Positions 1-47,535 of a DNA stretch of 47,535 bases are shown one piece after another (within the stretch, counting starts at the first letter, position 1; the number at the start of each line of letters is the position of its first letter). Position numbers and translations under genes: made by a program. The notes beneath the pieces are model-generated. The model did no database searches, was not told the origin of the DNA, and saw nothing but the letters and a program-made list of their open reading frames with translations. Source of the stretch: Fidelibacterota bacterium (GTDB lineage Bacteria > Fidelibacterota > Marinisomatia > Marinisomatales > UBA1611); assembly GCA_029936885.1 (NCBI GenBank), contig JAPYRR010000007.1:1-47535 (forward strand), given 5' to 3'.

Positions 1-441
1 ATTATTATCTCGATAAATAATGAATTCAACAGCATTTGGAGTTTTCTTCCAGTTACAATTCGCTCCGTTCTCCATATTTTTTACACTAACTTGGACTTGA
101 TCCAAGTTTGGATTCAATGTTGGATTAACATCAGAAATATTGGCCCCGCTGACAGCAAAATTCTTGGTGGCCCCATAACCGCCTTCACCATAAATATTCA
201 TGGTGTAATTACCATCAGGAATATTTCTTAATTTGAATTTTCCGCTATTTGCGGTTTCCAGTTCCACAACCTTGTTCTTATCCAAATCGTAGAGTACGAT
301 CCGGACAGGGCCAATTTTTTTACCTGCTTCGTTGAAAGTTCGCCCAGAAACGGTTACACCCTCTCCATAAACTATCGCACAAAAAAAGAATAAAATTATG
401 GGGGGAGTTACCCGGTATTTTGATTTTAATTTGATGTTCAT
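1..441 (-). CDS. Exported protein with carboxypeptidase-regulatory-like beta domain (partial, C-terminus beyond window)
   Basis: An open frame on the minus strand starts at ATG 441 and runs off the left edge without a stop (147 codons visible); the ORF track misses it because it is unterminated. The N-terminus (MNIKLKSKYR, then the hydrophobic run IILFFFCAIVYG) is a signal peptide. It is followed by VTVSGRTFNEAGKKIGPVRIVLYD and IPDGNYTMNIYGEGGYG, the usual pattern of carboxypeptidase-regulatory-like or Cna-B-type beta-sandwich modules of surface proteins. A purine-rich GAGG lies about 11 nt upstream of the ATG. The fold assignment comes from pattern recognition. The function and full length are unknown, and the protein could be a much larger surface or secreted protein. 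Confidence 0.7.
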   Translation of the reverse strand, partial: MNIKLKSKYRVTPPIILFFFCAIVYGEGVTVSGRTFNEAGKKIGPVRIVLYDLDKNKVVELETANSGKFKLRNIPDGNYTMNIYGEGGYGATKNFAVSGANISDVNPTLNPNLDQVQVSVKNMENGANCNWKKTPNAVEFIIYRDNN

Positions 442-551
442 CCCCTTTAATATCCTCGGTTAGGTTATACGCCTTTATAATAGCGGGTTAGTTTAACAGC
501 ATTCAACTCGAAAATTAAATATTCAAACAATAATAGTAAATACCTTTATCT

Positions 552-1121
552 CTATTCCTTCTCTATTTCTAACACAGCAAATTCCTGCCAAAATTGAATA
601 GAATCAGCCCATTCTTTCGAGGTGAAGTTAGCTTTTGTTCCACCTGGTTTCTCTAATTGATTTCGCATCATAGTCACTGGCCCCATTGGGATCTTTTTTA
701 TTCCTTTAGGGATAGCGTGGATACTGATTAATTCCCAATCGTCATTAGTTGAATTTTCGTTATTCTCCATTAAGACGTCATGCCTATATAGGATTAAATC
801 TAATGCAACAGTTTTCGATGGGACTCCATTCAGTACACGAGTTTGGATATAGAGATCTTCATCCACCCTTCGTTGAACTAATTTAGAAGTTAATTTCGAA
901 TGTTTATCCAATTTTATGAAGGGGCAAGCGAATTTTATAGCAAATGACTTCTCAGCATGAACAATTCGGACTCCATCTCTATATCCTTCTGAAAAATTAC
1001 CCTTTTCCATTTGTGAAAGAGCATGAGCAGCGATCGATTCAAATCCCACAGTCTCAGAATAAGTTTTTCCTGAACCTTTTACCTGACGACGAACAAAATT
1101 ATTCACTCCAACTATCATCAT
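552..1121 (-). CDS. DUF3228-like cytosolic protein of unknown function
   Basis: The gene encodes 189 aa with no signal peptide or membrane segment. The stretches YRDGV, LILYRHDVL, DDWELISIHA and PMGPVTMMRNQ, a late GGT and a C-terminal FW match my memory of the DUF3228 family, which is about this length and has no assigned activity. I could not run a profile search, so the family name is tentative. Its start overlaps the stop of the upstream hydrolase gene by four bases (1118-1121), so the two are probably translationally coupled and co-transcribed. Downstream, 110 bp of featureless AT-rich DNA separates it from the truncated exported-protein gene. No function is proposed. Confidence 0.7.
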   Translation of the reverse strand: MMIVGVNNFVRRQVKGSGKTYSETVGFESIAAHALSQMEKGNFSEGYRDGVRIVHAEKSFAIKFACPFIKLDKHSKLTSKLVQRRVDEDLYIQTRVLNGVPSKTVALDLILYRHDVLMENNENSTNDDWELISIHAIPKGIKKIPMGPVTMMRNQLEKPGGTKANFTSKEWADSIQFWQEFAVLEIEKE

Positions 1122-1843
1122 TCCTCACATAATTTATTAGAAATAAAAGAAATCGACCTATTATGCCCTAACCGTGTACCATTCCATTCCCCATCCAATT
1201 GATACAATTCACCATTCCTGATTTTAACATCCTGTGGATCATTTTCATATTTATTAAAAGCATTGTCCCGCTCATGAACAGTTTTCCATTGAATTAGTTT
1301 TGTATTTTGATTTGGTGAATATATTTCTTTTGTAAAATCACATAATTTCTGGGTTCTAGATATACCAGCCATAGGTGCTGCAATTACATGAATTGTTAAT
1401 TTTAGTTCTTCTTCCCATTTTTCTGATAGAATTGCGGAAATTAAGCCTCCATAACTATGTCCTATTACCCATAATGAATCATAATCCGTTTTTGTGGAAA
1501 AGGAAATCAAGCTATCTAATAGTTGGTTCGCGCCGCTTTCAGGGCACTGATCCCATTTCCATCTATACCAATAGAAAGGAACAGATTTACAAGTTAAATC
1601 AAGAATGGGTTGTACCCATTCTTTTCCCCGGGACCCGTATCCATGAACGAATATAATCGCAAATGATGAATCCAGACTAGAACCATATTCAATTTTATGG
1701 AAGCCCATTTCACGGTTTATTAGTAATTTTCCTGCAACATCAATGTCAACATCTGTTAAGTTATTTAACGCAATGGGCGAAGAATGAGTTGATCTACATC
1801 CAATTTCAAATAATAAAATAATTATCCATGTTGATTTTTTCAT
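1118..1843 (-). CDS. Alpha/beta hydrolase (lipase/esterase-like), probably exported
   Basis: This is a serine hydrolase of the alpha/beta fold. FVHGYG is the usual strand-3/oxyanion segment. VIGHSYGG is the GxSxG nucleophile elbow (Ser near residue 130), and LGHNRS near the C-terminus is a good candidate for the catalytic His. I prefer ATG 1843 (241 aa) over the TTG at 1873 in the track, because the protein then begins MKKSTWIIILLFEIGC, a signal peptide ending in a weak lipobox-like IGC. It is divergent from the prenol-kinase fusion at 1897 and overlaps the DUF3228-like gene by 4 nt. The substrate is unknown. A lipid or prenyl ester is possible given the neighbour, but that is inference. Confidence 0.75.
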   Translation of the reverse strand: MKKSTWIIILLFEIGCRSTHSSPIALNNLTDVDIDVAGKLLINREMGFHKIEYGSSLDSSFAIIFVHGYGSRGKEWVQPILDLTCKSVPFYWYRWKWDQCPESGANQLLDSLISFSTKTDYDSLWVIGHSYGGLISAILSEKWEEELKLTIHVIAAPMAGISRTQKLCDFTKEIYSPNQNTKLIQWKTVHERDNAFNKYENDPQDVKIRNGELYQLDGEWNGTRLGHNRSISFISNKLCEE

Positions 1844-1862
1844 GATAAAATTTACATTCTGT

Positions 1863-1891
1863 TTGAGAACCAATTAAGTCACATTTAACTT
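1863..1891 (+). promoter_or_regulatory. Weak candidate promoter for the prenol-kinase fusion gene
   Basis: TTGAGA and TAACTT are separated by 17 nt in the 53-bp divergent intergenic region. The predicted transcription start would fall almost at the ATG, giving a leaderless or near-leaderless message. The hexamers are only approximate in an AT-rich region, so this could easily be chance. Confidence 0.2.
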
Positions 1892-1896
1892 TAAGA

Positions 1897-3390
1897 ATGA
1901 TATTTCCAATTTGGATTCCCTTTCATAACGAATGGTGGACATTTTCTACATTCCTTTTTATAATTCTCGGATTTGTAGGGTTTAGTGATCTCTCACTCAA
2001 AAAAGGATGGATTTCTCCAGAAGCGAACCGTAAATGGGTCCATTGCCTGGTTGGATTATCTGTAGCAATATCTCCCCTAATTTTTTCTACAAATCTTCAG
2101 CCAATAGCTTTATCATTCATATTTATTATTTTAAATACAGTCGCTATTAAAAAAGAAATATTCAAAGGTATTCACAGTCAAAGTAGAATTACCTACGGAA
2201 CAGTGCTTTTCCCTTTTGCTTATTTAATCCTAGTACTTACATTTTGGACATACCCCGAATTCCTGATTATTTCATTACTTATTTTAGCTATATCGGATCC
2301 GTTGGCTACTCAAGTTGGACAAGACACACCCAAACAATCAAAATTTAAAATATGGGAAGATGAAAAATCATTTAAAGGATCCATAGCATTCTTTACCAGC
2401 TCATTCATTATAATCTATTTGAGTACTCACTTTCTGTTTGATTATTCTTTTATTTATCTTTTTGGAATTTCTCTTTTTACCGCTTCGGGTGCCACGATTG
2501 CTGAAGCAACAAGTTGTAAAGGCACGGACAATGTATCGATCCCCATTGTGAGCATCCTATTTTTGATTGGGTTTCAAGACAATTTCATTATCAATAGTGA
2601 TTTGCAATCTCAAATCGCTTTTAACATCTATTGTATAAGTTTAGTAATTATCATTTTTTCAATTGCTTATAAATTTAAATCTCTCAGCTTGAGCGGCTAT
2701 TTTGGCGGATTAATTATGGGAATAATAATTATATTATTCGGTGGGTGGTTTTATTTATATCCAATTTGTGTATTTTTCATCCTTTCTTCTATTTTAAGTA
2801 AAATAGTAAAAAAGACATCAAGTTTTAAAACAAAAGAGGCTAATCGAGATATCATACAGGTTTATTCAAATGGTGGAATCGGTTTGATTATTTGCATTTT
2901 TGATTATTTTTCAGATCCAAATTTATATATAATCCCAATATATTTAGCTTCAATTGCAGCTGCCACAGCAGATACGTGGGGAACGGAATTTGGTAAATAT
3001 TCTAAAAAGCGACCTGTCTCCATTTATAATTTCAAAACTATTGACCATGGCATGTCAGGTGGAATTACACTAATTGGGTCAATTGGTTCACTATTAGGTG
3101 CTAGTGTAATAGCGTTTGCTGTTTGGCTTTTTTCTCCAATATCTAATAGTATCCTATTCGCTATTATATTTATAGGTTTTTTGGCCTCTCTTTTTGATTC
3201 ATTACTTGGTGCAACTGTCCAAGCAAAATATGAGACTCAATTTGGAGAGATTATTGAAATTCAAGAAAATGGAGCCACCTTAATTTCAGGCTATAAATGG
3301 CTAAACAATGATATGGTAAATTTGTTGAATACCGCATTCGCACCCATTCTAATGGTTCTGTACTTAATTTTATTCAATACTCCATTATAA
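1897..3390 (+). CDS. Fused VTE5-like prenol (phytol/dolichol-type) kinase and VTE6/DUF92-like prenyl-phosphate kinase, membrane protein
   Basis: A 497-aa polytopic membrane protein with two recognisable halves. Residues about 1-225 carry the dolichol/phytol-kinase pattern: RKWVH (45-49), ISDPLA (132-137), KSFKGS (157-162), AEA (202-204) and DNVSIP (211-216). Residues about 255-497 carry the DUF92/TMEM19 pattern: GGLIMG near 270, ATADTWGTE (356-364), HGMSGG (384-389) and DSLLGATVQ (434-442). In plants VTE5 phosphorylates phytol and the DUF92 protein VTE6 phosphorylates phytyl-phosphate. A fusion would therefore convert a free isoprenoid alcohol to its diphosphate in two steps at the membrane, feeding quinone or lipid prenylation. 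The domains are seen in the sequence; the natural substrate (phytol, geranylgeraniol or farnesol) is not known. It converges on the DUF350 gene across a shared terminator. Confidence 0.78.
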   Translation: MIFPIWIPFHNEWWTFSTFLFIILGFVGFSDLSLKKGWISPEANRKWVHCLVGLSVAISPLIFSTNLQPIALSFIFIILNTVAIKKEIFKGIHSQSRITYGTVLFPFAYLILVLTFWTYPEFLIISLLILAISDPLATQVGQDTPKQSKFKIWEDEKSFKGSIAFFTSSFIIIYLSTHFLFDYSFIYLFGISLFTASGATIAEATSCKGTDNVSIPIVSILFLIGFQDNFIINSDLQSQIAFNIYCISLVIIIFSIAYKFKSLSLSGYFGGLIMGIIIILFGGWFYLYPICVFFILSSILSKIVKKTSSFKTKEANRDIIQVYSNGGIGLIICIFDYFSDPNLYIIPIYLASIAAATADTWGTEFGKYSKKRPVSIYNFKTIDHGMSGGITLIGSIGSLLGASVIAFAVWLFSPISNSILFAIIFIGFLASLFDSLLGATVQAKYETQFGEIIEIQENGATLISGYKWLNNDMVNLLNTAFAPILMVLYLILFNTPL

Positions 3391-3417
3391 ATAAATCACT
3401 GATCTTAATAAATGAAA

Positions 3418-3451
3418 AAGCCTCCCCAAAAACTGGGAAGGCTTATTTTTT
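3418..3451. terminator. Bidirectional intrinsic terminator
   Basis: The arms AAGCCTCCC and GGGAAGGCTT pair with one bulged A around a 7-8 nt loop (3418-3444). They are followed on the plus strand by ATTTTTT. On the minus strand the hairpin is followed by TTTTTCA. It sits between the convergent genes 1897-3390 (+) and 3471-3707 (-), where a two-way terminator is expected. Confidence 0.85.
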
Positions 3452-3470
3452 AAGGGAATGTTAAAGTGAT

Positions 3471-3707
3471 TTAGATCACTTTATGGACAAGTAATCCAAC
3501 CATGACGATCAGAGAAACAAAGATCAAGGCAACACCCATATTCCCTTTTTTAATCTCTTCCCATTCATCAATTTCTGTGGATAGCATGTCAAAAACCTTT
3601 AACGCAATTCCGATGCCAAAAGCAAAGCCCACCGCCGCAGTAATAGACCACCCAACAGCGCGGGCGTATTGTGTTAAAATTCCCATAAGTGAATTAGGAT
3701 CAGGCAT
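3471..3707 (-). CDS. DUF350-family small membrane protein
   Basis: The gene encodes 78 aa with two hydrophobic segments (about residues 17-39 and 58-76) separated by DEWEEIKKGNMGVAL. The E-x-x-K-GN-x-x-A(A/V) pattern before the second segment is typical of DUF350/YjfL-like inner-membrane proteins, whose role is unknown. A good Shine-Dalgarno AGGAG sits 7-8 nt before the ATG and overlaps the end of the upstream gene, ten bases away. It is the last gene of the minus-strand run hutI - exported protein - DUF350, just before the bidirectional terminator. Assignment is by motif only. Confidence 0.75.
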   Translation of the reverse strand: MPDPNSLMGILTQYARAVGWSITAAVGFAFGIGIALKVFDMLSTEIDEWEEIKKGNMGVALIFVSLIVMVGLLVHKVI

Positions 3708-3717
3708 AGTAAACTCC

Positions 3718-4152
3718 TTATTGTATTTCCATTTTTATTTTTTGCATGAAATCGGATGAATCCATTGTTCCATTGGCTAGGTCAATGGCCATTTGCTTCG
3801 AACATGTGGCTATAAACATATTGGTTTCACCCTTTGATATTGGAACTGCAACATTAACCACCACAGTTTCCGGTGTATAAGCATTTGATTTACCCATTTG
3901 AATTTGATGCTCAATTGCTTGTCCTGCCGCAGCAAAACCGATAAGCATTACCATTTCAAAATTATTCCGTCCACTCTCAAGTTCAATTGAAAATTCGTTC
4001 TCTCCAAGGGAATAATTGGATGATTCGACAGTAATACGGTAAGATTGACAAACTGTTTTAACTTTCTTTTTAAAAGCATAATTGCCTAAAAGACCGTCTG
4101 TACCGACCAAAAGCGCGAAAAGCGCAATAAATAGAATTCGTGTTGATTGCAT
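3718..4152 (-). CDS. Small exported or membrane-anchored protein of unknown function
   Basis: I do not recognise this protein. The track starts at GTG 4194. I prefer ATG 4152 (144 aa) because it places a signal-like segment, MQSTRILFIALFALLVGTDGLLG, at the N-terminus. A hydrophobic stretch, FEMVMLIGFAAAGQAI, follows mid-protein. Two cysteines (in TVCQSY and ATCSKQ) could pair if the protein is exported. The motif TPETVVVNVAVPISKGETN suggests a beta-rich domain. Neither start has a strong ribosome-binding site. It lies between hutI (10-52 nt upstream, depending on start) and the DUF350 gene (10 nt downstream), so all three are likely one transcript. Confidence 0.65.
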   Translation of the reverse strand: MQSTRILFIALFALLVGTDGLLGNYAFKKKVKTVCQSYRITVESSNYSLGENEFSIELESGRNNFEMVMLIGFAAAGQAIEHQIQMGKSNAYTPETVVVNVAVPISKGETNMFIATCSKQMAIDLANGTMDSSDFMQKIKMEIQ

Positions 4153-4203
4153 CGTTCTGTTCAAAATGTTCGGCGGGATTTTACACCACCTCACGACGGA
4201 GAA

Positions 4204-5412
4204 TCAAGGAGTAAATAGGATTTCTCCATTTTTAATGACAGTTTGAATAGGATGGTCAGAAACGAGATAAGGAATCTGTAATGTACGCTCAATATCCCAA
4301 ACAACTATATCTGCTTTTTTCCCAATTTCGATGGATCCAATTGTGTTATGTAATAGCAAAGATTTAGCAGACGTGATTGTGGCTGCTTTGATGGCATCCA
4401 AGACGGGGATCTTCATATAAATACAAGACAAAGATAAAATAAAGGGCATGGATTGGATATGGCAACTTCCAGGATTAAAGTCAGTGGCTAACGCAACATC
4501 TACACCAGCATCCTTCAATTTTTGATAGGGCGCATATCCGGTTTTCCCCAAAAAGAAAGTAGTTCCGGGTAGTAAAGTTGCAATCACGTCATTTTTAGCC
4601 AATTCTTGGATACCCTCATCGCTCACAGCCATTAAATGATCAGCGGAGATGGAACCGCACTCTCCTCCTAATTTTCCTGCACCAGAATCTTCAAATTCGT
4701 CAGCATGAATCCTTGGTATCAAACCATGATTATTCCCCGCATTGAGTATGCGTCGAGTCTGTTCAACCGTGAAGTAACCATTCTCACAAAATACATCATT
4801 GAACTTGGCGATGCCTTGATCAGAGACAGCCGGAATCATTTCTTCACAAATCAAATCTACATATCCATCATGATTATTCATGAATTCCTTAGGGAAAGCA
4901 TGCCCTCCCATAAATGTTGGAATCATGTCAATATGATGAAGCTTACTTACTTCATCAATCACTTTAAGTGATTTCAATTCGGACTCTAAATTTAAACCAT
5001 ATCCGCTTTTGCATTCTACTGTTGTTGTACCTAGTTTTAGGAAGCGGTCCATTCGGCTTTTAACCAGTGAAATAAGGTCTGATTCGGATGCATCTCTTAC
5101 CCCTTGGATACTATTTACAATCCCACCGCCTGCTTCAGAAATTTCTTCATAGCTTGCACCTTGAAGCCGCATAGCAAACTCATCTTCCCGCCCATCTAAA
5201 AAGACTGGATGCGTATGGGGATCCACAAATCCCGGTGTAACGAGTTTTTGTTTACAATCAAATATTTTGTCAGCATCACCGAGCTTCTGCCCCACTTCTG
5301 TGATTTGATTTCCTTCAATGACTATTTCAACATTTTCGAGAATGGCCATGTCATTCATTTCTGAATTAAAAGTAGCTAATTGACCGATATTGGTGAGTTT
5401 TAATGAATACAA
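4204..5412 (-). CDS. hutI: Imidazolonepropionase (histidine degradation)
   Basis: HutI hydrolyses 4-imidazolone-5-propanoate to N-formimino-L-glutamate, the third step of histidine catabolism in the cytosol. The 402 aa match the family length. VDPHTHPVF (metal ligands His66 and His68), FMGGHAFP, HADEFEDSG, SADHLMAVS and LATDFNPGSCH are the amidohydrolase-superfamily metal and substrate motifs. The start at 5412 is TTG without a visible Shine-Dalgarno. The first ATG (Met19) would delete the first beta strand (YSLKLTNIGQLATF), so TTG is kept. It lies 27 nt downstream of vapC rather than next to hutU, and is followed closely by two small genes. Confidence 0.95.
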   Translation of the reverse strand: MYSLKLTNIGQLATFNSEMNDMAILENVEIVIEGNQITEVGQKLGDADKIFDCKQKLVTPGFVDPHTHPVFLDGREDEFAMRLQGASYEEISEAGGGIVNSIQGVRDASESDLISLVKSRMDRFLKLGTTTVECKSGYGLNLESELKSLKVIDEVSKLHHIDMIPTFMGGHAFPKEFMNNHDGYVDLICEEMIPAVSDQGIAKFNDVFCENGYFTVEQTRRILNAGNNHGLIPRIHADEFEDSGAGKLGGECGSISADHLMAVSDEGIQELAKNDVIATLLPGTTFFLGKTGYAPYQKLKDAGVDVALATDFNPGSCHIQSMPFILSLSCIYMKIPVLDAIKAATITSAKSLLLHNTIGSIEIGKKADIVVWDIERTLQIPYLVSDHPIQTVIKNGEILFTP

Positions 5413-5439
5413 AATTATTATTTTTTAAAATGAAAAGAT

Positions 5440-5814
5440 TTACGAATATCTTTCATCATAATGCAAAATGGAACTTAATTTTTTGTCGAAAGTCCACAAT
5501 TGACATCCTCTTTCTCGTGCATACAAAAGAATAGAACAGTCAATTAGCCCTACCCCTTTATTAAACCATTGGTTTTTTCCCGATTGCAATCCCGCTGAAA
5601 AGAAACTTCCATCTGTGGTGAATTTTGGCAAATTAAACCAATAATTCGAAACTATGTCCCGTTCCCTATTATTCTTAACACCTTGAAGCAATTCACCAAA
5701 AACGGGTTCAAATGCAAGAATTTCATTTTTTTCGAGTAGAGATTTCAGTTTCGGGTAAATGGATGAATTCCCTCTTAAGAATTCTATCCAAACCGATGTA
5801 TCAACAACTATCAA
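5440..5814 (-). CDS. vapC: PIN-domain ribonuclease toxin, VapC type
   Basis: The 124 aa have the PIN fold's acidic residues in their standard places: Asp5 in VDTSVWIEFLRG, Glu41 in FGELLQG, Asp92 in LIDCSILLYAR and Asp110 in LWTFDKKL. All four Mg-binding carboxylates are intact, so it should be an active endoribonuclease; VapC toxins usually cut initiator tRNA or rRNA. The start is TTG, overlapping the antitoxin stop as TTGA (4 nt), which couples toxin synthesis to the antitoxin. hutI follows 27 nt downstream, so the toxin transcript may read through into hutI. The family call is firm. The target is unknown. Confidence 0.88.
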   Translation of the reverse strand: MIVVDTSVWIEFLRGNSSIYPKLKSLLEKNEILAFEPVFGELLQGVKNNRERDIVSNYWFNLPKFTTDGSFFSAGLQSGKNQWFNKGVGLIDCSILLYARERGCQLWTFDKKLSSILHYDERYS

Positions 5815-6023
5815 GTTCGATTGGTTTTGCGAACTGATTCTGAACTAAACCCGGATTTAAATTCTAAAGGCTTTTCAGCAATTTGTAAATTTAATTCTTT
5901 GACTTTTTGATGGGCAACCCATTCAGACAAAGCTTTTATTAAGGATTCTGTAATATTTTTCCCTTGGGTCAAGTCTTTTACTTCGGAAACAAGTTTATCA
6001 GGTATTAATGCAGTAACTTTCAT
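5811..6023 (-). CDS. vapB: VapB-type antitoxin
   Basis: The gene encodes 70 aa. The N-terminal MKVTALIPDKLVSEVKDLTQGKNITESLIKALSEW has the short beta strand plus two helices of a ribbon-helix-helix DNA-binding domain. The basic, polar C-terminal tail (EKPLEFKSGFSSESVRKTNRT) is the kind of disordered segment that wraps the toxin active site. It precedes and overlaps vapC by 4 nt, the usual antitoxin-first order. A perfect 7-bp inverted repeat lies only 9-27 bp upstream of the ATG and is a natural autoregulatory operator. No Shine-Dalgarno is visible, so the message may be leaderless. Confidence 0.82.
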   Translation of the reverse strand: MKVTALIPDKLVSEVKDLTQGKNITESLIKALSEWVAHQKVKELNLQIAEKPLEFKSGFSSESVRKTNRT

Positions 6024-6031
6024 GGCGAAAT

Positions 6032-6050
6032 ATACGATGGCTAATCGTAT
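6032..6050. promoter_or_regulatory. Candidate VapB/VapBC operator (7-bp perfect inverted repeat)
   Basis: ATACGAT-GGCTA-ATCGTAT is a perfect 7+7 bp inverted repeat with a 5-bp spacer, just upstream of the antitoxin start. On the minus strand it lies within TTGTAA-N16-TATATT, a plausible overlapping promoter. Type II antitoxins with ribbon-helix-helix domains commonly bind such palindromes to repress their own operon. The repeat is seen directly; binding is inferred. Confidence 0.55.
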
Positions 6051-6199
6051 TACAAAAGTCTATTTTAATTTTTCCCCAAATGACCTTAAAAGATAGTTTG
6101 CTTATAAATAATAATTGTCTATTCCAGAATGCGAATTATAGAAACTTCTATCTGATAATTTTCATCATAAGTCATTTAACTGAAATCCTACATCTAGCC

Positions 6200-7852
6200 C
6201 TATTTCATCATTGGAATATCAACATCCCATTTTTTAGCATTTTCGATTGCATCTTCATACCCGGCGTCCGCATGACGATAAATCCCCATTCCAGGATCAT
6301 TTGTTAATACTGATTTGAGACGGGAATCCATTTCCTCTGTTCCGTCGGCGACAATGACTTGTCCTGCATGAAGCGAATACCCCATACCAACACCACCACC
6401 ATGATGAAAAGAAACCCAAGTTGCACCACCAGCGATATTAACCATAGCATTGAGCAAAGGCCAATCTGCCACAGCATCTGTGCCGTCCTTCATTGCTTCA
6501 GTTTCCCGATTTGGGGATGCTACAGAGCCACAATCCAGATGATCTCGGCCAATGACGATTGGAGCAGATAATTCACCATTTCTAACCATTTCATTTAACG
6601 CCAATCCAAACTTAGCTCGGTCGCCATAACCCAGCCAACAAATCCGAGAGGGTAATCCTTGAAACCGCACCTGTTCTTGCGCCATTTTGATCCAACGACA
6701 TAATGCTTCATCTTCAGGGAACATATCTAATATTTTCTTATCTGTTTTATAAATATCTTCAGGATCACCCGAGAGTGCCACCCACCGAAATGGCCCCTTT
6801 CCTTCGCAAAAGAGTGGACGAATATAGGCGGGAACGAATCCAGGAAAATCAAAAGCATTCTCCACACCAGCTTTAACAGCTTGGGCACGGATATTATTCC
6901 CGTAATCAAATACGATGGATCCTAAATCTTTTAAATCCAACATGCCTTGAACGTGTTCGCCCATTGAGCGAATGGATTCTTTAACATATTTTTTTGGGTC
7001 AGAATCACGAAGCGTATTGGCCTCATCAAAAGTATAATTATTCGGTAAATAGCCCACTAATTCATCATGAGCGGACGTTTGGTCTGTCACCAGATCAGGG
7101 ATAATACCACGCTTGGCAAATTCCGGTACCAAATCGGCTGCATTACCCTGTAACCCAATAGATAAAGGGGTATTGGCATTCATGGCTTCATGAGCCCATT
7201 CTACAGCTTCATCAAGACTTTCTGTGGATTTATCTAAATATTTTGTTTCAAGTCTTCTTTGTATTCGCCACGGATCAATTTCAATCGTAATGGAAACGCC
7301 TCCAGCCATTGAAACAGCCAAAGGTTGAGCGCCACCCATTCCACCGAGTCCTGCTGTTAAAATAAGTTTCCCTGCCAGGGAATCGGCATTCCAATGGGTT
7401 TTAGCTGCAGCAATAAATGTTTCGTATGTCCCTTGAAGAATGCCCTGCGTTCCGATGTAGATCCAGCTTCCCGCAGTCATTTGGCCATACATCATGAGAC
7501 CCTGTTTATCTAGCTTATTAAAATGATCCCAATTAGCCCAGTTGGGAACAAGATTGGAATTAGCGATCAATACACGGGGCGATGTGGTGTGCGTTTTGGC
7601 TACTCCTACCGGTTTCCCGGATTGGACTAACAAAGTTTCGTCGGGCTCCAATCTTTTCAATGTTTCCAGGATGGCATCGTAACATTCCCAATTACGCGCA
7701 GCTTTCCCTTTTCCGCCATATACAATCAGTTCATCTGGCACTTCCGCCACATCCGGATCCAGATTATGTTGGATCATGCGATAGGCAGCTTCGATTTGCC
7801 AATTCTTGCAAGAAAGTTCTGTACCGGTTGGGGGATGAATGGTTCGAGGCAA
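6200..7852 (-). CDS. hutU: Urocanate hydratase (urocanase)
   Basis: HutU adds water to urocanate to form 4-imidazolone-5-propanoate, using tightly bound NAD+ as an electrophile; the product is the substrate of HutI. The 550 aa fit the family. [18 protein letters not shown] is the dinucleotide-binding glycine-rich stretch, [10 protein letters not shown] contains the catalytic-region cysteine, and [16 protein letters not shown] with [14 protein letters not shown] are urocanase signatures. The start is TTG at 7852 with GGAG 6-7 nt upstream; the first ATG (Met26) would remove conserved sequence. A 15-bp inverted repeat lies just before the start. hutH and hutG are not in the window, and vapBC separates hutU from hutI. 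Confidence 0.96.
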
Positions 7853-8182
7853 TTATATCTCCAATATTTAATATTGTAATTTATGAAAGCATATCTTTTA
7901 TTAGTACATGCAATAACGTGGAAAATATTAATTTTTATTGTTCCAGGAATACTCGCTAAATTTAGGAATAACAAAATACCCTTGGAAAAATACGAAAATA
8001 AAAATCCTAATTTTATTGAAGACATAAACTGTCCTAAATCTCATTTATTTCTCGGAAATAACGTCCACAATAAATGAATTAGCTATTGACCCAGATAGAA
8101 AACAACTACATAAATCAACTCGAAAACTAAATACGGAAAATCGAGAGGTTAATAAACCAAGATAGTATCCATTTTGATTTAT
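7853..8182. other. 330-bp AT-rich intergenic region between the GHL10 gene and hutU
   Basis: I see no convincing gene here. A 64-codon plus-strand ORF (7883-8077) has a hydrophobic start (MKAYLLLVHAITWKILIFIV) but no ribosome-binding site, no recognisable domain, and the low-complexity composition expected of AT-rich noncoding DNA. No terminator-grade hairpin is present for the GHL10 gene. The region should contain the hutU promoter. Confidence 0.6.
7862..7876. promoter_or_regulatory. Inverted repeat abutting the hutU ribosome-binding site
   Basis: CAATATT-T-AATATTG is a perfect 7-bp inverted repeat ending next to the GGAG of hutU. It is well placed to be an operator for hut regulation, but it is made almost entirely of A and T in an AT-rich gap, so chance is quite possible. 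Confidence 0.28.
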
Positions 8183-9322
8183 TTATTTCATATATTTAAT
8201 TAATTTATTGGCATAGGACGGTTCGTCCTTAAAAACAGTATAGGAGAAAATACTGATTCCGCTGAAATCATTTTTTCCGGTATGGTAGATCTTTTTCCCT
8301 GCATTTCTCGCATTCTGGTTATAGGTGGCAATGCCCATGACAATACGGTTGATATATTTTTCTGGTAGGTTTTCCTTCATGATTTGGATATTCTTATCGA
8401 AGGTTCTCAAATCCATGGCATAATTCATTGGCACAGCCCAGTCGATGTATCCCCCAGCGAGCCATACATCCCATTCTTGACCAAATAAATTTCGCGCATT
8501 AATTAAGTTAGGTTTAACAGCTGCTGAAATGATACAATCAGGTTGGTAGGCTTTTATTCTCAACGATGCATTCCTAAGAAATCCAGTAATAGCAGATTGT
8601 TTATATCCCAAGAAAGTTTGTTTTCCATTCGCAGGACTTATTTTCAATCCGGATAAACTATTGTTATAGTTTAAGAATATTTTTAATCCAGTAGGGTTAA
8701 GACCATACTCTAGTTCATGGTAGCGGATATAATCAAAATGAATACCGTCCAAACTATAATTTTGTAATAATTCTGTAATTACAGTTTGCAAATATGCATC
8801 CACTTCTGGGTGTGTGGGTGCTAGATAAAACCCTTCCCCATTCGAATTGATATTATTACGCATATTTTCTAACGTTTGATCAATATTTATTGGCTCGGGA
8901 TCTTTTGAGTCCAACCAGTCTGGTTGTAAATGTAATAAATGATTTGGTTGTATTGGCGAAATAGACGATGACCAAAGATAATAAACATTAAACCAAGCAT
9001 GAATCTTGATATTATTATTACTGCCTTTCTTCAAAATATATGCTAATGGATCAAATTCTGGATTTGTCAATAAATGCGACCGTGGTACAATTTCTGAATT
9101 ATAATAAGCATCACCACGTCCACGAATCTGAACAAATAAATGGTTATAATTATTGTCTTTGGCGAATTCTAAAACAGAATCGATCTTATCTTTAGATGTA
9201 ATATGGTCGCGAACGACCCACATTGCCCGGATATTAAATGTTTCGGCAAAAATAGTAGATGTAAATAAAAAAAGAAGGGTAACATATGTTACCCTTCCAA
9301 TCGTGTTCCTTTTACGGTTCAC
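8183..9322 (-). CDS. Secreted glycoside hydrolase-like protein, GHL10/DUF187 family (YngK-like)
   Basis: The gene encodes 379 aa with a signal peptide (basic MNRKRNTIGR, hydrophobic VTYVTLLFLFTSTI, likely cut after FA). The mature part follows the GHL10 TIM-barrel pattern: IRAMWVVRD, YNHLFVQIRGRGDAYYNSEIVPRS, FDPLAYILK, IKIHAWFNVYYLWS, TELLQNYSLDGIHFDYIRY and DWAVPMNYAMD. Such proteins act on envelope or environmental glycans; the substrate here is unknown. The start is GTG 9322, supported because only it gives a complete signal peptide. It begins 22 nt after rplQ, and its signal-peptide codons contain the operon's intrinsic terminator, so most super-operon transcription should stop inside this gene. 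Confidence 0.82.
   Translation of the reverse strand: MNRKRNTIGRVTYVTLLFLFTSTIFAETFNIRAMWVVRDHITSKDKIDSVLEFAKDNNYNHLFVQIRGRGDAYYNSEIVPRSHLLTNPEFDPLAYILKKGSNNNIKIHAWFNVYYLWSSSISPIQPNHLLHLQPDWLDSKDPEPINIDQTLENMRNNINSNGEGFYLAPTHPEVDAYLQTVITELLQNYSLDGIHFDYIRYHELEYGLNPTGLKIFLNYNNSLSGLKISPANGKQTFLGYKQSAITGFLRNASLRIKAYQPDCIISAAVKPNLINARNLFGQEWDVWLAGGYIDWAVPMNYAMDLRTFDKNIQIMKENLPEKYINRIVMGIATYNQNARNAGKKIYHTGKNDFSGISIFSYTVFKDEPSYANKLIKYMK
9263..9297 (-). terminator. Strong intrinsic terminator of the ribosomal super-operon, inside the next gene
   Basis: GAAGGGTAACAT/ATGTTACCCTTC (9274-9297) is a perfect 24-bp palindrome. On the minus strand it is followed at once by TTTTTTTATTT. It begins 47 nt past the rplQ stop, where the alpha operon should end. 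It lies within codons 9-20 of the GHL10-like gene. The plus-strand side lacks a T-tract, so it works in one direction only. Confidence 0.9.
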
Positions 9323-9344
9323 AAATATTAATTAAAAATTCGGA

Positions 9345-9737
9345 TTATTCCGTGGTTTCACCCTGGGAAACTGATTCACTGACTAAATCCACAAATTCTA
9401 TAATAGACATTGGTGCACAATCATTATCTCGAAACCCAAGTTTAGTGATTCGTGTATATCCGCCATCTCTAGTTGAAAAAGCAGGACCCACCGTATCAAA
9501 TAATTCTCGAACAACTGTTTTATGACGAATTTTTTTCAATACTTGGCGGCGCGAATGAATATCCCCTTTCTTTGCAAAGGTTACGAGCGGTTCGACAAAC
9601 ATCCGGAGTTCTTTGGCTTTTGCATCGGTAGTTTTGATCTTTTTATGTTTGATCAAAGCAGATGCCAAATTTGACATCAATGCTTTCCGATGTGCAGTCT
9701 TGCGACCAAGTTTACGCCCGATTTTATTATGTCTCAT
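9345..9737 (-). CDS. rplQ: 50S ribosomal protein L17
   Basis: L17 binds 23S rRNA near the peptide-exit side of the large subunit. The N-terminus MRHNKIGRKLGRKTAHRKALMSNLASALIKHKKIKTT and RRQVLKKIRH are diagnostic. The length of 130 aa includes a short acidic C-terminal tail (VSESVSQGETTE) beyond the E. coli-like core. It follows rpoA by 3 nt, the standard end of the alpha operon, and the terminator lies 47 nt beyond its stop. Confidence 0.97.
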   Translation of the reverse strand: MRHNKIGRKLGRKTAHRKALMSNLASALIKHKKIKTTDAKAKELRMFVEPLVTFAKKGDIHSRRQVLKKIRHKTVVRELFDTVGPAFSTRDGGYTRITKLGFRDNDCAPMSIIEFVDLVSESVSQGETTE

Positions 9738-9740
9738 TGT

Positions 9741-10715
9741 TTAGCCTTCTTCCGCCATAATCTTGTCTACTTCCATTCCAAAGTGAATCCCCATGGAATC
9801 TAATTTTTCTACTAATTCAGTTAAAGATTTACGACCAAAATTTTTGTATTTCAGCATTTGGTTTTCTTCTTTACTCACCAATTCATGAATATATTTAATT
9901 CCAGCAGCCTGTAAACAATTATAACTCCGAACTGATAGTTCCATTTCATCAATGGTTTGATTCAGTAATTTTCGTAATTCCATTGTTTCTTCAGATACAC
10001 CATCAGAGATTTCCAAAACGGATGGATTTGAAATTGCTTCAATGAATTTAAAATGTTCCCGAAGATAAGTTGCAGAATAACTCACAGCATCTTTTGCAGA
10101 TATAGAGCCGTCCGTTTCTACGTTTAGATTCAATATCTCAATAGTCTCTTTTGCACCCGGAACTGGAACTACATCAAAGGTGACATTCGTAACTGGGTTA
10201 TAAATAGCATCCATGGAAAGTGTGCCAACTGCCAAATTTGGTAGATCATTTTCCTCAGAAGGTACGTATCCTTTTCCAATTCCAATTCGAAGTTCCAATT
10301 CTATTTTTCCGGAAGAATTAATATCAGTAATATATTGTTCAGGATTTAAAACTTCGTATTGGTCACTAGCATCTTGGATATCTTGCGCAGTGAACGATTT
10401 TTTGCCTTTAAGTTTTATTGATACTTTATCTGGTTTATTATCCATGAGTCTAAATCGAACATTTTTTAGATTCATAATGATGTCTGCAACGTCTTCTTTT
10501 ACTCCAGAAATCGTTGAAAATTCATGCTGAACACCATCAATTTTTATATGAGTGATTGCAGCACCTGGAATTGCGGTCATTAATACACGACGCATTGCAT
10601 TTCCTATTGTGGTACCATATCCACGTTCTAAAGGTTGTACAGAGAAAGATCCTGTAACACCATCTTTTACTTTTTCTTTGAATTCAACGTTGAGTTCTAA
10701 TGCTTTTGTAGCCAT
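9741..10715 (-). CDS. rpoA: DNA-directed RNA polymerase subunit alpha
   Basis: Alpha dimerises to nucleate RNA polymerase assembly and contacts UP elements and activators. The 324 aa have both domains. The N-terminal domain (about 1-230) contains RGYGTTIGNAMRRVLM, the alpha-alpha dimer and beta-binding region. The C-terminal domain (about 245-315) contains ELSVRSYNCLQAAGI and KNFGRKSLTEL, including the arginine and asparagine used for UP-element DNA contact. Between rpsD (21 nt upstream) and rplQ, it is in its canonical alpha-operon place. The start is ATG. Confidence 0.98.
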   Translation of the reverse strand: MATKALELNVEFKEKVKDGVTGSFSVQPLERGYGTTIGNAMRRVLMTAIPGAAITHIKIDGVQHEFSTISGVKEDVADIIMNLKNVRFRLMDNKPDKVSIKLKGKKSFTAQDIQDASDQYEVLNPEQYITDINSSGKIELELRIGIGKGYVPSEENDLPNLAVGTLSMDAIYNPVTNVTFDVVPVPGAKETIEILNLNVETDGSISAKDAVSYSATYLREHFKFIEAISNPSVLEISDGVSEETMELRKLLNQTIDEMELSVRSYNCLQAAGIKYIHELVSKEENQMLKYKNFGRKSLTELVEKLDSMGIHFGMEVDKIMAEEG

Positions 10716-10736
10716 GAAGGGTTTTTCCTATTTCTA

Positions 10737-11354
10737 TTATTTAGAATACAATTCCACGACCAATTGTTCGTTCACTGTGAGATGCATTTCATCACGATCA
10801 GGAACGGCAACAAATGTACCGCGCATTTTTGCTTTATCAAGTTCCAGCCAAGAGAGATCCATATCTCCTTTGATCCGGCGCATGGACTCAAGAACCAAGT
10901 CCATTTTCTTGCTTTTTTCGCGAACTTCAATCACATCTCCAGGTTTTACGGAGTAGGATGGAATATTCACAACCTTATTATTTACTAAAAAATGTTTATG
11001 ACTTACTAATTGGCGTGCAGCCGGACGAGATGGCGCAAAGCCTAATCGATAAGCAACATTATCCAAGCGACACTCTAACAATTGGAGCATATTCGTACCT
11101 GTTTCACCTTTCATTTTTTCGGCTCTTTCAAATGTTAACCGAAATTGGTTTTCTAACAAACCATACATGAATTTTATCTTTTGTTTTTCTCTTAACTGAG
11201 TGCCATAATTTGAAAGTTTTGATCTACGACCTTGCCCGTGTTGACCAGGAGCATAAGGTTTGCGGTTTAAAAGACGATCATATTTAGGATTTCCAAAAAT
11301 ATTTTCCCCGAATTTCCGAACCAATTTTCCTTTTGTAGTTTGTGATTTAGCCAT
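10737..11354 (-). CDS. rpsD: 30S ribosomal protein S4
   Basis: S4 is a primary 16S rRNA binder that nucleates 30S assembly and in many bacteria represses its own alpha operon. The 205 aa show KPYAPGQHGQGRRSKLSNYGTQLREKQKIKFMYG and the S4 RNA-binding module LLECRLDNVAYRLGFAPSRPAARQLVSHKHFLVNNKVVNIPSY. The N-terminal four-cysteine zinc cluster of some S4 proteins is absent (RKFGENIFGNPKY in its place), so this is the zinc-free form. It lies between rpsK (9 nt) and rpoA. Confidence 0.97.
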   Translation of the reverse strand: MAKSQTTKGKLVRKFGENIFGNPKYDRLLNRKPYAPGQHGQGRRSKLSNYGTQLREKQKIKFMYGLLENQFRLTFERAEKMKGETGTNMLQLLECRLDNVAYRLGFAPSRPAARQLVSHKHFLVNNKVVNIPSYSVKPGDVIEVREKSKKMDLVLESMRRIKGDMDLSWLELDKAKMRGTFVAVPDRDEMHLTVNEQLVVELYSK

Positions 11355-11363
11355 TTTCTATCC

Positions 11364-11750
11364 TTAGACTCGTCTGCGTTTTGGAGGACGACAACCATTA
11401 TGTGGCAATGGTGTCACATCTTTAATACTTGTAATTTGTAAACCGGCCACAGCCAAAGCACGAATTGCAGACTCACGTCCCGCACCGGGACCCTTCACTT
11501 CTACTTCGATACTTACAAGTCCCAATGACAGCGCAGTTTGTGCTGCTTTGTCTGCCGCCATTGTAGCAGCGTAAGCCGTACTTTTTCTTGATCCTTTAAA
11601 TCCGGATGTACCAGCTGTTTCCCATACGAGTACATTCCCAGAAGGGTCAGTCAGAGTTATATGCGTATTATTAAATGTTGATTTAATATGTGCAACGCCG
11701 TGAGGCTCTACACTCTTTTTCTTTTTCTTTTTTGGTTTATTTTCAGCCAA
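11364..11750 (-). CDS. rpsK: 30S ribosomal protein S11
   Basis: S11 sits on the 30S platform beside the E site and contacts mRNA near the Shine-Dalgarno helix. The 128 aa contain [43 protein letters not shown] and the invariant C-terminus [13 protein letters not shown]. The start codon is TTG (11750), with a lysine-rich leader ([17 protein letters not shown]) before the conserved core. It lies 23 nt after rpsM. Confidence 0.97.
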
Positions 11751-11773
11751 AATTGACTCTCTTAATTAATTGT

Positions 11774-12145
11774 TTATTTTTTGCCCAATCCAATTGTGCG
11801 TTTCTTTCCTTTCCTCGTACGGGCATTTGTTTTTGTTCTTTGCCCATTTGCAGGAAGTCCTCTACGATGACGTAGGCCACGGTATGTGCCAACATCTTTT
11901 AACCGTTTGATGTTCATTGCAGTCTGGGACCGCAACTCACCTTCAACCATAAATCCTAATTCGGAAATGGCATCACGAAGTGCAACGACTTGCTCTTCTG
12001 TTAAATCTTGTACGCGAATATCAGGATCAACTTTGGCCTTTTCACACAGTTTTAATGCTGTGGTCAAACCAATCCCATGAATATATCGCAATGAATAAGG
12101 AACTTTTTTGTTCCTTGGAATATCTACACCAACAATACGTGCCAT
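11774..12145 (-). CDS. rpsM: 30S ribosomal protein S13
   Basis: S13 is in the 30S head and forms bridges to L5 and 23S rRNA; its tail reaches the P-site tRNA. The 123 aa start [30 protein letters not shown], followed by the [24 protein letters not shown] signature and a basic tail ([10 protein letters not shown]). The start is ATG. It lies 9 nt after rpmJ, as in the standard alpha operon. Confidence 0.98.
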
Positions 12146-12154
12146 GTAATTTTC

Positions 12155-12268
12155 TTATCCTTGACGTTGCTTATGTTTCGGGTTTTCACAAATCACAAGA
12201 ACAACGCCTTTTCTTTTAATGACCTTGCACTTGGAACAAATTTTCTTAACTGATGGACGAACTTTCAT
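12155..12268 (-). CDS. rpmJ: 50S ribosomal protein L36 (zinc-ribbon form)
   Basis: This gene is too short for the ORF track and was found by reading the gap between infA and rpsM. It encodes 37 aa beginning [21 protein letters not shown] and ending KHKQRQG. Cys11, Cys14, Cys27 and His32 form the CCCH zinc site of the C+ L36 type. The start is ATG at 12268, 6 nt after the infA stop; the stop is TAA, 9 nt before rpsM. L36 binds 23S rRNA late in 50S assembly. Its presence completes the expected gene order. Confidence 0.97.
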
Positions 12269-12274
12269 TCTTCT

Positions 12275-12502
12275 CTACTTTTGTCTGTATGTAATACGAC
12301 CCCGGGACAAATCGTATGGTGAAATCTCTAATGTCACCACATCACCGGGTAAAATCTTAATAAAATGCATTCTCATTTTTCCACTGACATGCGCCAGTAC
12401 TTCATGAGAATTCCCACCGATTTCAACATTGACTCGAAACATTGCACCTGGCAAGGTTTCCTTAATGATTCCATCGATCGTTATTGGTTGCTCTTTAGCC
12501 AT
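12275..12502 (-). CDS. infA: Translation initiation factor IF-1
   Basis: IF-1 occupies the 30S A site during initiation. It is a single OB fold: [75 protein letters not shown] (quoted only as its recognisable span in the track). The track begins at 12514, but ATG 12502 matches the family N-terminus (MAKE) and gives 75 aa. The start overlaps the end of map by 8 nt. GRITYR near the end is the family signature. Confidence 0.95.
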
Positions 12503-13250
12503 GACTTCCAACACTTAAAATTTTTGGGCCATCTTCAGTAATGGCAATTGTGTGCTCAAAATGAGCCGATGCTTTTCCATCTTTCGTTAGGATAGTCCAT
12601 CCATCCTTCGCTGTATAAACTTCTTTAACCCCAGCATTGATCATAGGCTCAATAGCGATACACATTCCCGCACGGAGTTTATACCCATGATTTGCTTTCC
12701 CATAATTAGGAATCTGTGGCTCTTCATGAAGTGCCGTTCCAATTCCATGTCCTACCAATTCACGAACCACAGAAAAACCGTGACTCTCGGCATAAGCTTG
12801 AACTGCATTCCCAATATCACCGACATAATTTCCGGGTTTAGCTTGCTCGATTCCTTTCATCAAGGATTCACGAGTAACGTCCAACAATAATTGTTTGTCT
12901 GTATCAATATTTCCCACAGCAAACGATTTTGCATGGTCACCAAAATAACCGTCCAGTTCTGCACCACAATCAATTCCAACAATTTGACCTTCCGAAAGAA
13001 TTTCTTCTCCGGGAATTCCATGAACGACTGCATGATCGATTGAAACACATAATGTGGATGGGAATCCCATATAGCCTTTAAAAGCTGGGCGTGCTCCTTG
13101 GGAGCATATAAATTCTTCAGCCATTTTATCTAAGTCAAATACACGTGCGCCTGGAACAACATATGGTTCCAACATTATTAGTGTATCAGCCACAATTTGA
13201 CAACTGCGGGAAATCTTTTCGACTTCACGAGGTGATCGAGTATGGACCAT
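12495..13250 (-). CDS. map: Methionine aminopeptidase, type I
   Basis: MAP removes the initiator methionine from nascent proteins. The 251 aa contain HAVVHGIP, the two metal-binding aspartates in LDGYFGDHA, the His in ELVGHGIG, and the metal glutamates in IEPM and FEHTIAIT. These five ligands are the full pita-bread-fold set. The start codon overlaps the last base of secY by one nucleotide, and the stop overlaps infA. No adk gene lies between secY and map, which is common in Bacteroidetes-type spc operons and unlike Firmicutes. Confidence 0.97.
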
Positions 13251-14578
13251 TACATGCGCCTCCGACCGCGAATTTTACCTTTTGTTAAAAAACCATCATA
13301 ATGTCTCATCATTAAATGAGATTCAATTTGTTGTAATGTATCCAAAGCGACGCCAACAATAATCAAAAGACTTGTACCACCAAAAAAAGCAGCTAAATCA
13401 TAATTTATATTCATTGATTTCATCAAGATATATGGAAAAATAGCAACAAATGCTAATGCAACAGAACCAGGCAATGTTACACGAGTTAAAATGTTATCGA
13501 TATATTCAGCAGTTTTTTTCCCTGGGCGAACTCCTGGGATAAATCCTCCCTGTTGTTTCATTGTAGAAGAAACCTGAACTGGATCAAATGCAATAGCTGT
13601 ATAAAAATAAGTAAAGAAAATAATCATTAAACCAAAAACCGCCCAATAAAATGGATGGTCAAATGAAAACCAATTCATAAGAGATTGCGCAAAGGCGCTG
13701 TCGCCAAGAAATGTTGAAATAGTACTCGGAATAAACATGATGGATTGTGCAAAAATTATCGGCATTACACCTGCGGTATTAACTCTCATCGGTATATGCG
13801 TATTCTGACCACCATAAACTTTTCGACCAACAACTCGCTTCGCATATTGCACAGGAATTTTACGCGTACCTTGGGTTAACAAAACAACAAAACAAATAAT
13901 AAGAAACATAATACCCATTAAAATAAATTCGGATAGTAATCCACGTACACCTTCACGAACCAATGTAATCTCACTTAAAATTACATTTGGGAAAGCCGAT
14001 ACAATTCCTACCATAATAATGAGTGAAATTCCATTTCCAATTCCACGTTCAGTAATCCGTTCTCCCAACCACATAAGGAACAATGTTCCAGTTACCATAC
14101 TGATAATTCCAGTAAAGGTGAAAAGAAATCCCGGATTCGTTACAACTTGTTGGCCATTTGATGATAGGCCAGGTAAAAAAACTGCCACAACACCATAAGA
14201 CTGCATGGAAGCCAACAAAACGGTACCGTATCGAGTAATTTGGGTTATCTTTTTTCGACCAGCTTCACCTTCTTTTTGTAATCTTTGGAAATATGGAATG
14301 ACCGAACCCATCAACTGAATAATGATTGAGGATGAGATATAAGGCATAATACCCAACGAAAATAGGGATGCCTTTTGGAATGCTCCACCAACAAAGGTGT
14401 TAAACAATCCAAAAAGTGAATTCTGAAGATTTGTAAAGGCACCTGCTAATGCTTCGCCATCCACACCTGGAATCGGAATATGCGCACCCATCCGGACTAC
14501 GACAAGGATTCCAATAGTAAAAAAAATCCTGCGTCGGAGTTCTGGTATTACAAATATACTTTGAAATTTATCAATCAC
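13250..14578 (-). CDS. secY: Protein translocase channel subunit SecY
   Basis: SecY is the ten-helix membrane channel of the Sec translocon. The 442 aa show the family landmarks: RMGAHIPIPGVD in the first helix region, LGIMPYISSSIIIQL, GIGNGISLIIM, GTRKIPVQYAKR, the cytosolic loop PGVRPGKKTAEYI, and the C-terminal SHLMMRHYDGFLTKGKIRGRRR. The start is GTG (14578), overlapping the rplO stop by 4 nt. Its partner gene secE is about 24 kb upstream on the same strand in the same super-operon. No separate promoter is seen. Confidence 0.98.
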   Translation of the reverse strand: MIDKFQSIFVIPELRRRIFFTIGILVVVRMGAHIPIPGVDGEALAGAFTNLQNSLFGLFNTFVGGAFQKASLFSLGIMPYISSSIIIQLMGSVIPYFQRLQKEGEAGRKKITQITRYGTVLLASMQSYGVVAVFLPGLSSNGQQVVTNPGFLFTFTGIISMVTGTLFLMWLGERITERGIGNGISLIIMVGIVSAFPNVILSEITLVREGVRGLLSEFILMGIMFLIICFVVLLTQGTRKIPVQYAKRVVGRKVYGGQNTHIPMRVNTAGVMPIIFAQSIMFIPSTISTFLGDSAFAQSLMNWFSFDHPFYWAVFGLMIIFFTYFYTAIAFDPVQVSSTMKQQGGFIPGVRPGKKTAEYIDNILTRVTLPGSVALAFVAIFPYILMKSMNINYDLAAFFGGTSLLIIVGVALDTLQQIESHLMMRHYDGFLTKGKIRGRRRM

Positions 14579-15012
14579 TGTACTGTGGCCGTTCCACCTG
14601 CTTTTTCAATTTTTTCTTTTGCTGAGTCACTAAAAGCACTTGCTGAAATAGTTAATTTTAATTTCAATTCGCCATCACCAAGAATTTTGATTGGTTTTAA
14701 TGGTGATCGCACCAAACCATTATCAGCTAATATTTGAGCGTCAATTGTATCGAGTCCTAGACTTTCAATCGAATCTAAGTTCACAATTTGGAATTCTTTT
14801 CTAAAAATATTTGTAAATCCACGTTTTGGTAATCGTCGAGCCAAGGCCATTTGGCCACCTTCAAACCATGGACGTCGTTTAAAACCTGATCTTTGCTGAG
14901 CACCCTTATCTCCACGTCCCGATGATCTACCAAGCCCGGATCCATGACCACGTCCAACACGCTTTCTATTTTTTGTAGAACCAGGAACAGGTGTTAATGA
15001 ATCTAATTTCAT
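14575..15012 (-). CDS. rplO: 50S ribosomal protein L15
   Basis: L15 is a late-assembling 23S rRNA protein with an extended basic N-terminal arm. The 145 aa begin MKLDSLTPVPGSTKNRKRVGRGHGSGLGRSSGRGDKGAQQRSG, which is diagnostic, followed by FEGGQMALARRLPKRGFTN and a globular C-terminal domain. It overlaps rpmD by 4 nt upstream and secY by 4 nt downstream, so translation of the three is likely coupled. Confidence 0.97.
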   Translation of the reverse strand: MKLDSLTPVPGSTKNRKRVGRGHGSGLGRSSGRGDKGAQQRSGFKRRPWFEGGQMALARRLPKRGFTNIFRKEFQIVNLDSIESLGLDTIDAQILADNGLVRSPLKPIKILGDGELKLKLTISASAFSDSAKEKIEKAGGTATVQ

Positions 15013-15197
15013 ACGTTCTCAACCTTTAGCAAATAAGGAATCACATTTATCATTCCACGAATCACTGGATTGTCATTATGCTCAACAGTCTGGTACATTT
15101 TACGTAGTCCTAATGCTTTTAAGGTTGCTTTAGCTTTTGGCTTATAACCAATGCCACTTTTGATTTGTGTTATCCGCAATGTTTTCGATTTAGCCAT
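15009..15197 (-). CDS. rpmD: 50S ribosomal protein L30
   Basis: The gene encodes a 62-aa L30 with the pattern LRITQIKSGIGYKPKAKATLKALGLRKMYQTVEHNDNPVIRGMINVIPYLLKV. L30 is absent from several bacterial lineages, so its retention is a useful taxonomic character. The start overlaps the rpsE stop by 1 nt, and the stop overlaps rplO by 4 nt. The start is ATG. Confidence 0.97.
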   Translation of the reverse strand: MAKSKTLRITQIKSGIGYKPKAKATLKALGLRKMYQTVEHNDNPVIRGMINVIPYLLKVENV

Positions 15198-15700
15198 TAG
15201 TTAAAAACCTCACCAATGGTAATACCACGCTTGTTAGCAATGGCAACAGCATCTTTCATATTCATTAAAGCATCCATAGTCGCATGAACAAGATTCATTG
15301 TATTTTTAGATCCATGGCGTTTTGTTAAAATATTATGAATGCCAACTTGTTCCATAACTGCACGAACTGACGCTCCCGCAATAATTCCAGTACCGGGTGA
15401 AGCAGGTTTTAGCATGATCCGGCTAGCACCATGTTTCCCAATAATTTGATGGGGTACAGTTCCATTAACAATTGATACTTTCACAATATTTCGTTTTGCA
15501 ATATCTTTACCTTTATTAATGGCAGAAATAACCTCGTTTGCTTTCCCGAGACCAACTCCAATATGCCCTTTTCCGTCTCCTACAACTATCAGTGCAGAAA
15601 AGCGAAATCGTTTTCCACGAGATGTTACTTTCGCAGTTCGATTAATTTTTACTACTGCTTCTTCTTGAAGATCAAGTTCAGCAGGATTTATGATAGCCAA
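15197..15700 (-). CDS. rpsE: 30S ribosomal protein S5
   Basis: S5 lies at the mRNA entry channel and affects decoding accuracy. The 167 aa contain the double-stranded-RNA-binding-like domain (AKVTSRGKRFRFSALIVVGDGKGHIGVGLGKANEV) and the C-terminal domain (LKPASPGTGIIAGASVRAVMEQVGI, MDALMNMKDAVAIANKRG). The start codon is TTG (15700), with GGGAG about 6 nt upstream, so the unusual start is well supported. It follows rplR by 11 nt. Confidence 0.97.
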   Translation of the reverse strand: MAIINPAELDLQEEAVVKINRTAKVTSRGKRFRFSALIVVGDGKGHIGVGLGKANEVISAINKGKDIAKRNIVKVSIVNGTVPHQIIGKHGASRIMLKPASPGTGIIAGASVRAVMEQVGIHNILTKRHGSKNTMNLVHATMDALMNMKDAVAIANKRGITIGEVFN

Positions 15701-15711
15701 TTCAGACTCCC

Positions 15712-16083
15712 TTAAAAATCTAGTCCGCCCTTTCGAGCGGCTTCCGCAAATGCTTTTACACGACCGTGGTAGGGGTATCCATTACGATCCAATACAACTG
15801 GACCCATTTTTTTTGCTTTGGCTTTTTTTGCCAGTGCTTCACCTACAATACGGCTGATATCTGTTTTATTCTCTGCTTTTTTAATAGCAGACTTTATATC
15901 TTTGTCTCTAGAAGTGACTGCAACAAGAGTTTGACCTTCGAAATCATTGATGATTTGAGCTTCAAAATGTTTTAGACTTCTATAAACGACTAATCTTGGA
16001 CGATTTGGATGTAACCTAGAAGTTTTTTTGCTTCTGTTACGTCTTCTATCATTTCTACGAGAATCCGAACTATGCTTTGCCAT
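15712..16083 (-). CDS. rplR: 50S ribosomal protein L18
   Basis: L18 binds 5S rRNA and, with L5, mediates its docking to the 50S subunit. The 123 aa have a basic arginine-rich N-terminal arm ([19 protein letters not shown]) and the core [33 protein letters not shown], with [28 protein letters not shown] as the conserved end. It overlaps the rplF stop by 1 nt. The start is ATG. Confidence 0.97.
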
Positions 16084-16622
16084 TATTTAGCCCCCACGGT
16101 TTTACCCTGCTTAGATCGTACATATTCGCCTTTATACCTAATTCCTTTGCCTTTATAAGGCTCAGGTTTTCTAAAAGATCGTATTTTTGCGGCAACTGCA
16201 CCCACTAATTGTTTATCTACACCCTCAACTTTTACTTCTGTTCGATTTGCAGTGACTGTAATCCCATCCGGTACATCAAAATAAATATCATGAGAAAAGC
16301 CTAACTGAAGTTGTAGCCGGTTCCCTTGAACTTGAGCCAAATATCCAACACCAATTATTTCTAGCTCTTTTGAATAGCCATCAGAAACACCAATTATCAT
16401 ATTATTAATCATTTGCCGTGTCGTGCCGTGTAGTGCTCGGTGTTCTCTAATATCGGACGGGCGTTCAACAACAATTTTACCATCTGACTCAGATAAAATC
16501 ATATCATCATGGACATTGTATTCTAGTGCCCCTTTTGGACCGGATACTTTAACCAGTTTCCCCAATAAATCCACTTTTACACCTTCAGGAACATTAACTG
16601 GATTTTTACCAATTCTTGACAT
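16083..16622 (-). CDS. rplF: 50S ribosomal protein L6
   Basis: L6 sits near the factor-binding sarcin-ricin loop of 23S rRNA. The 179 aa contain the two tandem L6 folds: [19 protein letters not shown] at the start, and [42 protein letters not shown], the family signature, near the C-terminus. It follows rpsH by 5 nt and overlaps rplR by 1 nt. The start is ATG. Confidence 0.98.
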
Positions 16623-16627
16623 AAAAC

Positions 16628-17029
16628 TTAATATACCTCACAAAGAATTTCTCCACCTATACCAAGATGATTTGCTTTTTTATTTGACAAAACACCTTTC
16701 GAGGTAGATAATATTGATATGCCAAGACCATCCAAAACACGAGGTGCTTCACCCGCACCTACGTATACACGAAGCCCTGGACGACTGACACGTTTAATAT
16801 TGTCGATTACAGGTTTACCTTGATAATCATATTTTAAAAAGATTCGAATCGTTTCTTTATTATTATCTGCTGCAATAAAGAAATAATCTTCAATATATTT
16901 TTCTTCCTTAAGCACAAGGGCTACGCGTTTTTTTAAACCGCTACTTGGGATATCAACCCACCTTTTACTTGCAGCAAGTCCATTTCGTATTCTTGTTAAT
17001 AAATCTGCTATTGGATCTGACATTGACAT
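16628..17029 (-). CDS. rpsH: 30S ribosomal protein S8
   Basis: S8 binds the central domain of 16S rRNA and in E. coli also represses the spc operon through a 16S-like mRNA site near rplE. I did not find an obvious mimic here. The 133 aa begin MSMSDPIADLLTRIRNG and end with GISILSTSKGVLSNKKANHLGIGGEILCEVY, the diagnostic C-terminal domain. ATG 17029 is used; an in-frame ATG two codons later (17023) is equally possible. Confidence 0.97.
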   Translation of the reverse strand: MSMSDPIADLLTRIRNGLAASKRWVDIPSSGLKKRVALVLKEEKYIEDYFFIAADNNKETIRIFLKYDYQGKPVIDNIKRVSRPGLRVYVGAGEAPRVLDGLGISILSTSKGVLSNKKANHLGIGGEILCEVY

Positions 17030-17041
17030 AAAATAATTCTC

Positions 17042-17227
17042 CTACCAACTCGCTTTTGTTACGCCGGGTATTTCACCCTTTAAAGCCATCTCCCGAAAAC
17101 AAAGTCGACAGAGTCCAAATCGCCTTAAATACGCGTGAGGTCGACCACATTTGAAACAACGGTTTTTTTCTCGGGTTGAAAATTTCGCTTTTCTTTTAGC
17201 TTTATGAATGAGTGATTTTTTAGCCAT
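17042..17227 (-). CDS. rpsN: 30S ribosomal protein S14, short zinc-binding type
   Basis: The gene encodes 61 aa with [27 protein letters not shown], the CxxC-x12-CxxC zinc ribbon of type-Z S14. This is the short form rather than the ~100-aa zinc-free form of E. coli. S14 completes the 30S head next to S3 and S10. It overlaps the rplE stop by 1 nt. S14 and L36 are both zinc-dependent here, whereas L33 and S4 are not. Confidence 0.97.
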
Positions 17228-17862
17228 TAGGCTGCCTCTTCGACTTCTTGTTTCACCGGCTTTTCCCTTAATGGGAGACCAAAATATTTTAATAAATGAT
17301 ACGCTTCATCATTTGACTTAGCTGAAGTTGTAATTGTTATATTCATTCCACGAATGGATTCAATTTTATCATAATCTATTTCGGTAAAAATTATTTGTTC
17401 TTTAATACCAAAATTGTAATTCCCACGGCCATCAAAAGATTTAAAAGATAATCCTCGAAAATCGCGAGTACGTGGTAAGGCTACAGAAATCAATCTTTCA
17501 AGGAATTCATACATCATATTTGAATGAAGAGTCACCTTACAACCTACAGGCCACCCCTTCCTGATTTTAAAATTTGATATATCTTTTTTAGATTTAGTAA
17601 TGATTGGCTTTTGCCCTGAGATGAGAGTCATTTCTTCTACTGCGCTTTCTAAATATTTAGAATTGGTTTTTGCATCACCCAACCCCATATTCAAAGAAAT
17701 ACTTGTCAACTTAGGTACTTCCATAACATTCTGATAATTAAACTGCTTTTGCATAGCAGAGATTACTTGCTCACGATAGAGAGCACGAAGGGATGGAACA
17801 TATACCAATTTTGTTTCTTTTTTCTTCGCATGAACTTTTTTAGTCTTCTTTTTCTCAGCCAT
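17227..17862 (-). CDS. rplE: 50S ribosomal protein L5 with basic N-terminal extension
   Basis: L5 joins 5S rRNA to the central protuberance and contacts S13 and P-site tRNA. The core (from about residue 25) is clear: [34 protein letters not shown] and [35 protein letters not shown]. At 211 aa it is about 30 residues longer than the usual ~180. The extra length is mainly a lysine-rich leader, [20 protein letters not shown], plus a short acidic tail (VKQEVEEAA). ATG 17862 lies 2 nt after rplX, so the long start fits the operon spacing. Confidence 0.97.
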
Positions 17863-17864
17863 GA

Positions 17865-18173
17865 TTAAGCTTCAATTTCTTCATTAGTTTTTTTGAATAC
17901 GCGGACTTTACTACCATCGTCAAGTTTTTTATACCCAATTCTAGATGCTTTTCCGCCATGAACCACCATCACATTTGAAATATGTATCGATGCTTCTCTT
18001 TCAACAATCCCGCCACCAGGGTTTTCCTGAGATGGGCGTGTTGCTTTTTTCATAAAATTTATGCCTTCCACAATAACGCGTTGTTTTTCAGGAAGAACAT
18101 GAAGGATTTTTCCTTCCATACCTTTATGATTTCCGCTAATCACCTTAATTGTCATTCCCTTCTTTACATGCAT
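17865..18173 (-). CDS. rplX: 50S ribosomal protein L24
   Basis: L24 is an assembly-initiator 23S rRNA binder near the exit tunnel. The 102 aa contain the KOW motif ([64 protein letters not shown]), typical of bacterial L24. It is 1 nt after rplN and 2 nt before rplE. The start is ATG. Confidence 0.97.
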
Positions 18174-18174
18174 A

Positions 18175-18543
18175 TTAAAGAACCTCCGGTGCCATAGAAA
18201 TAATTCTCATATAACCACTATCACGTAATTCTCGGGCTACTGGACCAAAAATACGAGTGCCACGTGGCTCTCCAGCGCTATTTAACAGAACAGCTGCATT
18301 TTCATCAAATCGAATACGGCTACCATCTCGGCGGCTAATTTCTTTTCTTGTACGAACCACTACTGCTCGATGAACTTCACCTTTTTTTACCATCCCACCA
18401 GGAATTGCTTTTTTTACAGTAATGACAATTTTGTCACCAATGCTCGCGTATTTACGTTTTGAACCTCCAAGCACCTTAAAACAAAGTACTTCTTTTGCTC
18501 CTGTATTGTCTGCGACTTTTAATCTTGTTTCTTGTTGAATCAC
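18175..18543 (-). CDS. rplN: 50S ribosomal protein L14
   Basis: L14 contacts 16S rRNA at the subunit interface and binds the silencing factor RsfS. The 122 aa begin [37 protein letters not shown], with [29 protein letters not shown], the L14 signature. The start codon is GTG (18543), fixed by the invariant MIQ-ETRL N-terminus. It follows rpsQ by 4 nt. Confidence 0.98.
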
Positions 18544-18547
18544 TTTC

Positions 18548-18814
18548 TTATCCCAATTTCACTGATTCACGAATAATTTCGCTGACTTGCCAGCGCTTTC
18601 TTTTACTCATAGGGCGTATTGCTGTAATCTTAATAATATCGCCATCTTTTGGAGTAACCGATGCCACATGAGCTAAGTAATTCTTAAATCGTTTTACGCG
18701 TTTATGGTAAATAGGATGAGCAATTTCACGAGTAACCTTTACATTTACCGTTTTTTCCATTTTAGTGCTGATTACTTCACCAATCAGAGATTGTCGTCTA
18801 CGTATAGTTGTCAT
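18548..18814 (-). CDS. rpsQ: 30S ribosomal protein S17
   Basis: S17 is an OB-fold primary binder of the 16S rRNA 5' domain. The 88 aa contain [43 protein letters not shown] and [23 protein letters not shown], both diagnostic. Its start overlaps the rpmC stop by 4 nt. The start is ATG. Confidence 0.97.
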
Positions 18815-19029
18815 TCTTTTTCACCTTGAGAAACTCTTACACCGAGTTTATACTCATTTAATACAGTTTTAATTTGAGCCACTTCTTTTCTAGTTTTGGT
18901 AATTAAAGTACCGTCATCTAACTGCTGAAGGGCTTGTTGAAATTTTAAATTTTGAAGTGCTTCTAAATTTTCATCCAATTTAATTTTCAATTCAGCTACA
19001 TTCATTTCTCGGAGTTGTGTTTTTTTCAT
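18811..19029 (-). CDS. rpmC: 50S ribosomal protein L29
   Basis: L29 lies at the tunnel exit beside L23, where SRP and trigger factor dock. The 72-aa helical hairpin [59 protein letters not shown] matches the family. The start overlaps the last base of rplP and the stop overlaps rpsQ by 4 nt. The start is ATG. Confidence 0.96.
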   Translation of the reverse strand: MKKTQLREMNVAELKIKLDENLEALQNLKFQQALQQLDDGTLITKTRKEVAQIKTVLNEYKLGVRVSQGEKE

Positions 19030-19442
19030 TAGAGAGATCTCCTTTCAACGACTTTAGTTTTAATCGGAAGCTTATGGCCTGCGTTTCTAAATGCTTCATC
19101 AGCTTGCTCACGAGTTACTCCATCAACTTCAAATAAAATTCGCCCCGGCTTAACGACTGCAATCCAATGACTCAATGCACCCTTACCTTTACCCATACGA
19201 GTTTCTGCAGGACGCGATGTAACAGGCTTGTCTGGAAAAATACGAATCCACATTTTTCCAATTTTTCTAACAACACGAGAAATCACGATACGAGATGCCT
19301 CAATTTGTCTAGCTGTAACCCAACCAGACTCGATGGCTTTTAAACCGTAACTTCCAAAGGCGACATGATTCCCCCGCATAGCCATGCCTCTTCGGTTTCC
19401 TCGATGTGCTCTTCTATATTTAACTTTTTTTGGTTCTAACAT
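19029..19442 (-). CDS. rplP: 50S ribosomal protein L16
   Basis: L16 helps form the A-site tRNA pocket next to the peptidyl-transferase centre. The 137 aa show [56 protein letters not shown] and [28 protein letters not shown], both signatures. The arginine in RMGKGKG is the residue hydroxylated in some bacteria. It follows rpsC by 13 nt. The start is ATG. Confidence 0.98.
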
Positions 19443-19455
19443 TTAAATTCTCTTG

Positions 19456-20085
19456 TCAACTATATTGCCCGTTACAAATCCATACCTTAATACCGATAAC
19501 ACCATACTGTGTATGTGCTTCAGTCAGAGCATAATCAATATCAGCTCTCAACGTATGTAGAGGAACACTACCATCAGAAAATTTCTCACTTCGCGCAATT
19601 TCAACACCACCTAGACGACCAGCAACATTTATGCGTATACCTTCCGCTCCCATCCTCATTGTAGATTGAATCGTTTTATTCACAACTCGTCGATAGGAAA
19701 TTTTCTTTTTCAATTGATGGGCAATATTAGAGCCTACCAAAGCAGCATTCAACTCTGGACGCTTTACTTCAGAAATATTTATTTGAGCATCTTTCTTACC
19801 CGTCAATTGTCGTAATTCTTTTTTCAATCGATTCACTTCTTCACCGCCACGACCGATGACAATTCCAGGACGAGCTGTATGAATCGTGATAGTTACTTTT
19901 TTGGATGTTCGTGCAATTTCAACTTTGGAAATCCCAGCATTTGGGAGACGATGTGAAATATATTTACGAATCCGAACATCTTCTTCCAATTCATTTTTAA
20001 ATTTATTTTTTGGCGCAAACCAATTGGAACTCCAATTCTTTTTGACAATTAATCTATATCCAACTGGATGTGTTTTTTGACCCAA
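19456..20085 (-). CDS. rpsC: 30S ribosomal protein S3
   Basis: S3 lines the mRNA entry tunnel and contributes helicase activity. The 209 aa begin MGQKTHPVGYRLIVKKNWSSNWFA, contain the KH domain with PGIVIGRGGEEVNRLKKEL, and end in the S3 C-terminal domain (GVEIARSEKFSDGSVPLHTLRADIDYALTEAHTQYGVIGIKVWI). The start codon is TTG (20085) with GAGG upstream, fixed by the invariant MGQK-HP N-terminus. It follows rplV by 11 nt. Confidence 0.98.
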   Translation of the reverse strand: MGQKTHPVGYRLIVKKNWSSNWFAPKNKFKNELEEDVRIRKYISHRLPNAGISKVEIARTSKKVTITIHTARPGIVIGRGGEEVNRLKKELRQLTGKKDAQINISEVKRPELNAALVGSNIAHQLKKKISYRRVVNKTIQSTMRMGAEGIRINVAGRLGGVEIARSEKFSDGSVPLHTLRADIDYALTEAHTQYGVIGIKVWICNGQYS

Positions 20086-20096
20086 AAGAGACCTCG

Positions 20097-20441
20097 TTAA
20101 TTTCCGTCGGTTACGACGATTGTTACATGACTGGTGGGCCTACGAAGTCTTGCTGCTCGCCCCATAGACGCAGCACGAAATCGCTTCATAACGGGACCAC
20201 CATCAACAAATGCTTCTTTAACTCCCAAGCCTTCAGGATCAATATTTGATTCTTCATTTTGGCTCAAAAGGTTTGCAACAGCAGACCTAAGAGTTTTTTC
20301 TATCACTACTGCAGCTTTTTCTGGAGAAAAATGTAATTGATTCAGCGCTTCACCAACTTTTAATCCACGCACACTATCGAGAGTTTTTCGAATCTTACGA
20401 GGAGATTGATGAATATATCGCGCAACTGCTTTAGCTTCCAT
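20097..20441 (-). CDS. rplV: 50S ribosomal protein L22
   Basis: L22 extends a beta hairpin into the exit tunnel, where macrolides and arrest peptides act. The 114 aa include ARYIHQSPRKIRKTLDSVRGLKVGEALNQLHFSPEKAA and the hairpin and C-terminal signature GPVMKRFRAASMGRAARLRRPTSHVTIVV. No loop deletion of the kind linked to macrolide resistance is evident. It is 2 nt after rpsS. The start is ATG. Confidence 0.97.
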   Translation of the reverse strand: MEAKAVARYIHQSPRKIRKTLDSVRGLKVGEALNQLHFSPEKAAVVIEKTLRSAVANLLSQNEESNIDPEGLGVKEAFVDGGPVMKRFRAASMGRAARLRRPTSHVTIVVTDGN

Positions 20442-20443
20442 GA

Positions 20444-20713
20444 TTAATTCTTCCTATCACCAGAATGCATTCTAAATGTACGAGTGGGTGAAAATTCACC
20501 CAACTTATGACCTACCATGTTTTCATAAATAAAAACAGGTATAAATTTATTCCCATTGTGAATTGCTAGAGTATTTCCAACAAATTCAGGAGTAATCATT
20601 GATCTTCTTGACCAAGTTTTAATTACTTTTTTCTTACCACTGTCATTCATCATTTGAATCTTCTTTAAAAGCTTTTCATCGACAAATGGTCCTTTTTTAA
20701 GAGAGCGTGCCAT
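20444..20713 (-). CDS. rpsS: 30S ribosomal protein S19
   Basis: S19 is in the 30S head with S13 and contacts A-site tRNA. The 89 aa start [19 protein letters not shown] and carry [50 protein letters not shown], the invariant core. The spacing is 6 nt from rplB and 2 nt to rplV. The start is ATG. Confidence 0.98.
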
Positions 20714-20719
20714 ATAATT

Positions 20720-21544
20720 CTATCGTCTCCGTTTAACGATCATATCGTTAGATTTTTTATTTTTTTTGCGGGTTTTGTACCCTTTAGTTGGCTTCCCCCA
20801 AGGTGTAGTCGGATGACGTCCACCTGAAGATTTACCCTCGCCACCACCCATTGGGTGATCTACCGGATTCATAGCAACACCACGTACCTTTGGCCTACGT
20901 CCTAGCCATCGAGTTCGTCCTGCTTTCCCAGAAACGACTTGTTCATGACTTCGATTACCAACCTGTCCAATAGTAGCCATACAATTATCTCGTACCATCC
21001 GAACTTCGCCAGAGGGCAATTTCAACGTACAAAATCCATCTGCATGCGCCATTACTTGCGCAGAAGCACCTGCAGAACGAACCATTTGTCCGCCTTTCCC
21101 TGGTTCCATTTCAATATTATGGACAAATAATCCAGCTGGAATATTTTTTAACTGTAACGCATTGGCTACTTTAAGTGGTGCATTCTCTCCCGACAAAATA
21201 GGATCACCCACTTTAAGCCCTAAAGGTGAAAGAATATATCTTTTTTCCCCATCGGCATAATGAATAAGAGAGATATAAGCAGATCTATTTGGATCATACT
21301 CAATAGTAGCAACTTTGCCTGGAATATCAAATTTATTTCGCTTGAAATCAATCAATCGGTAGCGCCGCTTATGCCCACCGCCTCTATGTCGAATTGTAAT
21401 TCGTCCGGTATTATTTCTTCCGCCTGTTTTCCGTAGCGCCCTCGTTAAACTTTTTTCTGGTTTATCTGTCGTCAAATCTGCAAAATCCGGTCGGGACGCA
21501 AAACGCGATCCAGGCGTAACTGGCTTTAATTGTCTTACACCCAT
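20720..21544 (-). CDS. rplB: 50S ribosomal protein L2
   Basis: L2 is needed for peptidyl-transferase activity and subunit association. The 274 aa contain [57 protein letters not shown], and [44 protein letters not shown]; the latter holds the conserved histidine near the catalytic centre. It follows rplW by 2 nt. The start is ATG. Confidence 0.98.
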
Positions 21545-21546
21545 GA

Positions 21547-21864
21547 TTAACTCGCTGTTTCTCCACGTAAAAGATCAATAGTTGAACCAGCATCTAATGT
21601 AATGATTGCCTTCTTATAATCAGATCTTTTTCCATTTGTTCTAATTGTACGGCCTCCGCTTCGAACCGTCATTTGCTTATATTTCCCTATCCGATTCATG
21701 GTTGCCACTTTTGAAACCTTAACATCAAATTTCATTTCAATAGCTTTTTTAATCTCTGTTTTATTCGCATCGGAAGACACAAAAAAAGCGAATTTATTTT
21801 CTCGCTCTTCAAGAATTGCCATTTTTTCTGTTAATATTGGTTTAATTATAATTTTTGTATACAT
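21547..21864 (-). CDS. rplW: 50S ribosomal protein L23
   Basis: L23 is the docking site for trigger factor and SRP at the tunnel exit. The 105 aa show [56 protein letters not shown], typical of bacterial L23, and a divergent basic loop. It lies 4 nt after rplD and 2 nt before rplB. The start is ATG. Confidence 0.97.
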
Positions 21865-21868
21865 TTTG

Positions 21869-22495
21869 CTAACTCGCCAATATGTCAGTTAATACAGCTA
21901 TACTAGCTTTATCGATCACTAAAATTTCACAATCAATAATATCATATGTGCTTACTTTTGCAGCATCAACCAAATATACATTCCGAAGATTCCTTGAAGC
22001 TTTATCAAGATTATCATCTCTACCGGTAATGAGAATTGTGACTTTTTTATTTTGAATATTTAATTTATTTAAAATGGAAATAAAATCAGAAGTTTTGTGA
22101 CTAGATAACGATAAATCTTCAATCACCATCAAATTACCATCCGCAGCCTTACTTGATAAGACTGAACGACGAGCTAAACGACTCATTTTTTTTGGTAATT
22201 TATGATTGTATTCATGCGGTTCTGGCCCAAATATTGTTCCACCACCTTTCCATAAAGGGGATCTAATTGTTCCTGCACGAGCCATTCCGCGACCTTTCTG
22301 TTTAAAAGGTTTTCTACCACCACCTCTCACTAAAGCTCTATTTTTTGTGGCATGAGTTCCTTGACGCATGTTTGTCATTTCTGCTAAAACAGCTTGACGT
22401 ACAACTGCAGAATTCGGCTCAATACCAAATACAGTATTATCTGCGGTAATATTTCCGGATTTTGATCCATCGAGTGCTATTATATCTAATTTCAT
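21869..22495 (-). CDS. rplD: 50S ribosomal protein L4
   Basis: L4 reaches into the exit tunnel and in E. coli represses the S10 operon. The 208 aa contain RQGTHATKNRALVRGGGRKPFKQKGRGMARAGTIRSPLWKGGGTIFGPEPHEYNHKLPKKMSRLARRS, the tunnel loop and signature. The S10 leader that L4 would regulate does not exist here, because rpsJ starts only 9 nt after tuf. The start is ATG. Confidence 0.97.
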   Translation of the reverse strand: MKLDIIALDGSKSGNITADNTVFGIEPNSAVVRQAVLAEMTNMRQGTHATKNRALVRGGGRKPFKQKGRGMARAGTIRSPLWKGGGTIFGPEPHEYNHKLPKKMSRLARRSVLSSKAADGNLMVIEDLSLSSHKTSDFISILNKLNIQNKKVTILITGRDDNLDKASRNLRNVYLVDAAKVSTYDIIDCEILVIDKASIAVLTDILAS

Positions 22496-22496
22496 A

Positions 22497-23114
22497 TTAT
22501 TTTGAAATAATTACGGTTCCGTTTTTTGCACCCGGAACTGCACCTTTTACTAATAATTGATTATTCTCAATATCTACTTTCATGATTTCTAGATTTTCAA
22601 TGGTCACTTTAGAATTACCAAGATGCCCGGCCATTCTCATACCAGGAAAAACACGGGAAGGATCTGATGCTTGCCCAATTGAACCGGGAGCCCTTTCAGT
22701 ATGTCCATTACCATGCGTTTTCCTTTGGCGAGAAAAATTGTGTCTTTTAATTACACCTGCAAAACCTTTTCCTTTCGACGTCCCAGAAACACTTACATAT
22801 TCCCCTTCTTGAAACAGACCTACATGAAATGCCTGACCAGTTTTATATTCAAAACCAGGTACTTTATCAAATTCTACTATTATTTTCTTGGATGAAACAT
22901 TGGCTGCATCAAAATGACCTTGCAGTGGTTTAGTTGTATGCTTGGGCTTTCTTTCACCATATCCAACTTGTATTGCGTCGTACCCATCATTCTTAATTGT
23001 TTTAATTTGGGTTACAGTACATGGCCCCGCATCCAAAACAGTAACAGGAACAATATTCCCATTGTCATCAAAGATTCGAGTCATTCCAACTTTTTTGCCA
23101 ATTAATCCACGCAT
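22497..23114 (-). CDS. rplC: 50S ribosomal protein L3
   Basis: L3 is an assembly-initiating 23S rRNA protein whose loop approaches the peptidyl-transferase centre. The 205 aa begin MRGLIGKKVGMTRIFDDNGNIVPVTVLDAGPC and contain the loop GTSKGKGFAGVIKRHNFSRQRKTHGNGHTERAPGSIGQASDPSRVFPGMRMAGHLG. It lies 2 nt after rpsJ and 1 nt before rplD. The start is ATG. Confidence 0.98.
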   Translation of the reverse strand: MRGLIGKKVGMTRIFDDNGNIVPVTVLDAGPCTVTQIKTIKNDGYDAIQVGYGERKPKHTTKPLQGHFDAANVSSKKIIVEFDKVPGFEYKTGQAFHVGLFQEGEYVSVSGTSKGKGFAGVIKRHNFSRQRKTHGNGHTERAPGSIGQASDPSRVFPGMRMAGHLGNSKVTIENLEIMKVDIENNQLLVKGAVPGAKNGTVIISK

Positions 23115-23116
23115 GA

Positions 23117-23425
23117 TTAAACCTTAATCTCAATATCTACACCAGCAGGTAAATCTAATTTCATTAGAGATTCAACTGTTTTTGGAGTCGAGTTTAAAAT
23201 ATCAATTAACCGCTTATGGATCTTTGTCTGAAATTGCTCCCGTGATTTTTTATTAACATGAGGGGAACGTAATACAGTATAGATAGAACGTTTTGATGGA
23301 AGCGGAATTGGACCGGAAATAATTGCTCCAGTAGATTTCGCCGTCTTAACAATCTTTTCTGTTGATTTATCTAACAAAATATGATCGTATGCTCTTAAAC
23401 TAATTCTAATCGTTTGATTGGCCAT
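23117..23425 (-). CDS. rpsJ: 30S ribosomal protein S10 (NusE)
   Basis: S10 belongs to the 30S head and, with NusB and NusG, acts in transcription antitermination and coupling. The 102 aa include [61 protein letters not shown]. It starts 9 nt after the tuf stop with no room for a promoter or leader, so the S10 operon must be read from upstream transcription here. The start is ATG. Confidence 0.98.
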
Positions 23426-23434
23426 TATGTTATT

Positions 23435-24625
23435 TTATTCAGTAATTGATGTTACAACACCAGCGCCAACAGTATGACCGCCTTCACGGATTGCAAATCG
23501 AAGCTCTGTATCCATAGCGATAGGTGTAATTAATTCAACATTAAATTCTACATTATCACCCGGCATGACCATTTCTGTTCCACTTTCAAGTGTGACAACA
23601 CCGGTTACGTCTGTTGTACGAAAATAGAACTGAGGACGATACCCATTAAAAAAGGGGGTATGACGACCGCCTTCTTCTTTCTTCAAGATATAGACACTGG
23701 CTTTAAACTTTGTATGCGGTGTAATACTTCCGGGCTTGGCTAAAACCATACCACGACCTAAGTCATCTTTATCAACACCCCGAAGAAGCAATCCTGCATT
23801 ATCGCCAGCTCGACCTTCATCCAAAAGCTTCCTGAACATTTCTATACCAGTGACTGTGGTCTTTGTATCTTTACCCATTCCAAGTATAGAGATTTCATCA
23901 CCTACTTTAACAATTCCACGTTCAATTCGGCCTGTCCCAACCGTTCCACGACCTGTAATGGAAAAAACATCCTCAACAGGCATTAAGAAAGGTTTATCCA
24001 CATCACGTTTTGGTTCCGGGATAAAGGTATCACATGCTTCCATAAGGTCCACAATGCATTGATTAGCGGCTTCATCTCCAGGAGAATTCAACGCATTCAG
24101 TGCCGATCCTTTAATGATGGGTGTATCATCACCCGGAAAATCATATTCATTCAATAAATCACGAAGCTCCATTTCAACCAGTTCTATTAATTCTTCATCA
24201 TCTACCTGATCTGTCTTATTCATAAAGACAACCATAGAAGGAACATTCACCTGCTTAGCCAAGAGCACATGCTCACGGGTTTGAGGCATAGGACCATCTG
24301 CTGCAGATACAACCAGAACGGCACCATCCATCTGAGCTGCTCCTGTAATCATATTTTTGATATAGTCAGCGTGACCGGGACAATCCACGTGAGCATAATG
24401 ACGGTTTTCTGTCTCATACTCTACGTGAGCGGTCTGAATCGTAATACCACGCTCTCGTTCTTCCGGGGCATTATCAATACTATCAAATGGCATTGCCTCA
24501 GCAAAACCACGGGCGCTCTGCACCATGGTAATTGCTGCTGTCAATGTGGTCTTTCCATGATCCACGTGACCAATCGTACCGATGTTCACGTGGGGTTTCG
24601 TTCTTTTAAATTTTTCTTTTGCCAT
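23435..24625 (-). CDS. tuf: Elongation factor Tu (copy upstream of rpsJ)
   Basis: EF-Tu carries aminoacyl-tRNA to the ribosome as a GTP complex. The 396 aa have [11 protein letters not shown] (P-loop), RGITI (switch I), DCPGHADY (switch II) and NKTD (guanine specificity), then domains II and III ending [12 protein letters not shown]-like (here [16 protein letters not shown]). The stop is TAA. From the second base of that stop codon upstream, the sequence is the same as the copy at 38944. It follows fusA by 24 nt and precedes rpsJ by 9 nt. The start is ATG. Confidence 0.98.
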
Positions 24626-24649
24626 TTTTATACTCCAAAGATGTATTTA

Positions 24650-26740
24650 TTAAGAGGCTTTTCCATGTACTTTTTCCAGAATCTCAGTTTCGATACTGGT
24701 TGGTACTTGTTGATATTTTGCAAATTCCATATGAAAAACAGCCCGGCCTTGCGTTATAGATCTAAGATCTGTTACATAGCCAAACATTGCACTTAGTGGA
24801 ACAAATGCCCTTACAACCTGAGCCTGATTACGCTGCTCCATTCCTTCTATTTTCCCTCGGCGTGAGCTTAAGTCCCCCATAACATCGCCTAGGTATTCAT
24901 CGGGGACAATAACTTCAACTCTCATGATTGGCTCCATCAATTTTGGCGATGCTTTTTTACAAGCATCTTTAATTGCCATAGATCCCGCAATTTTAAAAGC
25001 CATTTCCGATGAATCAACATCATGATAAGATCCAAATACGAGTTCAACACGAATATCTTCAATTGGATACCCGGCAATTACACCATTTTTAATAGCTTCT
25101 TTCATACCTGCATCAACCGATGGGATATATTCACGAGGAATAACCCCACCAACAATTTTATTTTCAAAATGATACCCCTTCCCAGGATCATTCGGCTCAA
25201 CATTAATAACGACGTGACCATATTGACCGCGGCCACCAGACTGTCGAACAAATTTCATTTCTACATTAGATACGGCCTTGGTAATAGATTCGCGATATGC
25301 GACCATAGGCATTCCAATATTTGCCCGAACCTTAAATTCACGAAGGAGTCGATCAACTAATATTTCTAAATGTAATTCACCCATTCCAGCAATAATAGTT
25401 TGCCCAGTTTCTTCATCCGTTGAAACACGAAATGTCGGGTCTTCTTCACCCAATTTCTGGAGCCCTCTTGACAACGTATCTTGATCTCCCTTACTTACTG
25501 GTTCTACAGATACAGCCACAACGGGTTCTGGGAAATCCATCGACTCTAGAATAATTTGGTTTTTTTCATCACAAAGCGTATGCCCTGTTTTTACGCGCTT
25601 AAGTCCAATCGCAGCAACAATTTCACCCGTAGAGACACTTTCTCTTTCTTCACGCTTATTGGAATGCATGAGCAATATACGCGAGATTCTTTCTCGTTTG
25701 CCCGATGTTGGATTATAAACATAGGATCCAGCTTTTAACTTTCCAGAATAAACTCTCATATAAGTTAGCTTTCCAACAAATGGATCAGTCATAATTTTAA
25801 AAGCAAGCGCACTAAATGGAGAATCATCACTAGGTTCACGCTTCAATAAAACATCTGAATCACGAGGATCGGTTCCTGTAACAATACCAACATCAAGAGG
25901 TGAAGGTAAAAGATTTACCACCGCATCTAATAATCGCTGCACACCTTTATTTTTGAATGCAGAACCACATAGAGTTGGAATAAAAGTATTATCTATACAC
26001 CCTTTTCTGATTGCTGCTTTTAATTCATCTATAGAAATCTCTTCATCTGAAAGATATTTTTCCATCAGATGCTCATCATAGGTAGCTGTCTCTTCAATAA
26101 GATGATGACGCCATTTATCAGCTTCTTCCTGCATATCCGCAGGAATGTCGCCATATTCAAAATGTGAGCCCATAGAACTTTCATTGTAGAGGATTGATTT
26201 CATCTCCAATAAATCAATGATCCCCGTAAACATTTCGCCCGAACCAATGGGTATAACCAAAGGTAATGGAGCAGCTCCCAACCGGTCTTTAATCATTTTA
26301 ACAACATTAAAAAAGTCAGCACCCACTCGATCCATTTTATTCACAAATGCAATTCGAGGAACATTATATTTATCAGCCTGACGCCAAACTGTTTCGCTTT
26401 GAGGCTCCACACCTCCAACTGCACAAAAAACTCCTACAGCACCATCTAATACCCTAAGAGACCTTTCAACTTCAACAGTGAAATCAACATGCCCAGGCGT
26501 ATCAATAATATTGATTCGATGATCATCCCAAATACAAGTTGTTGCAGCAGATGTAATTGTAATTCCACGCTCTTGCTCTTGTTCCATCCAATCCATAGTT
26601 GCAGCGCCATCATGAACTTCACCAATACGGTGAGTACGACCTGTATAAAACAGAACTCGTTCTGTCAAGGTTGTTTTTCCAGCATCAATGTGGGCCATTA
26701 TGCCAATATTTCTTACATGATCTAATTTTGTATGCTTCAA
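24650..26740 (-). CDS. fusA: Elongation factor G
   Basis: EF-G is the GTPase that drives ribosomal translocation and, with RRF, recycling. The 696 aa contain [22 protein letters not shown] (P-loop), [37 protein letters not shown], and the domain IV/V segments [28 protein letters not shown] and [10 protein letters not shown]. The start codon is TTG (26740) with no clear Shine-Dalgarno; the N-terminus [17 protein letters not shown] fits family length, and the next ATG would remove the G1 strand. It follows rpsG by 21 nt. Confidence 0.97.
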
Positions 26741-26761
26741 AGTACTATTCTAATTCAATTA

Positions 26762-27226
26762 TTAACGAAAATGAGCAAATGCTTTATTTGCGTCTGCCAT
26801 GCGATGGGTATCATCTTTCTTCTTGACTGCCCCGCCTTCACCGTTTGCAGCTGAGATTAATTCTGTTGCTAATTTTTCAGACATGGGTTTTCCAGATCGT
26901 CCACCTGCTGCATTTATAATCCACTGTGATGCGAGATAAAAACGACGATTTTTAGGCACTTCAATTGGCACCTGATACGTTGCACCACCAATTCTTCGAG
27001 ATTTGACCTCAACGGATGGAGATGTGTTTTCAATTGCCTTTTCAAAAATCTTTAGCCCGTCCGATTTGGTGCGTTGTTTAATTAAATCCATTGCACCATA
27101 AAAAATCTTTTCAGCTATACCTTTTTTGCCTTGCACCATGACATAGTTAACAAATTTTGCAACTAGTTTATCATTATACACAGGATCTGGTAATATTTGT
27201 CTATGTTCTGGTCGTCTACGTCTCAT
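26762..27226 (-). CDS. rpsG: 30S ribosomal protein S7
   Basis: S7 nucleates the 30S head and contacts E-site tRNA; in E. coli it can repress the str operon. The 154 aa start [41 protein letters not shown], with [25 protein letters not shown] and the C-terminal [16 protein letters not shown]. It follows rpsL by 17 nt and precedes fusA by 21 nt. The start is ATG. Confidence 0.98.
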
Positions 27227-27243
27227 ATCTAATTTTAATATTT

Positions 27244-27615
27244 TTACTTAGGCTTTTTCGCCCCATAACGGGAACGACTTGTTTTACGGTCACTCACTCC
27301 TGCAGTGTCCAATGTACCTCTTATAACATGATATCGAACACCAGGTAAATCTTTTACACGCCCCCCTTCAATAAGAACAATACTATGCTCTTGGAGATTA
27401 TGGCCTTCTCCAGGAATGTAAGCCGCAACTTCCATCCCATTAGTTAACCTAACACGTGCGACTTTTCTAAGCGCTGAGTTCGGTTTTTTAGGCGTTGTTG
27501 TGTACACACGTGTGCACACCCCACGTTTTTGGGGGTTGCTCATAAGTGCCGGCGTGCTTGTTTTCTTTAAAACACGTTTCCGGCCTTTGCGAACTAATTG
27601 ATTTATCGTCGGCAT
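27244..27615 (-). CDS. rpsL: 30S ribosomal protein S12
   Basis: S12 lies at the decoding centre. The 123 aa contain [21 protein letters not shown] and [32 protein letters not shown]. Both lysines whose replacement gives streptomycin resistance in E. coli (in PKKPNS and [10 protein letters not shown]) are the wild-type residue, so a drug-sensitive allele is expected. The gene follows an 80-nt gap after rpoC, the largest in the super-operon, where a weak promoter may sit. The start is ATG. Confidence 0.98.
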
Positions 27616-27637
27616 ATCGTTTTATCCAAAGCCTATA

Positions 27638-27667
27638 AAATTACGAAATATTTTGAAAATACTGCAA
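27638..27667 (-). promoter_or_regulatory. Weak candidate internal promoter for the rpsL-rpsG-fusA-tuf segment
   Basis: On the minus strand, TTGCAG and TAATTT are separated by 18 nt within the 80-bp rpoC-rpsL gap. The spacer contains a 13-bp inverted repeat, TATTTTCAAAATA. The start site would give a leader of about 15 nt. The hexamers are partial matches only. Confidence 0.25.
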
Positions 27668-27695
27668 TAGTCATTTGATTTATTTTCATTTAATT

Positions 27696-30600
27696 TTACG
27701 CGACTGCGTCTTCAAGTAAAGAGTCTGAATCATCGTCATTTTCGTGGACTCCAACAAGTATATCTCTAATACCTGGAGTACCAGTTCCAGCAGGGATCAG
27801 TTTTCCAACCGCAACATTTTCCTTTAATCCCAGTAAATAATCTGTTTTACCCGCAGTGGAAGCGTCCGTTAGCACACGAGTAGTTTCTTGGAAAGACGCT
27901 GCAGATATAAAACTTTCTGTATTTAAAGAAGCTCGTGTTATTCCCATCAAAATTGGCTCAAAAGTTGCCGGTTTTGTTTTTCGATAGGTAGCTACTACCA
28001 TCCCACTAAGTTTCAACTCCTTATTGATCTCAAGAAATTCAGAACGATCAATCATGGTTTCTGATTCCAAATCTGAATCACCCACCTTATCTACAATTAC
28101 CATTTTTGAGATTCTTTCATTCTCTGAAAAGAACTCTTTTTTAGAGATTTTATCCTCTTCAAGAAACCATGTGTCACCCGTATCTTTCACGCTTACTTTT
28201 AACATCATCTGGCCCACAATAACTTCAATATGCTTATCATTAATCTTCACGCCTTGGAGACGATAAACTTCCTGTATTTCATTTACTAGATAATCTCTTA
28301 CTGCTGCAGGTCCTAGGACATGTAAAATATCATTAGGAGAAATCGCGCCTTCACAGAGATTTGTTCCAGCATTAACAAAGTCCCCTTCATGCACGATAAC
28401 ATGTTTTCCATAAGGAATTGAGTATGTTCTTTCTTCTCCATCACTCCCCATAACATGAATCTTTCTTACGCCCCGTTTTGTATCACCAAACCGGACATTA
28501 CCATTGATCTCTGACATTACAGCAGGGTTTGATGGTTTCCGAGATTCAAATAATTCCGCGACTCGCGGTAGTCCACCTGTAATATCTCGAGTTTTACCCA
28601 CATCTTTAGGGATCTTAACTAAGGTTTGCCCACGTTCAACAGATTTTTTATCTGTTACAACTAATGTTGCCTTAACTGGGAGAATAGTTCCACCAGCTAA
28701 AATTTTTCCTTTTTTATCGACAATTTCAATATGTGGGCTAAGTTTCCTGTCTCGCGCCTCTACAACAACCATCTGTTTTTTACCGCCTTCTACAGATTCT
28801 ACAGCGTAAGTATCACCTTCAATAAAATCCTTCAATGAAACTAAACCTGTTTCACGCGCTAAAATGATATCCGTATATGGATCCCATTGAATTAATGTAG
28901 TTTTTGCTGGAATTTCATCACCTTCATTTACAAAGACAGTTGATCCATAAGGAACATTAAATGAAGCATTTTGCTTATCGTCCTTATCTAGAATAAAGAG
29001 TTTTGCATGACGAACCATACATCGTCGAACCTTAGTACCTGCTTCATCAATTGTATCTGCAAAATCGTAATTATCAGAGAAATTTACTCTACCAGGTCGT
29101 TTTGTGACCATTTCAGATTGCTCAATAATTCGAGTAGCAGTACCCCCAATATGAAAAGTACGCAATGTTAACTGCGTACCGGGCTCACCAATACTTTGAG
29201 CAGCACGAATACCGACAGCGGTTCCAATATCAACTAATTGATGAGTTGATAGATCCCAACCGTAACATTTTGCACAACATCCACGTTTTGCTTCACAAGT
29301 TAGGATAGACCGGATACGAACATTTTCAACACCACTATCTCCAATCAATTCAGATTCTTCTTCTTCAATGACCGCTCCAGCTTTTACAACAACTTTCCCT
29401 TTCACAATAAAGTCATCAAGTATGGTTCTTCCTAATATTCGGTCAGCTAAAGGCTCTATAATCTCTTCGCCTTCTTTTAAATCTGCAATAAGAATACCAT
29501 TAATTGTGTTACAATCAGTAATATACACAACCACGTCTTGAGCAACATCCACAAGACGACGTGTTAAATATCCTGCATCAGCTGTTTTCAATGCAGTATC
29601 AGCTAATCCTTTCCGAGCTCCGTGAGTCGAAATAAAATATTCAAAAACGGACAATCCTTCTTTAAAGTTTGATGTAATGGGAGATTCAATGATTTCACCC
29701 ACACCGCCTTTCATAGACTTTTTTGGTTTAGCCATTAATCCACGCATCCCCGCTAACTGCTTAATCTGATCTTGAGAACCACGTGCACCGGAATCCGCCA
29801 TCATATATACGGGATTAAATCCATTACGATCTTTTTTTAATGAATCCATCATCGAACCAGCCACACGATTGGTTGCATGTGTCCAAATATCAATGACCTT
29901 ATTATATCTTTCACCATCGGTTAAGATATGACGATCAAATTTGCTTTTTATTTCATCAACTTTAACCTGTGCTTCATTAAGGATTTCATCTTTCCGATCA
30001 GGTATTAAAATATCGCTTATTGCAATCGACACACCACTGATAGTTGCTATTTTGAATCCGAGATCCTTTAATTTATCCAATAAAAGGACAGTTTGATAAT
30101 TTCCTGTAAGCAAATATGCATTGTTTACAACTTGGGTTAATTTCTTTTTATTAATGACTTCATTAACGAAATCTAAGTTTTCTGGGAGGACTGAATTAAA
30201 GATTATTCGCCCAACAGTTGTATTTTTAATCCATTTCCCATTATAACGTACATTTACAATCGCATGGAGGCCTACAGCTTTATTTTCATAAGCCAATACA
30301 CCTTCTTCAATGGAACTAAATAATTTCCCTTCGCCCTTGTCGCCTTCTTTTGGACAAGTCAAATAGTAACATCCCAATACCATATCCTGAGAAGGGACAG
30401 CAATGGGTTGACCATTTGCTGGATGGAGAATATTATGACTAGCCAACATGAGCATCCTTGATTCCATTTGTGCTTCCAAAGAAAGCGGAACGTGAACGGC
30501 CATTTGGTCACCGTCAAAGTCAGCATTAAAAGCTGAACAAACTAATGGGTGCAATCGGATTGCTTTACCATCTACAAGAACAGGCTGAAATGCCTGAATC

Positions 30601-31943
30601 CCTAATCTATGAAGAGTAGGTGCACGATTGAGAAGGACAGGATGGTCTTCTACAACATATTCTAAAACTTTATATACAACCGGCTCACGGTTTTCGACCA
30701 TGAGTTTTGCACTTCTTGGTGTTTGGGTATAACCGCGTGCCATCAGTTCATGAATCATATGTGGCTTGAATAATTCGAGTGCCATATTTTTAGGCAATCC
30801 ACATTCATGAAGTTTCAAGCTCGGCCCAACAACAATTACGGAACGACCGGAATAGTCAACTCTTTTTCCAAGTAAATTTTGACGAAATCGACCAGTTTTT
30901 CCACGAAGCATATCGGAAAGCGATTTCAATGGACGTCGAGAGCCACTACGAATTGCAGTTTTCCGTCTATTATTATCAAATAAAGCATCAACAGCTTCCT
31001 GAAGCATCCGTTTTTCATTTCTTAAAATGACGTCAGGAGCATTTATTTCCATTAATTGCTTGAGGCGATTATTACGAATAATGATCCGTCGATATAAATC
31101 GTTCAAATCAGAAGCTGCAAACCGACCACCTTCCAGTGGTACCAAAGGACGTAATTCGGGGGGAATTACAGGTAAAATTGAAACAATCATCCATTCAGGT
31201 TTATTTAAACGCTTTTTAGTTGGATCAGGTACGAAGGATTGAACAACTTTCATACGCTTTAAGGCATCTGCTCTTTTTTGCTTCGATTTGGATGTTTTAA
31301 CAATATCCACCAATTCTTTTTTCAAATCGGGAATGCTCATCCGAGAAAGCATTTCTTTCATGGCTTCGCCACCCATGGTCGCATAAAAATAATTTTCATT
31401 ATCTCTATCTTCCTCTGAAACGGCCATATAACCATGCTGTTGCTCAATTTCAAGGTATTCATCTTCATCAATCATTTGAAAAGGCTCTAACCCACTTCCA
31501 CCCGGCTCAATAACCATAAACATTTCATAATAAATGACACGCTCAAGCTCTTTGGTACTTTTGCCCGAAAGATAACTTATTTTACTTGGGATAGATCGAA
31601 GATACCAAATGTGAACAACAGGTACAGCAAGAGTAATATGACCCATGCGTTGGCGTCGAACCTTTTTACGAGTTACCTCTACGCCACAACGGTCACAAAT
31701 AATTCCACGGTAACGGATACCTTTATATTTACCGCAATGACATTCATAGTCTTTGACCGGTCCAAAGATCTTTTCACAAAAAAGACCATCTTTTTCTGGT
31801 TTATAGGAACGGTAATTAATTGTCTCCGGTTTTAGGACCTCGCCGTAAGAACGAGCAAGAATCATTTCTGGAGACGCTAATCCAATTGTGATTGAACTAA
31901 ATGATTTTGATGTGTCAATACTGGTTGATTGAATGTAAGTCAA
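27696..31943 (-). CDS. rpoC: DNA-directed RNA polymerase subunit beta-prime
   Basis: Beta-prime holds the catalytic Mg site of RNA polymerase. The 1415 aa are in one piece. The N-terminal zinc site is CHCGKYKGIRYRGIICDRCGV (Cys68, 70, 83, 86). The active-site motif is NADFDGDQM. The trigger-loop and bridge-helix region includes SGARGSQDQIKQLAGMRGLM, and the second zinc site includes CEAKRGCCAKCYG. The start is TTG (31943) with GGGAG 8 nt upstream; the first ATG would cut off the conserved ITIGLASPE segment. The C-terminus is acidic (ENDDDSDSLLEDAVA). It follows rpoB by 17 nt. Confidence 0.98.
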   Translation of the reverse strand: MTYIQSTSIDTSKSFSSITIGLASPEMILARSYGEVLKPETINYRSYKPEKDGLFCEKIFGPVKDYECHCGKYKGIRYRGIICDRCGVEVTRKKVRRQRMGHITLAVPVVHIWYLRSIPSKISYLSGKSTKELERVIYYEMFMVIEPGGSGLEPFQMIDEDEYLEIEQQHGYMAVSEEDRDNENYFYATMGGEAMKEMLSRMSIPDLKKELVDIVKTSKSKQKRADALKRMKVVQSFVPDPTKKRLNKPEWMIVSILPVIPPELRPLVPLEGGRFAASDLNDLYRRIIIRNNRLKQLMEINAPDVILRNEKRMLQEAVDALFDNNRRKTAIRSGSRRPLKSLSDMLRGKTGRFRQNLLGKRVDYSGRSVIVVGPSLKLHECGLPKNMALELFKPHMIHELMARGYTQTPRSAKLMVENREPVVYKVLEYVVEDHPVLLNRAPTLHRLGIQAFQPVLVDGKAIRLHPLVCSAFNADFDGDQMAVHVPLSLEAQMESRMLMLASHNILHPANGQPIAVPSQDMVLGCYYLTCPKEGDKGEGKLFSSIEEGVLAYENKAVGLHAIVNVRYNGKWIKNTTVGRIIFNSVLPENLDFVNEVINKKKLTQVVNNAYLLTGNYQTVLLLDKLKDLGFKIATISGVSIAISDILIPDRKDEILNEAQVKVDEIKSKFDRHILTDGERYNKVIDIWTHATNRVAGSMMDSLKKDRNGFNPVYMMADSGARGSQDQIKQLAGMRGLMAKPKKSMKGGVGEIIESPITSNFKEGLSVFEYFISTHGARKGLADTALKTADAGYLTRRLVDVAQDVVVYITDCNTINGILIADLKEGEEIIEPLADRILGRTILDDFIVKGKVVVKAGAVIEEEESELIGDSGVENVRIRSILTCEAKRGCCAKCYGWDLSTHQLVDIGTAVGIRAAQSIGEPGTQLTLRTFHIGGTATRIIEQSEMVTKRPGRVNFSDNYDFADTIDEAGTKVRRCMVRHAKLFILDKDDKQNASFNVPYGSTVFVNEGDEIPAKTTLIQWDPYTDIILARETGLVSLKDFIEGDTYAVESVEGGKKQMVVVEARDRKLSPHIEIVDKKGKILAGGTILPVKATLVVTDKKSVERGQTLVKIPKDVGKTRDITGGLPRVAELFESRKPSNPAVMSEINGNVRFGDTKRGVRKIHVMGSDGEERTYSIPYGKHVIVHEGDFVNAGTNLCEGAISPNDILHVLGPAAVRDYLVNEIQEVYRLQGVKINDKHIEVIVGQMMLKVSVKDTGDTWFLEEDKISKKEFFSENERISKMVIVDKVGDSDLESETMIDRSEFLEINKELKLSGMVVATYRKTKPATFEPILMGITRASLNTESFISAASFQETTRVLTDASTAGKTDYLLGLKENVAVGKLIPAGTGTPGIRDILVGVHENDDDSDSLLEDAVA

Positions 31944-31960
31944 AGTTAGTACTCCCTGGG

Positions 31961-34900
31961 TTAATCCAGTTCTACATCAATGCAAAGACCTTGAAGTTCT
32001 TTGATCATTACATTGAAAGATTCAGGTGATGAGAATTCAGGCATTTGTTCGCCGCGAACGATTGAGTTATAGACTTTTGATCGGCCTTCAACATCATCGG
32101 ACTTCACGGTTAATAACTCATGAAGTGTATGAGCTGCACCATAAGCCTGCAGAGCCCAAACTTCCATTTCACCTAAACGCTGTCCACCAAATTGAGCTTT
32201 TCCACCCAATGGTTGTTGCGTTATAAGTGAATAAGGCCCCGTTGAACGCGCATGCATTTTATCGTCAACCATATGGCTCAATTTCAACATATAAATGTTT
32301 CCAATTGTAACCGGATTGTCAAAGTACTCACCGGTTATACCATCGATTAAACGAGCTTTACCTGATTGGGGAAGACCTGCTTTCTCAAGTTCTTTCAAAA
32401 CATCATCAGGTGTAGCACCATCAAATACTGGTGTTGCAAATTTTTGTCCAGTGACTTCGCCAACCCATCCAAGCATGGTTTCATATAATTGCCCCAAGTT
32501 CATCCGAGATGGTACACCCAACGGATTTAAGACAATATCTACGGGGGACCCATCTTCCATAAACGGCATATCTTCTTCTGGAACGATTGTCGCAACGATA
32601 CCTTTGTTACCATGGCGACCGGCCATTTTATCACCCACTGAAATTTTTCGCTTTTGAGCGACAAAGACTTTAGCCAATTTTAAAATCCCGGGTTGGAGTT
32701 CATCACCGATTCGAAGTTTGAAAATCTCACGTTCAAGATTTGTTTCAATTCGAGCCCACTCTTCCCTAAAAGATCGCCAAACAGCTTTAATCTTTTTCCA
32801 GACTGCAACATCTTCAATCCAAGATTCGTCTTGTGCAAAACGCTCCATGTCGAAGCTGTTTATTCTCTTTAAAGTAAGTGTGGTGGATTTTTTAATCAGG
32901 GTTTTTTCTGATGATAAATCACGGATACCGTTTGAAATCTGATCTTTCAATAAATTTGTCAGTTTTTCGTCTCGGGATGCTTTTAATAGTTTTTTTGATT
33001 CTCCAGCATTTTTTTGAAATAGAAGGATCTGTTCTCGCTCTTCTTTTTTAGTTCTTTTTGCCTGTTTTTCAAAAAGTTGTGTTTTAATAACCACTCCTCT
33101 TATTCCAGGTTCAGCTTTTTTAGAAGCATCTTTTACTTCTCCAGCTTTTTCACCAAAAATTGCTCTCAGAAGTTTTTCTTCTGGTGTAGGATCTGTTTCA
33201 CCTTTCGGCGTTACTTTCCCGATCAGGATATCTCCTTCTGCAACACGTGCACCTACACGAATTATACCGGATTCATCCAGATCTTTTGTCGCTTCTTCGC
33301 TCACATTTGGAATTTCAGGAGTCAATTCTTCTTGACCACGTTTCGTATCACGAACTTCAAGTTCAATTTCATTACAATGAACTGAACTGAGAATGTCATC
33401 CTTTACCAATCTTTCACTGATAACAATAGCATCTTCAAAATTGTAACCTCTCCAAGGCATAAATGCCACACGGATATTAGATCCTAATGCTAGTTCACCA
33501 TTTTCAGTTGCAGCACCATCAGCTATAACATCGCCTTCCTTAACTTGTGTTCCCTGGCTAATAATGGGTCTTTGGTTATGAACAGTATTTTGATTCGTTC
33601 TCTTAAATTTCTTGAGTTTGATTTCGACTATATTTTCACCTTCGAAGAGAGCCAATGAATCCATCACATCCTTGCGTTTGATAAGGATTTTTTCAGAATC
33701 AACATAAGTAATTCTTCCTGCGACAGGAGATGCAACAGCGGATCGTGAATCAACAGCTACCTTAGCTTCAATGCCTGTACCAACAATGGGCGCTTGCGGC
33801 TTCATCAATGGAACGGCTTGGCGTTGCATATTTGATCCCATTAATGCACGGTTAGCATCATCATGCTCTAAAAAAGGAATTAATGCGGCAGCGACACTCA
33901 AAATCTGATTTGGAGATACCTCAACAAAATTCACATCACCAGGACTTACCATTGGAAAATCACCTTTAACACGTGCTCGGATTTTTTCTTGAATCAATTT
34001 ACCCTTTTCGTCTCTTTCTGTTGATGCCTGTGCAACAAGCACACGATCTTCATCATCAGCAGATAGGTATTGGATCTTATTGGTAACAACGGAGTCACCT
34101 AATAGCTTCCGAACCTTACGATAAGGCGATTCAATAAAACCATGATCATTTACCTCTGCAAACATTGCTAATGATGAAATCAATCCAATGTTTGGACCCT
34201 CAGGTGTTTCAATAGGACAAAGACGTCCATAATGAGTATAGTGAACATCCCTAACCTCGAAACCGGCTCTTTCACGAGTCAACCCACCAGGCCCAAGTGC
34301 AGAAATACGTCTTTTATGAGTGATTTCAGCAAGTGGATTAGTTTGATCACCAAATTGAGAAAGCTGCGATGTTCCAAAGAATGTATTAATCACAGTTGTT
34401 ACAACACGAGAATTAATTAAATCCTGTGGTGTAATACTTTCGGACTCACGCAAATTCATTCTTTCATGAATTGTACGTATCATTCTACTCAATGCAACAC
34501 TGAATTGGTTGGTTAATTGCTCTCCAATGGTTTTTACGCGACGATTTCCGAGATGGTCAATATCGTCAACACCTCTTTCGCCCTTGCGCATTTCAATTAG
34601 AAAATTTATCACCTGAATAATATCATCCATGGTTAAGACGGTATCTTCTACTGGAACATCCAAATTAAATTGCTGATTTAAGCGGTAGCGCCCAACTTGA
34701 CCAAGGTCATATTTTTTAGGGCTAAAGAAAATCCTCTCAATAAATTTTTGAGCTGTTTCCAGATTCGGCGGCTCACTTGCACGTATAAGTTGATATACGG
34801 CAGCCAATGCTTCCTCTGTACTACGAGTTGGATCTTTTTCTATTGTATTTAATAGCAACATTGAATGGAAGTTTTTATTTCCATCTACTACATGTATTTC

Positions 34901-35737
34901 AGTGATACCAGCTTCTTTTAATTCTTCTGCATTTTCTACGGTTAATTCAGTTCCACCTTCAAAAAAGATTTCACCTGTTCGTGTATCAACAATATCTTCA
35001 GTCACTGTAGCACCAATATATTGATTAATGTCTACTTTTTTCAGATTTAAAGATTTCATTGACCCAAATGCATTAAAAATATCAGTATTGGTTGAATATC
35101 CAAGAGCTCTCAATAACATCGTTACAGGGAATTTCCTACGACGGTCAATAATCACAAATAAACAATCATTTATGTCTGTCGTAAAATCTACCCAAGATCC
35201 CCGCGCTGGAATTATTCTAGCTTGATACAGTTTTGTACCATTCGGGTGAATAGATTCATCAAAGAATACACCCGGAGATCGTTGGAGCTGAGATACAATG
35301 ACCCGTTCGGCACCATTAATAATAAAGGTTCCTTTGTCAGTCATATAAGGGATATTTCCAAAATACACATCCTGTTCAATACTTTGGGCATATTCGTTCT
35401 TATTATTCTCGTCCGTAATATGCAAAGCCAAACGAACGCGGAGTGGTGCGGAATAAGTTACACCACGATCCAAACATTCGTCTGGTGTGTATTTTGGTTG
35501 TCCTAAATAATATGTTTTATATTGTAGGACATAATTCCGATGAGAATCCTCTATCGGAAATACATTATTAAAAACTCCCTCAAGTCCAATAGGTTTCCGC
35601 GCTTCCTGAGGAATCCATTCCTGCAGGAATTGCTGATAAGCCCTTGTTTGAATAGAGAGAAGATCTGGTACGTCCACGAAAGCAGGAATCTTGGAAAAAG
35701 AAATCCGCCCGTTGGATTGAGTCGTTGTGGCTCCCAA
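31961..35737 (-). CDS. rpoB: DNA-directed RNA polymerase subunit beta
   Basis: Beta forms one pincer and much of the active-site cleft of RNA polymerase. The 1258 aa include the rifampicin region GTSQLSQFGDQTNPLAEITHKRRISALGPGGLTRERAG. The main resistance positions (Asp516, His526 and Ser531 in E. coli numbering) are wild-type; Gly replaces Met515. GRHGNKGI and the C-terminal STGPYSLITQQPLGGKAQFGGQRLGEMEVWAL are invariant. The start is TTG (35737) with GGGAGG 5 nt upstream. A lysine/glutamate-rich helical stretch (about residues 880-1000) lies before GDKMAGRHG. It follows rplL by 53 nt. Confidence 0.98.
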   Translation of the reverse strand: MGATTTQSNGRISFSKIPAFVDVPDLLSIQTRAYQQFLQEWIPQEARKPIGLEGVFNNVFPIEDSHRNYVLQYKTYYLGQPKYTPDECLDRGVTYSAPLRVRLALHITDENNKNEYAQSIEQDVYFGNIPYMTDKGTFIINGAERVIVSQLQRSPGVFFDESIHPNGTKLYQARIIPARGSWVDFTTDINDCLFVIIDRRRKFPVTMLLRALGYSTNTDIFNAFGSMKSLNLKKVDINQYIGATVTEDIVDTRTGEIFFEGGTELTVENAEELKEAGITEIHVVDGNKNFHSMLLLNTIEKDPTRSTEEALAAVYQLIRASEPPNLETAQKFIERIFFSPKKYDLGQVGRYRLNQQFNLDVPVEDTVLTMDDIIQVINFLIEMRKGERGVDDIDHLGNRRVKTIGEQLTNQFSVALSRMIRTIHERMNLRESESITPQDLINSRVVTTVINTFFGTSQLSQFGDQTNPLAEITHKRRISALGPGGLTRERAGFEVRDVHYTHYGRLCPIETPEGPNIGLISSLAMFAEVNDHGFIESPYRKVRKLLGDSVVTNKIQYLSADDEDRVLVAQASTERDEKGKLIQEKIRARVKGDFPMVSPGDVNFVEVSPNQILSVAAALIPFLEHDDANRALMGSNMQRQAVPLMKPQAPIVGTGIEAKVAVDSRSAVASPVAGRITYVDSEKILIKRKDVMDSLALFEGENIVEIKLKKFKRTNQNTVHNQRPIISQGTQVKEGDVIADGAATENGELALGSNIRVAFMPWRGYNFEDAIVISERLVKDDILSSVHCNEIELEVRDTKRGQEELTPEIPNVSEEATKDLDESGIIRVGARVAEGDILIGKVTPKGETDPTPEEKLLRAIFGEKAGEVKDASKKAEPGIRGVVIKTQLFEKQAKRTKKEEREQILLFQKNAGESKKLLKASRDEKLTNLLKDQISNGIRDLSSEKTLIKKSTTLTLKRINSFDMERFAQDESWIEDVAVWKKIKAVWRSFREEWARIETNLEREIFKLRIGDELQPGILKLAKVFVAQKRKISVGDKMAGRHGNKGIVATIVPEEDMPFMEDGSPVDIVLNPLGVPSRMNLGQLYETMLGWVGEVTGQKFATPVFDGATPDDVLKELEKAGLPQSGKARLIDGITGEYFDNPVTIGNIYMLKLSHMVDDKMHARSTGPYSLITQQPLGGKAQFGGQRLGEMEVWALQAYGAAHTLHELLTVKSDDVEGRSKVYNSIVRGEQMPEFSSPESFNVMIKELQGLCIDVELD

Positions 35738-35790
35738 TTAAGCCTCCCGAATTTTAATTAGAAAAAGAATAAAAGTTATGATAATTGAAC

Positions 35791-36165
35791 TTATGCTAGT
35801 TCAACTTCGGCACCTGCTTCTTCAAGCTGTGCTTTAATATCGTTTGCTTCTGATTCAGAAATACCTTCTTTCACGGCTTTCGGCGCAGAATCAACTAATT
35901 CCTTTGCTTCTTTCAATCCCAAAGCAGTTATACTACGAACAGTTTTAATCACATTGATTTTTGCCTGTCCTACTGATTTAAGAATAACATCAAATTCGGT
36001 TTTTTCAGCTGCGGCTGCTTCACCTGCTGCAGGTGCGACTGCTACGGCAACAGGGGCTACTGCTGTTACACCAAATTTGTCTTCGATTTCACTGATGAGT
36101 TCTGAGATTTCTATCATATTTGATTCTTCAAGATATGAGAGAACGTCTGCTCGAGTAACTGCCAT
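35791..36165 (-). CDS. rplL: 50S ribosomal protein L7/L12
   Basis: L12 dimers form the mobile stalk that recruits GTPase factors. The 124 aa have an N-terminal dimer domain, an alanine-rich hinge ([16 protein letters not shown]), and the C-terminal domain [48 protein letters not shown]. It follows rplJ by 29 nt. The 53-nt gap before rpoB has only a 5-bp A/T hairpin, not a convincing attenuator. The start is ATG. Confidence 0.98.
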
Positions 36166-36194
36166 TTGGACTACTCCTTACGGTTTTTTTAAGA

Positions 36195-36710
36195 TTAAGA
36201 TTTTTTTTCTTTTAAACTATTCAATACGCCAATCGCATTCTGTAACGGCGAAACGAGTGTGGACACCAATTTCTGCAATGGACTACTAAGCATTGCAACA
36301 AGCTGAGAAAGTAATTCTTCCTTACTTGGCATATCGGCTAACTTTTTGAATTCTTCTCCTGGAAGAAATTCACCTTCAAATAAAATACCCTTTACAGTAG
36401 GTAAATCATTATCCTTTGTGAATTCTTTAATAACTTTCGCTGGCGCAACGGGTTCATCATACGAGATGGCAATTGCAGTTGACCCAGTCAATACTTCACT
36501 AAGCCCACTAATATTATTTTGCTCAGCTGCTAATTTTATGAGTGTATTTTTTGCAACTTTATATTCTACATTTGCTTTAAAAAATTCACTGCGAAGTTTT
36601 GTGATATCACCAACATTAAGCCCATGATATTCAGTAAAATAGACTGCTTTAGCCTTCGAGAAGGTCTCTTTCAGTTCACTTACTTGATCTATATTTTTTG
36701 TATTAGGCAT
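36195..36710 (-). CDS. rplJ: 50S ribosomal protein L10
   Basis: L10 anchors the L12 stalk to 23S rRNA. The 171 aa show VYFTEYHGLNVGDITKLRSEFFKANVEYKVAKNTLIKLA and a C-terminal helix that binds L12 dimers (LSSPLQKLVSTLVSPLQNAIGVLNSLKEK). It starts only 4 nt after rplA, so the long rplJ leader used for L10 autoregulation in E. coli is absent. The start is ATG. Confidence 0.97.
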   Translation of the reverse strand: MPNTKNIDQVSELKETFSKAKAVYFTEYHGLNVGDITKLRSEFFKANVEYKVAKNTLIKLAAEQNNISGLSEVLTGSTAIAISYDEPVAPAKVIKEFTKDNDLPTVKGILFEGEFLPGEEFKKLADMPSKEELLSQLVAMLSSPLQKLVSTLVSPLQNAIGVLNSLKEKKS

Positions 36711-36714
36711 ACCT

Positions 36715-37404
36715 TTACCTTATGGATGAATGATCAATTTGAATTCCAGGCCCCATTGTAGATGAAACAGACATTTTTTCTAAAAACTGTCCTTTCACCG
36801 ATGCAGGACGCGCTTTCATAATTGTATCATAAACAGTCTGAATATTTTCGACTAATTTTTCTGTACCAAATGAAACTTTTCCGCAGGTAACATGGATGAT
36901 TCCTGTTTTTTCAACTCGTAGTTCAACTTGCCCCGCTTTTAAATCTTTTACAGCTTTTGCAACATCCATAGTTACTGTACCACTTTTTGGGTTTGGCATT
37001 AACCCTTTTGGCCCAAGGATTCTACCCAACTTACCTAATTCACCCATCATGTCTGGAGTGGCAACAATTTTATCTACCTCAGTCCATCCATTTTTGATTT
37101 TTGTCAAATAATCTTTATTCCCGACAAAATCTGCACCAGCTTCTTGAGCTTCTTTTTCTTTTGGGCCCTGCGTCAAAACTAAAACTGTTATTGCTTTACC
37201 TGTCCCATGTGGAAGTGGCGTAGTTACTCGAATATTTTCTTCGGCATGTCTTGGGTCCACATTTAGATTCATCGCCAAATCAACACTTTCATCAAATTTG
37301 CTGAATTTAAATTTCTGGACTAAATCCATTGCTTCCTGCAAAACATAAGTCTTAGACCTATCCAAGCCTTCATTTACAGATTTCATATTTTTTGATAGAT
37401 TCAT
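36715..37404 (-). CDS. rplA: 50S ribosomal protein L1
   Basis: L1 forms the mobile stalk at the E site and can repress the L11 operon. The track extends to 37446, but that portion overlaps rplK and does not match L1. ATG 37404 gives 229 aa beginning [20 protein letters not shown], the usual length. Landmarks are [49 protein letters not shown] and [16 protein letters not shown]. It lies 10 nt after rplK. Confidence 0.97.
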
Positions 37405-37414
37405 TTTAAAAACC

Positions 37415-37840
37415 TTAACCTTTAACTTCAATCCCCATTGATACACACGTCCCTTTAATCATCATCATTGCTTGCTCTATGGTATTTGCATTCAAATCTT
37501 GCATTTTAGCTTCAGCAATTGATCGTATATCTGCTTCTGTTACAGCGCCAACCTTTTCTCGATTAGGTTCACCTGACCCTTTCGCAATTTTTGCTGCTTT
37601 CAATATTAACCTAGCGGCCGGTGGCGTTTTGGTAATAAAGGTAAAGCTACGATCTGCGTAAACAGTGATTTCCACTGGGATAACATCGCCCATTTTATCT
37701 TGAGTTGACGCATTAAACGTTTTACAAAAATCCATAATATTTACACCATGTTGACCCAATGCCGGTCCTACAGGTGGTGCTGGATTTGCTTGACCAGCTT
37801 GAATTTGTAATTTGATAAATCCGATGACTTTCTTTGCCAT
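37415..37840 (-). CDS. rplK: 50S ribosomal protein L11
   Basis: L11 forms the GTPase-associated centre with 23S helices 43/44 and is needed for RelA activation. The 141 aa start [46 protein letters not shown], with the proline-rich hinge and thiopeptide-binding N-terminal domain, and continue to [15 protein letters not shown]. It follows nusG by 17 nt. The start is ATG. Confidence 0.98.
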
Positions 37841-37857
37841 GATATTTTAAACCTTTT

Positions 37858-38391
37858 TTAGCTTTCCATTACTACTTGTAAGTAGTCCAACTCTACAGGT
37901 GTTTGGCGTCCAAAAATACTTACCGATACCTTTAATTTTTGTTTTTCATGATTCACTTCTTGAACTAAACCAGAAAAATCAACAAATGGCCCATCCATAA
38001 CTTTCACAGGATCGCCCACTTTATACGGAGGGGCTTCCGTGACACGAAGTGGACCATCTCCACCATCAAAATCCCCTAAAAATCGCTGCGCTTCTTCTGG
38101 CCTAATGGGTCGAGGAGCTCCTTTCGGGCCCACAAAAGATATTACACCATTAACATTTTCAAGGAGATAGCGGGTTTCCTTATCCATTTCTAATCGAACT
38201 AATAAATATCCCGGAAAAAACACACGTTCCTTAATTTTTTTCTTTCCATCTCTCATTTCAACAATATTTTCTGATGGCACCAGCACATCACCAATTTTCT
38301 CTTCCATACCTGATGTGGAGACATCAAACAAAATTGCTTCTTTTATTTTTTTTTCCTTACCGGAAATAACGCGTAATGTATACCAGTCCAT
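37858..38391 (-). CDS. nusG: Transcription termination/antitermination factor NusG
   Basis: NusG binds RNA polymerase beta-prime and links it to S10 or Rho. The 177 aa have the NGN domain ([33 protein letters not shown]-like as [24 protein letters not shown]) and a C-terminal KOW domain ([24 protein letters not shown]). There is no large insertion between domains. It lies 2 nt after secE, the near-universal pairing. The start is ATG. Confidence 0.98.
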
Positions 38392-38393
38392 TA

Positions 38394-38576
38394 TTACAAA
38401 ATAAAATTCAATATTTTGGATAAAAGAAAATCAACAAAGAACAAGAACACGATTAAAATGAGAGATAAGGTTAACACCACATAGGTGGATCCCTTTAACT
38501 CATCCCAATTTGGCCAAGATACTTTGTTCATCTCAAACTGAACGTCAGCGAAAAATTGCTGAAGTTTTTTAAACAT
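38394..38576 (-). CDS. secE: Preprotein translocase subunit SecE
   Basis: SecE clamps the SecY channel. The 60-aa single-helix form has an amphipathic N-terminal part ([23 protein letters not shown], with the conserved KVSWP) and one transmembrane helix ([24 protein letters not shown]). It lies between tRNA-Trp and nusG, the standard position. AAGG lies just before the ATG. Confidence 0.97.
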
Positions 38577-38653
38577 TTAAATTTCCTTACTTTTACTCTT
38601 ATTTCAAGAGCCTAATTATTCTGATCGCCTCAATTGGCTGCCTTCCAAATTTG

Positions 38654-38726
38654 CAGGAGAGACAGGACTTGAACCTGCAACCTACGGCTTTGGAGGCCGT
38701 TGCTCTACCAATTGAGCTACTCTCCT
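38654..38726 (-). tRNA. tRNA-Trp (anticodon CCA)
   Basis: The cloverleaf reads completely: acceptor AGGAGAG/CTCTCCT, D arm GCTC-AATTGGTA-GAGC, anticodon arm ACGGC-CTCCAAA-GCCGT with CCA (complement at 38691-38693), and T arm GCAGG-TTCAAGT-CCTGT. The discriminator is G and the 3' CCA is not encoded. It sits between rpmG and secE, as trnW does in many bacteria. Confidence 0.97.
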
Positions 38727-38767
38727 ATTGTAACCTAGAAGCAAAAATCATATCCACTTCTAGCAAA

Positions 38768-38932
38768 CTACTTCGTTTCTTTAAAAAGAACGTGTTTTCT
38801 AACAACAGGATCAAATTTTTTGTATTCAACACGACCAGGATGGAGTTTTTTACTCTTAGTAATCGTATATCGATAGCCAGTACCAGCTGTACTTTCAATT
38901 TGAATGATTGCGCGTTTACTGTTCCCAGCCAT
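38768..38932 (-). CDS. rpmG: 50S ribosomal protein L33 (zinc-free form)
   Basis: This gene is absent from the track because it is short; I read it from the gap between tRNA-Trp and tuf. The 54 aa are recognisable by [21 protein letters not shown] and [17 protein letters not shown], matching L33. No cysteines are present, so this is the C-minus type that does not need zinc. The start is ATG 38932, 11 nt after the TAG of the tuf copy at 38944; the stop is TAG. The tufB-rpmG-trnW-secE-nusG order is typical. Confidence 0.96.
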
Positions 38933-38943
38933 AATTATTTACC

Positions 38944-40134
38944 CTATTCAGTAATTGATGTTACAACACCAGCGCCAACAGTATGACCGCCTTCACGGAT
39001 TGCAAATCGAAGCTCTGTATCCATAGCGATAGGTGTAATTAATTCAACATTAAATTCTACATTATCACCCGGCATGACCATTTCTGTTCCACTTTCAAGT
39101 GTGACAACACCGGTTACGTCTGTTGTACGAAAATAGAACTGAGGACGATACCCATTAAAAAAGGGGGTATGACGACCGCCTTCTTCTTTCTTCAAGATAT
39201 AGACACTGGCTTTAAACTTTGTATGCGGTGTAATACTTCCGGGCTTGGCTAAAACCATACCACGACCTAAGTCATCTTTATCAACACCCCGAAGAAGCAA
39301 TCCTGCATTATCGCCAGCTCGACCTTCATCCAAAAGCTTCCTGAACATTTCTATACCAGTGACTGTGGTCTTTGTATCTTTACCCATTCCAAGTATAGAG
39401 ATTTCATCACCTACTTTAACAATTCCACGTTCAATTCGGCCTGTCCCAACCGTTCCACGACCTGTAATGGAAAAAACATCCTCAACAGGCATTAAGAAAG
39501 GTTTATCCACATCACGTTTTGGTTCCGGGATAAAGGTATCACATGCTTCCATAAGGTCCACAATGCATTGATTAGCGGCTTCATCTCCAGGAGAATTCAA
39601 CGCATTCAGTGCCGATCCTTTAATGATGGGTGTATCATCACCCGGAAAATCATATTCATTCAATAAATCACGAAGCTCCATTTCAACCAGTTCTATTAAT
39701 TCTTCATCATCTACCTGATCTGTCTTATTCATAAAGACAACCATAGAAGGAACATTCACCTGCTTAGCCAAGAGCACATGCTCACGGGTTTGAGGCATAG
39801 GACCATCTGCTGCAGATACAACCAGAACGGCACCATCCATCTGAGCTGCTCCTGTAATCATATTTTTGATATAGTCAGCGTGACCGGGACAATCCACGTG
39901 AGCATAATGACGGTTTTCTGTCTCATACTCTACGTGAGCGGTCTGAATCGTAATACCACGCTCTCGTTCTTCCGGGGCATTATCAATACTATCAAATGGC
40001 ATTGCCTCAGCAAAACCACGGGCGCTCTGCACCATGGTAATTGCTGCTGTCAATGTGGTCTTTCCATGATCCACGTGACCAATCGTACCGATGTTCACGT
40101 GGGGTTTCGTTCTTTTAAATTTTTCTTTTGCCAT
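38944..40134 (-). CDS. tuf: Elongation factor Tu (copy upstream of rpmG)
   Basis: The protein is identical to the EF-Tu at 23435. The only difference at this end is the stop codon, TAG here and TAA there; after that the 3' flanks differ completely (rpmG versus rpsJ). The 3' half is therefore a real second tuf locus, as in many bacteria with tufA and tufB. Whether fusA truly lies upstream of this copy is doubtful, because a tufB gene usually follows tRNA genes or a promoter. Confidence 0.93.
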
Positions 40135-40158
40135 TTTTATACTCCAAAGATGTATTTA

Positions 40159-42249
40159 TTAAGAGGCTTTTCCATGTACTTTTTCCAGAATCTCAGTTTC
40201 GATACTGGTTGGTACTTGTTGATATTTTGCAAATTCCATATGAAAAACAGCCCGGCCTTGCGTTATAGATCTAAGATCTGTTACATAGCCAAACATTGCA
40301 CTTAGTGGAACAAATGCCCTTACAACCTGAGCCTGATTACGCTGCTCCATTCCTTCTATTTTCCCTCGGCGTGAGCTTAAGTCCCCCATAACATCGCCTA
40401 GGTATTCATCGGGGACAATAACTTCAACTCTCATGATTGGCTCCATCAATTTTGGCGATGCTTTTTTACAAGCATCTTTAATTGCCATAGATCCCGCAAT
40501 TTTAAAAGCCATTTCCGATGAATCAACATCATGATAAGATCCAAATACGAGTTCAACACGAATATCTTCAATTGGATACCCGGCAATTACACCATTTTTA
40601 ATAGCTTCTTTCATACCTGCATCAACCGATGGGATATATTCACGAGGAATAACCCCACCAACAATTTTATTTTCAAAATGATACCCCTTCCCAGGATCAT
40701 TCGGCTCAACATTAATAACGACGTGACCATATTGACCGCGGCCACCAGACTGTCGAACAAATTTCATTTCTACATTAGATACGGCCTTGGTAATAGATTC
40801 GCGATATGCGACCATAGGCATTCCAATATTTGCCCGAACCTTAAATTCACGAAGGAGTCGATCAACTAATATTTCTAAATGTAATTCACCCATTCCAGCA
40901 ATAATAGTTTGCCCAGTTTCTTCATCCGTTGAAACACGAAATGTCGGGTCTTCTTCACCCAATTTCTGGAGCCCTCTTGACAACGTATCTTGATCTCCCT
41001 TACTTACTGGTTCTACAGATACAGCCACAACGGGTTCTGGGAAATCCATCGACTCTAGAATAATTTGGTTTTTTTCATCACAAAGCGTATGCCCTGTTTT
41101 TACGCGCTTAAGTCCAATCGCAGCAACAATTTCACCCGTAGAGACACTTTCTCTTTCTTCACGCTTATTGGAATGCATGAGCAATATACGCGAGATTCTT
41201 TCTCGTTTGCCCGATGTTGGATTATAAACATAGGATCCAGCTTTTAACTTTCCAGAATAAACTCTCATATAAGTTAGCTTTCCAACAAATGGATCAGTCA
41301 TAATTTTAAAAGCAAGCGCACTAAATGGAGAATCATCACTAGGTTCACGCTTCAATAAAACATCTGAATCACGAGGATCGGTTCCTGTAACAATACCAAC
41401 ATCAAGAGGTGAAGGTAAAAGATTTACCACCGCATCTAATAATCGCTGCACACCTTTATTTTTGAATGCAGAACCACATAGAGTTGGAATAAAAGTATTA
41501 TCTATACACCCTTTTCTGATTGCTGCTTTTAATTCATCTATAGAAATCTCTTCATCTGAAAGATATTTTTCCATCAGATGCTCATCATAGGTAGCTGTCT
41601 CTTCAATAAGATGATGACGCCATTTATCAGCTTCTTCCTGCATATCCGCAGGAATGTCGCCATATTCAAAATGTGAGCCCATAGAACTTTCATTGTAGAG
41701 GATTGATTTCATCTCCAATAAATCAATGATCCCCGTAAACATTTCGCCCGAACCAATGGGTATAACCAAAGGTAATGGAGCAGCTCCCAACCGGTCTTTA
41801 ATCATTTTAACAACATTAAAAAAGTCAGCACCCACTCGATCCATTTTATTCACAAATGCAATTCGAGGAACATTATATTTATCAGCCTGACGCCAAACTG
41901 TTTCGCTTTGAGGCTCCACACCTCCAACTGCACAAAAAACTCCTACAGCACCATCTAATACCCTAAGAGACCTTTCAACTTCAACAGTGAAATCAACATG
42001 CCCAGGCGTATCAATAATATTGATTCGATGATCATCCCAAATACAAGTTGTTGCAGCAGATGTAATTGTAATTCCACGCTCTTGCTCTTGTTCCATCCAA
42101 TCCATAGTTGCAGCGCCATCATGAACTTCACCAATACGGTGAGTACGACCTGTATAAAACAGAACTCGTTCTGTCAAGGTTGTTTTTCCAGCATCAATGT
42201 GGGCCATTATGCCAATATTTCTTACATGATCTAATTTTGTATGCTTCAA
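40159..42249 (-). CDS. fusA: Elongation factor G (repeat copy)
   Basis: This is an identical 696-aa repeat of the fusA at 24650, including the TTG start and 24-nt spacing to tuf. All G motifs are intact. If the duplication is an assembly artefact, this is the same gene counted twice. No divergence suggests a specialised second EF-G such as those tied to fusidic acid resistance. Confidence 0.85.
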
Positions 42250-42270
42250 AGTACTATTCTAATTCAATTA

Positions 42271-42735
42271 TTAACGAAAATGAGCAAATGCTTTATTTGC
42301 GTCTGCCATGCGATGGGTATCATCTTTCTTCTTGACTGCCCCGCCTTCACCGTTTGCAGCTGAGATTAATTCTGTTGCTAATTTTTCAGACATGGGTTTT
42401 CCAGATCGTCCACCTGCTGCATTTATAATCCACTGTGATGCGAGATAAAAACGACGATTTTTAGGCACTTCAATTGGCACCTGATACGTTGCACCACCAA
42501 TTCTTCGAGATTTGACCTCAACGGATGGAGATGTGTTTTCAATTGCCTTTTCAAAAATCTTTAGCCCGTCCGATTTGGTGCGTTGTTTAATTAAATCCAT
42601 TGCACCATAAAAAATCTTTTCAGCTATACCTTTTTTGCCTTGCACCATGACATAGTTAACAAATTTTGCAACTAGTTTATCATTATACACAGGATCTGGT
42701 AATATTTGTCTATGTTCTGGTCGTCTACGTCTCAT
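42271..42735 (-). CDS. rpsG: 30S ribosomal protein S7 (repeat copy)
   Basis: Identical to the S7 gene at 26762 in sequence, start and spacing. Bacteria seldom keep two S7 genes, so this copy is suspect as a separate locus. It is intact as read. Confidence 0.85.
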
Positions 42736-42752
42736 ATCTAATTTTAATATTT

Positions 42753-43124
42753 TTACTTAGGCTTTTTCGCCCCATAACGGGAACGACTTGTTTTACGGTC
42801 ACTCACTCCTGCAGTGTCCAATGTACCTCTTATAACATGATATCGAACACCAGGTAAATCTTTTACACGCCCCCCTTCAATAAGAACAATACTATGCTCT
42901 TGGAGATTATGGCCTTCTCCAGGAATGTAAGCCGCAACTTCCATCCCATTAGTTAACCTAACACGTGCGACTTTTCTAAGCGCTGAGTTCGGTTTTTTAG
43001 GCGTTGTTGTGTACACACGTGTGCACACCCCACGTTTTTGGGGGTTGCTCATAAGTGCCGGCGTGCTTGTTTTCTTTAAAACACGTTTCCGGCCTTTGCG
43101 AACTAATTGATTTATCGTCGGCAT
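42753..43124 (-). CDS. rpsL: 30S ribosomal protein S12 (repeat copy)
   Basis: Identical to the S12 gene at 27244. As in copy 1, the streptomycin-determining lysines are wild-type. The 80-nt gap to rpoC, with the TATTTTCAAAATA repeat, is also duplicated unchanged. Confidence 0.85.
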
Positions 43125-43204
43125 ATCGTTTTATCCAAAGCCTATAAAATTACGAAATATTTTGAAAATACTGCAATAGTCATTTGATTTATTTTCATTT
43201 AATT

Positions 43205-46200
43205 TTACGCGACTGCGTCTTCAAGTAAAGAGTCTGAATCATCGTCATTTTCGTGGACTCCAACAAGTATATCTCTAATACCTGGAGTACCAGTTCCAGC
43301 AGGGATCAGTTTTCCAACCGCAACATTTTCCTTTAATCCCAGTAAATAATCTGTTTTACCCGCAGTGGAAGCGTCCGTTAGCACACGAGTAGTTTCTTGG
43401 AAAGACGCTGCAGATATAAAACTTTCTGTATTTAAAGAAGCTCGTGTTATTCCCATCAAAATTGGCTCAAAAGTTGCCGGTTTTGTTTTTCGATAGGTAG
43501 CTACTACCATCCCACTAAGTTTCAACTCCTTATTGATCTCAAGAAATTCAGAACGATCAATCATGGTTTCTGATTCCAAATCTGAATCACCCACCTTATC
43601 TACAATTACCATTTTTGAGATTCTTTCATTCTCTGAAAAGAACTCTTTTTTAGAGATTTTATCCTCTTCAAGAAACCATGTGTCACCCGTATCTTTCACG
43701 CTTACTTTTAACATCATCTGGCCCACAATAACTTCAATATGCTTATCATTAATCTTCACGCCTTGGAGACGATAAACTTCCTGTATTTCATTTACTAGAT
43801 AATCTCTTACTGCTGCAGGTCCTAGGACATGTAAAATATCATTAGGAGAAATCGCGCCTTCACAGAGATTTGTTCCAGCATTAACAAAGTCCCCTTCATG
43901 CACGATAACATGTTTTCCATAAGGAATTGAGTATGTTCTTTCTTCTCCATCACTCCCCATAACATGAATCTTTCTTACGCCCCGTTTTGTATCACCAAAC
44001 CGGACATTACCATTGATCTCTGACATTACAGCAGGGTTTGATGGTTTCCGAGATTCAAATAATTCCGCGACTCGCGGTAGTCCACCTGTAATATCTCGAG
44101 TTTTACCCACATCTTTAGGGATCTTAACTAAGGTTTGCCCACGTTCAACAGATTTTTTATCTGTTACAACTAATGTTGCCTTAACTGGGAGAATAGTTCC
44201 ACCAGCTAAAATTTTTCCTTTTTTATCGACAATTTCAATATGTGGGCTAAGTTTCCTGTCTCGCGCCTCTACAACAACCATCTGTTTTTTACCGCCTTCT
44301 ACAGATTCTACAGCGTAAGTATCACCTTCAATAAAATCCTTCAATGAAACTAAACCTGTTTCACGCGCTAAAATGATATCCGTATATGGATCCCATTGAA
44401 TTAATGTAGTTTTTGCTGGAATTTCATCACCTTCATTTACAAAGACAGTTGATCCATAAGGAACATTAAATGAAGCATTTTGCTTATCGTCCTTATCTAG
44501 AATAAAGAGTTTTGCATGACGAACCATACATCGTCGAACCTTAGTACCTGCTTCATCAATTGTATCTGCAAAATCGTAATTATCAGAGAAATTTACTCTA
44601 CCAGGTCGTTTTGTGACCATTTCAGATTGCTCAATAATTCGAGTAGCAGTACCCCCAATATGAAAAGTACGCAATGTTAACTGCGTACCGGGCTCACCAA
44701 TACTTTGAGCAGCACGAATACCGACAGCGGTTCCAATATCAACTAATTGATGAGTTGATAGATCCCAACCGTAACATTTTGCACAACATCCACGTTTTGC
44801 TTCACAAGTTAGGATAGACCGGATACGAACATTTTCAACACCACTATCTCCAATCAATTCAGATTCTTCTTCTTCAATGACCGCTCCAGCTTTTACAACA
44901 ACTTTCCCTTTCACAATAAAGTCATCAAGTATGGTTCTTCCTAATATTCGGTCAGCTAAAGGCTCTATAATCTCTTCGCCTTCTTTTAAATCTGCAATAA
45001 GAATACCATTAATTGTGTTACAATCAGTAATATACACAACCACGTCTTGAGCAACATCCACAAGACGACGTGTTAAATATCCTGCATCAGCTGTTTTCAA
45101 TGCAGTATCAGCTAATCCTTTCCGAGCTCCGTGAGTCGAAATAAAATATTCAAAAACGGACAATCCTTCTTTAAAGTTTGATGTAATGGGAGATTCAATG
45201 ATTTCACCCACACCGCCTTTCATAGACTTTTTTGGTTTAGCCATTAATCCACGCATCCCCGCTAACTGCTTAATCTGATCTTGAGAACCACGTGCACCGG
45301 AATCCGCCATCATATATACGGGATTAAATCCATTACGATCTTTTTTTAATGAATCCATCATCGAACCAGCCACACGATTGGTTGCATGTGTCCAAATATC
45401 AATGACCTTATTATATCTTTCACCATCGGTTAAGATATGACGATCAAATTTGCTTTTTATTTCATCAACTTTAACCTGTGCTTCATTAAGGATTTCATCT
45501 TTCCGATCAGGTATTAAAATATCGCTTATTGCAATCGACACACCACTGATAGTTGCTATTTTGAATCCGAGATCCTTTAATTTATCCAATAAAAGGACAG
45601 TTTGATAATTTCCTGTAAGCAAATATGCATTGTTTACAACTTGGGTTAATTTCTTTTTATTAATGACTTCATTAACGAAATCTAAGTTTTCTGGGAGGAC
45701 TGAATTAAAGATTATTCGCCCAACAGTTGTATTTTTAATCCATTTCCCATTATAACGTACATTTACAATCGCATGGAGGCCTACAGCTTTATTTTCATAA
45801 GCCAATACACCTTCTTCAATGGAACTAAATAATTTCCCTTCGCCCTTGTCGCCTTCTTTTGGACAAGTCAAATAGTAACATCCCAATACCATATCCTGAG
45901 AAGGGACAGCAATGGGTTGACCATTTGCTGGATGGAGAATATTATGACTAGCCAACATGAGCATCCTTGATTCCATTTGTGCTTCCAAAGAAAGCGGAAC
46001 GTGAACGGCCATTTGGTCACCGTCAAAGTCAGCATTAAAAGCTGAACAAACTAATGGGTGCAATCGGATTGCTTTACCATCTACAAGAACAGGCTGAAAT
46101 GCCTGAATCCCTAATCTATGAAGAGTAGGTGCACGATTGAGAAGGACAGGATGGTCTTCTACAACATATTCTAAAACTTTATATACAACCGGCTCACGGT

Positions 46201-47452
46201 TTTCGACCATGAGTTTTGCACTTCTTGGTGTTTGGGTATAACCGCGTGCCATCAGTTCATGAATCATATGTGGCTTGAATAATTCGAGTGCCATATTTTT
46301 AGGCAATCCACATTCATGAAGTTTCAAGCTCGGCCCAACAACAATTACGGAACGACCGGAATAGTCAACTCTTTTTCCAAGTAAATTTTGACGAAATCGA
46401 CCAGTTTTTCCACGAAGCATATCGGAAAGCGATTTCAATGGACGTCGAGAGCCACTACGAATTGCAGTTTTCCGTCTATTATTATCAAATAAAGCATCAA
46501 CAGCTTCCTGAAGCATCCGTTTTTCATTTCTTAAAATGACGTCAGGAGCATTTATTTCCATTAATTGCTTGAGGCGATTATTACGAATAATGATCCGTCG
46601 ATATAAATCGTTCAAATCAGAAGCTGCAAACCGACCACCTTCCAGTGGTACCAAAGGACGTAATTCGGGGGGAATTACAGGTAAAATTGAAACAATCATC
46701 CATTCAGGTTTATTTAAACGCTTTTTAGTTGGATCAGGTACGAAGGATTGAACAACTTTCATACGCTTTAAGGCATCTGCTCTTTTTTGCTTCGATTTGG
46801 ATGTTTTAACAATATCCACCAATTCTTTTTTCAAATCGGGAATGCTCATCCGAGAAAGCATTTCTTTCATGGCTTCGCCACCCATGGTCGCATAAAAATA
46901 ATTTTCATTATCTCTATCTTCCTCTGAAACGGCCATATAACCATGCTGTTGCTCAATTTCAAGGTATTCATCTTCATCAATCATTTGAAAAGGCTCTAAC
47001 CCACTTCCACCCGGCTCAATAACCATAAACATTTCATAATAAATGACACGCTCAAGCTCTTTGGTACTTTTGCCCGAAAGATAACTTATTTTACTTGGGA
47101 TAGATCGAAGATACCAAATGTGAACAACAGGTACAGCAAGAGTAATATGACCCATGCGTTGGCGTCGAACCTTTTTACGAGTTACCTCTACGCCACAACG
47201 GTCACAAATAATTCCACGGTAACGGATACCTTTATATTTACCGCAATGACATTCATAGTCTTTGACCGGTCCAAAGATCTTTTCACAAAAAAGACCATCT
47301 TTTTCTGGTTTATAGGAACGGTAATTAATTGTCTCCGGTTTTAGGACCTCGCCGTAAGAACGAGCAAGAATCATTTCTGGAGACGCTAATCCAATTGTGA
47401 TTGAACTAAATGATTTTGATGTGTCAATACTGGTTGATTGAATGTAAGTCAA
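43205..47452 (-). CDS. rpoC: RNA polymerase subunit beta-prime (repeat copy)
   Basis: A full-length 1415-aa copy identical to the rpoC at 27696, with the same TTG start and GGGAG ribosome-binding site. A second complete rpoC in one chromosome would be very unusual, which is a main reason to suspect an assembly loop. Confidence 0.85.
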   Translation of the reverse strand: MTYIQSTSIDTSKSFSSITIGLASPEMILARSYGEVLKPETINYRSYKPEKDGLFCEKIFGPVKDYECHCGKYKGIRYRGIICDRCGVEVTRKKVRRQRMGHITLAVPVVHIWYLRSIPSKISYLSGKSTKELERVIYYEMFMVIEPGGSGLEPFQMIDEDEYLEIEQQHGYMAVSEEDRDNENYFYATMGGEAMKEMLSRMSIPDLKKELVDIVKTSKSKQKRADALKRMKVVQSFVPDPTKKRLNKPEWMIVSILPVIPPELRPLVPLEGGRFAASDLNDLYRRIIIRNNRLKQLMEINAPDVILRNEKRMLQEAVDALFDNNRRKTAIRSGSRRPLKSLSDMLRGKTGRFRQNLLGKRVDYSGRSVIVVGPSLKLHECGLPKNMALELFKPHMIHELMARGYTQTPRSAKLMVENREPVVYKVLEYVVEDHPVLLNRAPTLHRLGIQAFQPVLVDGKAIRLHPLVCSAFNADFDGDQMAVHVPLSLEAQMESRMLMLASHNILHPANGQPIAVPSQDMVLGCYYLTCPKEGDKGEGKLFSSIEEGVLAYENKAVGLHAIVNVRYNGKWIKNTTVGRIIFNSVLPENLDFVNEVINKKKLTQVVNNAYLLTGNYQTVLLLDKLKDLGFKIATISGVSIAISDILIPDRKDEILNEAQVKVDEIKSKFDRHILTDGERYNKVIDIWTHATNRVAGSMMDSLKKDRNGFNPVYMMADSGARGSQDQIKQLAGMRGLMAKPKKSMKGGVGEIIESPITSNFKEGLSVFEYFISTHGARKGLADTALKTADAGYLTRRLVDVAQDVVVYITDCNTINGILIADLKEGEEIIEPLADRILGRTILDDFIVKGKVVVKAGAVIEEEESELIGDSGVENVRIRSILTCEAKRGCCAKCYGWDLSTHQLVDIGTAVGIRAAQSIGEPGTQLTLRTFHIGGTATRIIEQSEMVTKRPGRVNFSDNYDFADTIDEAGTKVRRCMVRHAKLFILDKDDKQNASFNVPYGSTVFVNEGDEIPAKTTLIQWDPYTDIILARETGLVSLKDFIEGDTYAVESVEGGKKQMVVVEARDRKLSPHIEIVDKKGKILAGGTILPVKATLVVTDKKSVERGQTLVKIPKDVGKTRDITGGLPRVAELFESRKPSNPAVMSEINGNVRFGDTKRGVRKIHVMGSDGEERTYSIPYGKHVIVHEGDFVNAGTNLCEGAISPNDILHVLGPAAVRDYLVNEIQEVYRLQGVKINDKHIEVIVGQMMLKVSVKDTGDTWFLEEDKISKKEFFSENERISKMVIVDKVGDSDLESETMIDRSEFLEINKELKLSGMVVATYRKTKPATFEPILMGITRASLNTESFISAASFQETTRVLTDASTAGKTDYLLGLKENVAVGKLIPAGTGTPGIRDILVGVHENDDDSDSLLEDAVA

Positions 47453-47469
47453 AGTTAGTACTCCCTGGG

Positions 47470-47535
47470 TTAATCCAGTTCTACATCAATGCAAAGACCT
47501 TGAAGTTCTTTGATCATTACATTGAAAGATTCAGG
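47470..47535 (-). CDS. rpoB: RNA polymerase subunit beta, C-terminal end only (repeat copy, cut by window)
   Basis: Only the last 21 codons and the TAA stop are visible (…ESFNVMIKELQGLCIDVELD). They are identical to the end of the rpoB at 31961. The gene continues past the right edge of the window, so nothing can be said about its intactness or about how far the repeat extends. Confidence 0.88.
   Translation of the reverse strand, partial: PESFNVMIKELQGLCIDVELD

Follow-up and report, generated by a model that had tools for sequence, protein, structure and literature searches.

A SEC59/VTE5-like Domain Fused to DUF92: A Putative Bifunctional Prenol Kinase in Fidelibacterota and Other FCB Bacteria

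The Locus

The DNA considered here (the window) is a stretch of 47,535 nucleotides from a member of the Fidelibacterota whose genome assembly comprises 1.71 Mb and is 87% complete. Close to the left end of the window, on contig C6 of our genome set, is an ORF on the plus strand (1897..3390) that starts with ATG and encodes a 497-residue protein with 16 predicted long helices. The frame has no internal stop across its 497 codons; when window positions 1-6000 were shuffled 200 times by mononucleotide, the longest run without a stop was 167 codons. The G+C content of the gene is 32%, compared with 38% for the window. The protein is made up of two halves, an N-terminal domain (1897..2592, plus strand, residues 1-232) that resembles the SEC59 and VTE5 kinases of the CTP-transferase superfamily and a C-terminal DUF92/COG1836 domain of the VTE6 type (2611..3387, plus strand, residues 239-497).

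The gene is flanked on one side by a divergent α/β-hydrolase-like ORF and a DUF3228 gene and on the other by convergent small ORFs and hutI. A G+C-rich, terminator-like hairpin (3418..3444), a pattern match called on the minus strand only, lies where the fused gene and its downstream neighbors converge.

The window also contains a perfect direct repeat of 8,591 bases (23436-32026 and 38945-47535), the second copy of which ends exactly at the end of the window. Its ORFs of 396, 696, 154, 123 and 1415 amino acids are tuf-, fusA-, rpsG-, rpsL- and rpoC-like by size and order only, and the assembly seems to have looped here through a duplicated tuf gene.

Distribution of the Fusion

A first search of the contigs with the single protein sequence gave no match, and a query built from an alignment succeeded. 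A match to the fused protein was found in 42 of 61 genomes chosen by kinship, mostly as one frame across both halves, with some broken by contig ends. It is present in 16 of the 24 near-complete close relatives, and no match was found among the listed reduced genomes of family f15. Within the phylum (Neomarinimicrobiota/SAR406, or Fidelibacterota), a profile search recovered both halves in one match in at least 142 of 245 genomes. GTDB representative genomes yielded 580 candidate stretches with coding sequence related to at least part of the query; 80 of these loci were kept, and 75 of them have one open frame across both halves. By their record titles, fused loci come from Neomarinimicrobiota, Calditrichota, KSB1, Ignavibacteria and Bacteroidota, so the sequence-only reading, which had raised the question of how widespread the fusion is, is answered by a common architecture that extends to other FCB phyla.

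That reading had also named an assembly error or an indel joining two genes as the finding that would undo a single-protein fusion. Fused orthologues, end to end, exist in dozens of independent assemblies, and assembly error is therefore ruled out. An artefact of assembly or sequencing is the most remote of the explanations considered, with next to no probability: the loop-like repeat on the same contig could be taken to favor it, but this repeat is 20 kb away from the fused gene, and both halves are spanned in most of the matching relatives and in nearly all of the loci kept, which stem from many projects.

At two loci (L048 and L059) the fused gene is interrupted by a stop or a shift of frame and reads as two ORFs, reflecting either a pseudogene or a sequencing error. 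One genome carries two full-length fused copies (G121:C29 and G121:C39).

A Family with DUF92 Alone

In the five genomes of family f25, which belongs to the phylum, DUF92 stands alone and a distant SEC59-like protein is encoded elsewhere. The lone DUF92 gene (L121-L124) is flanked by addA- and addB-like genes, names that were given from the look of the proteins only. The fused gene sits between genes of the same two kinds at loci L050 and L041. In a tree of the DUF92 halves, the f25 proteins form one group among the fused ones. The nodes that nest them are moderately supported and the root is arbitrary, and secondary loss of the N-terminal half in f25 is for this reason likely rather than demonstrated.

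The N-Terminal Half

Twelve residues of the N-terminal half are invariant in 36 sequences: R45, H49, G101, D134, A137, G141, K157, G161, E203, G209, D211 and N212. Several of these fall in a segment resembling a CTP site, SDPLATQVG...EDEKSFKGS (2293..2382, plus strand, residues 133-162). The CTP motif of dolichol kinases has been described as DxxAxxxGxxxGx8KKTxEG (PMC5853391). Its DxxAxxxG and K[ST]xxG elements occur in 36 of 36 N-terminal halves, while the full motif is not present: the second glycine of GxxxG is replaced and the spacing before KS/KT is longer than x8.

The sequence-only reading had named a missing profile hit for either half as a finding against it, and for this half a hit is seen only through its relatives. 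The N-terminal half of the window protein itself matches no Pfam or NCBIfam model, but PF01148 (CTP_transf_1) is matched by 13 of the 36 orthologous halves, the best at 6e-8. A profile of the N-terminal half finds the CdsA of the same genome at E 2.5e-5, and hhalign pairs this profile with ten stand-alone SEC59-like proteins of the phylum at 99.8% probability and E 4.6e-28; these ten were gathered with the N-half profile itself and are called SEC59-like by the motif pattern D..A...G / KS..G / DN..IP only. Shared motifs and superfamily membership thus suggest a domain of the SEC59/VTE5 kind. The genome of the window also encodes a separate, stand-alone SEC59-like paralogue of 198 amino acids (L144:1318-1911, on G000:C34).

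The C-Terminal Half

The assignment of the second half to DUF92, made earlier from its motifs, holds up well: PF01940 matches residues 249-481 at 2.6e-60, with 204.3 bits against a cut-off of 27.5. The window protein falls below the cut-off of the TIGR00297 model (110-118 bits against 205.85), as does a stand-alone DUF92 protein of the phylum (134.5 bits). The core of the domain, ADTWGTE...GMSGG (2968..3063, plus strand, residues 358-389), corresponds to the pattern ADTW..E and GxSGG, with D359, T360, W361, E364, G385 and G388 invariant in 36 sequences. All of the motifs picked out from the sequence were found at their expected residues, namely SDPLA at 133, KSFKGS at 157, DN at 211, ADTWGTE at 358 and GMSGG at 385, and the predicted active-site residues are intact in both halves.

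A zinc-ribbon-like C..C...HC loop is found in the DUF92 half of 60 of 76 fused orthologues (alignment A2). The loop is missing from the window protein and from those close to it; its site would follow Q442, at about 3220-3290 of the window.

Predicted Structure

AlphaFold2, supplied with 76 sequences, predicts one confident protein (mean pLDDT 94.3, pTM 0.93) with 16 long helices, eight per half. When modelled alone, the N-terminal half has the same secondary structure as in the full model. A Foldseek search with the N-half model against the PDB ranks CdsA (4q2e, 4q2g) first, although not significantly (E 0.13, TM 0.3). The full model has no significant match in the PDB or a viral library by Foldseek, and sequence searches of the PDB with full, N-half and C-half profiles gave no true relative. 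In a direct comparison by hhalign, the two halves pair at 3% probability and E 0.014, with the D134 and D359 motifs aligned opposite each other; a common origin of the halves is not established.

Genome Context and Possible Users of the Product

Clustering of 720 neighboring ORFs in relatives revealed no conserved isoprenoid neighbor of the fused gene. Most of its neighbors lie on the other strand, and they are unrelated (hutI, DUF3228, addA/addB-like).

Elsewhere in the genome, a PcrB/GGGPS-family gene is split at two contig ends (G000:C11:7471-7818 and G000:C105:16-360); the translations of the pieces overlap, and the gene is intact in G003, a genome of the same genus. The best NCBIfam model for the UbiA protein of the genome is GGGP geranylgeranyltransferase, below cut-off, and a protein of the geranylgeranyl-reductase family scores over its cut-off. 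In Cloacimonetes, another FCB phylum, a GGGP synthase made GGGP in vitro (PMC7852524). Given this activity and the GGGPS-family, UbiA and reductase genes, users of a C20 prenyl diphosphate in this organism are plausible. A true CdsA is encoded separately (G000:C83).

No co-occurrence was seen between the fused gene and GGGP synthase (35/7 vs 15/4, p = 0.73), and UbiA, present in 61 of 61 genomes, is uninformative. The fused gene does co-occur with geranylgeranyl reductase (p = 0.006 in 61 genomes, 0.007 in the 24 genomes at least 90% complete, and 0.046 when two reduced genomes are left out), an association that is only suggestive, as the p-values are uncorrected for kinship or for the several families tried.

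Proposed Function

In plants, VTE5 turns phytol into phytyl-P, from which VTE6 forms phytyl-PP, and geranylgeraniol and its phosphate are also accepted (PMC13415981). The plant first step is CTP-dependent, and the second takes CTP, GTP, UTP or ATP (PMC9782597). From these and the archaeal relatives we infer both reactions and the donor: the fused protein is probably a membrane-embedded, bifunctional prenol and prenyl-phosphate kinase that converts free isoprenoid alcohols of C15-C20 to their diphosphates in a salvage route, likely with CTP. The N-terminal half would phosphorylate the free alcohol, most likely geranylgeraniol, phytol or farnesol, probably taking the phosphate from CTP, and the C-terminal half would add a second phosphate to give a prenyl diphosphate usable by prenyltransferases. 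The monophosphate may pass between the two sites, and the diphosphate may feed GGGP synthase, UbiA or menaquinone-type enzymes; a chain length of C20 is presumed. The patchy presence of the gene among near-complete relatives, together with its absence from the listed reduced f15 genomes, fits salvage, not an essential step. Of what had been read from the sequence alone, two domains of the prenol-kinase type in one polypeptide stand, with catalytic-type residues invariant in both halves, while phytol as substrate, channelling and active salvage are conjectural. The kinase reading is favored by the DUF92 match far above its cut-off, the ties of the N-terminal half to PF01148 and to stand-alone SEC59-like proteins, the invariant residues, the wide retention of the fusion and the single confident fold. 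Points against it are the lack of a conserved isoprenoid neighbor and of co-occurrence with GGGP synthase, the incomplete dolichol-kinase CTP motif and the insignificant structural match to CdsA. No biochemistry was found for any bacterial fusion in a search of the literature.

It is possible, although rather unlikely, that the protein is instead a long-chain polyprenol kinase of the dolichol or undecaprenol type, the N-terminal half of which recycles polyprenol to the phosphate for glycan carriers, with the DUF92 half acting on the same pool. The SEC59/dolichol-kinase character of the N-terminal half agrees with this, as does the reported linkage of uppS, encoding undecaprenyl diphosphate synthase, to archaeal DUF92 genes (PMC5898192). 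However, recycling of a carrier phosphate needs no second phosphorylation to the diphosphate, the stand-alone SEC59-like protein of the same genome could do the polyprenol recycling, and the substrates of plant VTE6 are C20 (PMC13415981).

Since substrate specificity is unreadable from sequence, a lipid kinase outside prenol metabolism also has to be weighed, such as a CTP-dependent diacylglycerol kinase with a DGK1-like N-terminal half and a DUF92 half that acts on another lipid phosphate. Yeast DGK1 belongs to the CTP-transferase superfamily, which also includes CdsA, the protein reached by the N-half profile. The DUF92 partner makes this unlikely: its sole known activity is the phosphorylation of prenyl phosphates, by plant VTE6, and the partners in fusions usually share a pathway.

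The prenol and prenyl-phosphate kinase reading could be extended to a channelling enzyme by which SAR406 and other FCB bacteria turn phytol or geranylgeraniol from the environment into isoprenoid ether lipids of the archaeal, G1P-linked type. Candidates for GGGPS, a DGGGPS-like enzyme and geranylgeranyl reductase are encoded in the genome, and if the extension were true, marine bacteria would build part of their membrane from the side chains of algal chlorophyll; we consider it improbable. More generally, to judge by how widely the fusion occurs in SAR406, salvage of isoprenoid alcohols may be common among marine FCB bacteria.

Comparison with Known Systems

Plant VTE5 and VTE6 are of the same domain types and act as successive kinases to give phytyl or geranylgeranyl diphosphate. 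In the plastid they are distinct proteins that serve the synthesis of tocopherol and phylloquinone, whereas here a single bacterial protein is found, in a host without known tocopherol synthesis. The dolichol kinases SEC59 and DOLK belong to the same superfamily and share DxxAxxxG and K[ST]xxG with the N-terminal half, but the fused protein differs from them in the missing second glycine of GxxxG, the longer spacing before KS/KT and the attached DUF92 domain. CdsA, the CDP-diacylglycerol synthase (PF01148; PDB 4q2e, 4q2g), is also of this superfamily; unlike the reaction proposed for the N-terminal half, it transfers CMP, not phosphate.

According to a review of farnesol and geranylgeraniol salvage, polyprenol kinases and polyprenyl-phosphate kinases have been firmly assigned to only a few genes, all of them in photosynthetic organisms (PMC9782597). 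One bacterial protein with both domain types would permit a single-protein test of the pathway.

The closest counterpart is archaeal and was described by Makarova, Galperin and Koonin. In Methanosarcina, a Sec59-like domain is fused to COG1836, and a role as an isoprenoid kinase was predicted (PMC5898192, 2015); phytol-phosphate metabolism had been predicted for COG1836 in 2011 (PMC3223725). The architecture is consequently already known from archaea and mostly ordinary. As far as can be judged from the published description, Mbar_A3310 of Methanosarcina barkeri (arCOG02245/COG1836; PMC5898192) and the fusion described here are alike in having both domains, in the same order, Sec59-like and then COG1836, and in the conserved catalytic aspartates of the two. 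A bacterial fusion was found described nowhere in our literature search, and earlier bacterial reports may exist. The breadth of the architecture in FCB bacteria and the f25 family with DUF92 alone in a comparable addA/addB locus are modest additions to this picture. The archaeal protein is uncharacterized, while in SAR406 and other FCB bacteria the same architecture is common, and the fusion adds support to the functional link that has been published for the two domain families.
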